A stretch of DNA of 64,000 nucleotides from NCBI GenBank assembly GCA_017438975.1, contig JAFRUH010000033.1, positions 1 through 64,000 on the forward strand, written 5' to 3'. The notes under the pieces were generated by a model, which made no database searches, had not been told where the DNA came from, and saw nothing but the letters and a program-made list of their open reading frames with translations. Numbering within the stretch: the first letter of the stretch is position 1; each line of letters opens with the position of its first letter. Of the stretch, positions 1-64,000 are shown piece by piece. The stretch is from Bacteroidales bacterium. Lineage in GTDB: Bacteria; Bacteroidota; Bacteroidia; Bacteroidales; UBA932. The position numbers and the translations under genes are program-made.

Positions 1-121
1 AAATCTGTAACTTTTCACTTTTTAGCTTTTCAATGGGGCAAGCGACAATATCAAAATCCCCACCCTATTTTTTTATAGGCAGAGGACTCTATCTCCCTCA
101 TTTTCAACCCCTCACGCCGCG

Positions 122-150
122 CCAACATTTTTTGCGCTAAACAATGCAGA
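122..150 (-). repeat. Copy 1 of the TTTAGCGCAAAAA site
   Basis: Read on the minus strand, positions 141 to 122 give TTTAGCGCAAAAAATGTTGG. This 20-mer is identical to 4875-4894 on the plus strand. On the other side, 129-150 matches 3206-3227 in 21 of 22 bases. It has the same orientation as copy 2 and is inverted relative to copy 3. It could be a third recombination or operator site belonging to an operon that lies left of the window. Confidence 0.55.
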
Positions 151-380
151 CGTCTAACTCCTAATTAATTGAGTACAAGGAGTTTATGCGTTTTTGGAAA
201 CGTAAGAACTATCGGGGGAGCGGAGCTGTTGTAGGCAAGCTCCTGGAGCAAGTCTTTTGAACCGTTCCGATAATCTCCCGGCTTCGTTTTCTGGAATCCG
301 GATTCCGGTATCGGCTTCCAAGACAAGGTCAAATCCATAAACAAATCAGATGGTAGTTATCAATTATTGTATTTACATTA

Positions 381-412
381 TTTGTAATTACAATTTTTGT
401 TATTTATATTTG
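381..412 (+). promoter_or_regulatory. Bacteroides-type promoter of the ATPase gene
   Basis: A -33 box TTTG (381-384) and a -7 box TATATTTG (405-412) are separated by 20 nt, a full match to the Bacteroides housekeeping promoter pattern. It lies 22 nt upstream of the ATPase start codon. Confidence 0.7.
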
Positions 413-434
413 CGCTGGATAAATATTCGCTATT

Positions 435-1568
435 ATGGAAGCACCGTTCATATTCGGTCGAATTGCAACTGATGAGAATTTTACGGACCGAGATCAAGAA
501 ATCAAACACCTTGTAAACAATTTCGAATCTCTCATCAACACCATTATCATTTCCCCAAGGCGGTGGGGAAAAAGTTCTCTTGTCCACAAAGCTTCGAGTA
601 TCGCTATGCAGGAGGATCGGACGCTCAAGGTTTGTTCCGTAGATCTTTTCAATGTCAAGACTGAAGAGCAATTTTATACCGTTTTTGCTCAGAGCCTTAT
701 ACAAGGGACGGCCAGCAAATGGGACGAAGCTGTTGAAAATGCCAAGAAGTTCTTTTCACATCTGGTCCCCAAGATTTCTATCGGGACTGATCCGGGCTCC
801 AAAATCTCAATCGACTTTGATTGGGAAGAAATTAAGAAGAACCCAGATGAAATTCTGGATCTTCCAGAGCGCATTGCCCATTCGAAAGGCATTAGAATCG
901 TTGTCTGCATCGATGAATTCCAGAACATTTCAGAATTTGATGATCCTTTGTTCTTCCAAAGAAAACTCCGGGCAAACTGGCAGATGCACCAAAAAGCAAG
1001 CTATTGCCTTTATGGAAGCAAACGGCATATGATGATGGAGGTCTTTGCCGATGCTTCTATGCCTTTTTATAAATTCGGAGACATCTTCTTTCTGAACAAA
1101 ATAGATACAGAGCATTTTGTCCCGTTCATTAAGAAGCGATTTACTTCTACGGGTAAGACCATTACTGAGGATGCTTGTCGCAAGATCGTTGCCCTTGCCG
1201 ATAATCACCCATACTATGTCCAACAACTCTCTCAACTTTCGTGGCTACGCTGTTTGTCGGAGTGCAGAGAAGAGGTTGTCATCAAGGCACATTCGTCTTT
1301 GGTTGAACAGCTCAGCCTGTTATTTACGAATTTAATGGAGACACTTACCTTCCAACAAACCTGTTATCTCCACGCTGTGATAGCAGGAGAAAAAGCCATT
1401 ACCAATTCTGAGACGATGCATAAATATCATATCAGCAGCGCTACGGCTGCTTCCCGTTCTCTCAAAACGCTGATTAATAAAGATATCCTTGATAGCAAAG
1501 CAGGGGTGGTTTCATTCCAGGATCCTATCTTTGAATATTGGCTGAGGCATTATTATTTCCGGATTTAA
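435..1568 (+). CDS. Archaeal-type AAA+ ATPase of unknown role
   Basis: A 377-residue protein of the ATPase_2 / archaeal ATPase superfamily, a STAND-like P-loop family often found as isolated genes in Bacteroidales. A degenerate Walker A, SPRRWGKSSL, lies near residue 42 and a Walker B, VVCIDEFQ, near residue 155. The C-terminal third looks like the winged-helix domain usual in the family and ends WLRHYYF. It has no signal peptide or membrane segment. The gene stands alone behind its own promoter. Its base composition is more AT-rich than the rest of the window, and it is flanked by degraded repeats, both of which suggest acquisition. Family assignment is firm; the cellular role is unknown. 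Confidence 0.8.
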   Translation: MEAPFIFGRIATDENFTDRDQEIKHLVNNFESLINTIIISPRRWGKSSLVHKASSIAMQEDRTLKVCSVDLFNVKTEEQFYTVFAQSLIQGTASKWDEAVENAKKFFSHLVPKISIGTDPGSKISIDFDWEEIKKNPDEILDLPERIAHSKGIRIVVCIDEFQNISEFDDPLFFQRKLRANWQMHQKASYCLYGSKRHMMMEVFADASMPFYKFGDIFFLNKIDTEHFVPFIKKRFTSTGKTITEDACRKIVALADNHPYYVQQLSQLSWLRCLSECREEVVIKAHSSLVEQLSLLFTNLMETLTFQQTCYLHAVIAGEKAITNSETMHKYHISSATAASRSLKTLINKDILDSKAGVVSFQDPIFEYWLRHYYFRI

Positions 1569-1631
1569 CGGGTGGCAGCGAGGCTATTGTGGGCAAATTC
1601 CTGGAGGTGGTTTTTTTGAATCGCTTTATAC

Positions 1632-1669
1632 GAAGAATCGCCAGTCCTTTCCGGGACTGGCGATTCTTC
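1632..1669. terminator. Bidirectional terminator hairpin
   Basis: A perfect 16-bp stem (1632-1647 paired with 1654-1669) encloses a 6-nt loop. It sits between the convergent ATPase and fimbrillin genes, so it can serve both. Confidence 0.8.
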
Positions 1670-1691
1670 ATTATAAAGTATCGTCTACTTA

Positions 1692-2942
1692 TTAATCAGG
1701 ATAGTTTACATAAATGATGTGAGCGTGGGGGCTACCGCTTGCCCAATTCGATTGCCCAGAAACTATCTTATTATCGACTACGACGAGATAGAATGTATGG
1801 CCGGTACCGCCTTTTTTATAAGAAACAGTATATATTTCCTCTTCGTTCAGAGTTGTTTTGTCAAAATCGGCCGCGAGGTTAGCATCGGTGGTCCAATCAA
1901 AATCTGCTCCATTTTTATTCTCATCTGTATATAAGTATTCGCGGGTATCTCCGTTCATACGGTAAATTCTTGTCTTTCCGTTTTGCGTTTCAACGCCAAT
2001 TGCATAATCAGCCGGGTTAAGGTTCGGGTCACCCTCCCGTCCTACATATTCTCCTGTTTCAGGATTGTATATACTTAAGGGCTCACCTTCTCCATTATAG
2101 GTAACAAATACAACAGCTCCCTCACCATATCCATCAGGGTCGAAAGGAATATTGGGGATGTTGATCGTGCTGAATCTTTTTATTTTATTTGCCGCGAAGG
2201 TCGTGTTTGCGGTCTTCTTGGACTCTGTGATCGGCTTTACTTGATTCGGGGCTCCTGTTTCCAGATAAACTTGTAGGGCAACAGCACCGACGGGCATGGG
2301 GACGAAGAAATGATCTCCTCCCAAAAGTCCTGTCGGAACCTTGATGGTGTTGCTTCCTGTCGATATTTTCCCGGTAGTTATATCTAGATCACCTGCACAA
2401 GGGACATCCGTTTTGACTACGTAATTAACAGCAACAGAAGGAATCTTTGTAAAGGATACTTCCAGTCCGGCCGTAACATGGCGGAAACGGAGAGTTCCTT
2501 CATACCCTTCTTCGAATTCTGCCACCATGGGATAAAAAAAGCGCTTGTGGCTATCATCGTAGGAATAGGTTGAAGGAAGCGTAATGGTCGTAGCGTTTTT
2601 CTTGCAGGATGCAGGATAAACGGCGATAGTTGTTACGTTTTCAGTTTCAGGAATGGATCCGGAAATGGAAGCAGAGAGTCCGGTCCCATCAACGGTAAAG
2701 TCATAGAACTGACCGTCCGTTGCCAAAACGGCAACTTTATCACCGCTTTCCCAAGAAAATTTTGCGGCATCGTCAATCGTTGCTCTTGTAGCATCGTCGC
2801 TAATGATTTCCGCACCGAAAACCACGTGCTTCATTTTTACGATCTCATTCTCTTCTGCCGTCAGATCGTTGGCCGGCTTGCTACACGCTCCAACTAAGAG
2901 CGCAGCAATAGCGATGTATCCAAATATCTTTTTCATATTCAA
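1692..2942 (-). CDS. Fimbrillin-family lipoprotein (left fimbrial operon)
   Basis: A 416-residue surface lipoprotein. The signal peptide ends in the lipobox LLVGAC, with the Cys near residue 20. The segment DDATRATIDDAAKFSWESGD is the usual start of the mature part of fimbrillin-like proteins (FimA/Mfa/FimB-like families). FRHVTAGLEVSF matches the conserved strand where these pilins begin their second half. The C-terminal ~130 residues, after a DPDGYGEGAVV linker, are not recognised. It follows the 53-residue peptide gene after a 5-nt gap and shares its transcription unit. No TAnnTTTG promoter was found upstream in the present orientation, so it may be silent unless the adjacent recombinase segment is inverted. 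Likely a pilus subunit or tip lipoprotein. Confidence 0.75.
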   Translation of the reverse strand: MNMKKIFGYIAIAALLVGACSKPANDLTAEENEIVKMKHVVFGAEIISDDATRATIDDAAKFSWESGDKVAVLATDGQFYDFTVDGTGLSASISGSIPETENVTTIAVYPASCKKNATTITLPSTYSYDDSHKRFFYPMVAEFEEGYEGTLRFRHVTAGLEVSFTKIPSVAVNYVVKTDVPCAGDLDITTGKISTGSNTIKVPTGLLGGDHFFVPMPVGAVALQVYLETGAPNQVKPITESKKTANTTFAANKIKRFSTINIPNIPFDPDGYGEGAVVFVTYNGEGEPLSIYNPETGEYVGREGDPNLNPADYAIGVETQNGKTRIYRMNGDTREYLYTDENKNGADFDWTTDANLAADFDKTTLNEEEIYTVSYKKGGTGHTFYLVVVDNKIVSGQSNWASGSPHAHIIYVNYPD

Positions 2943-2947
2943 TAGTT

Positions 2948-3109
2948 TTATCCTTCATTCGAGGGTGTGTCCCATTCTTCATCATCCCAACCGGAATTCT
3001 CTCCTTGGGCTCCAGAAAAGAGAACATTCTTTTCTGCTTGCAAATAGGTCATAAAGCACTGCGGCGCTTCATACCTTTGCCTCGTGAATACAATAGTTTC
3101 TTTTTTCAT
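2948..3109 (-). CDS. Small peptide (53 aa) heading the left fimbrial operon
   Basis: An open frame of 53 codons starting MKKETIVFTRQRYEAPQC. It lies 5 nt upstream of the fimbrillin gene in the same direction. Its pattern, a basic MKK start, then YEAP about 13 residues in, then an acidic Trp-containing tail, matches the 51-residue peptide at 5084-5239, which also directly precedes a fimbrillin gene. Short proteins opening with Y-E-x-P occur in other Bacteroidales, but their function is not known to me. It has no signal peptide. Conserved position in two operons supports a real gene; the role is unknown. Confidence 0.6.
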   Translation of the reverse strand: MKKETIVFTRQRYEAPQCFMTYLQAEKNVLFSGAQGENSGWDDEEWDTPSNEG

Positions 3110-3199
3110 TGTTTTATGGTTTTATTAATAATAATTCGTTATCTTTATTGTCTTTTTTTTGTTACAATTCGTAGCTATTTGGATTATAATGTAAGCCCA

Positions 3200-3227
3200 A
3201 AAGTGTTTTTGCGCTAAAAAATGCAGA
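3200..3227 (-). repeat. Inverted repeat copy 2, left end of candidate invertible segment
   Basis: Minus-strand TTTTTTAGCGCAAAAA at 3221-3206 is a perfect 16-bp inverted partner of 4872-4887. It lies about 100 nt upstream of the left peptide-fimbrillin operon, in the same relative orientation as copy 3 has to the right operon. Confidence 0.6.
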
Positions 3228-3554
3228 TATTTGTCATTATTAATCGATTGATAATCAGTATATTAAGTGCGATTATTGTAGATTTTTATTACCTAAAACT
3301 TTAACAAGCTTTTGATTTATAAATAATTGAAAATATTGAGTAGACAACCGCGAAACGCGTATTTCGTTAATTATCAAGATTTTATAATTTAAAATTATTT
3401 AAAAAATATCAAACTTCCAATTCGTAACCACTATTTCCCGCCATAGAACGCAAATATCCGCCATTCTTGACATGAACCGTATTACTTTGCTTGCAAAGAC
3501 CTGATAATTAAAACGATAGGATAATAGTTCAAACAATTCCCGGAATCTCGGTTA

Positions 3555-3585
3555 TTTGATTATTTGCAGTTATAGCATAACTTTG
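3555..3585 (+). promoter_or_regulatory. Promoter of the small basic protein gene
   Basis: TTTG (3555-3558) and TAACTTTG (3578-3585) are separated by 19 nt. The -7 box ends 5 nt before the ATG at 3591, so the transcript would start at or next to the start codon (leaderless or nearly so). Confidence 0.6.
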
Positions 3586-3590
3586 CGGTG

Positions 3591-3773
3591 ATGGCAGTAA
3601 AGAAAAAGAAAAACCGGAAACGAATAACGGAGCGCGACTATATCAAGGCCCAGCGGAGGGCATCGCGCCTGGAAGAGATCGAAGCGCACGGCAAGCCGGT
3701 CTCCTTCCGACCGGTTGTCGTGCGCTCAAAAAAGGTCTATGACCGGAAGCGGGTCAAACGGGAAGACTTCTAA
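3591..3773 (+). CDS. Small highly basic protein (60 aa)
   Basis: Sixty residues starting MAVKKKKNRKRITERDY. By my count 22 are Lys or Arg and 8 are Asp or Glu. It has no Cys, no membrane segment and no recognised domain. The ATG at 3591 is preferred over the adjacent GTG at 3588 because the promoter lies immediately upstream. It converges with the tyrosine recombinase gene, whose stop is 14 nt away, inside the same inverted-repeat-bounded segment. That position makes it a candidate DNA-binding accessory or directionality factor for the recombinase, but this is inference from position and charge alone. Confidence 0.55.
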   Translation: MAVKKKKNRKRITERDYIKAQRRASRLEEIEAHGKPVSFRPVVVRSKKVYDRKRVKREDF

Positions 3774-3787
3774 CCCGCCCGGTATTG

Positions 3788-4735
3788 TCATTGTGTCAGT
3801 TTATGGCTCCGCAGGACCCGTTCGAGCCTGTCGACGTCCCCTGAGAGTTTGGCAGAGGTAAGTTTGGCGTATATCTGGGTTGTCGCAATGCTGGTATGGC
3901 CCAGGATAGAACTGATGCTCTCTATCGGCATCCCGTTCGTCATCGCGATCGTCGCAAAGGTGTGGCGCGCGATATGGAAGGTCAGGGGCTCATGGAACCC
4001 GCAGATCTTCGAGAGCCGTTTAAGCCTGTCGTTCATGACGGTATAACTGCCTATATTAAAAATATGAGCATCCGTGCGCTCGGGTTCATATTGTTTCATG
4101 ATTGCCATGGGAACTTTCATGAGCTTGATCCGGAAGAGCGTTTGGGTCTTCTTGCGTTGGCTGACGATCCATAGCGACTTCCCGATTTCGATCAACTGGT
4201 CCTCGGTCAGGCTCTTCAGGTCCGCGAAAGAGATTCCCGTCCAGCAGCTGAATACGAACATGTCCCTCGTAAAGGCCATCTTCGGATCCGGGATCTCCTT
4301 GGTCATAAGCAGTTTCAGTTCGCCTTCCGTTAAGTACCGGCGGGCCTTGACGTTTGGACGGATATGGTAATCGGAACACGGGTTCGTCGGGATCTGTCCA
4401 TTCTTGAACGCTTGTGAACAGACCCTCTTGAGAGGGATCTGGTAGAGCCAGACCGTCGACTGCGTGAGTCCTTTGTCCAGAAGGTGTTTGCAGAACAGCC
4501 GTATGAATTCCTCCGAGAGTTCGTCCAGCCGGATGTCGGCCTTTCCGTAGTGGATCCGGATAAAATCCTCGAGATGATTCCGGACAATAAGGTACTTCAT
4601 ATAGGTGCTCCGGGATCTGTCGACCCCGACCCGTTGCCGGAAAACAGTTAGATCGGAATCGAAGGTTTTTAGTAAATAAATCTTCTTTTTCGTTTTTGAA
4701 GCGTTTTGGTTGTTAATAACCTTGTTCATAACCAT
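3788..4735 (-). CDS. Tyrosine site-specific recombinase (fimbrial switch candidate)
   Basis: A phage-integrase-family recombinase of about 315 residues. An N-terminal SAM-like arm (around residues 35-125) is followed by the catalytic domain. Visible catalytic residues are HIARHTFAT (His-x-x-Arg), GHTSIATTQ (His) and the nucleophile in QIYAKL. The first catalytic Arg is replaced: the usual TGxR motif reads WTGISFADL, with Ser. A Ser at this position is also described for the CTnDOT integrase of Bacteroides. The frame extends to a TTG at 4792, but the ATGs at 4735 or 4729 (MNKVINNQN) are better starts. Lying between inverted repeats and two divergent fimbrial operons, it is the likely invertase, analogous in layout to the E. 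coli fim switch. The identity of its target site is inferred. Confidence 0.8.
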   Translation of the reverse strand: MVMNKVINNQNASKTKKKIYLLKTFDSDLTVFRQRVGVDRSRSTYMKYLIVRNHLEDFIRIHYGKADIRLDELSEEFIRLFCKHLLDKGLTQSTVWLYQIPLKRVCSQAFKNGQIPTNPCSDYHIRPNVKARRYLTEGELKLLMTKEIPDPKMAFTRDMFVFSCWTGISFADLKSLTEDQLIEIGKSLWIVSQRKKTQTLFRIKLMKVPMAIMKQYEPERTDAHIFNIGSYTVMNDRLKRLSKICGFHEPLTFHIARHTFATIAMTNGMPIESISSILGHTSIATTQIYAKLTSAKLSGDVDRLERVLRSHKLTQ

Positions 4736-4832
4736 GGCATTTTTAAAGTATGTATCAATAGACGTTGATCCAGGCCGTGTGGCCAAAATCAAAAAAAAAT
4801 ATACTTACGTACGCATTTTTCTCATAAAACTC

Positions 4833-4863
4833 TTTCAAATTGGCCAAAAAGTATTTATATTTG
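4833..4863 (+). promoter_or_regulatory. Rightward promoter inside the candidate invertible segment
   Basis: TTTC (4833-4836), a 19-nt spacer and TATATTTG (4856-4863) form a good Bacteroides promoter. It lies 8 nt inside inverted-repeat copy 3 and reads outward to the peptide-fimbrillin-VWA operon. Inversion between copies 2 and 3 would point it at the left fimbrillin operon instead. Confidence 0.65.
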
Positions 4864-4868
4864 CAGGT

Positions 4869-4894
4869 GATTTTTTTAGCGCAAAAAATGTTGG
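4869..4894 (+). repeat. Inverted repeat copy 3, right end of candidate invertible segment
   Basis: TTTTTTAGCGCAAAAA at 4872-4887 is the exact inverted partner of copy 2, and 4875-4894 is identical over 20 bases to the minus strand of copy 1. The core is itself a near-dyad (T-run, GCGC, A-run). Confidence 0.6.
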
Positions 4895-5083
4895 TCGGTT
4901 TGAACGGCTCACGAAATGTGCCACAGAGCGCGTTGAGAGGCCGATTTTTGAACGACTCAATTTTGAAGCGCTGAATCATAATAAGTTAGTCTCGCTGCAG
5001 CGTTGCTGACGCGAGTAACAATTTGTCAGGGCGGGCGCCCGGACACTTGAAAGCAGAAAATAATATGTTAAAACTGTAGGAAT

Positions 5084-5239
5084 ATGAAAAAACAAACACA
5101 ATTGGAGTACGAAACTCCCTTCATTGTTGTACATGAAGTGGCGTTTGAAGGAGATCTCTGCCAGTCAAAGATCGAGGCAAACATCACCGTGGAAGATCTG
5201 GATGAGGAAAATGGCTCTGACCATGACCTTGAATTCTAA
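5084..5239 (+). CDS. Small peptide (51 aa) heading the right fimbrial operon
   Basis: An open frame of 51 codons starting MKKQTQLEYETPFIVVHE, with FEGDLCQSKIEAN in the middle and a strongly acidic tail (VEDLDEENGSDHDLEF). It lies 18 nt upstream of a fimbrillin gene and is the counterpart of the 53-residue peptide at 2948-3109 (shared MKK start, Y-E-x-P motif, acidic tail). It has no signal peptide. A single Cys in an LCxS context follows the motif. Position and pattern conservation suggest translation; the function is unknown to me. Confidence 0.6.
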   Translation: MKKQTQLEYETPFIVVHEVAFEGDLCQSKIEANITVEDLDEENGSDHDLEF

Positions 5240-5257
5240 TTATTAGCGCTAGAGATT

Positions 5258-6811
5258 ATGAAAAAGACCAATCTTATAATTCTTGCTTTGCTTTCTGCGC
5301 TCGCTGCTATCCTGTTTGTTTCCTGCGAGCGCGAAAATGACATCAACCAGCACGTTGCCGGAGATAATGAAATCGCCTTCAGGGTCGTCAACCCTGCGAC
5401 CAGGGCCTCCATTGCGGAGACGACGAACCTGATTCCCCTCGAAGAGGATGAGGACGGGAACGTGTTCACGCTCGAAGAAACCGTGATCGACCTGAATGCA
5501 GCCGGTGTCGTTACGAGAGGTACTCCCGTCACGACCGATAATGCCGCGACTTTGTATAAGAAGTTCTGGGCCATCGCCTACGACTCCGCACTAAGCGAGG
5601 TCGCTCTCGAGGGCGTCGCCTTTGATTTCAGCAACGAGGTTTGGGCGCACAGCTATCACAAGAACCCTTGGGAAAAAGCCGACCCGCTCAAATTCTTCAT
5701 GTGGATGCCGGCCGACGACAGCGGCGATATGGCGGGTGTTTCCGCTGACGGTTTCACTCCGACGGCCAATGGTCTGAGATTCTCCTACGAGTCTCCGACC
5801 AGCAGCAGCGGAACCTCGGATGCCGTCGAGCAGGAGGACATCGTCTTCTCTTCCGCGACGCTCACCAAATCGACCTATGATCCTTCCACGGGCGCGTCCA
5901 TTGAATTCCATCACGCCCTCACCGGTGTCAAGTTCACCATCTCGAACGACAACACCATCGCCAACAAGACTTATATCACAAAGGTCGTTATCAACGGCCT
6001 CAAGTCTGCCGGAACCTGCGTCATGGGAACGAGCGCCACTTGGACCCCCGGGACGGCGACGGCTTCTTTCACGCAGGAATACACGAAAGATAACGTCATT
6101 TCCGGAGGAAGCGGATATCCTGCCCTGAATGACGATGAAACGTCGATGACTTTCTGGGTTATCCCCCAGCAGCTGACTGACAACGTTACGCTTGAGATCA
6201 CTTTCCATCTCGAGAATGGCACCAAGGTCGGTGAAGATATTGTCCGAACGGTCGCCCTCGGAACGGCCCTTGGCAATCCGACCTGGACTTCCGGACAGCT
6301 CCATACTTTCTCGCTCAAGGGCAAAGAGGTCGTTATCCATGCTGATGATGAGATTGTAAACGGCGTGAAGAAGAATATCGACATTACGAATCACGGTAAT
6401 GTGAATTGCTTCATCCGTGCGATGATTATCGGCAACTGGGTTGACGAGGATGGACTTCCGATTTTCGGATACACCGACTTCAAGACTCCGGGAGCCGAAT
6501 ATACTGAAATTCCGTCCTGGACGATTGAAGGTGCTTTGAATGGCGCAGCTTATGCGGGCTCATTTGTCGGCCTCCCCGGAAATGGTTGGGTGCGTAGTAC
6601 TGACGACGGGTATTTCTATTACACGACTGCCGTTGCTCCGGAAGCAAGTACGGTGCCTCTCTTCACCTCCTTTACGCCTTCAGCAACCGTCCCGCAGTAT
6701 GAGATTGCGGGTAAGCCTATTAACACCACTTTCTTCATGGAGATCGCCGTTCAGGCGATTGAGGCCAAGGAGGGAGAAACCTATACGCAGGCATGGGGAA
6801 ATACACAATAA
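5258..6811 (+). CDS. Fimbrillin-like lipoprotein with extra C-terminal domain
   Basis: A 517-residue lipoprotein with a signal peptide and lipobox FVSC (Cys near residue 23). The first ~355 residues show fimbrillin features: NPATRASIAET near the mature start, then EFHHALTGVKFTISN, the conserved strand of Mfa/FimA-type proteins. The last ~155 residues begin KKNIDITNHGNVNCFIRAMI. This resembles the opening of TasA/camelysin-type secreted fibre proteins of Gram-positives (K-N-x-G-N-V-D-x-x-I-R-x), and such a domain is unusual on a fimbrillin. It precedes the VWA adhesin after a 19-nt gap that contains AAAGGAGG. It is probably a fimbrial shaft or anchoring subunit that partners that adhesin; the C-terminal similarity is by eye only. 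Confidence 0.7.
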   Translation: MKKTNLIILALLSALAAILFVSCERENDINQHVAGDNEIAFRVVNPATRASIAETTNLIPLEEDEDGNVFTLEETVIDLNAAGVVTRGTPVTTDNAATLYKKFWAIAYDSALSEVALEGVAFDFSNEVWAHSYHKNPWEKADPLKFFMWMPADDSGDMAGVSADGFTPTANGLRFSYESPTSSSGTSDAVEQEDIVFSSATLTKSTYDPSTGASIEFHHALTGVKFTISNDNTIANKTYITKVVINGLKSAGTCVMGTSATWTPGTATASFTQEYTKDNVISGGSGYPALNDDETSMTFWVIPQQLTDNVTLEITFHLENGTKVGEDIVRTVALGTALGNPTWTSGQLHTFSLKGKEVVIHADDEIVNGVKKNIDITNHGNVNCFIRAMIIGNWVDEDGLPIFGYTDFKTPGAEYTEIPSWTIEGALNGAAYAGSFVGLPGNGWVRSTDDGYFYYTTAVAPEASTVPLFTSFTPSATVPQYEIAGKPINTTFFMEIAVQAIEAKEGETYTQAWGNTQ

Positions 6812-6830
6812 TTAAAAGGAGGATTACACA

Positions 6831-9047
6831 ATGAAAAAAATATTCAATTTCTTGCTTTCCAGCATTGCACTCATTGCTTTCATCCCGACAATGAATGCCC
6901 AGCCTTATACGGAAGGAACCGGAGAAGCGGAGGGCCTCGCCTATAGCAAAACGATTGCGGGTCCAGATAATGGAATCTATACCATTACTCTTGAGTCTTT
7001 CGTGTTGGGTGAAGTAAAGATCACACAAGGAGTCCCTGCGGATATCGTCCTTGTCCTGGACGTTTCGGGATCCATGAATGATGATTATTCGACCGATGAA
7101 TATACTGCTCAGCCAAGTGCAAGCTATACTTATAATGACTTCGAAGATGGCGTGTACTATTATAGGGACAATAATGGGACTTATTATCCGGTAACAAAGA
7201 AAAGTCGGACATCCGGCAATACCACTTATTATGGCTTATATTACTCGGTTACGGGTTCGGGCTGGTTTTCATCTACAACTTATTATTATTTAAAGGGAAC
7301 GACAGCCCAGAATGCGGGGAATAATAACAATAATCGTCCTAACAATACTTATGGCGTAAATAGTCCTACGGCGACCATTTGGACGGGTGTTCTTTACAAG
7401 AAAACGTCAAGCCAACAAAGCAGAATCGATGCATTGAAGCAAGCCGTCGGAGGTTTCATCGATGTAATTGCCGCGAATGCTGAATCCAGCGGCCAGGACA
7501 ATCAGATAAGCATCGTAAAGTTTGCAACTGCTGCATACTACGGTAGTGCGAGTAGTCTTACAGAAGGAAATCACAGAGGTGCTAATAACAATAATAATTA
7601 TAATTATACTGAAGTAGTAAGGACGTGGACAGATGTTTCGTCTGCTGCTAACGTAACTTCTCTGAAGAATTCCGTTAACGCGATTCAAGCAGGTGGTGCA
7701 ACTGCTGTTGACTATGGCCTGACCAAAGCGAATTATCTGCTGGCCGACCTGCCTTCTGACAGACAGAGTGCCAAGACTGTCGTTGTATTTACTGATGGAG
7801 TTCCGACACATAGCAACGCTTCTAGCGTATCAGAAGTTGAGGGAGTCGCAGACGATGCTATTGACGATGCCAAGACCATCAAAAGTCTGTATGCCTATAC
7901 TGACCCCGATAATGTATCTCATAATGCAAAAGTGTATACCGTCGGCGTTTTCAAGGACGATAGCGAATCTCTGTGTACTCCGACCAGTGGTAACCCGTCA
8001 AGTTACACGCTTAGTGACTACATGAACTATTTGTCTTCCAATTATCCGAGTGCGGAAAGTTTGAGCAGCCCCGGAACCGGCAGTGACGAAGGTTTCTATC
8101 AAAATGCTGCGGACGGCGACCTTGAATCCATTTTCAGGTCCATTGCTACTGCCTCCGGCGGTGCTGGTGCTTCCCTTGATGCAGGAACTGTTGAAGCCAT
8201 TGATGTTGTTTCCCAGAGTTTCCAGCTTCCTAACGGAGCCTCCACTAATATTGGAGTCTATTTTGCGGCCTGTACTGGCAAGGACGATGATGGATATCTG
8301 ACTTTTGCTCCGAAGGCGAGTTGGATCTCCAATCCCGCGGAAGGAGAGGATGGTCATGTTTCCATAACTATTACTGGAAATACAGTTACTGCAAGTGGAT
8401 TTGATTACAGCGATGAATGGTGCGGACCGGATGCAACAACCGGAGGATTTCATGGTCATAAGCTGATCCTTCAAATTCCGATCGAGATGGCCGATGAGGC
8501 TGTCGGCGGACAAGGTGTTGACACTAACGGCCCGGGATCCGGTATCTTCATTGGTGGAAAGAATATTCTCCCGTTTGAGTCTCCGGACGTTAGCCTTCCG
8601 ACGAATATCCACATCCAGAAGGTGGGTCTTTCTGATGGAGAAAGCGCCGTGTTTAAGATTTATCGCACAGCGGCCAATGCTGACGGAACACCGGCTAATA
8701 GCAACTGGACTTATTACAAGACGGTTATCATTATCGAAGGGATGAACGAAGATTCGACGGTCAAGCTTCGCGGTCTCGACCCGAACTACGCTTACAAGAT
8801 CGAAGAAGCGGGCTGGAGCTGGGCCTACGATACGACCAATCCGGAAGGAGAAGACGGCAACCCGCTGACGGAAGTCACTTCCGACAAGCTTATCACCAAC
8901 CCGTTCACGTTCACGAATACCCTGAACACGAAGGGCCAAACGATCATCCGTGCGGAGAGCGCCGTCGTCAATGACTTCAAGACTTCGACGGCTACGAATA
9001 TCGATTCGAAGAACACTGCTCCGAAAGCAGCCTCTAAATCGAAATAA
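6831..9047 (+). CDS. VWA-domain fimbrial tip adhesin (Mfa5-like)
   Basis: A 738-residue secreted protein with a cleavable signal peptide (MNAQPYTEG near residues 21-29). The von Willebrand A domain has a complete MIDAS: DVSGSM at 77-82, GGATAVDYGL around 288-297 and FTDG at 320-323. Between the DxSxS loop and the next helix sits an insertion of about 115 residues rich in Tyr, Asn, Gly and Thr (about 84-197). After residue ~590, NIHIQKVGLSDGESAVFKI and a FTNTL ending suggest a Cna-B/prealbumin-like domain of the kind found in Gram-positive pilus proteins. Porphyromonas Mfa5 is also a VWA-containing minor fimbrial protein with isopeptide chemistry, so a tip adhesin role is plausible. It is the last gene of the right fimbrial operon. 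Confidence 0.75.
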   Translation: MKKIFNFLLSSIALIAFIPTMNAQPYTEGTGEAEGLAYSKTIAGPDNGIYTITLESFVLGEVKITQGVPADIVLVLDVSGSMNDDYSTDEYTAQPSASYTYNDFEDGVYYYRDNNGTYYPVTKKSRTSGNTTYYGLYYSVTGSGWFSSTTYYYLKGTTAQNAGNNNNNRPNNTYGVNSPTATIWTGVLYKKTSSQQSRIDALKQAVGGFIDVIAANAESSGQDNQISIVKFATAAYYGSASSLTEGNHRGANNNNNYNYTEVVRTWTDVSSAANVTSLKNSVNAIQAGGATAVDYGLTKANYLLADLPSDRQSAKTVVVFTDGVPTHSNASSVSEVEGVADDAIDDAKTIKSLYAYTDPDNVSHNAKVYTVGVFKDDSESLCTPTSGNPSSYTLSDYMNYLSSNYPSAESLSSPGTGSDEGFYQNAADGDLESIFRSIATASGGAGASLDAGTVEAIDVVSQSFQLPNGASTNIGVYFAACTGKDDDGYLTFAPKASWISNPAEGEDGHVSITITGNTVTASGFDYSDEWCGPDATTGGFHGHKLILQIPIEMADEAVGGQGVDTNGPGSGIFIGGKNILPFESPDVSLPTNIHIQKVGLSDGESAVFKIYRTAANADGTPANSNWTYYKTVIIIEGMNEDSTVKLRGLDPNYAYKIEEAGWSWAYDTTNPEGEDGNPLTEVTSDKLITNPFTFTNTLNTKGQTIIRAESAVVNDFKTSTATNIDSKNTAPKAASKSK

Positions 9048-9066
9048 ACTTCTCATTATTCCATTT

Positions 9067-9104
9067 GAAAAACGTCTGTCCTCCCGGGCAGACGTTTTTC
9101 TTTT
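9067..9104 (+). terminator. Terminator of the right fimbrial operon
   Basis: A 12-bp stem (9067-9078 with 9089-9100) is followed by CTTTT. It lies 20 nt after the adhesin stop codon. Confidence 0.75.
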
Positions 9105-9109
9105 CAATT

Positions 9110-9146
9110 CCCGCAAAAAAGAGGCGGCCCGGTTCCGGGTCGCCTC
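9110..9146 (-). terminator. Terminator of the rplC-rpsC operon
   Basis: On the minus strand, a GAGGCG...CGCCTC hairpin (9121-9146, with an inner CCCGG/CCGGG stem) is followed directly by TTTTTT (9120-9115). It lies about 105 nt beyond the rpsC stop, showing that transcription ends after rpsC. Confidence 0.75.
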
Positions 9147-9251
9147 TGAGGCAGTATGTAGGGCCCACGTGTCGGGCCCGTGACAGTCGAAAGAGCCTTC
9201 ATCCGACCGGCCAGGATGCCGGGACGGGACAACTCCGGGGCTGTCCACCAA

Positions 9252-10022
9252 TTACTTGGAGCTGCGCTCGCCGCGCTCACCCCTGCCACGTCCGCCACGA
9301 CGACCGCCACGGTCGCCGCCGCGTCCGCCGCTCCGACCGGTACCCTGACCGGCAGCCTGGGCGTTGGCAGCAAATGCGGCATTCGGAGAAAGGTCCTGCT
9401 TGCCGAATTTCTCTCCGTTGCAGATCCAAACCTTGATACCAAGGGTACCGACCTTCGTATTCGCGACTGCGAGTGCGTAGTCGATGTCAGCACGGAAAGT
9501 GTGGAGCGGAGTACGTCCTTCCTTGAACATCTCGCTGCGGGCCATTTCAGCGCCGCCGATACGGCCGCTGATCTGGACCTTGATGCCTTCTGCACCAACC
9601 CTCATCGCGGTAGCGATGGCCATCTTGACGGCGCGCCTGTAGGACACGCGGCCCTCGATCTGGCGGGCGATGCTGTCGGCGACGATCGTAGCGTCAACTT
9701 CCGGGCGCTTGACCTCGAAGATGTTGATTTGGACGTCTTTCTTCGTAACCTTCTTGAGCTCTTCCTTCAGACGGTCGACTTCCTGGCCGCCCTTGCCGAT
9801 GATGACACCCGGACGGGCCGCATGGATCGTAACGGTGATGAGCTTAAGGGTACGCTCGATAATGATTCTGGAAAGGCTGGCCTTTGCCAGACGGTTCTGG
9901 AGATACTTGCGGATTTCGTAGTCCTCGGCGATCTTCTCCGGATAGTTACCACCACACCAGTTAGAGTCCCAACCACGGGTGATACCGATTCTGTTGCTGA
10001 TAGGATTAGTTTTCTGTCCCAT
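9252..10022 (-). CDS. rpsC: 30S ribosomal protein S3
   Basis: A 256-residue S3 that binds 16S rRNA in the 30S head at the mRNA entry. [13 protein letters not shown] is the family start. The KH domain carries [15 protein letters not shown] around residues 72-86, and the C-terminal domain continues to [10 protein letters not shown]. After about residue 205 an extra tail follows, rich in Arg and Gly ([20 protein letters not shown]). S3 in Bacteroides also has a basic extension, but this one is strikingly RGG-like. It is the last gene here: rplP, which normally follows, is absent and a terminator lies downstream. Confidence 0.97.
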
Positions 10023-10025
10023 GAT

Positions 10026-10442
10026 TTATTCCTCCACTGCAGGTTTCTTAACATCGAGGACAACGGTAACGTGGTTGGAACGCTTGCGGATACGTCCGGC
10101 ACGGCCCTGCGGGCAAGGACGGATGCGCTTGAGGGTGCGTCCCTCTCCGACCATGATGGTCTTCACGTAAACATTGCCATTATCAAGTTCGGATGCCTGA
10201 TCCGGATTCTTGGCCTCCCAGTTGGCGATGGCGCTCCTGAGAAGTTTCTCCAGACGGATCGATGCCTCTCTCTTCGAGAATTTGAGAAGATCGAGGGCAT
10301 GGTTGACTTCCTCACCCCGGACGGTGTCAGCGACAAGGCGCATCTTCCGCGGAGAAGTAGGAACGTCGTTGAGCTTTGCTATAGCGGTCTGCTTCTTGGC
10401 CTCTTTCAGCCTCTCAGCCATAAGTCTTTTTCTCTTTCCCAT
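10026..10442 (-). CDS. rplV: 50S ribosomal protein L22
   Basis: A 138-residue L22 that lines the peptide exit tunnel. [16 protein letters not shown] and the C-terminal hairpin region [21 protein letters not shown] are diagnostic. It has an N-terminal extension of about 25 residues ([17 protein letters not shown]), as is usual in Bacteroidetes. It is separated from rpsC by 3 nt. Confidence 0.97.
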
Positions 10443-10461
10443 AATGTCAATCTTTTAAACA

Positions 10462-10734
10462 TTATTTCTTATTGTTGCCTGAGTGGCCTCTGAAAGTTCT
10501 GGTAGGCGCGAATTCACCGAGCTTGTGACCAACCATGTTCTCAGTTACATAAACCGGAATGAACTTGTTTCCATTATGAACTGCGATAGTATGGCCGACA
10601 AAGTCAGGGGAAATCATGCTGGCACGCGACCAAGTCTTGACAACCTCTTTCTTCTTGCTACCGTCATTCATAGCAAGAATTCTGTTCTCCAGGGCTTCCT
10701 GGATGTACGGTCCTTTTTTAAGTGAACGACTCAT
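10462..10734 (-). CDS. rpsS: 30S ribosomal protein S19
   Basis: A 90-residue S19 of normal length. [10 protein letters not shown] at the start and [18 protein letters not shown] near the end are the family signatures. It contacts S13 and the A-site finger in the 30S head. It lies in canonical order between rplB and rplV. Confidence 0.97.
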
Positions 10735-10754
10735 AATTTCTCAGTATTATTCCG

Positions 10755-11579
10755 TTATTTCTTTCTTCTTTCAATGATGAACTTGTTGGAAACGGCCTTC
10801 GGGTTACGCGTCTTCTTACCCTTTGCAGGGAGACCCTTGCGGGAACGCGGATGACCACCGGAGGCACGTCCTTCACCACCACCCATCGGGTGATCGTGCG
10901 GGTTCATGACAACACCACGGTTGTGCGGACGGCGACCGAGCCAACGGCTGCGGCCGGCCTTTCCGGACGACTCGAGGTTGTGATCCGGGTTGGAAACGGT
11001 ACCGACGGTGGCGCGGCAGGCGACCGGAACCATACGGGTCTCGCCCGAAGGGAGACGGAGGATGGCGTAGTTGCCTTCACGGGCGGCCAGCTGGGCGAAC
11101 GTACCGGCGGAACGTGCCATGGCGGCACCCTGTCCGGGACGAAGCTCGATGGCGTGCACGAGCGTACCTACGGGAATAGCACTGAGAGGGAGGGTGTTAC
11201 CGAGCTCCGGAGCGACATTGGCGCCGGATTCGACAACCTGACCGACCTTGAGTCCGTTCGGGGCAAGGATATACCTCTTCTCGCCGTCTGCGTATTCGAC
11301 GAGGGCGATACGGGCGCTGCGGTTCGGGTCATATTCGATAGTGAGGACCGTAGCCTGGATTCCATCCTTGTTGCGGAGGAAGTCGATGATACGGTACATT
11401 CTCTTGTGGCCGCCGCCGATGTAGCGTACGGTCATCTGACCGGTGTTGTTGCGGCCGCCGGTCGATTTGAGAGGAGTCAGAAGCTTCTTGTACGGTTTCT
11501 TAGCAGTAATCTCCTCGAATGAACTGATGGCCTTGTTTCTCTGGCCAGGAGTCACCGGTTTGTATTTCTTGATTGCCAT
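10755..11579 (-). CDS. rplB: 50S ribosomal protein L2
   Basis: A 274-residue L2, the peptidyl-transferase-centre protein. [15 protein letters not shown] is the hallmark motif containing the key His, and [19 protein letters not shown] is a typical end. It lies in canonical order after rplW. Confidence 0.97.
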
Positions 11580-11593
11580 AGTGCTTCCTCCTC

Positions 11594-11899
11594 TTAGATG
11601 TTAGCGTAGAAATCGATCTTATCATCACCGGCAAGGGTAATGTAGGCCTTCTTGAAGTGATTGGTGCGGCCTTTGAGAAGTCCCGACTTGGTGTAGCGGG
11701 ATTTGCGCTTGCCGTGGTAGTTGGCCGTATTGACGTCGGCGACGGTAACGTTGTACATCTGCTCGACTGCGGCTTTGATCTGGAGCTTGTTCGCTCTACG
11801 GTCCACGATGAAACCGTAACGGTTCAACTTTTCGCCCTGAGCCGTCATTTTCTCTGTTACGATTGGCTTAATTAAAATTCCCATTTTCGCGTTCTCCAT
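11594..11899 (-). CDS. rplW: 50S ribosomal protein L23
   Basis: A 101-residue L23 at the exit-tunnel rim, the docking site for SRP and trigger factor. [26 protein letters not shown] and [19 protein letters not shown] identify it. Its ATG overlaps the rplD stop by one base (taATG), indicating translational coupling. Confidence 0.96.
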
Positions 11900-12525
11900 T
11901 ATTTAACCCTTGCAGCGAGAATGTCCTGTACACCGTCCACGAGCACGAGGTTGTGCGCGTTCATGATGGTGTAAGTGTTGATTTCGTCAACAGTGATGAC
12001 CTTCACCTCAGGAAGATTGCGTGATGAAAGAAAGATGTTGTCTGAATTCGAAGGGAGGACGAAGAGAACCTTGCGGTCGCCGGCCTTGATGGCGGCGAGG
12101 ATGTTCTTGAACTCCTTGGTCTTCGGGGCGTCCATGGCGAACGGCTCGACGAGGGTAATCTTGCCTTCCTGGGCCTTGTAGGACAGGGCGGAAAGACGGG
12201 CAAGCTGCTTGACCTTCTTGTTCAGTTTGGTATCATAGCTACGCGGTTTCGGGCCGAATACGCGGCCGCCGCCGACGAAGATGTTCGCCTTGAGGGAGCC
12301 GTGACGTGCACCGCCGCCGCCCTTCTGGCGTCCGAGTTTCTTGGTAGAATAAGCGACCTCGCTCCTGTCCTTCGTCTTGGAAGTACCCTGACGCTGGTTG
12401 GCGAGATACTGGATGACATCGAGATAGATGGCGTGATCGTTCGGTTCGATTCCGAAGACCTTCTCATCGAGGACCACCTTCTTTCCGGATTCGGTTCCGT
12501 CGATCTTGTATACTGACAATTCCAT
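11899..12525 (-). CDS. rplD: 50S ribosomal protein L4
   Basis: A 208-residue L4. The central loop that reaches into the exit tunnel carries [21 protein letters not shown]. In some bacteria L4 autoregulates the S10 operon; no equivalent leader structure was recognised here. It sits 2 nt after rplC. Confidence 0.97.
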
Positions 12526-12527
12526 AA

Positions 12528-13154
12528 TTAAGCCTCCAGAATAATGTAAGAACCCTTGGCTCCCGGGACGGAGCCCTTGACAACGAGAAGATTGTTTTCC
12601 GGGATGACCTTGAGGACCTCGAGGTTGAAGACCTTCACCCTCTCATTGCCCATATGGCCCGCCATACGCATTCCGGGGAGGACGCGGGACGGCCAGGAAG
12701 ATGCACCCATGGAACCAGGATGACGGAGACGGTTGTGCTGACCGTGGGTCTTGCCGCCTACGCCCGCGAAGCCGTGACGCTTCACGACGCCCTGGAAACC
12801 TTTACCTTTAGAAGTACCGACGACGTCCACGAACTTGACGTCTTCAGTGATGACGTCAGTGAGCGTGAGGGTGTCGCCCAGTTTCAGCTCTCCCGCGAAG
12901 TCCGCCGGAAATTCGACGAGCTTGCGCTTGGGAGTGGTTCCTGCCTTTTCGAAATGGCCCTTCAGAGCCGCGCTGGTGTGTTTCTCTTTCTTTTCGTCAT
13001 AGGCAAGCTGCACGGCGGCATAACCATCTTTCTCTACCGTACGAACCTGCGTGACAACACATGGACCAGCCTCAACGACGGTGCATGGAATATTTTTTCC
13101 ATCAGCACCGAAGACGGAAATCATTCCGACTTTCTTTCCAATTAATCCAGGCAT
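12528..13154 (-). CDS. rplC: 50S ribosomal protein L3
   Basis: A 208-residue L3. [15 protein letters not shown] and [20 protein letters not shown] mark the family; the latter loop approaches the peptidyl-transferase centre. It is the first gene of this operon fragment. In most bacteria rpsJ lies directly upstream, but here the upstream neighbour is a divergent cdaA gene, and rplC has its own promoter. Confidence 0.97.
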
Positions 13155-13214
13155 TGGTTTGCTAATTGTTTGTTAATTAATACTTTAAATACTCCCGCAT
13201 ACTTTTGCGGACCG

Positions 13215-13245
13215 CAAAGATACGAATAATTTTCTGATTTTCAAG
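13215..13245 (-). promoter_or_regulatory. Promoter of the rplC-rpsC operon
   Basis: On the minus strand, CTTG (13245-13242), a 19-nt spacer and TATCTTTG (13222-13215) match the Bacteroides pattern. It lies about 60 nt upstream of rplC and shows that the fragment is transcribed independently of rpsJ. Confidence 0.75.
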
Positions 13246-13300
13246 TACTTTTCAACACTTTTTTCAACACCGGAATCTTCTAAATCTCCCAAAATGTAAC

Positions 13301-13308
13301 TATCTTTG
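13301..13308 (+). promoter_or_regulatory. -7 box of the cdaA operon
   Basis: TATCTTTG ends 7 nt before the cdaA ATG at 13316, implying a transcript with almost no 5' leader. No clear -33 box is seen. Confidence 0.55.
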
Positions 13309-13315
13309 CAGCCGT

Positions 13316-14116
13316 ATGAAAACGGTGCTCGCACTCTTCGGTTTCCTGCAGCTTTCGCTGATAGAAGTACTGGACATCCTGATGGTTGCCCTGATCATCT
13401 ATTTCCTGTTCCGGCTGATCAAGGACTCCTCGGCGGTCAACATCTTCGCCGCCCTCGTCGTCCTGCTGCTGGGCCAGGTGATCGTCAGCGCCCTCGGGAT
13501 GAAGATGATGAGCACGATCCTGAACGCCCTGCTGGACGTCGGCGTCCTGGCGATCATCGTGATCTTCCAGCCCGAGATCCGCCACTTCCTCAACCGGATC
13601 GGAACCCAGACCGGCATCGCCCGCAAGGCCGGGGATATCTTCAACAAATTCCTAGGCATCAAGGAGGAACAGATGGGCAACGCCGCCGTCCAGGAAATCA
13701 CCGAAGCCTGCCGTTCCATGGCCGCCGACAAGACCGGCGCCCTGATCGTGATCCCCCACAAGGCTTCCCTGGATTCCATCATCGAGACGGGCGACCGGAT
13801 CGACGCGAATATCAACCGCAGGCTCATCATGAACCTGTTTTTCAAGAACTCCCCCCTCCACGACGGGGCGATGATCATCCGCGGCAACCGCATCGTGGCG
13901 GCCCGCTGCACCCTTCCGATCACGTCCCGGACCAACATTCCGCCCAGTTTCGGCATGCGGCACAAGGCCGCCATCGGGATTTCCGAGGAGACGGACGCGG
14001 ACGTCATCGTCGTCTCCGAGGAGACCGGCCACATCGTCTTCGTCAACAGCGGGGAAGTTACCCTTATTAATAATATAAATGAGCTCAAGCTCAAGCTGGG
14101 CTCCGCGCTTTCATAG
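13316..14116 (+). CDS. cdaA: Diadenylate cyclase CdaA (c-di-AMP synthase)
   Basis: A 266-residue membrane-bound diadenylate cyclase that makes cyclic di-AMP from two ATP. Three N-terminal transmembrane helices (about 12-35, 40-62, 66-85) are followed by the DAC domain. Its signatures are SPLHDGAMII (the catalytic DGA) and GMRHKAAIGISEETDA (the RHxAA motif). Length is normal for CdaA/DacA. It heads a five-gene operon with mutS2 one base downstream and starts opposite the ribosomal operon. c-di-AMP typically controls potassium and osmotic balance; no receptor gene is nearby. Confidence 0.93.
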   Translation: MKTVLALFGFLQLSLIEVLDILMVALIIYFLFRLIKDSSAVNIFAALVVLLLGQVIVSALGMKMMSTILNALLDVGVLAIIVIFQPEIRHFLNRIGTQTGIARKAGDIFNKFLGIKEEQMGNAAVQEITEACRSMAADKTGALIVIPHKASLDSIIETGDRIDANINRRLIMNLFFKNSPLHDGAMIIRGNRIVAARCTLPITSRTNIPPSFGMRHKAAIGISEETDADVIVVSEETGHIVFVNSGEVTLINNINELKLKLGSALS

Positions 14117-14117
14117 G

Positions 14118-16643
14118 ATGATCGACAAGAGATTAGAGGAGAAACTGGGATTCAGCAGGGTGAGAGCCGCCATTTCCGACCGCTGTTCTACGGACTACGC
14201 GGCTCTTCGGGTGGCGGAAGAGGAGTTTTCCAGCGACGGGAAGGAGATCCAGGAAAGGCTCTCCCGGACCGATGAGATGCGGCTGATCCTGATGTTCGAG
14301 GAGAACTTCCCGACCAGCGGCTACATCGACTGCATCGGTTTCCTGGAAGCGATCGGGAACGACGCTTCGATCGACCAGCTCTCCCTCGGCAAGCTCCGGA
14401 CCCTCCTCGATACCCTGCGGAAGATCCACCATTTCTTCCGGGGAATCAAGGACGGGATCTATCCCTGCCTGAAAAAGGCGGCCGACGGCATCCTGTCGTT
14501 CCCGGAAGTGGTCCGCCGCATCGACGGGATCCTCGATAAGTACGGGGAGATCAAAGACTCGGCTTCCGACGCCCTCTTCGAAATCCGCCGGGAGATCCGG
14601 GAAAAGGAACTGAGCGTCTCCAGGCGCATCAACACCATCCTCCGGAAGGCCCAGCAGGACGGAATCGTGGACACGGACGCGGGCATCTCGATCCGAGACG
14701 GAAAGATGCTCATCCCTGTCAATTCTTCCCGGAAAAAGGCCCTCCCGGGCTTTGTCCATGACGAATCCGCCTCCGGCAAGACGACCTTCATCGAACCCGC
14801 CGAGATCGTCGAGATGAACAATGAGATCAGCGAGCTCCATTTCGCGGAGACCCGCGAGATCTCGAAGATCCTCCGGGAGTTCTCGGATTTCCTCCGGCCC
14901 TATGTCCCTGACCTCCTCATCGCCGCCGCCTTCATCGGGGAGATGGACTTCCTGATGGCCAAGGCCCAGGTCGCCCTGGACTACATCGCCGGGATGCCGG
15001 TGATCTCCACGGACGGGACCCTGAGCCTCAGGAAAGCCCGCCATCCCCTGCTCGAGAAGGCCCTGAAGAAGGAAAAGAAACCCATCGTCCCCCTGACGGT
15101 CACCCTCTCCCCCGAGAAACATATCCTCCTGATCTCAGGCCCGAACGCCGGCGGCAAGTCCGTCTGTCTCAAGACCGCCGGACTGCTGCAGTACATGTTC
15201 CAGTGGGGCATGCTGATCCCGACGTCGGAGTCCTCCGAACTGCCAGTCTTCGACCGGATCATGGTCTCGATCGGGGACGACCAGTCGATCGACAACGACC
15301 TCTCTACCTATAGCTCCTTCCTCGCCGACATGCGGTCCATGCTCTCCGAGGCCGACGGAAAGACCCTCGTGCTGATCGACGAGTTCGGGTCCGGAACGGA
15401 ACCGGCCGCCGGCGGGGCCATCGCCGAAGCGATCCTCGCCGCCTTGGACGCCCGCGGGACCTACGGGGTCATCACGACCCACTATACCAACCTCAAACTC
15501 TACGCCTCCGGGGCGCAGACAGGGGTCGTCAACGGGGCCATGCTCTTCGACGCCCAGAAAATCGAGCCGATGTTCAAGCTCGAAATCGGTCTCCCGGGCA
15601 ATTCCTTCGCCTTCGAGCTGGCCCGGAAGATGGGCCTTCCCGAAGAGATCGTAAAGGATGCGGAGAACCGGGCCGGGGAAGAGTTCGTCGGCATCGAACG
15701 GAACCTCCGGAAGATCGCCCGGAACCGCAAGGCCCTCGACGAGAAACTCCAGAAAATCCGCGCGACGGACAAGACCCTCGAGCAGATCACCGACAAGTAC
15801 CAGAAAGAACTTTCCGACATCAAGCAGCTCCGCCGGAACATCCTCGACGAGGCGAAACAGGAGGCGGAGGACATCATCCGGAGCGCCAACAAGCAGGTGG
15901 AGAACACGATCCGGACGATCAAGGAGACCCAGGCGGAAAAGACTGCCACGCAGGACGCCCGGAAAGAACTCCAGGACTTCCTCGGCGCCCTCGAGGAGAA
16001 AAAGGTCCGCGACAAGAGGAACCGCGAGGAGTACCTCGAAAAGAAGCTCCAGGACCTCGAGAAACGGAAGGAAAAGGAGAAAGCGAGAAAGGCCCGCCGC
16101 TCCCGCACCGAAGGTCAGGAAACTTCATCAGCGGAGTTGGAAGAACAGCAGATCAACGCGTTCCGTTCCGCTCCGCTCCAGGTAGGGGAAAAGGTCCGGC
16201 TGAAGGACAACGGGATGGTCGGCGAGATCAGCAAGGTTTCCGCCAAGGCCGTCTCGGTCATCGTCGGCAGCATTACGACCAAGCTCCCGCGGGAGAGGGT
16301 CGAACGTGTCACCTCGAACGAATACCGGACGGCGCTCCGGCAGACGGCGCCCCCGCCCCGGCAGCAGTACGACCTCGGCCTGAGCGAGCGGAAGCTGAAT
16401 TTCAAGCCGGAAATCGACCTGCGCGGGGCTCGCGTCGGCGAAGCGATCGAAATCGTCATGCGCTTCCTCGACGACGCGATCATGCTGGATGTTCCCTCGG
16501 TGCGGATCCTGCACGGAAAGGGAACCGGCGCCCTCCGGGAGGAGATCCAGAAATACGCCCGGACGGTCCGGGGGGTGACCTCGGTCTCGGATGAGCACAT
16601 CCAGTTCGGCGGCAGCGGCGTCACGGTCGTCAAATTCAGATAA
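14118..16643 (+). CDS. mutS2: Endonuclease MutS2
   Basis: An 841-residue MutS2. The clamp/lever region is followed by the ABC ATPase, with Walker A SGPNAGGKSV near residues 337-346 and Walker B LVLIDEFGSGTEP near 416. A long charged coiled coil (about 510-680) leads to the C-terminal Smr nuclease domain (LDLRGARVGEAI, ILHGKGTGALRE). MutS2 acts on branched DNA and collided ribosomes rather than in mismatch repair. The ATG at 14118 is chosen, one base after the cdaA stop; the upstream frame overlaps cdaA. Confidence 0.94.
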   Translation: MIDKRLEEKLGFSRVRAAISDRCSTDYAALRVAEEEFSSDGKEIQERLSRTDEMRLILMFEENFPTSGYIDCIGFLEAIGNDASIDQLSLGKLRTLLDTLRKIHHFFRGIKDGIYPCLKKAADGILSFPEVVRRIDGILDKYGEIKDSASDALFEIRREIREKELSVSRRINTILRKAQQDGIVDTDAGISIRDGKMLIPVNSSRKKALPGFVHDESASGKTTFIEPAEIVEMNNEISELHFAETREISKILREFSDFLRPYVPDLLIAAAFIGEMDFLMAKAQVALDYIAGMPVISTDGTLSLRKARHPLLEKALKKEKKPIVPLTVTLSPEKHILLISGPNAGGKSVCLKTAGLLQYMFQWGMLIPTSESSELPVFDRIMVSIGDDQSIDNDLSTYSSFLADMRSMLSEADGKTLVLIDEFGSGTEPAAGGAIAEAILAALDARGTYGVITTHYTNLKLYASGAQTGVVNGAMLFDAQKIEPMFKLEIGLPGNSFAFELARKMGLPEEIVKDAENRAGEEFVGIERNLRKIARNRKALDEKLQKIRATDKTLEQITDKYQKELSDIKQLRRNILDEAKQEAEDIIRSANKQVENTIRTIKETQAEKTATQDARKELQDFLGALEEKKVRDKRNREEYLEKKLQDLEKRKEKEKARKARRSRTEGQETSSAELEEQQINAFRSAPLQVGEKVRLKDNGMVGEISKVSAKAVSVIVGSITTKLPRERVERVTSNEYRTALRQTAPPPRQQYDLGLSERKLNFKPEIDLRGARVGEAIEIVMRFLDDAIMLDVPSVRILHGKGTGALREEIQKYARTVRGVTSVSDEHIQFGGSGVTVVKFR

Positions 16644-16647
16644 CCGT

Positions 16648-17025
16648 ATGATTACCAAGGGGAAAAAGGCGCTCGGGGAACTCGGGGAACAATTATCCTG
16701 CGATTTCCTCGTCGCAAACGGCCACCGTATTCTCGAACGGAACTGGCGAAGCGGCCATCTTGAAATAGATATCATCTCCGAGGACGGGAACGGCGTGCAT
16801 TTTGTAGAGGTAAAGAGCCGTACGGCACCCGTGGAAACGGACCCCGAAGAGAAGGTAGACGCCCTCAAGCAGAAGAAAATCTGCGCCGCCGCGCTCCGGT
16901 ATCTCGCGAGCGGACGGACAACCGGAGACCGGGAGGTTTTCTTCGACATCATTTCCGTCGTTTTCGAGGGTGGCAGCCATACCCTCCGGTACTTTCCCGA
17001 GGCCTGGATACCTATGTACACATAA
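16648..17025 (+). CDS. YraN / UPF0102 family nuclease-like protein
   Basis: A 125-residue protein of the UPF0102 (YraN) family, with a restriction-endonuclease-like fold. GELGEQLSCDFLVANGHRIL, then GHLEIDIIS with the acidic active-site Asp, then VHFVEVKSRT with the E-x-K pair, are the family motifs. It starts 4 nt after mutS2. Its role is thought to lie in DNA processing but is not established. Confidence 0.88.
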   Translation: MITKGKKALGELGEQLSCDFLVANGHRILERNWRSGHLEIDIISEDGNGVHFVEVKSRTAPVETDPEEKVDALKQKKICAAALRYLASGRTTGDREVFFDIISVVFEGGSHTLRYFPEAWIPMYT

Positions 17026-17038
17026 CGATAACACCTAT

Positions 17039-18124
17039 ATGAACCCTAACCACTATTGCGTCATCATGGCCGGCGGATCCGGGAACTGGTTCTGGCCCGT
17101 TTCCCGTGAAAACCGTCCGAAAGAGTTCCTCAATATCACCGGAGAACCGTTCCTGCGGGAGACATACAAGCGTTTTTCCGGAATCGTCCCCAGAGAGAAT
17201 ATCCTGGTCGTCACGCTGGAGCGCTACGCCGGGGAGGCGCGGAAGATCCTTCCGGAACTGCCGGAGGAGAACCTGCTCCTCGAGCCTTACAGCCGGCATA
17301 CGACCCCGTGTATGACCTATGCGGCCTATACGATCCTCAAGCGGAACCCGGACGCCGTCATCGTGGCGACGCCTTCCGACCATGTGATCCGCGACGAAGA
17401 ACTATTCAAGTTCTCCATCCTCAATGCCCTCGAATACGCCGGGCGGGAACCGGTCCTGATGACCCTCGGTATCGTCCCGAAAAGCGCTTCGGACAATTTC
17501 GGTTACATCCAGGTCAAGGGCGGACGGCATAACGTTACGGACAAACCGCTGAAGGTCAAGACCTTTACCGAGAAGCCCTCCGAAGAGCTGGCGAAGGTCT
17601 TCATCCGGAGTGGAGAATTCTATTGGAACTCAGGTATTTACGTATGGTCCGCCGATACGATCCGCAAAGAAATGGAACGGCTCGTGCCGGAAGTGACGCG
17701 GCTCTTCACCGGATGGGAAGAGGCGCTGGGAACGCCCGGGGAGAAGGCTTTCCTCGAGCGCGCCTACGCCGACTGCCCGAAGATTTCCCTGGATATGGGC
17801 GTCATGGAAAAAACCGATTCGGCATGGCTCTATCCGGCGACCTTCGGGTGGTTCGATATCGGAAGCTGGGAGGCGCTGTACGACTTCGCCCCCACGAAAG
17901 ACCGGAAGGAGAACGCGATACGCGCCGGGAAGACCCTCGTCGACGAGTGCCGCGGGAACCTGGTCCTGCAGACCCGCCCGGAGAAACTCGTCGCGGTCAA
18001 GGGACTCGAAGATTTCATCGTCATCGACACGGACGATGTCCTGATGATCTGCCCGCGCAACGACAAGTCCTTCAAGGACTTCATCTCCGACATCGCCATG
18101 CCGGACTTTGAGGAATACAGATAA
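17039..18124 (+). CDS. Mannose-1-phosphate guanylyltransferase-like protein
   Basis: A 361-residue nucleotidyltransferase of the GDP-mannose pyrophosphorylase family (mannose-1-P + GTP to GDP-mannose), supplying cell-envelope polysaccharide synthesis. MAGGSGNWFWPVS at residues 10-22, RPKEFLNITG, VATPSDHVI, FTEKPS and FYWNSGIYVW follow the family in order. It has no C-terminal isomerase domain. The signature Arg of GGxGxR(L/F)WP is Trp at residue 17 (codon TGG), one base from CGG. This could impair triphosphate binding. The ATG at 17039 is preferred; upstream codons overlap yraN. Confidence 0.88.
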   Translation: MNPNHYCVIMAGGSGNWFWPVSRENRPKEFLNITGEPFLRETYKRFSGIVPRENILVVTLERYAGEARKILPELPEENLLLEPYSRHTTPCMTYAAYTILKRNPDAVIVATPSDHVIRDEELFKFSILNALEYAGREPVLMTLGIVPKSASDNFGYIQVKGGRHNVTDKPLKVKTFTEKPSEELAKVFIRSGEFYWNSGIYVWSADTIRKEMERLVPEVTRLFTGWEEALGTPGEKAFLERAYADCPKISLDMGVMEKTDSAWLYPATFGWFDIGSWEALYDFAPTKDRKENAIRAGKTLVDECRGNLVLQTRPEKLVAVKGLEDFIVIDTDDVLMICPRNDKSFKDFISDIAMPDFEEYR

Positions 18125-18125
18125 T

Positions 18126-18662
18126 ATGAAAAAAGCACTCATCCTGGTCGCTGCGATTCTCCTGCTGGCGGGGTGCGGACCGAAGAAGGAAACACTCAAA
18201 TATGGAAAAATCATAACCGCCGAAAACGGTATGATCCTGCCCATGTCCCGAGAGCCCGGCGGTAATAAGACCGACTGGAATATCGGGCTGTTCTTCATCC
18301 CCGAGGGTGCCGTCGTCCAAAGCCCGTGCGAACTGCACACCTGCGCCATCAGCATCGTTTATGAGAACCCAGAAACAGGGAAGCTCGACGCCAGTAATGT
18401 GGACCTGGATTTCCAGGACCGCAGCAGCAAGGGCAAATATTTCTACTCTCTGCCCTACCTGTGGTTCCCTTCCCGCAGCTGTCTCGAACATGCGGTCCAG
18501 ATTACGGTCACCTATGCACCGGAAAATGTCGGCCTTCCTCTTCAGGAAGTAGAAACGCCGGACGGCAAGCAGATGTTGCCGGACGTGACCGGCTACTGCT
18601 TTGTCTTTACCGGCAAAGAAATTCCTAAATATTTTAAGGCCCTTATTGAAAAACTTCAATAA
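18126..18662 (+). CDS. Hypothetical lipoprotein
   Basis: A 178-residue protein with a lipoprotein signal (LLLAGCGPKKETL, Cys near residue 17). The remainder is soluble, with no recognised domain; Pro/Trp-rich LPYLWFPSRSCLEH is the most distinctive segment. It starts 1 nt after the guanylyltransferase gene and is the last gene of the cdaA operon. The ATG at 18126 directly precedes the Lys-rich signal start. Function unknown. Confidence 0.7.
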   Translation: MKKALILVAAILLLAGCGPKKETLKYGKIITAENGMILPMSREPGGNKTDWNIGLFFIPEGAVVQSPCELHTCAISIVYENPETGKLDASNVDLDFQDRSSKGKYFYSLPYLWFPSRSCLEHAVQITVTYAPENVGLPLQEVETPDGKQMLPDVTGYCFVFTGKEIPKYFKALIEKLQ

Positions 18663-18670
18663 AGGCCTTA
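18637..18670. terminator. Hairpin overlapping a stop codon, likely terminator
   Basis: AAGGCC-TTATTGA (18637-18650) pairs with TCAATAA-GGCCTT (18657-18670) with one mismatch. The hairpin includes the lipoprotein stop codon and lies between convergent genes. Confidence 0.55.
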
Positions 18671-18692
18671 CATTCAATTATTTCCACCCTTC

Positions 18693-19352
18693 TTATTTCA
18701 AGACGGAGAAGAGGGCGGCAGCATCTTGAGCGCTCTCAAAGTCGACGTTGTTGGACTGGAGGTATTCCGCCAGAACAGCTTTCTTATCGGGGAAAAGTTT
18801 CTCCAACGACTTGCGGTTAAAGGCAAACTGACGTCCCTTCCGGACCAGTACGGGGATTTCCCGGATCTTGTAGCCGGCTTCGAGATTGATGTCGTAGATG
18901 TTGCCGTTGTCATACATCGAACCGATGCGGGTGATGTTGGTAGTCTCCGACTTCATGCCGAACGCCCCCGTCTTTTCATCCCGCTTGAACTCTAGCTTGC
19001 GGACGAGGCAAAGAATCACTTCCTCCCCGCTGTCCACGACGCCCGCATAATCCTTCCCCAAATGAAGGAAGAGCATCGGGCCGATGGTCACCCGGTCGAC
19101 CGAACTGTTGTCATCAACGGAGAGGATCTGTCCGCCTTCATCCTTGAAGCGGAGAGACTGGTCGACGATGGAAATATTGAGGTCTCCCGTCGCAAATTCC
19201 CCGTTCTTGAAAATGACCTTGCCCTTCTGGAAGGCCGGAAGAACGTAGACGACACTGTCTCCGAGTTCCCTTTCGATGCGCGCGAGTTCGTTCTGCGCGA
19301 AGGCAAGGACCGGAAGTATCAGCAAGAGGGAAGAAACAAGAATCTTTTTCAT
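18693..19352 (-). CDS. Secreted protein of unknown function
   Basis: A 219-residue protein with a cleavable signal peptide (ILPVLAFAQ, cut near residue 20). After it comes a mostly beta-predicted region (QKGKVIFKNGEFATGDLNIS) that looks like the small Bacteroidales proteins of unknown function found at the cell surface. It ends with a helical segment (KSLEKLFPDKKAVLAEYLQ). It lies downstream of susD1 but behind a terminator, so it is probably transcribed separately. No promoter was recognised. Confidence 0.65.
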   Translation of the reverse strand: MKKILVSSLLLILPVLAFAQNELARIERELGDSVVYVLPAFQKGKVIFKNGEFATGDLNISIVDQSLRFKDEGGQILSVDDNSSVDRVTIGPMLFLHLGKDYAGVVDSGEEVILCLVRKLEFKRDEKTGAFGMKSETTNITRIGSMYDNGNIYDINLEAGYKIREIPVLVRKGRQFAFNRKSLEKLFPDKKAVLAEYLQSNNVDFESAQDAAALFSVLK

Positions 19353-19369
19353 GGCATGAACACTTGATT

Positions 19370-19403
19370 AAGAAGAAAAAGAGAAGGCCCGAGGACCTCC
19401 TCT
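19370..19403 (-). terminator. Terminator after the susC1-susD1 operon
   Basis: On the minus strand, AGAGGAGGTCC...GGGCCTTCTCT (19403-19380) forms a stem with two G-U pairs, followed by TTTTTCTTC. It separates susD1 from the downstream secreted protein gene. Confidence 0.65.
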
Positions 19404-19420
19404 TGATCGGCTAAGCGGAA

Positions 19421-21478
19421 TTATTGCTCCCAGCCCGGGTTCTGGGTAATGGTCTTACCCTTGTCGGCATACTGGCTGAGCACGTCGGTGCAGATCGGCT
19501 CGAGGTAGTTGCGGAGCAAGAAGTTACGGACATCGCGGGTCTGGATGTTCTGAGGAACCTGGAAGCCTTCCATCTCGGCCGCGTTGGTCTCAATCGGGTC
19601 TCCCTTTTCGGTGAAGGTACCGCTGAAGAAGATACGGTCTCCGAGTTTGATGGTTCCGTCAGGGTTGTAACCAACAATGTGGCGGACGCTGACCTTGCCT
19701 GCATTTGCCTTGGTAAGGAGGTTGTATTTACGCTTGGTAAGCTGCATACTCTTGTCGAGCTCGACCCAGCCGCCGACCAGGATGTCAGGGTTGGTCGTTC
19801 CGTCCATCAGTTCGAGCTGGCCCCAGCGACGGATGTCGAGGACACGGTATTGCTCCATCAGGAACTCCATACGGCGCTCGCGGCGGATTTCCCAGAGAAT
19901 CGGGGAAACGAACTTGCCGGTGACAGCATAGGAGTGGCAGGCCCTCTGGGCATCGGAAGTACGTTCGGGATCGAACTTTTCACCATCGCCGCCCTGCAGC
20001 CAGGAGAGCTGGAGCGGAGCGGTGAGTTGTACACCTTTCTTTTTCGCGACATCGTCGATAGGGCGCTTACGGATGGCGTTGATGGAGCGGTCAATGTCGC
20101 TCTGGGTGATGGCTGCGCCACCGAACTTGTCGGCGAGTTCTGCCTTGGCCTCGAGCCAGTTGAGAACCGTCTCGGAATAGCGGACGCAAGGATAGCCGTT
20201 CTCGTTTGTATCGGAAGCGTAGCAGGCCGGGCAAGGGTCGGCTCCGTCAACGCCGTAGGTCAGACCGGTACGGTCGATGAATTTCTCGATGTAGAGGCCG
20301 GTCGCGGAGTTGCGGGGTTCATCCCAATAAGCGGCTTCGAAACGGGCGTCACGGGTAACGACCATATCCTGCATTCTCCAACTCTTGACATTCGCGACAG
20401 TGGAGCTGTTGTACGGCTTACCGTCCTGGCAGATCCAGGCCTTCAGCGTGGAGAGGTTACCGGCCATAGCCTGGCCCTCGCCGCCGCCGTTACCGCCCGA
20501 ATAAGAGGCAATGCAGTGCTGGCTGGCGTTCTGGACACTCTTGTTGTAGGCGCGATAGAGGATGACCTCACCGGCAGTTCCTGTCAAAGTGGTGTAGAGA
20601 TTGCCGAAGAGGGTATGGGAATCGGTGTTGAAGGTGAACCCGCCTTTATCCATCACATACTGGGCGAACTCCATCGCCTTGGAGAGATAGGTCTTGGCGT
20701 GAGCGTCGATGTCCTTGCAGGTAGCCATCGCCGGATCGGTCTTGTGGTAGACGTACCAGGTACCTTCGAAGAGGAGCATACGGGAAGCGATGGTGCCGAC
20801 GACATACTTGTTGACATAGTCAACTCCGTCATTGACACGCACGTTGTCCATTGCATACTGGAAGTCGTCCAGGACATGGTCCATGACGGTCGTACGCGGA
20901 TCCCTGTCCTTGTACATTTCGTCCATATCGGCCTCGGTGAGCGGCACGTCATAGTACGGGACGTCGCCGAAAGACTGGACGAACCGGCAGTATTCCCAAC
21001 CGCGGAAGAAACGGGCGACGCCGTTCCAGTGGTTGTAGGCCTCGTCGGTGAGAAGGCCGTTGTCCTTCATCGTGGCGAGACGCTGGATCAGGATGTTCCA
21101 CTTTCGGATATAAGCGAAGTTCCACGGGCCTGCGCCGCGGCGCTGCAGCCAGTAACCGCGGTACGGAGCTTCAGCACGATACCAGTTGTCTGCCGGGACA
21201 TTCAGGAGGATGTCGGCCTGGACACCGGTCGTCGTACGTTCGTCGCTCATCTCATAGGAGTAGCAGGCAGGAGCATAGACGGAACCCCAGTTGTCGGAGT
21301 AGCCGTTGAAGTAGGAACCGAAGGCGCCCTGAACAAAGAGACGGACATTGGACTCGGTGGTCCAGTAGTTGCCGTCATCCATGGCGGTCAGGGTGTTACG
21401 ATCCAAAAAAGTATCCGGATTACAACCCGCAACGAGCAGGGTCGCAAGTGCCATCAGGGTATAAAGTACTTTTTTCAT
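19421..21478 (-). CDS. SusD/RagB family substrate-binding lipoprotein 1
   Basis: A 685-residue outer-membrane lipoprotein of the SusD family. The lipobox is LLVAGC (Cys near residue 19) followed by NPDTFLDR. GVARFFRGWEYCRFVQSFGDVPY is the TPR-region signature, and ILWEIRRERRMEFLMEQYRVLDIRRWG is the C-terminal family motif. It ends TQNPGWEQ. It pairs with susC1, which ends 18 nt upstream, as the lid of a TonB-dependent importer. Its size, above the usual 500-600, suggests an oligosaccharide or protein ligand, but the substrate cannot be read from the sequence. No glycoside hydrolase is linked to it. Confidence 0.92.
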   Translation of the reverse strand: MKKVLYTLMALATLLVAGCNPDTFLDRNTLTAMDDGNYWTTESNVRLFVQGAFGSYFNGYSDNWGSVYAPACYSYEMSDERTTTGVQADILLNVPADNWYRAEAPYRGYWLQRRGAGPWNFAYIRKWNILIQRLATMKDNGLLTDEAYNHWNGVARFFRGWEYCRFVQSFGDVPYYDVPLTEADMDEMYKDRDPRTTVMDHVLDDFQYAMDNVRVNDGVDYVNKYVVGTIASRMLLFEGTWYVYHKTDPAMATCKDIDAHAKTYLSKAMEFAQYVMDKGGFTFNTDSHTLFGNLYTTLTGTAGEVILYRAYNKSVQNASQHCIASYSGGNGGGEGQAMAGNLSTLKAWICQDGKPYNSSTVANVKSWRMQDMVVTRDARFEAAYWDEPRNSATGLYIEKFIDRTGLTYGVDGADPCPACYASDTNENGYPCVRYSETVLNWLEAKAELADKFGGAAITQSDIDRSINAIRKRPIDDVAKKKGVQLTAPLQLSWLQGGDGEKFDPERTSDAQRACHSYAVTGKFVSPILWEIRRERRMEFLMEQYRVLDIRRWGQLELMDGTTNPDILVGGWVELDKSMQLTKRKYNLLTKANAGKVSVRHIVGYNPDGTIKLGDRIFFSGTFTEKGDPIETNAAEMEGFQVPQNIQTRDVRNFLLRNYLEPICTDVLSQYADKGKTITQNPGWEQ

Positions 21479-21496
21479 TGTCGAAATGCTTTAAGA

Positions 21497-24400
21497 TTAG
21501 AAGGTCAACTGTAAACCGAGGGAAGCACTCTTGAACGCAGGCGCACCGAGACCGGCACGGCTTAAGTTGTAGTTGCTGCTGTTGAGGATGGAGTAACCGG
21601 CAATTTCTTCAACATCGATCGGAAGACCGTTCAGGTGGTCGAAGGTCAGGTAGTTTTCAAGCGAAATATAGAAGCGGCACTTGTCGATGTTGACCTTGCG
21701 GAGGACTTTGGCCGGCAGGGAGTAACCGAAAGTGAGATTCTTCATGCGCAGGTAGGCCATATTCAGGAGGAGGTTGTCGTTGACGACGGTGTTGAGAATG
21801 GCGCCACCGTTAGAGGTGTTCGCCGCACGCGGATAACGGGCATCGTAGTTAGAATCGACGACCTCGCCGTCTACCTTGGTCTCATACCAGAAGTCACCGG
21901 CGAAAGCCTGGGCCATGGAACCATCGGAGGTATTGAAGCCCGGGAGGGTCAGCGAAGAACTGCCCCACATATCGCGCTTGCCGATACCCTGGAAGAAGAC
22001 CGAGAAATCGAAGCCCTTCCATGCGGCGTCGATACGGAAGCTGTACTCATAACGGGGCGTGGTGTTACCGATTACCTCCAGGTCGCCGTGACGGGACATA
22101 CCCCAGCGTTCCGGATGATTCGGGTCGTTTTCTTCGTTGTACACGCCGATCAGCTGATCGCCATTGTCAATGACACCGTTGCCGTCGACGTCCTTGTACT
22201 TGAAGTCGCCAGGACCGGAGATGAGGGTACCGGATGTGACCTTACCCTGGGTTGCGTAGTCCCGGCCATCGGCAAAGACATTGATGTTGCCATACTTGTC
22301 GGTTCCGCGGATGAGGTTGCCGGAAGCATCGTGGGCGAAGTCGTCGTTCTGGAAGATGCGGTCGACGCGGTAACCCCAGATTTCTCCGTAGGTCTTGCCG
22401 TTGTACCAGCCGTTGATACCCTGGGCGGAACCGTATTTGTCGATGATGGAAACGGCGTCGGCGAGGGAAGCGCTGACATTGAGGCTGAGACCGTTGTCGA
22501 ACATGTGGCCGTAGTTGATGCCAAGTTCCCAACCGTCGGTGTGGAGCTGACCGTAGTTACCCTGCGGGGCGGAAGCACCGATGTTGTAGCTGAGGCCTTC
22601 CATACCGACAATCATGTTCTTAGTGGTACGGCGATACCAGTCGAAGGTGATGTCAAAGGCGTGGAAGAGGGAGAGGTCGACACCGAAGTCGAGGGTCTCG
22701 ATCCGCTGCCAGGTGATATCGGAAGCGACAAGGCCTGGCGTAGCGAAAGAGTAATCACGGGCGCCGCTGTGCATCCAATAATCATCAATGGCGGGCATCG
22801 TCGGGATGTAGAGGCTGGAGGCGACGGATTGGTCACCGATCGAGCCCCAGGAAGCACGGAATTTCAAGTTGGAAAGAACGTCCTTGTACGGCTGCATGAA
22901 CGGCTCCTCGGTCACGCGCCAGCCGGCGGAGAAGGACGGGAACCACTGCCATTTCAGGTTTTTCGGGAACTTCGAAGTACCGTCGTAACGGAGATTGGCT
23001 TCGAAGAGGTAGCGCTCCTTGTAGTTGTAGTTGACGCGGCCAAAGAAGCCGAGCGTCGAGCTCCAGGATGCGGAACCGTTGTTGGTCTGCGTACCGGTTG
23101 CTAGCGGGAACTGCGGATTCGTGATATCCAGCAGGCCCATTCTCTTGGCCCAGACGCCCTTATCACGATAATCCACGGCGTTCATACCGACGAGGAAATT
23201 GAAGCGATGGGCGTTCGCGAGGGTGAGGGCGTAGTCGCTCGTGACATTCCAGGTCTGACGCATCGAAGTGTAGGAATCATCATAGATGGAATCGTACGAA
23301 GTAGTGTAACTGCCTACCTGGAGTTGCTTGGCGACGAGCGTCGAACCAAGACCGTTGATACTTGCCCATTCGTTGTTGACCGGATTGACATTAGGAACGT
23401 TCACCGCCGCGGTCCAGGTGTTTCCGGCCCAATAGGTGATACCGGGGTTGATTTCCTGGGAGTTGTTGTTCGCATAGGTATAGTCGACATTGATGTTCCA
23501 GTTCTTGACCGGGGTAATGGTCGTACCCACGTTAACGCTTGCGTAAGACTTCGTAATCGTAGCCTGGTTGGCGGTAGCGGTTTCATAGGCCATCGTACGG
23601 ACGTTGTTGCCGTATTCGTCGGTCGGGACGAGCGGATAGGTAGGACCCCAGCGATAGAGGTAGTACCAGACGTCGGCGGTCGTCGAGTTGGTCGCGAAGG
23701 CCCAGGACTTGACCGAATTGGTGTACATCAAGCCGGCATGGACGTTGACCAACTTGTTGATCTGGGTGGCAACACGCACGTTGGCGTTGTAACGCTTGTA
23801 GAAATCGTAGTCGGTGGTCTTCATCATACCGTTCTGGTCGAGATAGCCGAGACCGATATTGAAAGTAGTCCTGCCCTCACTGCCGGCGACTGAGATGGTG
23901 TGGCTCTGGGTCGGGGCGTTCTTGCGCACGATGTAGGTGTAAGGATCATAGGTACGGACACCGATCTTGCGGCTGGAGCCGTCGACATACCAGTCACGGC
24001 CATAGGTCATCGGATCGTACGGGTCGAGGGTGTTGCCATACTTCTCCTTCCATGCGACGGCGGCGTTGTAACCCGCACGGTCGATGAGCCAGAAGGCACC
24101 GACCGGGGTGAAGGTGCCGGTACGTTCGGCTGCCTCAACCGTATAGTGGAGAGCGTCAACATCGGCGATACCCTTGGTATTGACGAGATTCTGGAAGGAA
24201 AGGTTGCCGGAGTAGGTGATCTTGACAGAACCTTTCTCCTTCGCACCCTTCTTGGAGGTGATCAGGATGACACCGAAAGCTGCCTTTGCTCCGTAGATGG
24301 AAGCGGAGGCCGCATCCTTCAGGACGGAAACAGACTCGATGTCGTCCGGGTTGATCAGGTTGAGGGACGGGATCTCGACGTTGTCGAGAAGGATGAGCGG

Positions 24401-24967
24401 GGCGGCGGAACCGTTGTAGGAACCGACCTGGCCACGGATGCGGATAATGGCATCGGAACCAACTTCCGTCGAACCGATACGGACGTTCAGACCCGGCGTG
24501 GAGCCCTGCAGACCGCGGCCGACATCAGGAATCGGGCGGGACTCGAGAGCTTTGCTCACGTCGACGGACGCAACGGCACCGGTCAGGTTAATCTTCTTCT
24601 GGGCGCCGTAACCGACGACGACCGTCTCGGAAAGAAGCTCGGCATCATCTTCCAGGACGACCTTCAGGTTCTCAAGAGCCGTCAGGGACTGGGTCTTGTA
24701 GCCGATGCAGGAGATCTCGAGGGTCGCGCCCGGATTCGTCTGGATCGAGAAACGGCCGCGGGCATCGGTCATGGTACCCTTGGTCGTTCCCTTGACCACG
24801 ACACTGGCTCCGGGAACAGGCTGACCCTGGGAATCAACAACGACACCGCTCGCGGTGATCTGCTGTTGCATTGCAACTTCCGGAGAGGAAGCCGCCGCTG
24901 CGAGCGCACAGGAGCCGAATAGTCCGGCTGCCACGGCGACCGCTGCAAGGATCTTGTTTACATTCAT
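21497..24967 (-). CDS. SusC/RagA TonB-dependent outer-membrane transporter 1
   Basis: An 1156-residue SusC-family receptor. It has a signal peptide, a CarboxypepD_reg-like domain (about 38-115, VVVDSQGQPVPGASVVVKG), a TonB box/plug entry (ETVVVGYGAQKKINLTGAV), a plug with VSVLKDAASASIYGAKAAFG, and a 22-strand barrel ending LGLQLTF. Its first 8 codons and upstream 21 nt, and then codons about 27-105, are near-identical to susC2, which lies in inverted orientation across the integrase. A TATATTTG -7 box lies about 93 nt upstream, so this copy appears to be the expressed one in the present arrangement. Confidence 0.95.
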   Translation of the reverse strand: MNVNKILAAVAVAAGLFGSCALAAAASSPEVAMQQQITASGVVVDSQGQPVPGASVVVKGTTKGTMTDARGRFSIQTNPGATLEISCIGYKTQSLTALENLKVVLEDDAELLSETVVVGYGAQKKINLTGAVASVDVSKALESRPIPDVGRGLQGSTPGLNVRIGSTEVGSDAIIRIRGQVGSYNGSAAPLILLDNVEIPSLNLINPDDIESVSVLKDAASASIYGAKAAFGVILITSKKGAKEKGSVKITYSGNLSFQNLVNTKGIADVDALHYTVEAAERTGTFTPVGAFWLIDRAGYNAAVAWKEKYGNTLDPYDPMTYGRDWYVDGSSRKIGVRTYDPYTYIVRKNAPTQSHTISVAGSEGRTTFNIGLGYLDQNGMMKTTDYDFYKRYNANVRVATQINKLVNVHAGLMYTNSVKSWAFATNSTTADVWYYLYRWGPTYPLVPTDEYGNNVRTMAYETATANQATITKSYASVNVGTTITPVKNWNINVDYTYANNNSQEINPGITYWAGNTWTAAVNVPNVNPVNNEWASINGLGSTLVAKQLQVGSYTTSYDSIYDDSYTSMRQTWNVTSDYALTLANAHRFNFLVGMNAVDYRDKGVWAKRMGLLDITNPQFPLATGTQTNNGSASWSSTLGFFGRVNYNYKERYLFEANLRYDGTSKFPKNLKWQWFPSFSAGWRVTEEPFMQPYKDVLSNLKFRASWGSIGDQSVASSLYIPTMPAIDDYWMHSGARDYSFATPGLVASDITWQRIETLDFGVDLSLFHAFDITFDWYRRTTKNMIVGMEGLSYNIGASAPQGNYGQLHTDGWELGINYGHMFDNGLSLNVSASLADAVSIIDKYGSAQGINGWYNGKTYGEIWGYRVDRIFQNDDFAHDASGNLIRGTDKYGNINVFADGRDYATQGKVTSGTLISGPGDFKYKDVDGNGVIDNGDQLIGVYNEENDPNHPERWGMSRHGDLEVIGNTTPRYEYSFRIDAAWKGFDFSVFFQGIGKRDMWGSSSLTLPGFNTSDGSMAQAFAGDFWYETKVDGEVVDSNYDARYPRAANTSNGGAILNTVVNDNLLLNMAYLRMKNLTFGYSLPAKVLRKVNIDKCRFYISLENYLTFDHLNGLPIDVEEIAGYSILNSSNYNLSRAGLGAPAFKSASLGLQLTF
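24735..24817 (-). repeat. 83-bp perfect inverted repeat within susC1
   Basis: These bases are identical, in inverted orientation, to 26774-26856 in susC2. They are the core of a block of about 240 bp at roughly 96% identity (my count, 9 differences) covering the carboxypeptidase-like domain. The signal-peptide coding region between this block and the 45-bp start block is diverged. Confidence 0.8.
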
Positions 24968-24988
24968 AGAAACAATCTTTTAGTTAAT
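24944..24988 (-). repeat. 45-bp perfect inverted repeat at the susC1 start
   Basis: It runs from 21 nt upstream of the start codon through codon 8 (ATTAACTAAAAGATTG... then ATGAATGTAAAC). It is identical in inverted orientation to 26600-26644 at the susC2 start. The two copies bound the integrase gene and are the best candidate crossover sites. Confidence 0.8.
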
Positions 24989-25059
24989 AAATAGGAATAA
25001 TAAATTCTAATTGTTTATTAATTAAAATCTTTTGTTTTACCAATAAAGGTATTATCGGA

Positions 25060-25067
25060 CAAATATA
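25060..25067 (-). promoter_or_regulatory. -7 box of susC1 inside the candidate invertible segment
   Basis: Minus-strand TATATTTG, about 93 nt upstream of susC1. No matching -33 box was recognised. No TAnnTTTG box points toward susC2 on the other side of the integrase, so this is the only recognisable outward promoter of the segment. Confidence 0.55.
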
Positions 25068-25106
25068 CTATAATAGTACGAAATATTCGCACTTTAATCA
25101 ATAATT

Positions 25107-26450
25107 TTAATAAGATATGCCATATTCGGGGAAAGACAGTTTCTCCCGGACTTCCTTTGTGAGCGTTTCCGTCAGGAATTTCGCATAAACTTTCTCCGTC
25201 ACAAGAACCGAAGAATGACCCAACAGTCTGCTGATCATATGGATACTGATCCCGGACGTGTTCAGGGCCTTTACGGCGAAGGTGTGTCTCGCCACATGCA
25301 TCCCCAACTTGAACGGAACCCCGATTTTCTCTCCCACGGCATTCAGCGACGTCCGGATCGCCCTGTTCTTGTAATCGATCGCCCGGGAAAGGGCGGCGTC
25401 GTCTTTAAGAGAGAAATCCTCTGGCAGGAGATTGAAGACAAACCGCCTGTTAAGACGCCGTTTCTTCCAATGGGTCAATATCTTGACGGCCGGTTCATTC
25501 AACGGGACCGTGATGGGGGTCTTGGTTTTGACCAGTTCCTTTACGATGACACCCCGGCCGAGATCCACCTGCCCCCATTCCAGGGTCACGAGGTCGGAAA
25601 TCCGCATTCCACACGCATGGAATGAAAAGAGGAACAGCTCGATATAATCCCGGGTATCCCTTCTCCGGACATGTCCATAAAAGTCCAGGAGGCGGTCCAT
25701 CATCTCGTCCGTCAGGTAATTGACATCCTCCTCTCCGGCCGGGACGGGGTTCTCCCCGGAGCCGTACCGCTTTTTCTTTTCGGGATAATAAGCCCCTTCC
25801 ACCATCGCTGCGATGCTGCGGGGAAGGAGATCGTTGTCTGCCGCATATTTTACCGTGACCGAGATCGGGACCAGTTTTTTATTGATGCTCTGGATCTGGT
25901 TTCCCGCTTCAACGCACCACCGTTTGTACCGGTTGATCAGATCGACGTCGATCGCCCCGAGAGGCAGAACCGGATCCCGCCTGGTCTCGATGCAGAACTT
26001 CTTGAACGATCGGAACATAGACTGGCTCCCATAGTATGTTTTCCAGGAAATGTCCTGGGATTCATACCGCATTTTATAGAGATTTTCGGCGTATTGGAAA
26101 AAATCTATGCGGGTGGCCGGCATGCGGGGCTCGTAGGTTCCTTCCAGAATCCGTTTCATCGTGCTGATTGTCAGGAGGTTCCCTTCCCGGCAATGGCGCT
26201 CGACAAGGAGGTCCGAGTTGCATTTCCTGGCATGGAGCAGATCGTTGAGCTTTTCGGCGTCAGGTTCGGATTTTCGGATGATCTGTTTCCGGGAATCCCA
26301 GTTGGAAGGGCTGACGGGAATCCCAGTCGTACGGAAAACGGGGCGCTGCTCGACGGTATACTGCAGATAGAGAATTCTTTTTCCAACCTTGTTGGCTGCC
26401 CCTTTGAAAACGAAGCGGCCTTTCGGGTAAACAAACGCAGGGTCTTTCAT
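25107..26450 (-). CDS. Tyrosine site-specific recombinase (SusC switch candidate)
   Basis: A 447-residue Bacteroidetes-type integrase. An N-terminal arm domain (GKRILYLQYTVEQRPVFRTTG) and a SAM-like core-binding domain (about 115-215) precede the catalytic domain. All catalytic residues are visible: HACGMRISDL (Arg I), HVARHTFAV (His-x-x-Arg), LLGHSSVLVTE (His) and KVYAKF (Tyr). It lies between two inverted copies of the susC 5' end. B. fragilis has comparable recombinases that invert DNA controlling SusC/SusD family proteins, so an invertase role is likely. Its 5' region faces susC2. A TTTG-N19-TATAAT-like promoter occurs about 60-25 nt upstream on the minus strand. Confidence 0.88.
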   Translation of the reverse strand: MKDPAFVYPKGRFVFKGAANKVGKRILYLQYTVEQRPVFRTTGIPVSPSNWDSRKQIIRKSEPDAEKLNDLLHARKCNSDLLVERHCREGNLLTISTMKRILEGTYEPRMPATRIDFFQYAENLYKMRYESQDISWKTYYGSQSMFRSFKKFCIETRRDPVLPLGAIDVDLINRYKRWCVEAGNQIQSINKKLVPISVTVKYAADNDLLPRSIAAMVEGAYYPEKKKRYGSGENPVPAGEEDVNYLTDEMMDRLLDFYGHVRRRDTRDYIELFLFSFHACGMRISDLVTLEWGQVDLGRGVIVKELVKTKTPITVPLNEPAVKILTHWKKRRLNRRFVFNLLPEDFSLKDDAALSRAIDYKNRAIRTSLNAVGEKIGVPFKLGMHVARHTFAVKALNTSGISIHMISRLLGHSSVLVTEKVYAKFLTETLTKEVREKLSFPEYGISY

Positions 26451-26599
26451 ATATCAATTGTTGGTCGTTTGATATTATAAAAGAAATAATCAAAAAAACA
26501 AATGGACTGCGCTGTTTATGCCTTTCACGTTTGGGTTGCAAACGCGTAACGGCGGTCCCTCTGTAGGCTTTACTTCAACTTGTTACTCAATGATTTTTA

Positions 26600-26644
26600 A
26601 TTAACTAAAAGATTGTTTCTATGAATGTAAACAAGATCCTTGCA
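26600..26644 (+). repeat. 45-bp perfect inverted repeat at the susC2 start
   Basis: Exact inverted partner of 24944-24988, spanning 21 nt upstream of the start codon and the first 24 bases of susC2. Together they enclose about 1.6 kb that contains the integrase and the susC1 -7 box. Confidence 0.8.
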
Positions 26645-29600
26645 ACAATCGTGCTAGCAGCCGGTTTCGTCGGCAGTGCCTACGCGTTTGAAGCAGCTGC
26701 TTCCTCCCCGGAAGTTGCGATGCAACAGCAGATTACCGCGAGCGGTGTCGTTGTTGATTCCCAGGGTCAGCCGGTTCCCGGAGCCAGTGTCGTGGTCAAG
26801 GGAACGACCAAGGGTACCATGACCGATGCCCGCGGCCGTTTCTCGATCCAGACGAACCCGGGCGCGACCCTCGAGATCTCCTGCATCGGTTACAAGACAC
26901 AGACCCTGACGGCTCTTGAGAACCTGACGGTTGTCCTCACGGACGATGCAGAATTCCTCGACGAGGTCGTCGTGGTCGGTTTCGGTACCCAGAAGAAAGT
27001 CAACCTCACCGGCGCCGTCACCTCCGTCGATGTCGACAAAGCTTTTGGAAGCAAACCGATTACGGACGTTTCCAAGGGCCTTCAGGGCGTCGTCCCGGGC
27101 CTGACCATCACCTACAATACCAATGACCTGGACGCTTCCGCGACAATGAAGATCCGTGGTATGGGTTCGATCAACGGGGTGAACGCTCCGCTTATCCTCC
27201 TCGATGGCGTCGAGGTTCCGAACCTCTCTTTCGTGAACCCGGACAACGTCAAGAGCATTTCCGTGCTGAAAGATGCGGCCTCCGCATCCATCTACGGAAG
27301 CCGTGCCGCCTGGGGTGTCATCCTCATCACGTCGAAAGACGGTTCTGCCGTCAAGGACAACGTGACGATCACGTATTCCAACAACTACTCCTGGAATGAA
27401 CCGATCGGCCTGCCGAACTACATCACCGACAAGGAAGGCGTTCTCGCCCAGCTCGAACAGGGCATTCTCGCCCAGAAGAATGTCGACGGAAGCCGGATCG
27501 AAGCCTTCGGTATGTATTTCGACACCATCGGTCCCGGCATCGAGAAATGGTTCAACAACTATCAGGGCAACCTCAGCAATCCTGTCTATACCTATGGACA
27601 AGATTACGAGTTCGTCGACGGGACCCCGTACTATTACAGGGTCTCCGATCCGAATAAGGAAATCTTCAAGACTTCCCTCACCCGGACCCACAATCTCAAC
27701 ATCTCCGGCAATACCGGCAAGACCAACTACAACATCGGGCTGGGCTATGTGATGAACGAAAGCAACCTGAAGGCGGACGTCGAGAACAACGTGAAACGTT
27801 ACAACGTGAACCTCTCTACCAATACCCAGGTGAAGAACTGGCTCAACATCGGGACCAAGGTGATGTATGTGGAAAAGAACTTCACCTATCCTTATGGCTA
27901 CGAGGCCAGTAACGGGGCGATGGGACTTCTTTACTACACCATGCGTTTCCCGGCCTTCTTCCCCTTCGGTATTTCCGACGGCGGCCCGAAGGATGCCAGC
28001 GGCAATCTCACGAACGCCAGCGCCGCGACGGGCAAAGGACTCTATTTCCGCCATGGAAACGGCTGGCTCGTGGGCGAAAGCACCTGTACTTCCAACGACC
28101 AGTACCTGACCCTTGGCGGCAACATGCGGATCGATATCGCTCCGGGCCTCTCTTTCTACGGAGATTACACCCGCGGCCGGTACTATTATGAGAACCGCTC
28201 CATCCGCCAGCCTTACTACACCGCCAACTGGAGCTTCCCGTCCCGTACGGCTATGACCACGAACGACTTCCTGTCCAGAACGTTCGTTACCCGGGTTTCC
28301 AATACCTACAACGCCTATTTCGACTATCTGTTCGATTTCGGCAAGGTGCACAATTTCGCCCTGAAACTGGGTGCAAATGCGGAAGATCTCCGTTATGACA
28401 GACAGAACCTTTCGACGAACGGCGTCCAGAATGTTGATATCCAGACCCTGAACCTCACCAACGGGAATAAAGAAGCGACGGTGGGCGAGGAACTTCGCCA
28501 CCGTGCCACCGCCGGTTTCTTCGGCCGTATCAATTACAACTACAAGGACAAGTACCTGCTTGAGCTTAACGGCCGTTACGACGGATCCTCGTCCTTCCGT
28601 CCGGGCAAGCAGTGGGCGTTCTTCTCCTCCGGTTCCGTCGGCTACAAGATTTCAGAAGAGCCGTTCTGGGCCCCGATCAAGCCTTATATCCCGATGTTCA
28701 AGATCCGTGGATCCTACGGTTCCGTCGGGAACCAGGCCCTTGATTCCTGGTATCCTTACATCGCGACCCTCGCGACCCAAACCGCCGACTGGCAGGGAAC
28801 GGACGGCAACAAGAAGGCCACCGTCTCCACGCCGGCCGCTGTCAATGCGGACATGACCTGGGAGAAGATCCGTACGCTCGACCTCGGTTTCGATGCCGGT
28901 TTCCTGAACAATGATCTGACCGCCACCTTCGACTGGTTCATCCGTGAGAACATCGGTATGCTCGTCAACAGAAATGAAATCATCCGTTACGTCGGTATTG
29001 CTGCCGCACCGCTCGAGAACGGAGGCAACATGCGCACGAACGGCTGGGAATTCCAGCTTGACTACAACCATGCCTTCAGCAAGGACTTCGCCGTTTACGG
29101 CACCTTCACGCTTGCTGATTCCAAGGCCAGGATTACGAAATGGAATACCAATACTGGGGCCCTGCAGGGCTGGTATCAGGGCAAAGAAATCGGAGAAATC
29201 TGGGGCTTCGTCACGGACCGTTATTTCGATTCCGATGCAGATGTCGCCTCCTCTCCGAATCAGAGCAAACTGGCGGTCGGTTCCTTCAAATATACTGCCG
29301 GTGATATCAAGTACAAGGATCTTGACGAGAGTGGCGCCATTGATTCCGGTAAGGGAACAATTGACGACCACGGTGACATCAAGCGCATCGGAAACGGTCT
29401 CCCGCGGTATGAGTATTCCCTCCGTCTCGGAGCTATCTTGAAGGGCTTCGACGCCGAAATCCTCTTCCAGGGAGTAGGCAAGAGGGACATGTGGACCACG
29501 TCCTCCCTGTTCGTCCCGAACGCCGCCGGCGCCCAGATGAACATCTTCCAGGATCAGCTGGATTATTGGACTCCTTCCAATACAGACGCCCGTTTCCCGC

Positions 29601-29959
29601 GTCCGTACATCAACAGTGCTTTCGGTTCCCTTGCGGGCCTTCCTTCAAACTCCGGCTGCAACAACTTCGCTCCGCAGACGAAGTATCTCAACAACCTGGC
29701 CTATCTCCGCATCAAGAACCTCACCATCGGTTATACGCTGCCTCAGAGCCTGACCCAGCGGGTTTCCGTCGAGAAACTCCGCATTTACTTCAGCGCCCAG
29801 AACCTCTTCACCTTTGACCATATCGGCGGGAAGATGGATCCTGAACTTACCGGCGGCTGGTCTTCGACATTTGACGTAGCCGGCGTCGATATGCGTTACG
29901 CAGGACGCGCCATGCCGTTCAACCGTCAGTGGACCTGCGGCGTACAAATCTCATTCTAA
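26621..29959 (+). CDS. SusC/RagA TonB-dependent outer-membrane transporter 2
   Basis: A 1112-residue SusC-family receptor. It starts MNVNKILA like susC1, has a slightly different signal peptide (GFVGSAYAFEAA), then a nearly identical carboxypeptidase-like domain (about 35-110). After EVVVVGFGTQKKVNLTGAV the proteins diverge; the plug has ISVLKDAASASIYGSRAAWG and the barrel ends CGVQISF. The ligand is therefore probably different from susC1. Upstream sequence between the integrase and this gene has no TAnnTTTG box, so expression may require inversion. susD2 follows after 27 nt. Confidence 0.95.
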   Translation: MNVNKILATIVLAAGFVGSAYAFEAAASSPEVAMQQQITASGVVVDSQGQPVPGASVVVKGTTKGTMTDARGRFSIQTNPGATLEISCIGYKTQTLTALENLTVVLTDDAEFLDEVVVVGFGTQKKVNLTGAVTSVDVDKAFGSKPITDVSKGLQGVVPGLTITYNTNDLDASATMKIRGMGSINGVNAPLILLDGVEVPNLSFVNPDNVKSISVLKDAASASIYGSRAAWGVILITSKDGSAVKDNVTITYSNNYSWNEPIGLPNYITDKEGVLAQLEQGILAQKNVDGSRIEAFGMYFDTIGPGIEKWFNNYQGNLSNPVYTYGQDYEFVDGTPYYYRVSDPNKEIFKTSLTRTHNLNISGNTGKTNYNIGLGYVMNESNLKADVENNVKRYNVNLSTNTQVKNWLNIGTKVMYVEKNFTYPYGYEASNGAMGLLYYTMRFPAFFPFGISDGGPKDASGNLTNASAATGKGLYFRHGNGWLVGESTCTSNDQYLTLGGNMRIDIAPGLSFYGDYTRGRYYYENRSIRQPYYTANWSFPSRTAMTTNDFLSRTFVTRVSNTYNAYFDYLFDFGKVHNFALKLGANAEDLRYDRQNLSTNGVQNVDIQTLNLTNGNKEATVGEELRHRATAGFFGRINYNYKDKYLLELNGRYDGSSSFRPGKQWAFFSSGSVGYKISEEPFWAPIKPYIPMFKIRGSYGSVGNQALDSWYPYIATLATQTADWQGTDGNKKATVSTPAAVNADMTWEKIRTLDLGFDAGFLNNDLTATFDWFIRENIGMLVNRNEIIRYVGIAAAPLENGGNMRTNGWEFQLDYNHAFSKDFAVYGTFTLADSKARITKWNTNTGALQGWYQGKEIGEIWGFVTDRYFDSDADVASSPNQSKLAVGSFKYTAGDIKYKDLDESGAIDSGKGTIDDHGDIKRIGNGLPRYEYSLRLGAILKGFDAEILFQGVGKRDMWTTSSLFVPNAAGAQMNIFQDQLDYWTPSNTDARFPRPYINSAFGSLAGLPSNSGCNNFAPQTKYLNNLAYLRIKNLTIGYTLPQSLTQRVSVEKLRIYFSAQNLFTFDHIGGKMDPELTGGWSSTFDVAGVDMRYAGRAMPFNRQWTCGVQISF
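26774..26856 (+). repeat. 83-bp perfect inverted repeat within susC2
   Basis: Inverted partner of 24735-24817. It encodes part of the carboxypeptidase-like domain. Identity continues at about 96% over roughly 26699-26938 and stops where the TonB-box region begins. Confidence 0.8.
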
Positions 29960-29986
29960 TACAAAGAACAAGATAATTGCAGAAAT

Positions 29987-31762
29987 ATGAAAAAGACAAT
30001 CTATACTATTGCTATCGCGGTCTTTGCGGTTCTTGGTCTTTGCAGTTGCAGCGACTATCTCGACCGTACGCCGCTTGACAGCAATTCCGACGCCACCAAC
30101 TGGACATCCGAATCGTCCATCGAGACCTTTGCCTGGAAATTCTACGGCCGTCTGAGCGAGTTGAGCTATGGAAGCGGTTGGACCCGCGGACAGTACCATT
30201 CCGAGACCCTCACGGATGACTATTCTACTGAGGACTTCTCCGAGTTTACGAAGAACGTCCCCAACTCCTCCGGGACCTGGAATACCAACTATGACAGAAT
30301 CCGCGAGACGAACATCCTCCTGAACCGGATCGAAAAGGTCCCCGGCCTCTCCGAAGCCGCCGCCAATCACTGGAAAGGGGTCGCCCGCTTTTTCCGTGCC
30401 CTGTATTACTACAACCTCGTTCGTACATACGGGGATGTCGTCTGGGTCGCTGAAGAGGTCGACTTCTCCAAGGAAGAGAATGTGACCCGTCCCCGGGATT
30501 CCCGCGTGCAGGTCGTGGACAATATGGTAGCTGACCTCGAGTTCGCCATGAACAACTGCTACGATCCTGCCAAGGCCGGTGCCAATACCGTCAACTCCAT
30601 GGTCGCAGCGGCTCTCCTCTCCCGCGTCGCCCTGTATGAGGGCGCCTGGGAGAAGTACCACAATACGACCGGCGGCCACCCCGAGACTTTCTACACGAAG
30701 GCCAAGGATGCCGCCAATAAGGTCATCAGCAGCGGTTTGTATGAGGTTACGGACGACTATAAGGGTATGTATACCTCCCTCTCTCTGACCACGAGCAAAG
30801 AGGTCTTGATGTACAAGATTTACACCCTTGCGAATGTCAACGGCGGAAAGATCTCCGAGGCCCATGCCCAGTACGGCTGGATCGACTCGTCCACCCCGAC
30901 ATGGGGCCTGACCAAGAGCGCCATTGAGAACTATACCAACAGCGCGGGTCTTCCGGTCCATATGTTCAACTATAACGACCAGACCATGGCCGGCGTCTTC
31001 CAGAACAGGGACAAGCGTCTGAATGCCACCATTTACGACCAGATCCTCCCGATCATCAACCTGGCCTGGGATTACGGGATTCTCTCCACGACCGGTTACT
31101 GGACCTTCAAGTTCCTGCCGCTCGAGCGCAGGGCTGAAATGGAGAAGAATGCGAGCTGGAATGCTCCGTCCAACGATACCGACGGCCCTGTCTTCACCTA
31201 TTCCGAAGTCCTTGAGAACTATGCCGAAGCTTGCGCTGAACTGGGAAGCTGCACCCAGGCCGACCTGGATAAGTCAATCAACCTTCTCCGGACGAAGCAC
31301 GGCAAGATTCCGGCCCTCACGGTCTCCGGCACGAACGTGTCCGTCAACGGGGTCGCGATTACCAAGGCTCCGAACGATCCGGCAGCCTCTGTCCTGCTTC
31401 AGGAAATCCGCCGCGACCGCCGCAGCGAGCTGATGTGCGACGGCTTCCGCCATGACGACCTCATGCGCTGGGCGCTCGGCGGGAACCTCGATACCCGGAA
31501 GAATCCGGACGGCTATCTCGGGGCTTCCCTCGCGGCCATCAAGGATTATTACCTGTCGACCGGCGGCAATGAGAGCGGCTGGGCTGCCATCCTTGCAAAG
31601 AACTTCTCCTATCAGGGTTACAAGTCTCCGTACAACACCTCGGCCATCAATGCCGGCGGGACCACGGTTGACCGCGTCTGGGAAGACAAGTACTATCTGG
31701 AGCCGATTCCTGCCGGCCAGATCCTGCTGGATTCGAATCTTACCCAGAACCCGGGCTGGTAG
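29987..31762 (+). CDS. SusD/RagB family substrate-binding lipoprotein 2
   Basis: A 591-residue SusD-family lipoprotein. The signal ends GLCSCSDYLDRTPLD, with the lipid Cys near residue 20. GVARFFRALYYYNLVRTYGDVVW and LLQEIRRDRRSELMCDGFRHDDLMRWA are the family signatures, and it ends LTQNPGW. It is the partner of susC2 in a two-gene operon. It differs throughout from susD1, so a switch would change both transporter and binding protein. Confidence 0.93.
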   Translation: MKKTIYTIAIAVFAVLGLCSCSDYLDRTPLDSNSDATNWTSESSIETFAWKFYGRLSELSYGSGWTRGQYHSETLTDDYSTEDFSEFTKNVPNSSGTWNTNYDRIRETNILLNRIEKVPGLSEAAANHWKGVARFFRALYYYNLVRTYGDVVWVAEEVDFSKEENVTRPRDSRVQVVDNMVADLEFAMNNCYDPAKAGANTVNSMVAAALLSRVALYEGAWEKYHNTTGGHPETFYTKAKDAANKVISSGLYEVTDDYKGMYTSLSLTTSKEVLMYKIYTLANVNGGKISEAHAQYGWIDSSTPTWGLTKSAIENYTNSAGLPVHMFNYNDQTMAGVFQNRDKRLNATIYDQILPIINLAWDYGILSTTGYWTFKFLPLERRAEMEKNASWNAPSNDTDGPVFTYSEVLENYAEACAELGSCTQADLDKSINLLRTKHGKIPALTVSGTNVSVNGVAITKAPNDPAASVLLQEIRRDRRSELMCDGFRHDDLMRWALGGNLDTRKNPDGYLGASLAAIKDYYLSTGGNESGWAAILAKNFSYQGYKSPYNTSAINAGGTTVDRVWEDKYYLEPIPAGQILLDSNLTQNPGW

Positions 31763-31780
31763 TCTTTCGACTGATTCTTT

Positions 31781-31816
31781 AATAAAGGCGACCCTCAGGG
31801 GCCGCCTTTATTATTC
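31781..31816 (+). terminator. Terminator after susC2-susD2
   Basis: AATAAAGGCG (31781-31790) pairs with CGCCTTTATT (31803-31812), with an inner CCC/GGG stem. It lies 18 nt after the susD2 stop and is followed by ATTC. Confidence 0.75.
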
Positions 31817-31859
31817 AGACAACAATGATATCACTTTTTATGTTTTGATATCTTTTCGC

Positions 31860-31867
31860 TATCTTTG
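31860..31867 (+). promoter_or_regulatory. -7 box of the toxin-antitoxin pair
   Basis: TATCTTTG, 14 nt before the antitoxin ATG. No well-spaced -33 box was found. Confidence 0.5.
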
Positions 31868-31881
31868 TAAAAAAGAAACAC

Positions 31882-32163
31882 ATGGAAAGAGAAAGGACTG
31901 CGACGGTTATCCGGATCCGGCCGGACATAATGGCCAGGGCAAAGCGGCAGGCGAAGATGAACAACCTGTCCCTGAACGCTTATATCGAGAACCTTATGGA
32001 CAGGGATACGACTCCCGTCATCCCCAAGTTGCCTAAGGATTTCAAGGTTTCGGAAGAAATTTTGAACCTGAATTGCAATATCCCGACGCCTTCACGAGAA
32101 GAAATCGAAGCCGACCCAAAACTTGCCCGTATTTTCCGCCATGAAATTGAAAGTCTTCTTTGA
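31882..32163 (+). CDS. VapB-like antitoxin (predicted RHH)
   Basis: A 93-residue protein. The N-terminal ~40 residues (RTATVIRIRPDIMARAKRQA...NLSLNAYIENLM) fit a ribbon-helix-helix DNA-binding fold: a beta strand, then two helices. The C-terminal half is acidic, as expected for toxin wrapping. Its last 23 bases overlap the start of the PIN toxin gene. Such antitoxins usually repress their own promoter; the -7 box is directly upstream. Confidence 0.75.
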   Translation: MERERTATVIRIRPDIMARAKRQAKMNNLSLNAYIENLMDRDTTPVIPKLPKDFKVSEEILNLNCNIPTPSREEIEADPKLARIFRHEIESLL

Positions 32164-32578
32164 TACAAACGTCATACTGGACGTACTCCTTGGGGACCGC
32201 CCCAATTCTTCCGCATCAAATTTCCTTTTCGAAGTTGTGAAAGAAGGTCTTATGGAGGGAGTGGTAACGACACAGAGTCTTTTGGATGCTGCTTATATTG
32301 TCGGCAAGATGAGGGCGGAGAGCCGAGGGGCCATACGCCAACAGATTCTGAATTTAATGAAATTCCTTAACGTAGATGCACCGAACTCCTTCGACCTTAA
32401 GGAAGCATGTCTGTCCCAGGGGGACTTTGAAGATGAAGCGCAATTAGCCGTAGCGCTGGACCGTTATTGCCATTACATCGTGACCGGAGACGAACAGTTC
32501 CGTGCATACCATTCCGGAGATACACGGATTCGCTTCATAACCCCCTCCGAACTGGTCAGTCTGATGCGGGAAGATTAG
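32141..32578 (+). CDS. PIN-domain toxin, VapC-like ribonuclease
   Basis: A 145-residue PIN-domain protein. KVFFDTNVILDVLLG carries the first catalytic Asp, GDFEDEAQLAVAL the middle acidic cluster, and IVTGDEQF the last Asp. PIN toxins cleave RNA with a metal ion, often initiator tRNA or rRNA. The ATG at 32141 is chosen because upstream codons lie within the antitoxin frame and the PIN fold begins immediately. The 23-nt overlap supports a coupled type II toxin-antitoxin unit. Confidence 0.8.
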   Translation: MKLKVFFDTNVILDVLLGDRPNSSASNFLFEVVKEGLMEGVVTTQSLLDAAYIVGKMRAESRGAIRQQILNLMKFLNVDAPNSFDLKEACLSQGDFEDEAQLAVALDRYCHYIVTGDEQFRAYHSGDTRIRFITPSELVSLMRED

Positions 32579-32602
32579 CCAGATACTAAGCCCGACAATT
32601 CA

Positions 32603-34756
32603 TCAACGGAAGAAGGACCGTTCAACAGCGGCTTTTTCCGCGGCGTCGATGATGCGGCGGGCGTTTTTCACTTTCCTTGCGGCCGCTTTGGGATCATCCA
32701 GGATGGATCCGACGATTTCGGAAGCGCGATCCGCGGCATCCGGAGCGTCGATGTCCAGCAACCACTCTCCCAGGCCGATGGAGTTCCACATGTCACTCTT
32801 GGACCCGAAACCGGAATGGCGGAACACGACGGCGGGAACGCCATTGCCGACCGCCATGACCTGGGAATGCATCTCGATGCCGCAGACGCACAGCGAATGG
32901 CGGTAAACCCCGAGGGCTACATCCGGCGACCACCAGGATTGCTGCAAGACACATTGCTTACGGACATCCTCCGGAAGAACCTCATAGACAGCTTCCTTGC
33001 AAAGACGCAATTCCGGGATCTGTTCCGCACAGATCAGGACTTTCAACCCCCGTTCGCGTACAGCCTCCGTAATGATCCTGCAGAGGATTTCATTGTCCTT
33101 CAACTTGCTGGCTTCATTCTTTCCCTTTCGTTTCTCGTCAACCGGGGTCCCGAAATACTCCCACCGGGGCGTATAGCGGAATCCCGGAATACAGCAGATA
33201 AAGCGTCCGGATTCCAGTCCCCCGGCTTTCATGAACGCTTCCGCGCCCTCCTTGTCCACGCAATCAAAATCGAATACGGCATCGGGCGCCCAGCCGCACA
33301 GGGCCGGAACAGTCTTCCGCCCCTGTGCTCTTTTCAAAGACGGCTCATCCCGGAACCACACGAAATCCATTTTCCGGATCAGGGAGTCCTGTGCCGACCC
33401 GTAGCCGATGGCGTAAGCCGCTGCCGGCTTTCCGGTCCTTTTCCGGTATTCCCGGAGCGAACGGGCGACCGCGATGCCGCTTCCGGACGAAACCAGGAAC
33501 AAATCGGAAGAAGCCACGGCCTTTGCAAGCGCAGACGTGTCCGGATCGGATGAAGACAGGGATCCGAAAACCCATTCCGTTCCCGGGAAGCGCCTTTCCA
33601 TCATCCTTGACAAAGAGGGTTCCAGCGGAGCGTCTGCCCAGACGGTAATCTTTACATCGTCAGGAAGATACTTCTTCAGCACCGCCATCGTGGAGGGGCC
33701 GTGGGCGGCCGTCCCGATGTTGTAATTGACGACCTTGCCGTCCTTGACGGTTCGGAAATCCCGGAGCAGGATATGGGTGTATACGGGTTTCTTTTTGTCC
33801 GGGACGGGACGGCGGACATCCGGGCGGAGGACTCTGCCGTCGAGGCGGAGGGTTCCGTCCCTGAGAATGCGGAGCCGGTTGTTGATATAGGTCGTCCGCG
33901 GATAGGGCGTAGTATCATTCTGGTGGGCATGGAAAACGTACATCCGCCGGCCGCTCCGGGCCTTGAAGGGAGCCCCGTGCCCGGTTCCGACCAGTTCTCC
34001 GACCCCCTTGATTCCCCGTTTCCAGACCGGATTCCCCGGATACTTGGTCCATGGTCCCAGCGGGGACGGAGCGGTCGCATAACCGACCCCGTAATCACGG
34101 CTGCGGGTATGGTTTGCGGAATACATCATATAATACGTATCCCCGTGCTTGAAAACGGAAGGACCCTCGACGACTTTCGCGTCGACAAGTTCCCACGGCT
34201 CCGTCGCCCGGAAACATTCCGTCAGCGTTTCTTCCCGCAGCGCGTCCAGACTGTCCTCCATCCGGGCCGCCCAGATGACATTCCCGTCGGTGAACCGGAC
34301 AAAAAAGATGTACGGAGTGCCGTCATCATCGATAAACAGCGAGGAATCGATGCCTTTCTCCTTCCGGAGAGGACGCTGAACTTCCTGCGTGAAAGGGCCC
34401 TCCGGCCGGTCCCCGAAAGCGACGCAGACATGTTCCTCCGAGGAATAGAACATCACGAAACGCTTCAGCGAAGGGACATAATAGACTTCCGGCGCCCAGA
34501 ACTGCTTCGTTCCCCAGACATTCTCCTTGGACAGGGCGTAGCCCCCCTGCCGCCAGTGCCGTAGATCTTTCGAAGTATAGACCCGGAATCCGTTCGTGCC
34601 CCCGGTCCCGTATGCGTAATAGGTTCCCTCGTGGAGCAGGATGAACGGATCGGCGATCGGGAGCTTCCCGTTCACGATTTCATAAGAAACGGAACAGGCG
34701 GCCCAAACAAGCAGGAGCGCCGAAAGGGCCCCGGCGGCAAGGACACGGCGCCCCAT
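32603..34756 (-). CDS. GH43-type glycosidase fused to polysaccharide pyruvyltransferase-like domain
   Basis: A 717-residue lipoprotein (lipobox VWAAC, Cys near 19). Residues about 27-310 form a GH43-like five-blade propeller. LPIADPFILLHEG has the base Asp, IDSSLFIDDDGTP the modulator Asp, and VVEGPSVFKHGDTYYMMYS the acid Glu. From about residue 330 a second domain resembles the pyruvyltransferase (PF04230) fold: NIGTAAHGPSTMAVLKKYL, LFLVSSGSGIAVARSL, and CGIEMHSQVMAVGNGVPAV. A GH43 joined to this usually cytoplasmic, PEP-using family, on an exported lipoprotein, is unusual. Its start shares one base with the upstream hydrolase stop (tgATG). It is the last gene of the mtl operon. Substrate unknown. 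Confidence 0.75.
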   Translation of the reverse strand: MGRRVLAAGALSALLLVWAACSVSYEIVNGKLPIADPFILLHEGTYYAYGTGGTNGFRVYTSKDLRHWRQGGYALSKENVWGTKQFWAPEVYYVPSLKRFVMFYSSEEHVCVAFGDRPEGPFTQEVQRPLRKEKGIDSSLFIDDDGTPYIFFVRFTDGNVIWAARMEDSLDALREETLTECFRATEPWELVDAKVVEGPSVFKHGDTYYMMYSANHTRSRDYGVGYATAPSPLGPWTKYPGNPVWKRGIKGVGELVGTGHGAPFKARSGRRMYVFHAHQNDTTPYPRTTYINNRLRILRDGTLRLDGRVLRPDVRRPVPDKKKPVYTHILLRDFRTVKDGKVVNYNIGTAAHGPSTMAVLKKYLPDDVKITVWADAPLEPSLSRMMERRFPGTEWVFGSLSSSDPDTSALAKAVASSDLFLVSSGSGIAVARSLREYRKRTGKPAAAYAIGYGSAQDSLIRKMDFVWFRDEPSLKRAQGRKTVPALCGWAPDAVFDFDCVDKEGAEAFMKAGGLESGRFICCIPGFRYTPRWEYFGTPVDEKRKGKNEASKLKDNEILCRIITEAVRERGLKVLICAEQIPELRLCKEAVYEVLPEDVRKQCVLQQSWWSPDVALGVYRHSLCVCGIEMHSQVMAVGNGVPAVVFRHSGFGSKSDMWNSIGLGEWLLDIDAPDAADRASEIVGSILDDPKAAARKVKNARRIIDAAEKAAVERSFFR

Positions 34757-35634
34757 CACTTTCCGATCCGGACCTCGGAGACGAGGAAGTAGTGGTCGGA
34801 AGGATAGATGCCCTTCGGATGGTCGGTAACGACCTCGGCTGAAAGCGGCGATACGGGACCGTGGCCGAAGATGAAATCGATCCGGCGGCCGGGCTTTTTC
34901 CTTGTCTCGGCCTTGAATCCATGGGCCGTGAACCCGTACTCGACCTCCCCATTGATGCCTTCCCACATATCTTTCCAGCCCGCCGCCTTGATGCTCTGGA
35001 TGGCGACGCTCTTGATGCCGGAGTTGAAATCCCCGCAAAGGACCTGCGGGAAATCTTCCGCATACTGCGAGGCTTCATGGATGATCAGTTTGGCCTGAGC
35101 CTGGCGGGCGTCCTCGGAGATATGGTCCAGATGCGTATTGAGGACCCGGAAGACCTCCCCGGTGACCTTGTCGCGGAGACGCAGCCAGTTGGTATGCCGT
35201 GCCCGGGCGGATTCCCAGGAAAGGCTGCCCCCGATAAGCGGGTCATCGCTCATCCAGTACACCCCTGCGCCGAGCATCTCATAACGCGATGTCTTATAGA
35301 AGATTACGTTCTTCGCGATGAAATGGTACCCCTCCGTGTACGGGTCCATCTCGGGGCCCTCGAATCCGAATCCGGCATACCCCTTCAGCTCCTTTTTGAA
35401 ATAGGCATACGAATCGTAGATCACCTCCTGCATGCAGATGATGTCCGGTTTCCGGGAGAGGATGACGTCCCGGCAGATCGCCTTCCGGTCGTTCCAGCGG
35501 AGCCCGGGCTGCTCGTCCGCTTCCAGTCCGGTCACGCGGACGTTGGCGGTCATGATCGTATGGGTGGTTTTCTTACCCGCCAGGAGCGGAAGGGCGGCCA
35601 GGAGGAGCGCCGCCGCCAGAAGGATCTTTTTCAT
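34756..35634 (-). CDS. Secreted endonuclease/exonuclease/phosphatase-family hydrolase
   Basis: A 292-residue EEP-superfamily metal phosphohydrolase with a cleavable signal peptide (LAALPLLAGKK). The active-site series is complete: MTANVR, ICMQEV (metal Glu), LNTHLDHISEDA (His), CGDFNS (Asp/Asn) and YPSDHYFLV (Asp-His). It overlaps the MFS gene by 4 nt and the GH43 fusion by 1 nt. Family members cleave nucleic acids, phosphoinositides or sphingomyelin; the operon suggests a phosphodiester-containing glycan or sugar phosphate, which is inference. Confidence 0.82.
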   Translation of the reverse strand: MKKILLAAALLLAALPLLAGKKTTHTIMTANVRVTGLEADEQPGLRWNDRKAICRDVILSRKPDIICMQEVIYDSYAYFKKELKGYAGFGFEGPEMDPYTEGYHFIAKNVIFYKTSRYEMLGAGVYWMSDDPLIGGSLSWESARARHTNWLRLRDKVTGEVFRVLNTHLDHISEDARQAQAKLIIHEASQYAEDFPQVLCGDFNSGIKSVAIQSIKAAGWKDMWEGINGEVEYGFTAHGFKAETRKKPGRRIDFIFGHGPVSPLSAEVVTDHPKGIYPSDHYFLVSEVRIGK

Positions 35635-36932
35635 GCGTTATCGGGGTTTTCTTTCCGTACCAGTTTCCACAGGATGAGGGCCGCGAAGAGATGGAGCGTA
35701 CCCATGATGATAAAGAGGATCTTCCAGCCGCTTTCGGGGATGGACCCGACGAACTGGTTGAAGACCATGCTTCCGAGTGCGCCCGCCCCGCAGGAAAGAC
35801 CCATCACCGAAGCGATGTTCTTGACGGGGAAGGTCTCGGCGAAGACCACCGGGATCGTATAGAGCCAGCTGAGGCAGAGGACCGCAACGAGACTGAAAAT
35901 GGCGATGATCAGCCCGATCTTCAGGCCGAAGGCCATGTCGGCGGCATTGATGAAGGGAACCAGCATGCAGAGCGGGGCAATCACGACGACCGAAATCAGC
36001 ATCTTTTTCCGGGCCTTGAGGGCCGGCATGCCGCGGCGGATCATCCCGTCGGACCAGGCGGAAGTCAGGATGCCGCCGATGGCTCCGACGAGGAAGGGAA
36101 TGCCCCCGATCCACTGGATCATGTTGAGAGTCTGTTCATTGGTCAGTCCCTGATGGGCGCCCATGCTCCGGAGGAAACCCGGCAGCCAGAAGCAGCAGAA
36201 GTACCAGACCGGGTCGCTGACAAGGCGGATCAGGATTCCGCCCCAGAGGGTATGGGTCTTGAAAAGCTGCTTGAAGGTAAAGGATTTCTGCTCGCCGGCC
36301 GGGGTCTTCAAATCTGCATTGACCGTCTTGTCGAGGACCTCCTGCGGAGGGGTCCTGTAGATGAAGAGCCAGAAGAGGGCGATGACGAGTCCGACGACGC
36401 CGGAAATCACGAAAACGTGCTGCCAGTAGCCCAGGAGGCCCATCAGCCAGGCGATGACGATCGGGGCGACGACTGCGCCGAGGGACCCGCCGATCGTGCA
36501 GAGGCTGTTCGCTGTCGCCCGCTGCTTCTTCTCGAACCAGAGGGTCACGGCCACGATCTGACCGGCGAAGATGGTCGGTTCGGCCAGGCCTAGGACGCCG
36601 CGGCAGGCGGCGAAGACCCAGACGTTCGGGGCCCATCCCGCCCCGATACAGGCGAGGGACCAGATCGTGATGCCCCCGAGCATGACGCTCTTCGGGCCGA
36701 ACCGGTCGACCAGGATGCCCGATACCGGGTACATGATCGCGTAGCAGAGGAGGAAAACGTTGACGATCCAGGCGTATTCGAAATCGCCGATCCGGAAATG
36801 CTCGAGGATTTCCGGCTTGAGGATCGACAGGAGCTGGCGGTCCAGGTAGTTGCAGATGATGGCAAGGAACATCAGGGCGACGATCACCCATTTCCGGGCC
36901 GCGGGATTCGTTATGGTCTTGGTCATGGTCAT
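35631..36932 (-). CDS. MFS transporter, hexuronate/anion:cation symporter type
   Basis: A 433-residue, 12-helix permease of the ACS family of the major facilitator superfamily. NYLDRQLLSILKPEILEHFRI at the first loop, VDRFGPKSVMLGG at the 2-3 loop and RGVLGLAEPTIFAGQIVAV in helix 4 resemble ExuT-like transporters. It overlaps the ribulokinase gene by 4 nt upstream and the EEP gene by 4 nt downstream. It probably imports an acidic or simple sugar released by the surface enzymes of the same operon; the substrate is unknown. A second ATG lies two codons in. Confidence 0.82.
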   Translation of the reverse strand: MTMTKTITNPAARKWVIVALMFLAIICNYLDRQLLSILKPEILEHFRIGDFEYAWIVNVFLLCYAIMYPVSGILVDRFGPKSVMLGGITIWSLACIGAGWAPNVWVFAACRGVLGLAEPTIFAGQIVAVTLWFEKKQRATANSLCTIGGSLGAVVAPIVIAWLMGLLGYWQHVFVISGVVGLVIALFWLFIYRTPPQEVLDKTVNADLKTPAGEQKSFTFKQLFKTHTLWGGILIRLVSDPVWYFCCFWLPGFLRSMGAHQGLTNEQTLNMIQWIGGIPFLVGAIGGILTSAWSDGMIRRGMPALKARKKMLISVVVIAPLCMLVPFINAADMAFGLKIGLIIAIFSLVAVLCLSWLYTIPVVFAETFPVKNIASVMGLSCGAGALGSMVFNQFVGSIPESGWKILFIIMGTLHLFAALILWKLVRKENPDNA

Positions 36933-38563
36933 TTCAGTTTATCTTCCAGTCCGGTCAGGGCGAGATACCGGCGGTAGCGGGTCTCGAGGACCGGGGACGG
37001 CTTCGGTTCATAAGTTCGGGAGACGGGCGGGCAGAGCGCCTCCTCCGCAGCTTCGACGCTGGGATACAGCCCGGCGGCGACGGCGGCGTGGATGGCGGCT
37101 CCGAGGGCGCAGGAATCCTTCGAGGAAGAAACCGCAAGGCGCTTCCCGAGCACGTCGGAGAGCATCTGCATCACGAAAGGAGACTTCTGCGCGACGCCGC
37201 CGACGGCGACACAACGGTCGATCTCGACGCCTCCCGCTTCCATATGGTCCACGACGGCCCGGACGGCGAAAGCGGACGCCTCGACAAAGGCCCGGAAAAA
37301 TTCCGGAGCATCCGTTCCGATCTTGAGACCGGTCAGGGTCGCGGTCAGGGAACTGTCGCCGAAGGGGGAGCGGCGCCCGTTGAGATAGTCCGTCGCGAGG
37401 GGGGCTTCCTCCCGGACCGGGAGGGCCGCGGCCGCCTCGGTCAGGTCGGCAATCAACTTGTTCTCAATCGCTTCCGCCTTTTCCGCAAACCCGGAATCGG
37501 CGGCAGCGGCCTGGCGGAGCGGCCAGCAGAGGAGGTTGCGCACCCAGGCATAGATGTCCCCGAATGCGGTGAGGCCGGACTCGATGCCGACCTGACCCGG
37601 CAGGATGGACCCGTCGACCTGGGCGAAAACCCCGTCGATGATCCTCCCTTCCATCCGTTCCTTCGGCATGACCGCCATGAAACAGGCGGAGGTTCCGAGG
37701 TTCATGACAAGGGTCCTGTGACGGACTCCGCCGCCGACCGCTCCGGAATAGCTGTCGACATTGCCCACTCCGACGACGACATTCCCGCCGAGGCCGAGTT
37801 TCTCAGCCCATTCGGGACAAAGAGTCCCGGCCGGAACGTCGCAGCCGTAGTTGCGCTGCGGCAGGCGGAGCCGGTTCAGCCACGGGTCGAGTTCATCGAA
37901 GAAGGACGCCGGGGGGTACCCGCCCCATTCCTCCGCCCACATCCATTTCGCCCCGATGCAGCAGTGGCCCGGACGGAGGGCGTCCAGATCGTGGCAGCCG
38001 GTCAGGGTCGCGGCGAGGAAGTCGCAGCACTCCAGCGCCGTATAGGCGGCTCCGGCCACTTCCGGAGCGGTCCGGGTCAGGTGGAGGATCTTCGACCAGA
38101 AATTCTCGGCCGAATAGACATTCCCGCAGTGGGCGGTATAGGGATATCCTTTCTTTGCGCAAAGATCATTGATTTCCCGGCTTTCCTCCGTCCCGGTATG
38201 GTCCTTCCAGAGGACGAACATGGCATCCGGATTCTCTTCGAAACCCAGCGTCAGGGCCAACGGGGTCAGGTTCCGGTCCGCGAGGCAGGGGGTGCTCGCC
38301 GTCGTATCTATGCCGATGGACACGATCCGCGACGGGTCGGGGCAGGCCGCGACAACCCCCCTCAGGATCGTTTCCAGCACTTCCAGATAATCCGCGGGGT
38401 GCTGGCGGAAACGGTCTTCCGAAGGGTTGCAGTAGCGTCCTTCCGACCAGCGGGGATAGACGGCCGTCCTGGCGGCTATCTGCTCCCCCGTTCCGGCATC
38501 CAGCAGGATGGCGCGTCCGGAATCGGTTCCATAGTCAATGCCGATAACAAATGATTGCTGCAT
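36929..38563 (-). CDS. Ribulokinase-like FGGY kinase
   Basis: A 544-residue FGGY-family sugar kinase closest to AraB. IGIDYGTDSGRAILLDAGTGE, YPRWSEGRYCNPSEDRFRQHPADYLE and SIGIDTTASTPCLAD follow the AraB N-domain; ECCDFLAATLTG and GVGNVDSYSGAVGGGV follow in order. AraB phosphorylates L-ribulose and some related ketopentoses or pentitols. No araA or araD is present in the window, so a pathway role cannot be fixed. It sits 2 nt after ptsI and 4 nt overlapping the MFS gene in one operon. Confidence 0.85.
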   Translation of the reverse strand: MQQSFVIGIDYGTDSGRAILLDAGTGEQIAARTAVYPRWSEGRYCNPSEDRFRQHPADYLEVLETILRGVVAACPDPSRIVSIGIDTTASTPCLADRNLTPLALTLGFEENPDAMFVLWKDHTGTEESREINDLCAKKGYPYTAHCGNVYSAENFWSKILHLTRTAPEVAGAAYTALECCDFLAATLTGCHDLDALRPGHCCIGAKWMWAEEWGGYPPASFFDELDPWLNRLRLPQRNYGCDVPAGTLCPEWAEKLGLGGNVVVGVGNVDSYSGAVGGGVRHRTLVMNLGTSACFMAVMPKERMEGRIIDGVFAQVDGSILPGQVGIESGLTAFGDIYAWVRNLLCWPLRQAAAADSGFAEKAEAIENKLIADLTEAAAALPVREEAPLATDYLNGRRSPFGDSSLTATLTGLKIGTDAPEFFRAFVEASAFAVRAVVDHMEAGGVEIDRCVAVGGVAQKSPFVMQMLSDVLGKRLAVSSSKDSCALGAAIHAAVAAGLYPSVEAAEEALCPPVSRTYEPKPSPVLETRYRRYLALTGLEDKLK

Positions 38564-38565
38564 AT

Positions 38566-40131
38566 CTATTTTTGTTTCAGTTTACTGATCTGGCGGGGGG
38601 AGGAGAGACTGACCGAGTCGACCCCGAGCGAGGCGAGCACCCGGCGGCCTTCCGCCGTCGAGGCCATCTCGCCGCAGATCCCGACCGGAATCCCGGCCTC
38701 CCGGCCGGCGACGACCGTCATCTCGATGGCCCTTTTCACCGCCGGATCCATGGGATTATATAGAGGGGCGACTCCGGGATTGCCCCGGTCCGCGGCCATG
38801 GTATACTGGGTCAGGTCATTGGTCCCGATGCTGAAGAAAGCGGCTTTCCTGGCCAGTTCCGGAGCCATCAGCACGGCGGCGGGCGTTTCCACCATGATTC
38901 CGACCTGCAGGGTGGGATCGTGGGCGACGCCTTCCCGTTCAAGTTCCTCCGTACAAACCTTTACCAACCGGAGGACATCCTCCAGTTCTCCTTCCTTCGC
39001 GACCATGGGAATCATCATCCTTACGGGGCCGAAGGCGCCGGCGCGCAGGATCGCCCGCACCTGGAGACGGAACCCTTCCGGATGCTTCAGACAGAGCCGG
39101 ACACCCCGCATTCCGAGGAAAGGATTCTCTTCCGGGGGAAGATTCAGGTAAGGGAGCGCCTTGTCTCCGCCAATATCCAACGCCCTTATGATCAAGGGTT
39201 TCCCGTTGCAGCGCCGGACGGCCTCCCGGTAGATGGCGAACTGCTCTTCCTCGGTCGGGAAATAGGACGCATTCATAAACACGAACTCCGTCCGGAAAAG
39301 GCCGATACCCTCGGCTCCGGCCTCGATGGCGACGGTGATATCCTCCAGGGATCCGGCATTGCCGAAGACAGCGACAGGGGTGCCGGCCGGCCGGAGGGGA
39401 ACATCCTCTTCGTCCGATTCGGCAAGCTGTTTCATTTTCGCAAAGAACGCTTTCTCCGCTCCTTCGTCGGGGCCGACGGTCAGCTGGCGGGTATTTCCGT
39501 CGACGAGGAGACGGTCTCCCGTCCCGATCCCGTCGATGTCCACCCCGAGGAGTGCAGGAATGCCCTTGCTCCGGGCGATGATGGAGACATGGCTCGTTAC
39601 ACTGCCCTTCCGTGTCACGAAGGCGCGGACCTTTCCGAAGTCCATTTCGGCCGTGTCGGAAGGGAACAGTTCCTCAGCGACAATCACGGCATCCTCCGGG
39701 AGATTGTCAAGAGTGTTGCTTCGCCCGCCGGAAAGCCGGTCGGAGAGGCCGCGGCAGATATCCCGGACATCGTCGGCCCGGGCGCGGAGATACTCGTCAT
39801 CGATCTCCGCGAACATGGCCGCCAGCTCGTCCGAAGCCGCCCTGACGGCGTCGACCGGGGAAAGACCGTCCGCAAGCCGCCCTTCTATCGTCTCCCGCAG
39901 CATCGGATCCTCGAGGATTTCCAGATGGGCCGCGAAGATGCCGGCCGTCTCCCCGGATCCCTCCCGGGAAAAGGCCTCGAATTTCTTCTTCTCCGCCTCG
40001 AAGGCCTCGTCGAGGGTCATCCCTCCTCCGGCGCCGGGCGCACCTTCTTCAGGAGAGGCTCCCTTTGCCAGCAGGACGGCCGTTCCGGCGGCCATCCCTT
40101 CGACTGACGCGATTCCGTATCTGGTAACCAT
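38566..40131 (-). CDS. ptsI: PTS enzyme I (PEP-protein phosphotransferase)
   Basis: A 521-residue enzyme I that transfers phosphate from PEP to HPr. The phosphohistidine motif VTSHVSIIARSKGIPALLG lies near residues 178-196. The PEP-binding barrel shows GIGLFRTEFVFM, GVRLCLKHPE, VGIMVETPAAV and GICGEMAS. It is some 50 residues shorter than the usual ~575, mainly in the N-terminal HPr-binding part and at the C-terminus. It follows ptsH after 3 nt. Enzyme I is rare in Bacteroidota, where sugars are usually imported without a PTS. Confidence 0.93.
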   Translation of the reverse strand: MVTRYGIASVEGMAAGTAVLLAKGASPEEGAPGAGGGMTLDEAFEAEKKKFEAFSREGSGETAGIFAAHLEILEDPMLRETIEGRLADGLSPVDAVRAASDELAAMFAEIDDEYLRARADDVRDICRGLSDRLSGGRSNTLDNLPEDAVIVAEELFPSDTAEMDFGKVRAFVTRKGSVTSHVSIIARSKGIPALLGVDIDGIGTGDRLLVDGNTRQLTVGPDEGAEKAFFAKMKQLAESDEEDVPLRPAGTPVAVFGNAGSLEDITVAIEAGAEGIGLFRTEFVFMNASYFPTEEEQFAIYREAVRRCNGKPLIIRALDIGGDKALPYLNLPPEENPFLGMRGVRLCLKHPEGFRLQVRAILRAGAFGPVRMMIPMVAKEGELEDVLRLVKVCTEELEREGVAHDPTLQVGIMVETPAAVLMAPELARKAAFFSIGTNDLTQYTMAADRGNPGVAPLYNPMDPAVKRAIEMTVVAGREAGIPVGICGEMASTAEGRRVLASLGVDSVSLSSPRQISKLKQK

Positions 40132-40134
40132 CTG

Positions 40135-40395
40135 CTATTCAGCCGTTTCAATAATCCGTACGATAGCGGCGAGAGCCTGGTCTTCCTGCGGACCGTTCGC
40201 GGTGATTTCAACCTCCGTCCCTGCCTTCAGGCCCAGGGAGAGGACGCCGAGCATGCTGGCGCCGCTGACGGTCTTCGCGGGAGTCGCCAGGGTGACGGTC
40301 GTTTCGGCGTAGGACTTGACGGCACGGACGATATCGCCGACCGGACGGGCATGGAGGCCGTTTTCGGCCAGCACCGTGATCTTCTGTGTCTTCAT
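40135..40395 (-). CDS. ptsH: PTS phosphocarrier protein HPr
   Basis: An 86-residue HPr of normal length. NGLHARPVGDIV carries the phosphoryl-accepting His15. VSGASMLGVLSLGLKAGTEVEI is the typical central helix region, with a Ser near the HPr-kinase site. Its start codon abuts the mtlA stop with no gap. It links enzyme I to the EIIA domain of MtlA. Confidence 0.94.
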   Translation of the reverse strand: MKTQKITVLAENGLHARPVGDIVRAVKSYAETTVTLATPAKTVSGASMLGVLSLGLKAGTEVEITANGPQEDQALAAIVRIIETAE

Positions 40396-42216
40396 TTATT
40401 TGAGTGCGTTATAGATTTCTTCTGCGTCTGCTTCCCGGGAGAGGCGCCCGAGAAGGGTTTCATCCTCCAGGGCGGAGGATAGTTTGGCCAGGATTTCAAG
40501 GTGCTCGTCCCCGACGCCGGCGATGCCGATGACGAGGTATGCCTTTTCATCCCCGAAATCAATGCCTTCCGGATATTGGAGGATGGAAATCCCGGAGCGG
40601 AGGACCTTTCCTTTCGCCTCGGAGGTGCCGTGGGGAATCGCCAGGCCCATGCCCATATAGGTCGTCATCATCCGTTCGCGCTCCAGCATGGCCTCGGCAT
40701 AGCCCGTTCCGGCGCAGCCAGCCTCTTCCAGCAACCGGCCGGCCCGGAGAATCGCATCTTCCTTGCTCTCGGAGGGGAGTCCCGTCAGAATCCTTTTCCG
40801 GTCCAGCAATGCAGCCTCCCCTTCCTTTTCGGGGACCGCCTCCGTTTCTCCCGCGGGGGCGGGTGCCGGAGCGGCTTTGAGGCGCTCGACAAGGGCGTCC
40901 AGGGCAGGATCGGAGATGAAATTCGTAATCGTCACGACCTCATGGCCTTCCACCCGGCCGGCCAGGGTTCCCTGACAGACGACGAGGTCCGCATCGGCGG
41001 GGATCGCGTCCACGGCGCTGTTGGTGCAGACGATGCCGTCAAGATGGTTTTTCAGCAGTTTCGCCTTGAAACGGGTTGCGCCGAGCGCGCTGGATCCCAT
41101 GCCGGCATCGCAGGCGAAAACGATCTTCCGGACCGCTCCGGAAAGGCCCGGCATCGGGGCAGATCCACCTGCCGGCGCTTTGGGACTTTCTTCGCTTTCT
41201 CCCTGAAAATCCGGCCGCGACTTGACCATCGGGATGGCCAGCAGGAAAGAGACCGCCGTCCCGATCAGCACGCCCAGGATCCCGATCAGCGTCCGTCCCC
41301 GGGGGGACATCAGGATGATCGAAATCAGGCTCCCCGGTGAAGCGGGAGCTACCAGGCCGAAATTGGTCAGGGTATAGAAGGAAAGGGCGCAGATATTCCC
41401 GATCATGACCGCGAAAAGGAGTATCGGACGCGCCAGGACGTACGGGAAATAGATTTCATGGATTCCGCCGAAAAGCTGGATCACGGCGGCTCCGGGGGCG
41501 GACTGCTTCGTCATTCCCTTGCCGAACACCCAGCAGGCCAGCAGGATACCCAGTCCCGGACCCGGATTCGGGTCGACCAGGAAAAGCATGGACTGGCCCA
41601 TTTCGGCCGCCTGCTGGATTCCGAGCGGGGTCATGATCCCGTGGTTGACCGCATTGTTCAGGAAAAGGACCTTCGCTGGGTCGACGAGCACGGCCAGGAG
41701 CGGGTTCATCTTATGGGCGAGCATCCAGTTGACGCCCGAACTGAGAAGATTCGTCAGCCATTCCACCACGTGTCCGATCAGGAGATAGCCGGCGATGGCG
41801 AGGAGCATCGCGATGATCCCGAGGGAAAAGTTGTCCACGAGCATCTCGAATCCGGCTCCGACTTTCCCTTCGACCAGCTTGTCGAAGCGCTTGACGCACC
41901 AGCCGGCCAGCGGGCCCATCAGCATGGCCCCGAGGAACATCGGCGTATCGGTGCCGATGATGACGCCCATCGCGGCGACGGCTCCGGCGACCCCGCCCCG
42001 GTATCCGCCGACATTCTTTCCGGCGGTAAAGGCGATCAGGGTCGGCAGGAGGTACTTCAGCATCGGCGAAACCAGCTTCGCCAGGTGCTCGTTCGGCCAC
42101 CAGCCTCCCTGGATGAAGAGGGCCGTGATCAGTCCCCAGGCGATGAACGCGCCGATATTCGGCATGACCATCGCGCTGAGGCTCCGTCCGAAACGCTGGA
42201 TCTTCTCCTGTATCAT
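40396..42216 (-). CDS. mtlA: Mannitol-type PTS permease EIICBA
   Basis: A 606-residue three-domain permease. EIIC (about 1-335) has MVMPNIGAFIAWGLITALFI and GGIHEIYFPYVLARP, the mannitol-family substrate motif. EIIB (about 365-450) has IVFACDAGMGSSALGA with the phosphocysteine. EIIA (about 470-606) has MGLAIPHGTSEAK with the phosphohistidine. A Pro/Ala/Glu-rich linker (APAPAPAGETEAVPEKEGE) joins B and A. Mannitol is imported as mannitol-1-phosphate, the substrate of mtlD 6 nt upstream. Confidence 0.93.
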   Translation of the reverse strand: MIQEKIQRFGRSLSAMVMPNIGAFIAWGLITALFIQGGWWPNEHLAKLVSPMLKYLLPTLIAFTAGKNVGGYRGGVAGAVAAMGVIIGTDTPMFLGAMLMGPLAGWCVKRFDKLVEGKVGAGFEMLVDNFSLGIIAMLLAIAGYLLIGHVVEWLTNLLSSGVNWMLAHKMNPLLAVLVDPAKVLFLNNAVNHGIMTPLGIQQAAEMGQSMLFLVDPNPGPGLGILLACWVFGKGMTKQSAPGAAVIQLFGGIHEIYFPYVLARPILLFAVMIGNICALSFYTLTNFGLVAPASPGSLISIILMSPRGRTLIGILGVLIGTAVSFLLAIPMVKSRPDFQGESEESPKAPAGGSAPMPGLSGAVRKIVFACDAGMGSSALGATRFKAKLLKNHLDGIVCTNSAVDAIPADADLVVCQGTLAGRVEGHEVVTITNFISDPALDALVERLKAAPAPAPAGETEAVPEKEGEAALLDRKRILTGLPSESKEDAILRAGRLLEEAGCAGTGYAEAMLERERMMTTYMGMGLAIPHGTSEAKGKVLRSGISILQYPEGIDFGDEKAYLVIGIAGVGDEHLEILAKLSSALEDETLLGRLSREADAEEIYNALK

Positions 42217-42222
42217 CCCGCT

Positions 42223-43371
42223 TTAGAATTTCTCGACGGCGTGGTAGGCCGCCACGATTTCGGCGACGAGGGGATCGCCTGCGGCAATCCCGGTATACTT
42301 GACGATCGTATCCTCGAGCCCGTGGGTTGCAATCGAAGTCAGCATCTCGACGCTCTGCGGATCGAATTCGTTCTTGAAATGGAGGGCGGCGCCGATGGCG
42401 AGCAGCAGCTTGTCGTAGGAGAGTCCATAGCCTTTTGCAGTCAGCATCGGGAGGATCAACCGGTCGTTCGGGGCAAGCTTCCGGAGCGGCTCGCGGCCGA
42501 CCCGGTCGACGTCATCCTTGAGGAAAGGATTGGAGAAACGCCTGATAATCCGTTCGATATAAGCGTAATGGACTTCGTGGTTGAACCCGAATTTCTTGAT
42601 CAGTCCTTCCCCGCTCTGGCGCATGACTGCACGGACGAGCGCGCAGACCTTCGGATCGGAGATGCTCTCTCCGATCGTCTGAAGTCCCTTCATCTTCCCG
42701 ACATAGGCCGCCGTGGCGTGACCGGTATTGAGGGTGAAAAGTTTCCGTTCGACATAGGCTTCGAGGTTCTCCACCGGGGACATGCCCTCTATGGCGGGAA
42801 TCGGTCCGACGAAGGAGGAACGCTCCACGTCCCACTCGAAATACTCCTCGACGGCGACGTCGAGCGGAATCTCGCAGCGGACCGGGGGAACGATCCGGTC
42901 GACGGCCGCATCCGGCCAGCCGACATGGTCCCGGGCCCATTTCTCAACGTCGGGCGTGACGAGGGCGAGGGTCAGGGCCTTCAGCTGCGAGGTCGCCCGC
43001 AGGCCGTTCTCGCAGGCGATGATATTGAGGGGCTTCTCCACTCCGGCCGCTTTCCGGGCCGCCAGGCCCTTGGCGATCGCCGGAGCGACGAATTTCAGGA
43101 TCCTCAGTCCTACGGCCGTCGTGACGATATCCGCTTCCGCGATTTCCGCGACGGCATCCTCCCCGCCCGAATGGACGGCCTTGATATCCTTGATGACGAT
43201 GTCCCGGCTGACGGTGTCCATCACGTGGACGGTATATTCTTTCCGTGTGTTGATCTGCTCCAGAAGATCGGCGACGACATCCGCGAAGACGACTTCGTAC
43301 CCAGCCTGTGACAGGACCGCCCCGATGAAACCGCGGCCGATGTTTCCTGCTCCGAATTGTATTGCTTTCAT
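42223..43371 (-). CDS. mtlD: Mannitol-1-phosphate 5-dehydrogenase
   Basis: A 382-residue NAD-dependent dehydrogenase converting mannitol-1-phosphate to fructose-6-phosphate. IQFGAGNIGRGFIGAVLSQAGY is the N-terminal Rossmann loop. ENGLRATSQLK, GHATAAYVGKMKG and FGFNHEVHYAYIERIIRRFSNP are long-chain polyol dehydrogenase signatures. It is the first gene of the eight-gene operon; a TAAATTTG -7 box lies about 24 nt upstream. Confidence 0.94.
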   Translation of the reverse strand: MKAIQFGAGNIGRGFIGAVLSQAGYEVVFADVVADLLEQINTRKEYTVHVMDTVSRDIVIKDIKAVHSGGEDAVAEIAEADIVTTAVGLRILKFVAPAIAKGLAARKAAGVEKPLNIIACENGLRATSQLKALTLALVTPDVEKWARDHVGWPDAAVDRIVPPVRCEIPLDVAVEEYFEWDVERSSFVGPIPAIEGMSPVENLEAYVERKLFTLNTGHATAAYVGKMKGLQTIGESISDPKVCALVRAVMRQSGEGLIKKFGFNHEVHYAYIERIIRRFSNPFLKDDVDRVGREPLRKLAPNDRLILPMLTAKGYGLSYDKLLLAIGAALHFKNEFDPQSVEMLTSIATHGLEDTIVKYTGIAAGDPLVAEIVAAYHAVEKF

Positions 43372-43394
43372 AGAGATTGGTTTATTCGTTCTTG

Positions 43395-43402
43395 CAAATT
43401 TA
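43395..43402 (-). promoter_or_regulatory. -7 box of the mtlD operon
   Basis: Minus-strand TAAATTTG, 23 nt before the mtlD ATG. No clear -33 box. Confidence 0.5.
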
Positions 43403-43469
43403 ACAAATATTTGGTGTATGCAGAGAGATTAATTCCCATTTTTATGAAAACCGGACGGAGAAAAATGAT

Positions 43470-43477
43470 TATCTTTG
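43470..43477 (+). promoter_or_regulatory. -7 box of the glycerol-1-phosphate dehydrogenase operon
   Basis: TATCTTTG, 38 nt before the ATG at 43516, divergent from the mtlD promoter in a 144-nt intergenic space. Confidence 0.55.
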
Positions 43478-43515
43478 TGAACTCTGAAACGTAACTATAT
43501 TTAAAACGGATAATC

Positions 43516-44961
43516 ATGGATTCAAAAGAGAGAATCGCAGCCGCCCTGAAGGTGGCAACCGACACCAAGGTGTTTGAAATGGGTGAGGGAATCCTGGGCA
43601 GGGTTCCCGAGGTTTTCAAGGAACTGTTCCCCGGCCGCAAGGCCGTCGTCGTCGCCGACATCAACACCTGGCCGGCCTGCGGAAAGGAGGTCTTCGCCCT
43701 GATGGAAGCAGCCGGCATCCCGACTGAAAAGTACATCATCGAGAAGGAAGAATTCCACGCCGAATGGCGGTACATCGAGATGGTCGACAAGGTCCTTGAC
43801 GGGGACTTCGCCGAAGCAAAGCGCCTGGAGAACGATCCGGACTACACCGAGGCCGACGCACGGAAGGCTTTCCGCGAGCCCTCCGACCGGTATCCCGTCG
43901 CCGTTTCCGTCGGCGCGGGCGTCATCAACGACCTCTGCAAGCTCACTTCACACCACCATGGACAGGGCTATGTCTGCGTAGCCACCGCCGCCTCCGTCGA
44001 CGGATTCTCCTCTTTCGGCGCTTCCATTACCTACCAGAACGCCAAGCAGACCTTCGAGTGCGCGGCTCCGACCGCCATCCTCGCGGACCTCGGCGTCCTT
44101 GCGGACGCCCCGAAGTGGATGGCCGCCTCGGGTTATGCCGACCTCGCCGCCAAGGTTCCCGCCGGTGCAGAATGGATGATCGCCGACCTGATGGGCACGG
44201 AACCCATCATCCCCGCCGCCTGGGATATCCTCTACCCCCGGCTCCATGCCTACCTGTCCGATCCGGAGGGAATCGCCAGGGGTGACCACCAGGCCATCGC
44301 CGACATCTTCGAGGGCCTGACGATGAGCGGATTCGCCATGCAGGCCGCCCGGAGCAGCCGCCCTGCTTCCTGCTGCGAGCACCTCTTCAGCCACATCCTC
44401 GACATGACCCACCACCGTTTCCACGGCAAACTTCAGTCCCACGGCATCCAGGTGGCAGTCGGCACCCTGACCATGTGCGCCATCTTCGACGAACTCTTCA
44501 AGTTCGACCTGACCAAACTCGACGTGGACGCCTGCGTCGCCGCCTGGCCGACCATCGACGAGGAGCAGATGCGGGCCATCGAAATCTTCCGCACCTTCCC
44601 CGCCCCGAAGCTCGGCTATACCGAAATCACCAAGAAATACAACGATGCCGAGACCGTCCGCGCCCAGCTGTCTCTCGTCAAGAAAGTCTGGCCGGAATTC
44701 AAGAAAAAGCTCCAGGCCCAGGTCTGGTCCTTCGAAAAGATGCAGAAATGCTTCGCCATCGTCGGCGCCCCGACCGATCCGTCCGACATCGGCGTGACCC
44801 GTCACCAGCTGCACGACATGTTCCCGAAGGTCCAGCTGATGCGCTGGCGGTTCAACGCCCTCGACCTCGCCAAGCGCGGCCGGTACTATGACGAACTCGT
44901 CAACGCGGTATTCCTCCCGGGACACGCCTGGGACATCAATGAAGAAAAGCCCTTCAAATAA
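43516..44961 (+). CDS. sn-glycerol-1-phosphate dehydrogenase family protein (AraM/EgsA-like)
   Basis: A 481-residue iron/zinc-dependent dehydrogenase of the AraM/EgsA family (Fe-ADH_2). VSVGAGVINDLCKLTSHHHGQ is the NAD-loop and VCVATAASVDGFSSFGASI the family motif. Metal ligands are plausible in ASGYADLAAK (Asp), SCCEHLFSHILDM (His) and LQSHGIQVAVG (His). It is longer than B. subtilis AraM (about 394), with extra residues near 80-115 and at the C-terminus. The reaction interconverts dihydroxyacetone phosphate and glycerol-1-phosphate. The downstream GlpT-type transporter and porin suggest use of imported glycerophosphate. Confidence 0.82.
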   Translation: MDSKERIAAALKVATDTKVFEMGEGILGRVPEVFKELFPGRKAVVVADINTWPACGKEVFALMEAAGIPTEKYIIEKEEFHAEWRYIEMVDKVLDGDFAEAKRLENDPDYTEADARKAFREPSDRYPVAVSVGAGVINDLCKLTSHHHGQGYVCVATAASVDGFSSFGASITYQNAKQTFECAAPTAILADLGVLADAPKWMAASGYADLAAKVPAGAEWMIADLMGTEPIIPAAWDILYPRLHAYLSDPEGIARGDHQAIADIFEGLTMSGFAMQAARSSRPASCCEHLFSHILDMTHHRFHGKLQSHGIQVAVGTLTMCAIFDELFKFDLTKLDVDACVAAWPTIDEEQMRAIEIFRTFPAPKLGYTEITKKYNDAETVRAQLSLVKKVWPEFKKKLQAQVWSFEKMQKCFAIVGAPTDPSDIGVTRHQLHDMFPKVQLMRWRFNALDLAKRGRYYDELVNAVFLPGHAWDINEEKPFK

Positions 44962-46331
44962 TGGAACCCACCGTAAAACCCATCTTCAAGCTTAAAGGAA
45001 AGGACGGAAAGGTTGATTTCTTCAAGTCCTGGCAGTGGCAGGTCATCATCTGCTCGATGATCGGCTATGCCGTGTTCTACTTCGTACGGAAGAATTTCTC
45101 CTTCGCCATCCCGATGATCCAGGATGCCTATCCCGAGATCACGAAGGCGCAGCTCGGCGCCATCCTCTCCGCGGGCGGCATCATCTACGGCGTCTCGAAA
45201 CTCATCAACGGAATCATCGGCGACCGGACCAACGCCCGGTGGCATCTGGTCCTCGGACTCGGGGTCTGCGTCGCGGTCAATTTCCTGTTCGGATGGACCG
45301 ACAAGCTGACGACCCTCATTACCGGCGCAACGGACGGTCCTGATTTCATCGGCGGATTCATCCTGATCCTGTCGGTGCTCTATATCGTCAACCAGATCTT
45401 CCAGGGATGCGGGTTCGCTCCGTGCAACCACCTGATGGTCAACTGGGTACCCCCGCACGAACTGGCGACCAAGATGAGTATCTGGAATACCTCCCACAGC
45501 GTCGGTGCCTTCGTCGCATCCGTCATCTGCGGATACCTGACGAGCTGGCAGCTCTGCTTCTGGGTTCCGGCCTGTCTCGGACTCGTCGGGGTCTTCTTCA
45601 TCATCGCAACCCTTCGCGACACCCCGAAATCCGTCGGCCTCCAGGAACTTCCGAAGGTCGAAGGCGAACTGGACGAGAGCAAGGGCAAGGACAAGAAGGC
45701 CTTCCGGAAGTTCCTCGTCAAACGGGTCTTCCTGAATCCGGTAGTCTGGATCCTGGCGCTGACCGACCTCTTCGTCTATGTCGTCCGCTTTGCGGTCCTG
45801 GACTGGGGCCCGTCGATGCTCCAGGACATGGGACTGAGCCCGCAGCTCTCCGGATGGACGGTCGGTATCTTCGAAGTGGCCGGCTGTCTCGGGATGATCT
45901 TCGCCGGCTATGTCTCCGACAAGTTCTTCAAAAGCCGCTCCCAGCGGGTCTGTGCGATTGAAATGGTCATCGTCGCCCTCTGCCTCGTGGCCCTGCACTA
46001 TATCCAGGACTGGCACCAGCCGGTGCTCTTCCTGATCGTGCTGGCCCTGGCCGGATTCTTCCTCTACGGCCCCCAGGCCCTCCTCGGCGTCGTGGCGTCG
46101 AACGAGGTTTCCAAGAAAGCCGCCTCCTCCGCCGTCGGAATCATCGGTTTCATGAGCTACCTGTCGACCCTGATCACCGGTTATCCGCTCGGAAAATTCG
46201 CGGATAAATTCGGTTGGCATCCGATTTTCATCCTGATGGCCGCCGTCGCGGTGATCGGCTTCCTGCTGGTCGTGACGCTCTGGAACCTCAAGGACAAGGC
46301 CCGTAACACGGAAACGATTGAAAGCGAATAG
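44961..46331 (+). CDS. GlpT-like organophosphate:phosphate antiporter
   Basis: A 456-residue MFS permease of the GlpT/UhpT family. Markers are MIGYAVFYFVRKNFSFAIPMI in helix 1, GVSKLINGIIGDRTNARWHL in the 2-3 loop, IFQGCGFAPCNHLMVNWVP, and FFLYGPQALLGVVASNEVSKKAA. The conserved substrate Arg pair appears to be kept (RKNF in helix 1; the second near the helix 7 region). It imports glycerophosphate or a similar sugar phosphate in exchange for phosphate. Its ATG shares one base with the dehydrogenase stop (taATG). Confidence 0.88.
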   Translation: MEPTVKPIFKLKGKDGKVDFFKSWQWQVIICSMIGYAVFYFVRKNFSFAIPMIQDAYPEITKAQLGAILSAGGIIYGVSKLINGIIGDRTNARWHLVLGLGVCVAVNFLFGWTDKLTTLITGATDGPDFIGGFILILSVLYIVNQIFQGCGFAPCNHLMVNWVPPHELATKMSIWNTSHSVGAFVASVICGYLTSWQLCFWVPACLGLVGVFFIIATLRDTPKSVGLQELPKVEGELDESKGKDKKAFRKFLVKRVFLNPVVWILALTDLFVYVVRFAVLDWGPSMLQDMGLSPQLSGWTVGIFEVAGCLGMIFAGYVSDKFFKSRSQRVCAIEMVIVALCLVALHYIQDWHQPVLFLIVLALAGFFLYGPQALLGVVASNEVSKKAASSAVGIIGFMSYLSTLITGYPLGKFADKFGWHPIFILMAAVAVIGFLLVVTLWNLKDKARNTETIESE

Positions 46332-47307
46332 ATTAGCCGCCGCGTTGGCGGTGCTCCTCACCCTTGCCGCGGTGCTCCCCCTCGGAGCACAGTCCGTCGA
46401 TGAAATATCCCTGGACGCCCGGGCCACCTTCCACCAGGAGACCCGGGACGGGGTGTATGACTCGCATTTCCAGGGGGATTACCTCAACATCCACATCAAG
46501 GGGACCCTGTCGGAGACGGTTTCCTACCGCGTCCGGCAGCGGCTCAACAAGGATATCGAGGCCCGGAATCCCTTCAAGGCGACCGACTTCCTCTGGATCC
46601 ACTGGCAGCCCAACACACATTGGGGTTTCACCTTCGGCAAGCAGGCGATCCTCGTCGGCGGCTATGAATTCGACTCCCCGCCCATCGAGGTCTACTATTA
46701 CAGCGCCTTCTGCAACGGCATGTCCCAGGTCTACGCCTTCGGGGCCGCGGCCCATTATACTCCGGTTCCCGGGCAGACGATTTCGCTGCAGTTCATCCCT
46801 TCGCCCATCTCGCCTCCGACCCAGAACACCTATTCCTACAACCTCTACTGGAGCGGATCGATCGTGCCCATGTGGAAGACGCTCTGGAGCGTCAACCTGG
46901 TCGAGGATGAGTATCACCGGAAGATGAACTATATCGCCCTCGGCAACAAGTTCTTCTTCGGCCCCCTGGTGGTCGACATCGATTACATCAACCGGACCGC
47001 GGCGGGCCATCCCCGGTTCTTCTCGGACGGAACCGTCATCGGGAAGGCGATCTACACCGTCGGAAAATGGAACCTCTGCACGAAGGTCGGATACGAATGG
47101 AACGATGCGGCGAACGTCGACGCCAACGGTCTGTCCTACGACCTCGTCTTGCCGGCCGGCAACAATTACCTCTATTACGGAGCGGGGGTGGAATACTTCC
47201 CGCTCGGGAACGAGAAACTCCGCCTGCACGCCGTCTATTTCCGGGACAACCACGATACCGTCAACAATTTCGACATCGGGGTTACCTGGAGGATGAGAAT
47301 CTTGTAA
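46318..47307 (+). CDS. Outer-membrane porin-like beta barrel
   Basis: A 329-residue protein with a signal peptide (LTLAAVLPLGAQS). Alternating beta strands such as FLWIHWQPNTHWGFTFGKQAILVGGYEFD resemble OprO/OprP-type phosphate-selective porins, and the chain ends in the charged/aromatic strand FDIGVTWRMRIL. The start is TTG at 46318, inside the GlpT gene (14-nt overlap); no ATG would keep the signal peptide. It probably provides the outer-membrane route for the anionic substrate of the adjacent GlpT-like carrier. Porin fold is likely, specificity inferred. Confidence 0.7.
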   Translation: MKANRLAAALAVLLTLAAVLPLGAQSVDEISLDARATFHQETRDGVYDSHFQGDYLNIHIKGTLSETVSYRVRQRLNKDIEARNPFKATDFLWIHWQPNTHWGFTFGKQAILVGGYEFDSPPIEVYYYSAFCNGMSQVYAFGAAAHYTPVPGQTISLQFIPSPISPPTQNTYSYNLYWSGSIVPMWKTLWSVNLVEDEYHRKMNYIALGNKFFFGPLVVDIDYINRTAAGHPRFFSDGTVIGKAIYTVGKWNLCTKVGYEWNDAANVDANGLSYDLVLPAGNNYLYYGAGVEYFPLGNEKLRLHAVYFRDNHDTVNNFDIGVTWRMRIL

Positions 47308-47314
47308 TTCTGCT

Positions 47315-48613
47315 CTAAATCCGGGCGCCGAGGGCCCGGAGGCGGGAAATGAGAACGGGGATGTCTGCCTTGCGGACGTCTCCGTTTCCTTTTACGGTCA
47401 TCGCTGCGGCGACGCCTGCGGCCTGGCCCAGGGCCATGCACGAGGCCTGGACCCGCAAGGAGGCGAAGGCGCGGCGGTCCGCCGAAAGGCAGCGGCCGGC
47501 GACAAGCAGGTTCGGAAAGTCCGCCGCGATCAGGGCCCGGTAGGGCACATAGGCCGGCTTTTCCAGGAAAGTCAGGCTCTGCGAACGGCCCGCCGAGGCG
47601 TGGATATCGATCGGATGGGCCCCGCGGGAAATACTGTCCTCATAGCGGAAGGCGCTGACATATTCTTCGCCCGTTATCGTATGGACCCCGAGGATCCGGC
47701 GGGTCTCCCGGATGCCCGCCTGGGTCGCGACGGCGGAGACATAGCTGTTCCGGAATTCGGGGAAATGCTCCCGGAGGATTCCGGCCATCCTGAAAACGTC
47801 CTCCCGGAGGCGGCACTCCGCCGCCGAGAAATCGCGGTTGTCGCAGGCATCGGTCCGGGTACGGGTCATGTTGACCGCGACCGAGCCCTCGTGAAGGACC
47901 GTGCAGAACCAGGGCCCCCCGAAATCGGGGATGCCGGGAAGTTCAAGGAGTCGGTTGCGGACCGGAAGGCAGTGGCAGTTCTCGCCCTGCTTGTTGTGGT
48001 GCATGGCCTCCCGGATGAGCGGGGAGTCCGTATCCACTCCGGAAAGGATGAAGTAGGTCGAGGCCGGCTGAAGGGGTTCGCCGGAGAGCGGCTGCATGGG
48101 GACTCCGGCCTGGAAAGCGATATCCGCATCTCCGGTCGCATCGATGAAAACCTGCCCTTCAAGGGCCTCGGAGCTGTTTTTGTTCTCCATCAGGATATGC
48201 GTTACCCGGCCCCCTTCCTTCCGGCAGCCGGTCAAATAACTGTGGAGATAGAGGTCGACTCCGGACTCCAGGACGAGGCGCTGCGCGCACAGTTTATAGA
48301 GTTCCGGATCGAAGGCGACGTTTCCGAGCGGCTTTTCTATCAGGGCGCCCCCCATCGCCTCGAGACGATGGACAAAATCCCAGGGGAGACCGCCCGCCAC
48401 CAGTTCCCCCTTGTAGGTAAATACGCTGATCGGGGCGACGAGACCCGCCGTTGCCATACCGCCGAGGAAGCCGTAACGCTCCACCAAGGCCGTCCGGGCC
48501 CCTTCTTTCGCCGCGGCTGCGGCCGCGATGAATCCGGCGGGACCGCCCCCGCAGACCACAACGTCGTATTCCCCGGTGACGGGGATGTCCTTGGAGATGG
48601 AAAGTGTTTTCAT
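47315..48613 (-). CDS. FAD-dependent oxidoreductase (PF12831 type)
   Basis: A 432-residue flavoprotein. YDVVVCGGGPAGFIAAAAAAKEGARTALVER is split by the dinucleotide-binding GxGxxG near residues 21-26. GFLGGMATAGLV, VFIDATGDADIAFQAG and LLVAGRCLSADRRAFASLRVQ are typical of the FAD_oxidored family linked to sugar and acid degradation in Bacteroidetes. No signal peptide. It starts 1 nt after rsmA in the same direction and converges with the porin gene (7-nt gap). Substrate unknown. Confidence 0.8.
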   Translation of the reverse strand: MKTLSISKDIPVTGEYDVVVCGGGPAGFIAAAAAAKEGARTALVERYGFLGGMATAGLVAPISVFTYKGELVAGGLPWDFVHRLEAMGGALIEKPLGNVAFDPELYKLCAQRLVLESGVDLYLHSYLTGCRKEGGRVTHILMENKNSSEALEGQVFIDATGDADIAFQAGVPMQPLSGEPLQPASTYFILSGVDTDSPLIREAMHHNKQGENCHCLPVRNRLLELPGIPDFGGPWFCTVLHEGSVAVNMTRTRTDACDNRDFSAAECRLREDVFRMAGILREHFPEFRNSYVSAVATQAGIRETRRILGVHTITGEEYVSAFRYEDSISRGAHPIDIHASAGRSQSLTFLEKPAYVPYRALIAADFPNLLVAGRCLSADRRAFASLRVQASCMALGQAAGVAAAMTVKGNGDVRKADIPVLISRLRALGARI

Positions 48614-48614
48614 A

Positions 48615-49430
48615 TCAATGAGAAAGGGGGACAGAGGGAGTCAACAGCCGGGTCAGGGCGATAAAGTCCTCGACGCCGAGGCGTTCGGGACGAAGGTCGA
48701 AGACCGGATTGGATTTGAAGATTTCCGGATCTTCTCCTAAGGAATCCAATCGCGCCTGTATCACTGGTTTCAACGAATTCCGAAGGGTTTTCCGTCGTTG
48801 TCCGAAGGCGGTTTTTACGACCGTCTTGAACAGTTTTTCATCGCACCCGAGATCCTTCCTTCCGTTCCGGCAGAGCCGGATAACGGCGGACTGGACCTTG
48901 GGCGGCGGGGCAAAGGCGCCGGATCCGACCGTAAAGAGATATTCGATATCGTACCATGCCTGAAGCAGGACGGAAAGGATTCCATAGGTTTTCGTCCCGG
49001 GCTTTTCCGCGATCCGTTCGGCCACTTCTTTCTGGATCATGCAGACCACCTCGGGGATCCGGTCCTTGTTGTCGAGGATCTTGAAGAAAATCTGGGAAGA
49101 GATGTTATAGGGGAAATTGCCGATGACGGAGAAGGTTCCGGGCATGATCCGGTCGAGCGGAAGTTTCAGGAAATCAGCCTGGTAGAGGCGCCCCTGCATG
49201 CCCGGGAAATGGGTCAGCAGGTAATCGACCGATTCCCCGTCGATCTCGACGAGCTTCAGGTCGAGGTCCTCTCGGGGGAGCAGATACTGCGTCAGGACGC
49301 CCATCCCGGGCCCGATCTCAAGGACCGGCATCTTCTCCTCAGATACGGGGAGGGCGTCGACAATCGCCTTCGCAATCGCCTGATCCGTCAGGAAATGCTG
49401 CCCGAGGGCTTTTTTCGCTCGAACCTCCAT
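48615..49430 (-). CDS. rsmA: 16S rRNA dimethyladenosine transferase
   Basis: A 271-residue RsmA/KsgA that dimethylates two adjacent adenines in helix 45 of 16S rRNA. VRAKKALGQHFLTDQAIA is the family start. VLEIGPGMGVLTQYLL binds S-adenosylmethionine, VIGNFPYNISSQIFF is the NLPY-type catalytic motif (NFPY here), and AFGQRRKTLRNSLK is the C-terminal signature. The ATG at 49430 is used; a longer upstream frame is antisense to the nuclease gene. Confidence 0.95.
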   Translation of the reverse strand: MEVRAKKALGQHFLTDQAIAKAIVDALPVSEEKMPVLEIGPGMGVLTQYLLPREDLDLKLVEIDGESVDYLLTHFPGMQGRLYQADFLKLPLDRIMPGTFSVIGNFPYNISSQIFFKILDNKDRIPEVVCMIQKEVAERIAEKPGTKTYGILSVLLQAWYDIEYLFTVGSGAFAPPPKVQSAVIRLCRNGRKDLGCDEKLFKTVVKTAFGQRRKTLRNSLKPVIQARLDSLGEDPEIFKSNPVFDLRPERLGVEDFIALTRLLTPSVPLSH

Positions 49431-49437
49431 ACATTTA

Positions 49438-49445
49438 CAAAGATA
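49438..49445 (-). promoter_or_regulatory. -7 box of rsmA, nearly leaderless
   Basis: Minus-strand TATCTTTG ends 7 nt before the rsmA ATG, so the mRNA leader would be only a few bases. Confidence 0.55.
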
Positions 49446-49490
49446 TATGTTTTTTTTCATTATCTTGCAGGGAAATAAACCTATCACACG

Positions 49491-50345
49491 ATGAAAACAC
49501 GCATTGCAAGGGTCGCCGCCGCCCTTTTTCTTGCGGCACTGATTCCGTTCAACGCCGCCGGCTGGGGCCGCATGGGCCATGCCACCGTCGCCAAGATCGC
49601 CCAGAACCACCTCACCAAGACAACCCAGAAGCGGGTCGCCGAAATCATGAAGGGGACTCCGCTTGTCGCCATCGCTTCCTACTGCGACGACTATCGTTCC
49701 GAAATGGACGCCACCTTCCCCCTGGAATGGACGCAAGGGATCGGCCATGCCCATACCTTCGAGGTCGGACCCGACAACCGGCCGTTCGCGGTGCTCTATC
49801 ACCCGGAAACCGGGCGCAAGCTGACCAATACGGTCTATTTCGCCGACCACTGCCTGCAGGATCTCGCTCACGCAGCGGATTTCCCGGATTCCGTCCGCTG
49901 GAAAGAACTGGTCATGGCGACCCACCTCCTCGGGGACATGCACTGCCCCGGGCACGTCCGCTATGCAGCAAAGTATGAGGATATCGGAAAGTATCCCGTA
50001 ACCTTCGCCGGGGAGCTGACCACCTACCACCGGGTCTGGGACCAGCTGATGGTCACGAACCCCCTCCCGTACAGTTTCTCGGACATCGCCGAGATCTGCG
50101 ACGACTGTTCCCCTTCCCAGATCGAGGAAATCTGCAAGGGAACCATCTACGACTGGGGAAAGGATGTCGCTGACAAGTGCCAAGACTGCCGCCTCGACAT
50201 CCAGGACGGCGACACGATCAATGCCAGATGGATCCGGGACCATACCGAGCTGATGCGGACCCAGATCCGCAACGCCGGCTACCGGCTGGCCCACGCCCTG
50301 AACATGGCCTTCGATCCCAAATACGCCCGGAAGCACTCCAAATAG
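49491..50345 (+). CDS. S1/P1-type secreted nuclease
   Basis: A 284-residue zinc nuclease of the S1/P1 family. A signal peptide ends NAAG, so the mature protein begins with Trp, the conserved N-terminal zinc ligand, followed by the GRMGH His. Other ligands fit SYCDDYR (Asp), GHAHTFEV (His), THLLGDMHCPGH (His, Asp, His) and YHRVWDQ (His, Asp). It degrades single-stranded nucleic acids or 3'-nucleotides in the periplasm or outside. It stands alone, divergent from rsmA. Confidence 0.9.
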   Translation: MKTRIARVAAALFLAALIPFNAAGWGRMGHATVAKIAQNHLTKTTQKRVAEIMKGTPLVAIASYCDDYRSEMDATFPLEWTQGIGHAHTFEVGPDNRPFAVLYHPETGRKLTNTVYFADHCLQDLAHAADFPDSVRWKELVMATHLLGDMHCPGHVRYAAKYEDIGKYPVTFAGELTTYHRVWDQLMVTNPLPYSFSDIAEICDDCSPSQIEEICKGTIYDWGKDVADKCQDCRLDIQDGDTINARWIRDHTELMRTQIRNAGYRLAHALNMAFDPKYARKHSK

Positions 50346-50380
50346 ACGGTGCAAACGCTACGCGTTCCCCATTTTTTTGT

Positions 50381-50388
50381 TAATTTTG
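50381..50388 (+). promoter_or_regulatory. -7 box of aspS
   Basis: TAATTTTG, 28 nt before the aspS ATG. The -33 region is not clear. Confidence 0.5.
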
Positions 50389-50416
50389 CGGACTGAAAAA
50401 GAAACAACGTCCATCT

Positions 50417-52189
50417 ATGTACAGAACCCATACTTGCGGAGAGCTCCGCATCGCTGACGCCGGACGGCAGGTGACCCTCGCCGGCTGGGTCCAGAAGGCC
50501 CGTAAACTCGGAGGCATGACCTTCATCGATCTTCGTGACCGCTATGGCGTCACCCAGCTCGTCGTCGAAGCGGACGCACCCGAGGACCTCGTCGGTACCG
50601 CGACCACCCTCGGCCGCGAATTCGTCATCCAGGCATCCGGAGAAGTAATTGAGCGTCAGAGCAAAAACCCGAAAATCCCGACCGGAGAGATCGAAATCAA
50701 GGTCTCCGGAATCACCGTCCTCAACAAATCCGTCACTCCTCCCTTCACCATCGAGGACGAGTCCGACGGCGGCGATGACCTCCGGATGAAATACCGCTAC
50801 CTCGACCTCCGCCGCGGTCCGCTCAAGAAAGCGCTCATGCTCCGCCACCGCATCGCCCACGAGGTCCGCAACTACCTCGACGGGCAGGGATTCATGGAAA
50901 TCGAAACCCCTTATCTGATCAAGTCGACACCGGAAGGCGCCCGCGACTTCGTCGTGCCCTCCCGCATGAACCCGGGTCAGTTCTACGCCCTCCCGCAGTC
51001 CCCGCAGACATTCAAGCAGCTGCTGATGGTCGCCGGCTATGACCGGTACTTCCAGATCGTCCGCTGCTTCCGCGACGAGGACCTCCGCGCCGACCGCCAG
51101 CCTGAGTTCACGCAGATCGACTGCGAGATGTCCTTCGTGGAGCAGGAAGACGTCCTGAATACTTTCGAGGGCATGATGAGGACCCTGTTCAAGAACGTCC
51201 TCGGCGTAGACGTTCCGAATCCGCTCCCTCGGATGAGCTGGTACGACGCGATGGACAACTACGGCTCCGACAAGCCGGACGTGCGTTTCGGGATGACCAT
51301 CCACGAGCTGACGGAGATTGCGAAGGGCAAGGGCTTCGGCGTTCTCGACGGAGCCGCCTATATCGGTGCGATCTGCGTCCCCGGCGCCGCGGACTATACC
51401 CGCAAGCAGGTCGATGAACTGACCGAGTGGGTCAAGCGGCCTCAGGTCGGCGCGAAGGGACTGATCTATATCCGGGTCAACGCCGACGGAACCTTCAAGT
51501 CGTCGATCGACAAATTCTATGGTCCCGAGGACCTCGCCAAAATCGCGGAAGCGGCCGAGGCGAAAGCCGGCGACCTTATCCTCGTCATGAGCGGGGACAA
51601 CCGCCGCAAGGTCCAGACCATGCTCGGCGTCCTCCGTCTCGAGATGGGGAACCGTCTCGGCCTGAGGGATCCGAAAGTCTTCGCCCCGCTCTGGATCGTG
51701 GACTTCCCGCTCCTGGAATGGGACGACGAGACCCAACGCTTCTATGCGATGCACCACCCCTTCACCGCACCGAAACCGGAACACGAAAAATGGTTCTACA
51801 GCAACCGGAAAGAGGATCTGGAGCGGGTCTGCGCCAACGCTTACGACTTCGTCCTCAACGGTTCGGAACTCGGCGGCGGCAGCATCCGGATCCACAATGC
51901 GGATATGCAGAAGCGGATGTTCGAGGTGCTCGGCATCGGAGAAGAGGAGGCCGAGATGAAGTTCGGTTTCATCATCAACGCCTTCCAGTTCGGCGCTCCG
52001 CCCCACGGCGGCCTCGCCTTCGGGTTCGACCGGGTCTGCGCCCTCTTCGGCGGCAGCGACTCGATCCGTGACTATATCGCTTTCCCGAAGAACAACCAGG
52101 GACGCGATGTCATGATCGATTCCCCGTCCGAAATCGACCAGATCCAACTCGACGAACTCCAGATCAAGGTCGACCTGAAAGATAGTTAG
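50417..52189 (+). CDS. aspS: Aspartyl-tRNA synthetase
   Basis: A 590-residue class II synthetase of bacterial type. The N-terminal OB anticodon-binding domain (about 1-105, [23 protein letters not shown]) is followed by motif 1, motif 2 ([21 protein letters not shown]), the GAD insertion domain (about 290-410), and motif 3 ([16 protein letters not shown]). Length is normal. Confidence 0.97.
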
Positions 52190-52241
52190 ACTCCCGTGCA
52201 AGATTCCGACGGTCAGGGGATTTAACAGGAAAAGGTTTATT

Positions 52242-52706
52242 ATGAAACAGCTTGGATTTCTTCTGATGGCCAGTCTCCTGCTGGCCGGATGTCAGTATCT
52301 TTCTCCGGAAACAGGACGCTTGGTCCATACCGGCTGCGCCGCGGGTACCGAGGTGGCGACCCGCTCCCATTCGGGCGGAATCGACCGCGAGGAGATCATC
52401 CGCCTCAAATATTCCACGGCTGGACTTGTCGTCACCGATGAGTGGGGGGATTACAACTGCGCCATCAAGCACTCTGACATGCAGGTCAAACTGGACATCC
52501 GGGACTCGGACATCTATCTTTCATTCTGGGTCGAACCCCTGGCCAATTGCATCTGCCCGGTCGAAGAGGCCAAATACGTCGTCGGAGGTCTGACGCTCGG
52601 AAAAGAGTACACGCTCCATTTCAACGGCCTCGGACCGATCCTGTTCAAGTATTCGACGCTTCTGAACCTCAAGCTCAAGGCAGACGATTACGTACAGTAC
52701 TATTAA
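52242..52706 (+). CDS. Hypothetical lipoprotein
   Basis: A 154-residue protein with a lipobox LLLAGC (Cys near 17). After a short linker the sequence is beta-rich with a Cys pair (LANCICPVEEAKYVVGGLTLGKEYTLHFN). No domain recognised. It starts 52 nt after aspS and converges with the EEP gene. Function unknown. Confidence 0.65.
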   Translation: MKQLGFLLMASLLLAGCQYLSPETGRLVHTGCAAGTEVATRSHSGGIDREEIIRLKYSTAGLVVTDEWGDYNCAIKHSDMQVKLDIRDSDIYLSFWVEPLANCICPVEEAKYVVGGLTLGKEYTLHFNGLGPILFKYSTLLNLKLKADDYVQYY

Positions 52707-52721
52707 GACGGATTCCTTATA

Positions 52722-53720
52722 CTATTTGTATTCCCATTGGAAGAGAACGGGGTAATGGTCCGAAAGGAACGGTACCCCGTAATTGGTCTTGTCGACCCAG
52801 TATTTCACGGGCTTCACCGATTTTCCGCCGTAGAAGATATGGTCGATCAAGCTGTTGCTGTCCTTGAATCCGTTGAAGGTACCGGTGAATTTGTCGGGGC
52901 CGTCCACGGCCAGGCGGGCGTAGTACATATTTTCCTTGAGACGCTGCAGCTGGTTGTTGTCGTAGGTCGTGTTGAGATCCCCGACATGGAAGATGACCGG
53001 ATCGGTCTCTTTCAGGTCGCTCACCTTGCAAAGGGCCTTCATCTGCCGGACCATCAGATCCGCGGAGTTTTTCCTCGCCTCGGTACTTTTGTGGTCATAG
53101 TGGGTAGGGAAGAACCAGATGACGGAATTGCCGTGCTTCTTGTCCTTGAGTTCCACATAGACCGTAACCCTCCGGCAAGCGGATTTCCAGGCTCCGTAGG
53201 TCCCGTCGCTGTTCTTGGCAGGAAGGGTCCTGAGGTCCTCGTCCAGCCAGAAAAAGTCCTTCACGACCAGTTCAAACCGGTCTTTCCGGTACAGGACCCC
53301 GACTCCTTCGCAATTCGCGCTGGCAACCGATTCGCCGGTTTTGCTGTCACGGCCGACATCATAGTAATCATAATCCTTTCCGAAGAAAGTGGCGAAGTCC
53401 TGCGACTGGGTCGCCCGGACTTCCTGCAGGCCGATGATGTCCGGCTTGACCGTATCCACGAATTTCTTTACAGCCTCCCGGCGGGCGCTCCAGGCGGCAC
53501 TGCTGCCGTCCGGATACTTGTCGTTGTTGTTGGCGTAACGGATATTGAAGGTACATACGGTCATGGACACCGGACCCGCCGGATCCGGCGGAGTTACGAC
53601 CGGCTCGGCCGGCTCGTCGGGTTTGGGCGGCGTGACCGGATTGACGACGTTCTCCGGCCCGCAGGCTGCAAACAGCAGCACTGCGGACAGGAGAGAGACA
53701 AAAAGAAGGTTATTCTTCAT
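52722..53720 (-). CDS. EEP-family phosphohydrolase lipoprotein
   Basis: A 332-residue surface lipoprotein. Lipobox LLFAAC (Cys near 20), then a Pro-rich linker of about 30 residues (PKPDEPAEPVVTPPDPAGP), then an endonuclease/exonuclease/phosphatase domain. Active-site motifs are CTFNIRYAN, IIGLQEV, FPTHYDHKS, HVGDLNTT and LSDHYPVL. It is the last gene of a SusC-SusD-PKD/PQQ operon, 5 nt after the third gene. It probably acts outside the cell on a phosphodiester-containing substrate imported by the SusC/SusD pair. Confidence 0.83.
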   Translation of the reverse strand: MKNNLLFVSLLSAVLLFAACGPENVVNPVTPPKPDEPAEPVVTPPDPAGPVSMTVCTFNIRYANNNDKYPDGSSAAWSARREAVKKFVDTVKPDIIGLQEVRATQSQDFATFFGKDYDYYDVGRDSKTGESVASANCEGVGVLYRKDRFELVVKDFFWLDEDLRTLPAKNSDGTYGAWKSACRRVTVYVELKDKKHGNSVIWFFPTHYDHKSTEARKNSADLMVRQMKALCKVSDLKETDPVIFHVGDLNTTYDNNQLQRLKENMYYARLAVDGPDKFTGTFNGFKDSNSLIDHIFYGGKSVKPVKYWVDKTNYGVPFLSDHYPVLFQWEYK

Positions 53721-53725
53721 GGGCT

Positions 53726-55618
53726 TTATTCGAATTTACAGGTTTTGCGGGGATTGCCGCCCAGCTGTGACCATCCTGTCGCCGGTTCTGCGACGCCGGC
53801 TACTGCGGAAAGGGTCGGTTTACCGTCCTTGATTCCGTTGCAGTAGACGGTTCCTTCGGGACCGATCGTCGGGGAAGTGCAAAGGCTCTGGCCCAAGGTC
53901 AGTTCCGCAACTTTCGTTCCTTCCGCGTTGAGTTTCACCAGCTTGCCTACAGTCATGTCCGCAGCCGTTTCGCAGAAGTAGACATAGCCGAGCTTGTCAA
54001 CGGCAGGGCTGCCCATCACCTCGTTACCTGAAGCGGGAGCAAACCACTTCCTGGTCCCGTTCGGGTTCACAGCAGTAACGCCCGCGGTGGTCGTCACATA
54101 GACGGTCCCGTCTTGTCCGATGACCGTACCCAGACTGTAGTACATCTTGTTGGTCCCTTCAAGATCGAGGATCCATTCGGGCGACGAGCCGGCAGTCTTG
54201 TCATACTTGCCCAGATCGTAGCAGAGAAGGGTTGCGGCAGACTCGGAACTACTTGCTCCGTCGGCTTTCCCGTAGAGGATGTAGACCTTGTTGTCCGGAG
54301 CGATCGCCATGTAGCTGGTGAAACCGATTTCGGTGTTCTTCTTTCCAATGTATCCGAGCATGAAGGCATCCTGACCCGCTGCGGGTCCATAATACTTCCA
54401 TTCAGAACCTTCCTTCCAGTAGACACGAGTTCCGTACTTGCTGTCGGTATGGACCAGGAAGTTCTCTTCCTTCGTCGCGGCGACACCGCCGTGCGACCCC
54501 CGCTTGACCTGGAGGTATCCGCCGTAGGAACCGTCCGCCTTGTTGATCAGCAGACCGTTGTCGGCTCCGCCGGAAGGCCATAGCTCAGGGAAGTCGCCGG
54601 CCGAAGGATTCCGCTTCGTCTCAACGAAGATCTTGTCCTGGAGAACCAGCGGGATGACATTGATGAAATAGCCATATCCGTACGGATAGTACCACTTCTG
54701 GCTGCCGTCGGGATTGATGGCGTAGATACCGGTTTCGTAGGTTCTCGTCTTATCCTGGGTATCCTTGTTGCCCGCGATGAAGAAAATCGTACCGTCCGCA
54801 TCGACGGAAGGAGTGGCGGTGCTGAAATTCTTGTTCACGGCAGGATTGTGGCCGGTGGCGTCGAAACTCCACTTCTGCTTGCCGTCCTTGCCGACTGCCA
54901 CCAGGTGCATGCCGCTGGAGTAGACATAGATGGTATTTCCGTCCGGGCTGACGGCCGGCGAAGTGAAGATGACGTCGCCGTTGCTGTCGTACGACGAAGC
55001 CCAGAGAAGCTCCATGGAATTCTGGTTCTTTTCAACGTGGATGGTCTTGGTAACGGAGCCTTTTCCGCGCTGGTTGTCGGTAACGGTCAGGGTTACTTCG
55101 ATGTCGCCGAATTCGTTGAACGTGAACGAAGGATTCTGTTCGGTGATGACGCTGGATCCGATCTTCCACTCCCAGGAAACAATCTTTCCGTCAGGATCGG
55201 AAGACTTGTCGGTGAACTGTACCGTATCGCCGGCCACGATTCCGGAGGCCGGAGTCCATGTAAAGTCGGTAACAGGACGCTTGTTGGTATCCTGAATCGT
55301 GATCTTCTTGACGCAGGTTCCGGACACGTTGCTGTTGGTGACGGCGGTCAGCCGGATTTCCTTTTCTCCGACCGTATCGAAGGAGATCGGCTCTTCCAAC
55401 TGTTTGCCCCATCTGTACTCCGAACCCCATTCCCACTTGCAGGCGACGATGATATCATTGGTCGCCGTGGAGGTATTTATAATCTTGATATCCTCGTAGA
55501 GTTCGTATACATCCTTGTCGGTCGTAAAGTCGGCGTTCACCGACACCTCCGGCTTGACGCAGGAAGCGACCGCGAACAAGGAAAGCGAAAGGAGGAGTAT
55601 TATATTCATTGTTTTCAT
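53726..55618 (-). CDS. PKD-domain and PQQ-like propeller lipoprotein
   Basis: A 630-residue lipoprotein starting MKTMNIILLLSL with lipobox VASC. Two Ig-like PKD domains (about 25-110 and 115-195; VQFTDKSSDPDGKIVSWEWKI is a clear PKD strand) precede a propeller of about 430 residues. The propeller has repeated blades such as GTIFFIAGNKD, GTVYVTTTAGVTAVNPNG, LGYVYFCETAAD and GTVYCNGIKDG, typical of PQQ-like/quinoprotein repeats. It occupies the SusE/F-like position after susD3 and is probably a surface glycan- or ligand-binding accessory protein. The ATG at 55618 is preferred over 55630. Confidence 0.8.
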   Translation of the reverse strand: MKTMNIILLLSLSLFAVASCVKPEVSVNADFTTDKDVYELYEDIKIINTSTATNDIIVACKWEWGSEYRWGKQLEEPISFDTVGEKEIRLTAVTNSNVSGTCVKKITIQDTNKRPVTDFTWTPASGIVAGDTVQFTDKSSDPDGKIVSWEWKIGSSVITEQNPSFTFNEFGDIEVTLTVTDNQRGKGSVTKTIHVEKNQNSMELLWASSYDSNGDVIFTSPAVSPDGNTIYVYSSGMHLVAVGKDGKQKWSFDATGHNPAVNKNFSTATPSVDADGTIFFIAGNKDTQDKTRTYETGIYAINPDGSQKWYYPYGYGYFINVIPLVLQDKIFVETKRNPSAGDFPELWPSGGADNGLLINKADGSYGGYLQVKRGSHGGVAATKEENFLVHTDSKYGTRVYWKEGSEWKYYGPAAGQDAFMLGYIGKKNTEIGFTSYMAIAPDNKVYILYGKADGASSSESAATLLCYDLGKYDKTAGSSPEWILDLEGTNKMYYSLGTVIGQDGTVYVTTTAGVTAVNPNGTRKWFAPASGNEVMGSPAVDKLGYVYFCETAADMTVGKLVKLNAEGTKVAELTLGQSLCTSPTIGPEGTVYCNGIKDGKPTLSAVAGVAEPATGWSQLGGNPRKTCKFE

Positions 55619-55636
55619 ATACAGGAACATTAATCA

Positions 55637-57460
55637 TTACCAGCCGGGATTCTGCTTGAGGTTGTCATTCTTCTGGATAACATTCTCCGGTACCGGATAA
55701 ATGTACATGTTGTCATTCCACTTGCGGGGCATCTCATAACCGAGGAGATATCCTCCCGCCGGATCGTCGGAGACCTTGACGGCCTTCTGGTGGTCATTCA
55801 GGGTCATCGCGATGGACTTGTAGGTTCCGCTCTTCTGGTAGTTGGCGTCCGCAGTTACGTAGACATCGTAAACTCCGTCCCCGTTGAGATCGACCGGAGC
55901 ATCCAGCGCCGGGAGATAGACACCGTCCCAGGGAGCTGTTTCCCAGTCTTTTCCACAAGCCCAGCGTTTGAGGTCGTTCATGCGGAAGCCTTCGAGGATC
56001 AGCTCGATAGCCCTGTCGCGGCGCACTTCAAGGATGACCGGATTGGAGACATTCGGATAGAAAGTCTTCTGGAGATAGGGATCCACGACGGTCGGGAGCT
56101 TGTCCAGGTCGCCGCCGGTGATGCCGGCGCGACGGCGAAGGGCTCCGATGGTCCGGGTCCAGTCGTCGGCCGTGATGGTCCCGAGTTCCGCCTTCGCCTC
56201 GGCATAGTTCAGGAGAACTTCCGCATAGCGCATCAGGGGAACATCATTGTCGTTGGTACGGCCGTTGTCGTAACCGACATCATCCATGACATACTTCGTG
56301 TACTGGTAGCCGGTCAGAGAAAGGCTCATGTCCGGAGCGGTCCGGATATAGGCGCCGGACTTGTCCTTGCGGGTATAATCCGCACCGCGGATCGTCTGGC
56401 ACAGACGGGCGTCACGGCCGGCAGTCTCTTCTGCGAAGGTCTTGTAGGTACCGTTGCCCTTTTTCTCCTGATAAATGGACCCGTCCGCATTGAGGTAGGT
56501 CTTCGCGAAGGCACGCGTCATCGAGAGATGGGGACCGTAGGAAGTGGAATTGTAGTACCAGTTGGCCTCGCCGAGGACGGAAAGGTCCTTGCTCTGGGTG
56601 TAAGCCAGCATGACTTCTTCCGTAACGGGGTTGTCGCTGATGAACAGGTCGCGGTAAGCGCCGCGTCCGCCGGCTTCATAGACATTACCCGTATGGAGTT
56701 TGTACGGGCCCTCGTCCATGATTTTCTTTGCCGCGTCGGCAGCGGCCTGCAGGAGTTCATTGGCAGAGATGGAGCATCCCTCGAGATACTTGCTGCCGTA
56801 GGAGCTCCCGTTTGCATGGTACTTTCGGAAAGTGCCCTCGAACAGGCAAATCCGGCTCTTCAGGGCCAGCGCCGTCCACTTGTTGACCGTGTTGGAGTAC
56901 GGAGTGATCGAGGAAACCGTGATATGCTCAGCGGCAAAATCGAGGTCGTCCATGATGTTCTTGATGATGACATCACGGTTGTCCTGGGTCTTGTAGAGTT
57001 CCTCGTCCGTCGGGTCGAGCGGCTTGTCAATCCAGGGAACGTTTCCATAGGTAACGAGCTTGTCATAATACAGGTAGGCACGGAACAGGCGGGCGATACC
57101 CGTGTAATTGTTCCGGAGTTCCTCCGGGAGGTTCAGATCGGTATTGTACTTGATGAAGTAGTTGACGTTACGGATGTTGCCCCAGCTCCAGGAGTTGGAA
57201 GTACTGATCGTGTAGGCCCCCTGCTCGTAGGTCCCTGTGTTCATCTTGGCGGAATGGTCGTGCATCACGTTGATCCTGTGGGCGCTCGCGTAATCCGGCA
57301 GATAATTGTAGAATCCGTAGGTATAGTTCCGGAGTCCGGCTTCGTCACCGAAGACGATAGCCCGTCCGGCCTCTGCCTGCGGGGCTTCGCTGAGATCGCA
57401 GGAAACCGCCGCGAGGCTCAGTGCAAAGAGCGAAGAAAGAATGTATATGTATTTTTTCAT
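55637..57460 (-). CDS. SusD/RagB family substrate-binding lipoprotein 3
   Basis: A 607-residue SusD-family lipoprotein (lipobox LAAVSC near residue 21). TGIARLFRAYLYYDKLVTYGNVPW and VILEVRRDRAIELILEGFRMNDLKRWA are the family signatures, and it ends LKQNPGW. It follows susC3 after 12 nt and is followed by the PKD/PQQ lipoprotein after 18 nt. Confidence 0.93.
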   Translation of the reverse strand: MKKYIYILSSLFALSLAAVSCDLSEAPQAEAGRAIVFGDEAGLRNYTYGFYNYLPDYASAHRINVMHDHSAKMNTGTYEQGAYTISTSNSWSWGNIRNVNYFIKYNTDLNLPEELRNNYTGIARLFRAYLYYDKLVTYGNVPWIDKPLDPTDEELYKTQDNRDVIIKNIMDDLDFAAEHITVSSITPYSNTVNKWTALALKSRICLFEGTFRKYHANGSSYGSKYLEGCSISANELLQAAADAAKKIMDEGPYKLHTGNVYEAGGRGAYRDLFISDNPVTEEVMLAYTQSKDLSVLGEANWYYNSTSYGPHLSMTRAFAKTYLNADGSIYQEKKGNGTYKTFAEETAGRDARLCQTIRGADYTRKDKSGAYIRTAPDMSLSLTGYQYTKYVMDDVGYDNGRTNDNDVPLMRYAEVLLNYAEAKAELGTITADDWTRTIGALRRRAGITGGDLDKLPTVVDPYLQKTFYPNVSNPVILEVRRDRAIELILEGFRMNDLKRWACGKDWETAPWDGVYLPALDAPVDLNGDGVYDVYVTADANYQKSGTYKSIAMTLNDHQKAVKVSDDPAGGYLLGYEMPRKWNDNMYIYPVPENVIQKNDNLKQNPGW

Positions 57461-57472
57461 GGCTGTTCCTCC

Positions 57473-60400
57473 TTATTTTTTATCGATATGTCCGAAGGTA
57501 AGCTTGAGACCGAGGCTGACGCTCTTCATCGTAGGGAAGTTGTAGCCGTCACCGGTTGTCGAGAGGACACTGTCATTACCATAGATATTCGCCGTCACGT
57601 CCACGTCGCGCGTGTACTTGTAGACCGGCGACCAGGTCCAAAGGTTCTCTCCCGCGAGGAAGATGGAGACTTTCTGGAATCCGGCCCTGCGGATCAGCTT
57701 GTCAGGAAGGTTGTAACCGATCTGGACGCTCTTGAGACGGATGTAGGAAGCGTCCTGCAGGTATCTCGTATTGGCGTTGACGCGGCCTTTATAGAACGGG
57801 GCGAAATAACCGGTATAACGGGGCAGGTATGCGTCCGGATGGTCTTCCGTCCAGTAGTTGTTCAGGTGCCAGGAGGGCATCTGGTTGTACGGTCTGTTAT
57901 ACATACCCCAGAATGCCGAGGATTCGTTGTCCGGGTACCAGTCCTGTTTGCCAACGCCCTGGAAGAAGGCGTTCGCGAAGATACCGGCCCATTCAACGTC
58001 GAACCCGAATGAGTAGATAAAGCGAGGCTCGCTGTTGCCGATGATCCTGCGGTCGCCGGGATCGTCAGCCGTATTCTTGCCGCGGTCGATATAGCCGTTT
58101 CCGTTGAGATCTTCGAAACGCATGTCTCCGGGATAGAGCGTATAGCTCTCCGTCTGCTGCATGAGCGGGTTATAGTGGGCCTGTCCGGCCGCCTTCGCCA
58201 GAGCTTCATCAGCATCGATTTCGGCCTGGTTCTGGTACAACCCGTTGCAGACGAATCCCCAAAGGTCGCCCAATCTCATCCCTTCATAGTAAGAAGTGTT
58301 GTAGGCATTGTTGCTCAAGGACTTGAGAGCATTGTTGTACTTGTCGATGATCGAATAGTAGTCGGCGAGGGTTGCGTGGATTCCGTACTTGAACGGCTTT
58401 CCGGCCAGGGTACCGCCGTCATCCCAACCCAGGGCGATTTCGAAACCGCGGGTGGTCATCTCGGCGAAGTTGCCCTTCGGGGAAGACGCTCCGTAGACAT
58501 CCGGAAGGGTCGGGCCTACCGTGTACATGTTCAGGGTCTTGCGTTTGTAGATGTCGCCGGTAAAGGTCAGGCGGCCGGAGAAGAAGCTCATGTCGAGACC
58601 GCCGTCAAGGGTCTGGGCCGTTTCCCAGGTCAGGGACTCGGGGATCGGGGCCGGAGCCGAGGTGTAACGGACCTTCTGGCCGTTGACGATGACGCCCGTG
58701 CTGAAATCGAAAGTCTCATCATAAGCGTAGACACCGACGTTACTGTTGCCGAGGGAACCGTAGGAAGCGCGGAGCTTGATATTGGAGATCAGGCGGTTGT
58801 CAACCTTGAACCAAGGCTCCTGACTGATGCGCCATCCGGCGGAGACGGACGGGAAGAAAGCCCAGCGCTGACGGGCCGGGAACTTGGAAGATCCGTCGTA
58901 ACGGCCGTTGATTTCGAGGAGGTAGCGCTCGTCATAGTTGTAATTGACCCGGAAGAACGTACCGGCCGTGCGCCACTTGCTGTAGTCGCCGGTAATGCTC
59001 TTGTTGTCCAGGCCGAGGGCCAGGTTGATGTTGTCTACGTTCGGAGCCAGCAGGCCGTCGTTGTAGGCATAGGTATTCCGGTAGGTCTGCTGCTCGTAGT
59101 TGTAACCGAGGAGGGCCTTGAAGTTGTGCTTGCCCCACTTGTCTTCGAACTCGGCGTATTCGTTGGTCGCGACATAGTCGTATGTCCGGAGGGTTTCGCT
59201 GATATAATCGGCGAGCGCCTTGATCTCGGCGAGGGACTCGGTGATGCCTTCATACCTCGAGAACGGGGTCGGAAGACGGTGGACATGAGTATCGTAAGAG
59301 CGGGCGCGGTAGGTAAAGTCTGCATTGAAACGCAGACGGCTGTCCAGGAAGGTCGCCTTGGCTCCGATCGTATTCTGGGCCTGACGGTTGGTATAGGTAC
59401 GCCGGCTGGTTCCATAAAGAATGTCGCCGACCGAATAGACGCCGCTGTAAGAGAGGCTTCCGTCCGGGTTGAGGATCGGGGAGCAAGGATGGCCTTCGTC
59501 CGCGATGTTACGCCAGATATTCCCGCCGCCTTCGCTCTGGGTCTCCGGCATCACATACTTGCTGTAGGCGATATCGGTATTGGAGGTGATTTTCAGCCAG
59601 GGAGTTATCTGGTATCCGACCTTGACACGGCCGTTGTAGAGCTTGTAGGAGTCCGGATTCACTTCGCTGTCGAAGAGACCGTTGTTGTCATACAAACGCG
59701 CGGATACATAGTAATCGAACTTGTCGTCCGCTCCGGAAACCGAAAGATTATGGGTCTGGGAGAAGGTGAAATCCTTGTAGAGATAATCGTAATAGTCCGT
59801 TCCCTTATGATAATAGAGCCAACGGCCGCGGGTTCCGATGGATCCGTCGGAGACCAGCGTTTCATAGTTGCCGGTCTCGGCACGCTGACGGTATTCTTCC
59901 AGCCAGGCTGTCGAGAATTCCATGGTCTTGTTGATCGCGGTCGGGTTGCTTCCCTTGTAGTTGTACCAGGACATGTAGAAGTGGTTGGCCCAGGTATAAC
60001 CGTCGGAAACAACATCCGGCATGGCGGTCGGACGCTCAAAGGAGAAGTTGGACTGATAATTGACCGTCGCAGTTCCCTTCTTGGCGTTCTTTGTCGTGAT
60101 AAGGACGACGCCGTACGGGGCGCGGGATCCGTAAATTGCGGAAGAAGCCGCATCCTTGAGGACCGAAACGCTCTCGATATCATTCGGGTTCAGGAGGCTG
60201 GCATTGCCTTCGACCCCGTCGATGAGGACAAGCGCGCTGCCGCCCTGCCCGATGGAAGTCCGTCCACGGATATTGAACGAAGGAGAAGAATTCGGACGAC
60301 CGTCGGTGAATTTCAGGTTCAGGTTGGCGACGCGGCCCTGGAGCATCTGCGCCAGGTTGGCATTCGGCCGGCCGTCAAAGGTCTCTTCTCCGACCTGGTC

Positions 60401-60784
60401 GACAGCTCCGGTCAGGTTCGCCTTCTTCTGCGTACCGTAACCGACAACGACAGTTTCTTCGAGCATTTCCCGCCCGAAAGCAAGGGTGACATCTATCCGG
60501 GCACGGCCGTCGACGGGAACTTTCACCGTCTTGTAACCAATGCTCTGGACAGTTAAAACAGCATGGGAAGGGACTGAAATGGTATACCTGCCTTCAAGGT
60601 CGGTTGCTACACCAATGGTCGTCCCATCCACCATAACTCCTGCTCCGATTACAGGTGCGCCCTGTTCGTCCTGGACGCGGCCGGAGACAGTAATCTTGTT
60701 TGTTCCCTGACCGCTTCCCTGCGCAAAGGCAGGAACGGCCATCATCAGGAGAACAAACATCAACAGATTGATTTTTAGCCTCAT
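57473..60784 (-). CDS. SusC/RagA TonB-dependent outer-membrane transporter 3
   Basis: An 1103-residue SusC-family receptor. The signal peptide ends MMAVPAFAQ; the CarboxypepD_reg-like domain (VSGRVQDEQGAPVIGAGVMV) and TonB-box region (EETVVVGYGTQKKANLTGAVDQ) follow; the plug contains VSVLKDAASSAIYGSRAPYG. The barrel ends LGLKLTFGHIDKK, with a short extension past the usual terminal Phe. Its N-terminal domain is not a copy of susC1/2. The ATG at 60784 is preferred over one nine codons upstream because it directly precedes the signal peptide. It has a strong promoter upstream. Confidence 0.94.
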   Translation of the reverse strand: MRLKINLLMFVLLMMAVPAFAQGSGQGTNKITVSGRVQDEQGAPVIGAGVMVDGTTIGVATDLEGRYTISVPSHAVLTVQSIGYKTVKVPVDGRARIDVTLAFGREMLEETVVVGYGTQKKANLTGAVDQVGEETFDGRPNANLAQMLQGRVANLNLKFTDGRPNSSPSFNIRGRTSIGQGGSALVLIDGVEGNASLLNPNDIESVSVLKDAASSAIYGSRAPYGVVLITTKNAKKGTATVNYQSNFSFERPTAMPDVVSDGYTWANHFYMSWYNYKGSNPTAINKTMEFSTAWLEEYRQRAETGNYETLVSDGSIGTRGRWLYYHKGTDYYDYLYKDFTFSQTHNLSVSGADDKFDYYVSARLYDNNGLFDSEVNPDSYKLYNGRVKVGYQITPWLKITSNTDIAYSKYVMPETQSEGGGNIWRNIADEGHPCSPILNPDGSLSYSGVYSVGDILYGTSRRTYTNRQAQNTIGAKATFLDSRLRFNADFTYRARSYDTHVHRLPTPFSRYEGITESLAEIKALADYISETLRTYDYVATNEYAEFEDKWGKHNFKALLGYNYEQQTYRNTYAYNDGLLAPNVDNINLALGLDNKSITGDYSKWRTAGTFFRVNYNYDERYLLEINGRYDGSSKFPARQRWAFFPSVSAGWRISQEPWFKVDNRLISNIKLRASYGSLGNSNVGVYAYDETFDFSTGVIVNGQKVRYTSAPAPIPESLTWETAQTLDGGLDMSFFSGRLTFTGDIYKRKTLNMYTVGPTLPDVYGASSPKGNFAEMTTRGFEIALGWDDGGTLAGKPFKYGIHATLADYYSIIDKYNNALKSLSNNAYNTSYYEGMRLGDLWGFVCNGLYQNQAEIDADEALAKAAGQAHYNPLMQQTESYTLYPGDMRFEDLNGNGYIDRGKNTADDPGDRRIIGNSEPRFIYSFGFDVEWAGIFANAFFQGVGKQDWYPDNESSAFWGMYNRPYNQMPSWHLNNYWTEDHPDAYLPRYTGYFAPFYKGRVNANTRYLQDASYIRLKSVQIGYNLPDKLIRRAGFQKVSIFLAGENLWTWSPVYKYTRDVDVTANIYGNDSVLSTTGDGYNFPTMKSVSLGLKLTFGHIDKK

Positions 60785-60898
60785 AGCTGATGGATTATTA
60801 GTAAATAGCATAATAGGTTATTACAATCGTGTTACAATATTCTTTCAATTAAATTACAGAATATTATTAATATTGGTTAGTTTCTGCTATTTTATTCG

Positions 60899-60929
60899 CA
60901 AAAATACCTATTATAATGACAAAATCAAA
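60899..60929 (-). promoter_or_regulatory. Promoter of the susC3 operon
   Basis: On the minus strand, TTTG (60929-60926), a 19-nt spacer and TATTTTTG (60906-60899) are a full match to the Bacteroides promoter. The leader to the susC3 ATG is about 110 nt. Confidence 0.75.
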
Positions 60930-61173
60930 GAAAACAACTGCCCCGATGGCCGAAGATTCCTTTCATACCCGAAAGGCATCAGGGACCATGATACGAGAAG
61001 CGGGCTGACAATCAAACCCTTCTCCGATGCGCCTCTGGTTAAAACGCACCAGACGCGCATCAAGGATCTGCCTGTGAATCAAGGAGTCAGCCTCCACGGG
61101 GAGCCTTTGCCCGGGAAGGCGCCGGAGAGTTTCCGAAGAGGCCGGAATGACAAAAAACCGAAAAAAAATTAAA

Positions 61174-61224
61174 ATATCGCTTGCGATATAAATTTTTTGT
61201 CGTACCTTTGTATCGCAAACGATA
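61174..61224 (+). promoter_or_regulatory. Promoter with two operator-like dyads (peroxide-stress operon)
   Basis: A perfect dyad ATATCGC-tt-GCGATAT (61174-61189) overlaps the -33 TTG (61181-61183). After a 19-nt spacer comes TACCTTTG (61203-61210), and directly behind it a second dyad TATCG-caaa-CGATA (61211-61224) covers the expected start site. The shared TATCG/CGATA arms bracketing the promoter fit repression by a dimeric regulator. The MarR/OhrR protein encoded at the end of this operon is the obvious candidate. Confidence 0.65.
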
Positions 61225-61238
61225 TAAAACGCAAGATT

Positions 61239-61694
61239 ATGAACAAGCAATTATCCATCCAGGCGCTTCAGGCCTATGCTACCGGCCTCGCCGCACAGTC
61301 TCTCGCCCACAAGGTTCAGGGCAAAGTTTTCGCATCCCAGGGTTACGGCAAGCTCGCCGAAAAGTACGCGGAGCACGCCGCGGAAGAAATGGGCTATGTC
61401 GACCAGTTCATCGACCGGATCATCGATCTCGGTGGTGAAGCGAAGGTCGAGGCCGCTCCGGCCATGCCCGTTTTCACCGACCCGGTCGAGTTCATCAAGT
61501 ATGACCTGAAGGTCTCCGTCGAACAGGTTCCCATCCTCGGTCAGTGCGTCCTCACCCTCGCGGAAGACATGACGACCTACGACCTCCTCAAAGCATATTA
61601 CAAAGATGAGGAAGAAGATATGTACTGGTCCGAACAGCAGCTTGAAATGATCGGGAAGATCGGTCTTCAGAACTGGCTCGCAAAACAAATCTAA
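61239..61694 (+). CDS. Ferritin-like / bacterioferritin-family protein
   Basis: A 151-residue four-helix-bundle protein. KYAEHAAEEMGYVDQFIDRIIDLGG has the E/H-x-x-E pattern and the LGG turn of bacterioferritins. DEEEDMYWSEQQLEMIGKIGLQNWLAKQI matches the last helix and the usual C-terminal end of the family. The N-terminal helix (LSIQALQAYATGLAAQSLAHK) is less typical. Likely iron storage or detoxification in the cytoplasm. The ATG at 61239 follows the dyad-bracketed promoter. First gene of an operon with a peroxidase and a redox-sensing regulator. Confidence 0.8.
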   Translation: MNKQLSIQALQAYATGLAAQSLAHKVQGKVFASQGYGKLAEKYAEHAAEEMGYVDQFIDRIIDLGGEAKVEAAPAMPVFTDPVEFIKYDLKVSVEQVPILGQCVLTLAEDMTTYDLLKAYYKDEEEDMYWSEQQLEMIGKIGLQNWLAKQI

Positions 61695-61698
61695 TTCA

Positions 61699-62247
61699 AT
61701 GGATATGGCAACGATTTATGATTACAAAGCCCTGGGAAACAAGGGAAACGAAGTTGACTTCGCCGGATTTAAAGGCAAGGTCCTTCTTATCGTCAATACG
61801 GCAAGCAAGTGCGGGTTCACTCCACAGTACGACGGACTCGAGGCCCTGTACCAGAAATACAAGGAAGACGGTCTCGTCATCATCGGGTTCCCATGCGACC
61901 AGTTCGCCCATCAGGAGCCGGGCAGCGATGAGGAAATCGCCGAATTCTGCCGCATCAACCACGGGGTTACCTTCCCGCTGATGAAAAAAATCGATGTCAA
62001 CGGAGCCTCCGAGGATCCGGTCTTCACCTACCTCAAATCCGTCGCTCCGACCGAAGAGTACAAAGGACTCAAGGCAAAGGCGACCCAGAAGATGCTGAAA
62101 ACCATCAGCAAGAGCGTGGAGAAGGATAGCGACATCCTCTGGAACTTCACGAAATTCCTCATCAGCCGGGACGGCACGAAAGTCGAGCGTTTCGCTCCGA
62201 CCGCCACTCCCGAATTCCTGGACGGGAAAATCAAGGAACTTCTCTGA
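61699..62247 (+). CDS. Glutathione peroxidase-family thiol peroxidase
   Basis: A 182-residue GPx-like peroxidase using Cys rather than selenocysteine. VNTASKCGFTPQYDGLEAL carries the peroxidatic Cys, IGFPCDQFAHQEPGSDEEI the second conserved block (with Asp where Asn is usual in FPCNQF), and ILWNFTKFLISRDG the Trp-Asn pair. It reduces hydrogen or organic peroxides, probably with thioredoxin. It starts 4 nt after the ferritin gene and ends on the base where the MarR gene begins. Confidence 0.92.
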   Translation: MDMATIYDYKALGNKGNEVDFAGFKGKVLLIVNTASKCGFTPQYDGLEALYQKYKEDGLVIIGFPCDQFAHQEPGSDEEIAEFCRINHGVTFPLMKKIDVNGASEDPVFTYLKSVAPTEEYKGLKAKATQKMLKTISKSVEKDSDILWNFTKFLISRDGTKVERFAPTATPEFLDGKIKELL

Positions 62248-62681
62248 TGAAAGAAAGTCTCAAACTGGAAAACCAGCTCTGCTTCCGTCTCTATACGGTA
62301 TCCAGACTGACGACGCAGGCGTACAGGCCGATGCTTGACGAGCTCGGCCTGACGTATCCGCAGTACCTGGTCCTGCTGGTTCTCTGGGAGAAAGACGGGC
62401 TGCCGGTCAACGACATCGCGAAGCGGCTTTATCTGGAAACGAACACCGTGACGCCCCTTCTCAAGCGGATGGAGACCGAAGGTCTGCTGCGCCGGACCCG
62501 CGGAACGGAAGACGCCCGGCAGATCCTCGTATCCCTGACGGAAAAGGGGAAGGATCTGGAAGAGAAAGCCGCTTCCATCCCCGAAAAGATGGGAGCGGCA
62601 TATACTTGCAACAATCTCTCGGAGAAGGACGCCGAAACACTGGTTCTCTGGCTCGACGAACTGATCCGGACTCTCCGTTAG
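62247..62681 (+). CDS. OhrR-type MarR family redox regulator
   Basis: A 144-residue winged-helix repressor. LENQLCFRLYTVSRLTTQAY has the reactive Cys at residue 12, matching the peroxide-sensing Cys of OhrR. YPQYLVLLVLWEKDGLPVND and LETNTVTPLLKRMETEGLLRR are the wHTH recognition region, and DARQILVSLTEKG is the wing. It is the last gene of the ferritin-GPx operon and probably represses it through the dyads at 61174-61224. Oxidation of the Cys would release repression. Its stop overlaps the nhaA stop by 3 nt, tail to tail. Confidence 0.9.
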   Translation: MKESLKLENQLCFRLYTVSRLTTQAYRPMLDELGLTYPQYLVLLVLWEKDGLPVNDIAKRLYLETNTVTPLLKRMETEGLLRRTRGTEDARQILVSLTEKGKDLEEKAASIPEKMGAAYTCNNLSEKDAETLVLWLDELIRTLR

Positions 62682-64000
62682 GCTTTCCGCTTCTGAATCC
62701 GGGAAACGACGGATATCAGGAGAGATCCCAAAATTCCTGCACATAGCGATCCCATCAGGACCGCTATTTTTCCTGCATCCCTGAGATGGGCGGTCACCTC
62801 GGCCGGAATTCCGTTCCCGGAGAAGGAGAGCGTATCCACGAAAATCGACATCGTAAATCCGATACCGCCGAGACAGGCTACCGCAAAAAGCATGGCCCAG
62901 GTCGACTTCGCGGGCATCTCGCCGACCTTGCATTTGATGGCGATCCAGCTGGCGAGGGTGATGCCGACCGGCTTTCCGAGGACCAGGCCCAGGAAAATGC
63001 CCATTCCGGCTCCGCCGACGGCGGGATCGAACGAGAAGACGTTGAAATAGGACAGGTCGGTGATTTCAACTCCGGCGTTGGCAAGGGCGAAAACCGGCAT
63101 AATCAGGAAGTTCACCCACGGGGAAAGCAGGTGCTCGAGCCGGTAGGTCGGACCGATGGAACGCTTTGTAAGGCCCGCAAGGCGGCGGAGATAATACCGC
63201 TGCGGACCGTTCGGGAAGTCCTCGCTCGGGGAGAGTTCCTCGCTCGCGACCAGTCCCGAATAGAGAATGTGGCTCCGGCGATGGAACTTCGCCTTGTTGT
63301 AACGGGCTTCCATCGGGATGATGAAGGCCATGACGACGCCGCTCATCGTAGCGTGGATGCCGGAATAATAGAACAGGGCCCATACGACGACGGCCGGGAG
63401 GAGATAGAAGAACAGGCGCTTCTCGCCGAGACGCTTCAGGATGAAAGTGAAAAGGATGACCGCGAACGCGACCCCGAGAAGGACCAGATTGATCTTTCCG
63501 CCATAGAACAGGGCCACGACGAGGATGGCGATCAGGTCATCCGCGATGGCAAGTGCCGTCAGGAAGACTTTCAGCGAAACCGGGACCCGGTCTCCAAGGA
63601 TGGACAGGATGCCGACGGCGAAGGCGATATCGGTCGCCGTCGGGATGCCCCACCCGCTCGCGGACAGGGTTCCGTGATTGACGGCCGTGAAGATCAGGGC
63701 CGGGGCGAGGACACCTCCGAACGCCGCGATGACCGGAAGGATCGCCTTCTTGAAGGAGGAGAGTTCGCCGTTGACGACTTCACGCTTGATTTCAAGGCCG
63801 ACGGTGAAGAAGAAGATCACCATCAGGATATCGTTGATGAACTTCTCGACCGTCAAGTCCCTCGGGAAAATCCAGTCCACACCGCCGCCCGGACTGGAAA
63901 TCCGCAGCGAAAGGGAGGTCTCGAGGAAAGCGTGATAGGCGTGCTTGGTAAAAGGGAGGTTCGCGAGCAGCATCGCGATGACGACGCAGGCGAGGAGAAC
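62678..64000 (-). CDS. nhaA: Na+/H+ antiporter NhaA, truncated by the window edge
   Basis: A sodium/proton antiporter; the 3' end and most of the gene are present. WGIPTATDIAFAVGILSILG and LTALAIADDLIAILVVALFY contain the ion-binding Asp pair of NhaA. GIHATMSGVVMAFIIP and LGGIGFTMSIFVDTLSF are further family blocks, and many hydrophobic helices follow. The frame is open upstream of the Met at 63973 through base 64000 (VLLACVVIA precedes it), so the true start lies outside the window. Confidence 0.93.
   Translation of the reverse strand, partial: VLLACVVIAMLLANLPFTKHAYHAFLETSLSLRISSPGGGVDWIFPRDLTVEKFINDILMVIFFFTVGLEIKREVVNGELSSFKKAILPVIAAFGGVLAPALIFTAVNHGTLSASGWGIPTATDIAFAVGILSILGDRVPVSLKVFLTALAIADDLIAILVVALFYGGKINLVLLGVAFAVILFTFILKRLGEKRLFFYLLPAVVVWALFYYSGIHATMSGVVMAFIIPMEARYNKAKFHRRSHILYSGLVASEELSPSEDFPNGPQRYYLRRLAGLTKRSIGPTYRLEHLLSPWVNFLIMPVFALANAGVEITDLSYFNVFSFDPAVGGAGMGIFLGLVLGKPVGITLASWIAIKCKVGEMPAKSTWAMLFAVACLGGIGFTMSIFVDTLSFSGNGIPAEVTAHLRDAGKIAVLMGSLCAGILGSLLISVVSRIQKRKA

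Follow-up and report, generated by a model that had tools for sequence, protein, structure and literature searches.

In the Vpma locus of Mycoplasma agalactiae (Xer1), and likewise in vsp and vsa, there is one promoter, and DNA inversions choose the surface gene, as described in the available part of PMC2268961. The locus presented here shares with Vpma, as far as that account goes, a unique promoter, recombination sites placed in the 5' untranslated regions of several surface-protein genes and an adjacent tyrosine recombinase. It differs in that Vpma is made up of single lipoprotein genes in Mollicutes, where switching has been proven by gene disruption, whereas here whole operons in the Bacteroidia are concerned and switching is a proposal. 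The likeness is one of way of working, and homology with Xer1 or with the mycoplasma lipoproteins is not claimed.

Within the same phylum, the available parts of PMC4747536 and PMC3090145 describe Tsr0667 with its shufflon-type SusC/SusD clusters and Tsr19 with its promoters in Bacteroides fragilis. These share with the present locus a tyrosine recombinase and promoter inversion or multiple inversions at surface-protein clusters. In those accounts, however, Tsr0667 and Tsr19 are master enzymes acting at several places and on other surface genes, whereas here one enzyme gene appears to travel with the promoter inside one putative fimbrial island. SusC/SusD genes, which mark the rearranging ends of the B. 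fragilis clusters, were not found here, the operon proteins scanned giving neither family. Fimbrillin family genes are enriched near some gut-bacterial inverton groups (PMC11892184, available part) and phase-variable fimbrial loci are described in B. fragilis (PMC12632263, available part); the invertons of the former account are single, whereas here one promoter would be common to several operons.

In Providencia stuartii, an 844-bp putative invertible segment near fimbriae encloses a recombinase gene (PMC5903667, available part). The recombinase is within the segment here too, but the P. stuartii account, in that part, has one segment with 14-bp imperfect repeats and describes no island of further sites. 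The same source gives the E. coli fim switch, where promoter inversion controls fimbriae, as an element of about 300 bp that carries the promoter only, with its recombinases outside. The original prediction had likened the present locus to fim, which is apt for the proposed function; in structure the two differ, the segment here being 1.65 kb with the recombinase inside. A limited literature search found neither one promoter shared by several fimbrial operons nor a multi-way choice of fimbriae in the Bacteroidia. The principle is known from Vpma, and several fimbrial operons on one promoter would be a new variation of it.

The window, which is the whole 64-kb stretch of DNA analysed, is the start of contig C33 of a 2.8-Mb source genome (G000). 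A repeat search identified a perfect 16-bp inverted repeat in it, at 3206-3221 (site L, minus strand) and 4872-4887 (site R, plus strand). The sites are short, with near-dyad arms around AGCGC. Their 13-base core, TTTAGCGCAAAAA, has three copies in the window against 0.01 expected from shuffles (up to 1 mismatch) and four in the whole genome, where the pattern read backwards has none. The third copy (site X, 129-144, minus strand) has 1 mismatch to the 16-mer and pairs with 4872-4894 at 96% over 23 nt; its leader extends leftward as far as the first base of the contig. The fourth (C12:87020-87035) is 19 nt from the end of another G000 contig, C12, which flanks the same chromosomal island on the left. 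A genome search for the 16-mer allowing up to 3 mismatches gave 18 rows: the four places, each with 0 or 1 mismatch, and 14 rows that have 3, two of which are sites L and R on the opposite strand. Its backwards control gave 23 rows. The 3-mismatch rows are not above this control, and beyond the four there are no near-exact copies of the site in the genome. A single exact 16-mer in another genome, G055, for which no recombinase match is listed, was taken as chance.

The one close relative found is the uncultured Bacteroidia bacterium RUG13467 (G095), presumably a rumen genome by its RUG name, in which the island is spanned by a single 185-kb contig. The regions C12 78300-83554 and C33 9146-18192 match G095 134001-139251 and 169098-178151, respectively. 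C12, a gap and C33 therefore form one island with the same flanks in both genomes and a rearranged inside. There are five sites with 0-1 mismatch in G095, all in the island (144168+, 148766+, 157589-, 158793+ and 164003+) and four of them in direct orientation. The orthologous recombinase of G095 lies in the interval from 157589- to 158793+, and the promoter adjoins 158793; in G000 and G095 alike the recombinase is enclosed by opposed sites.

The promoter of the G000 switch is at 4842-4863 on the plus strand. Its -7 box, TATATTTG at 4856-4863, is followed by C and fits TANNTTTGY, the promoter consensus used (PMC12632263, available part). The promoter ends 8 nt before site R, and the distance from -7 box to core is 9-11 nt. 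This 22-nt element has no second copy in the genome when as many as 3 mismatches are allowed, and it is conserved in G095, the promoter flanks of the two genomes matching with a z of 44. Of the nine sites in both genomes, two have a TANNTTTGY box within 150 nt upstream, one per genome, these being the promoter site of each species, so that there is one promoter for several gene heads as in Vpma. The other seven have no such box within 150 nt upstream, although at one of the G095 sites TATATTTGA, 36 nt upstream, is a near-promoter that fails only at the last base. Inverted repeats bound a TANNTTTGY-type promoter with a tyrosine recombinase beside it, which are two of the marks of Bacteroidales invertible promoters; a third would be the presence of both orientations. 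The perfect repeat, the recombinase and the outward promoter by the right repeat had all been predicted and are borne out, but that picture was incomplete, having missed the copy at 129-144.

The same promoter faces different operons in the two species. In G000 it faces a lipoprotein-VWA operon; in G095 it faces the operon of a 468-aa lipoprotein, and the rightmost VWA operon there has a bare site. Among the genomes searched there are no carriers of the system beyond these two, which are different species, and a scan of genome contigs for genomes of the same species as G000 returned one locus only, that of RUG13467. The difference in promoter partner could therefore be old and fixed.

Seven of the nine sites have DNA reaching a gene, and all seven head an operon of a peptide followed by a lipoprotein; the remaining two, at 129-144 and in C12, run off their contigs. 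In each of the seven the site is within the leader before the first gene, as in Vpma, with 109-291 nt from core to first ATG, a peptide of 45-61 aa and then a gene that reads as a lipoprotein, the lipobox being judged by eye. The peptide start is like MKKQTKMEYVSP in six of the seven, that of the left operon of G000 departing from it, and the product is perhaps a surface or regulatory peptide. The left operon opens with a 53-aa peptide (2948-3109, minus strand), 109 nt after the core, and continues with a lipoprotein (1692-2936, minus strand). A hairpin at 1632-1669, a perfect 16-nt inverted repeat with a 6-nt loop, is probably a terminator and separates it from a neighbouring ATPase_2 family gene (435-1568, plus strand; Pfam 2.9e-08), which is divergent from site X. 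The right operon, on the plus strand, has a leader (4888-5083) resembling the G095 leaders at 144 and 158 (z 9.7 and 5.8), a 51-aa peptide (5084-5239) whose start is like that of G095, a lipoprotein (5258-6811) with 36% and 31% identity to two G095 operon proteins, and a VWA-domain surface protein (6831-9047; Pfam VWA 2.2e-08). The two operons had been called equivalent; this is true of their openings, a peptide of 51-53 aa and then a lipoprotein, but the left one is without a VWA gene.

Neither lipoprotein matched a Pfam family. For each of them the top Foldseek hit, obtained with a poor model, is a Bacteroides fimbrial or adhesion protein: the fimbrial protein 4eps for the left (E 4.4e-5; pLDDT 43) and 4k4k for the right (E 2.8e-7; pLDDT 57). 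The right lipoprotein also reached the biofilm-matrix model TIGR04090 at 1.5e-06, which is below the model cut-off, and its start is a weak match to the FimD tip adhesin model (0.0009). On these predicted structures and matches, both lipoproteins are probable fimbrillins and the operon products are likely to be fimbrial. Of the operon at site X, only the leader is present (1-121, minus strand), cut by the contig start, and its first 32 nt from the core are shared with the end of C12. A search of G000 with the VWA protein found no match besides itself at E<=0.001, and inspection of the five smallest contigs by eye revealed nothing fimbrial. Operon X seems to be unassembled.

The flanks of the sites are mosaic. 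They were compared over 142 nt on each side, excluding the core and the nearest 8 nt, in 36 upstream pairs and 28 leader pairs, the latter fewer since C12 ends. For the G095 sites at 144 and 148, the upstream flanks match with a z of 43 and the leaders with a z of -0.9. The reverse is seen at 144 and 158 (leaders z 72, upstream z 1.0) and at 148 and 164 (leaders z 47, upstream z 2.1), with a weaker upstream match between 144 and 164 (z 4.8). In the alignments, similarity begins or ends at the site. The G095 leaders follow the kind of operon and the upstream flanks do not; the exception is the right operon of G000, which includes a VWA gene but has a leader belonging to the other kind. This change of partner at the sites is most simply read as the scar of exchange by recombination there. 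Duplications that chanced to break at the sites could give the same mosaic, less simply.

The assembly itself bears on the sites. Comparison of all 66 contig ends of G000 found 18 end pairs sharing 25-mers, five of which share exactly 141 nt, and the assembly word was therefore probably 141, the largest default of MEGAHIT. The stretch C33:1-141 reaches from the contig start to the first core base, so the contig ends one 141-nt word past the boundary of site X. This would be expected if leader X had two upstream sequences in the reads, and a repeat of leader X in the unassembled gap could explain it too. C12 shares the first 32 bases of C33:1-141, after a one-base difference at 142; this short overlap is explained by a further fork and equally by low coverage. 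Two of the four sites are within 150 nt of a contig end, for which the chance, computed after the fact, is 7.5e-5. The contig ends at site X and at the C12 site fit mixed junctions, without proving them. No inverted junction was observed. C33 is unbroken at 3206 and 4887, as is the G095 contig at its switch, and neither sample is therefore visibly mixed there.

It is likely, on these sequence data, that a single promoter is shifted by site-specific inversion and thereby determines which of four or five fimbrial operons is expressed. The recombinase encoded at 3788-4735 would cut and act at the short near-dyad AGCGC sites, with inversion as its main product. The leader joined at the promoter-adjacent site would be transcribed, and the remaining leaders, with no promoter, would be silent. 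Inversion between sites L and R (3222-4871) would shift the promoter from the right operon to the left, and inversions with the further sites (129-144 and the C12 end) would bring other operons to it. The outcome would be one of four or five operons chosen, rather than two states, and if the products do build fimbriae, each cell would wear one type at a time. In a model allowing all inversions between opposed sites, the five operons of G095 can be arranged in 48 ways, and no operon is more than two inversions away from the promoter; G000 has 12 arrangements, with each head again within two inversions, the gap being assumed to be headed at both ends. Site pairs in direct orientation could also delete material, as the several direct sites of G095 would favour.

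The original prediction was of an invertible promoter between two operons. As a recombination switch it is supported by the conserved module and the partner changes; its plain two-operon form does not accommodate four sites in G000 and five in G095. It is unlikely that only L and R recombine and that the other copies are relics or inactive. L and R match perfectly over 16 nt and bound the recombinase-promoter segment, a type of segment conserved in G095, as this simpler switch would have it, but the sites away from the switch are equally conserved, head operons and show partner changes, and it is at the remaining two sites, rather than at L or R, that contigs end.

The predicted tyrosine recombinase (315 aa, 3788-4735, minus strand) has the Phage_integrase catalytic domain (1.7e-16) and the SAM-like Phage_int_SAM_5 domain (1.1e-12) of Pfam. 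It has 74% identity to that of G095, and the dN of 0.17 against a dS of 1.24 for this pair indicates a gene maintained by purifying selection. Matches at E<=1e-60 are present in 10 of 400 genus genomes, with more than 70% identity only in G000 and G095. Among 398 relatives of G095 there are 16 matches, and only G095 itself exceeds 70%. Viral contigs searched with the recombinase protein and with the promoter-site pattern gave no match. Arm-DNA-bind_5 is absent from both switch recombinases and present in all three distant relatives scanned (G392, G504 and G033; 51, 48 and 44% identical), which are full integrases and, as judged by eye, on mobile elements.

Such relatives raise the possibility of a system akin to an integron or transposon, in which the integrase cuts out operon cassettes and re-inserts them at the sites, promoter choice following from insertion. 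The direct orientation of four of the five G095 sites and the duplicated stretches in the island would suit this. It is nevertheless improbable, as the module occupies a single conserved position in the chromosomes of the two species, with opposed sites round a recombinase that has no arm domain, and neither an array of cassettes nor a free circle was seen. Selection by inversion of the one promoter is also preferred over an operator common to the operons, the alternative offered with the original prediction, or more broadly a start-proximal control element that does not recombine. The near-dyad symmetry of the motif, and its place directly behind the -7 box where each species has its promoter, are as expected of an operator, but this reading is very improbable because it accounts neither for the seven sites without a TANNTTTGY box within 150 nt upstream nor for the mosaic, with its change of similarity partner, nor for the contig ends at the motif. 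Misjoining of mixed-strain contigs into artefactual repeats and a false mosaic is hardly credible, for although both are assembled genomes and a gap interrupts the island in G000, the module, flanks and promoter were independently assembled in two species, with the G095 island in one 185-kb contig.

If selection by inversion is right, the island is a case, from uncultured Bacteroidia, of DNA rearrangement making a mutually exclusive choice between entire adhesion operons, and of an integrase turned into a local invertase. The exact junctions are named, making it testable with existing metagenome reads. We give an even chance to the fuller proposal that promoter and recombinase form a module of integrase origin, its arm-binding domain lost, which allows only one of the four or five whole fimbrial operons to be expressed at a time, and that the same logic recurs in the genus with an unrelated site, in G033. 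There, three exact copies of TTTTGGGCGTGRAA are present genome-wide, confined to a single locus, and the reversed control has one match at up to 1 mismatch.

This G033 locus (L066, G033:C5:175000-194000, 9742-19001) has two divergent fimbrillin-VWA gene pairs and the 44% identical recombinase. Two of the TTTTGGGCGTGRAA sites flank the region between the divergent operons, and one copy precedes the apparent 3' part of a VWA gene.

The segment between L and R also encodes a small basic protein (3588-3773, plus strand). Its family is present in 32 of the 121 genus genomes searched and is absent from the G095 switch, the G095 copy being on a different contig, and a motif search recognised no tyrosine integrase near it in the seven loci inspected. 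A role as cofactor of the switch was rejected on these grounds, and the protein is a probable passenger in the segment. The family (window 3591-3773) has no name in Pfam or NCBIfam and is scattered across the genus.

ATPase-like genes adjoin bare sites, on the strand opposite to the operon, at 435-1568 in the window and at 142549, 147161 and 162399 in G095 C3; the last has AAA_14 and DUF4143 domains. Two operons of G095 are followed by a 586-nt duplication (C3 146260-146844 and 160663-161248, 92.8%), and in G000 a relative of the duplicated gene stands on the left flank of the island (C12 83733-84614). Also at the left flank, a TPR gene is inverted between the species (G000 C12 85094-86458, G095 C3 139316-140566).
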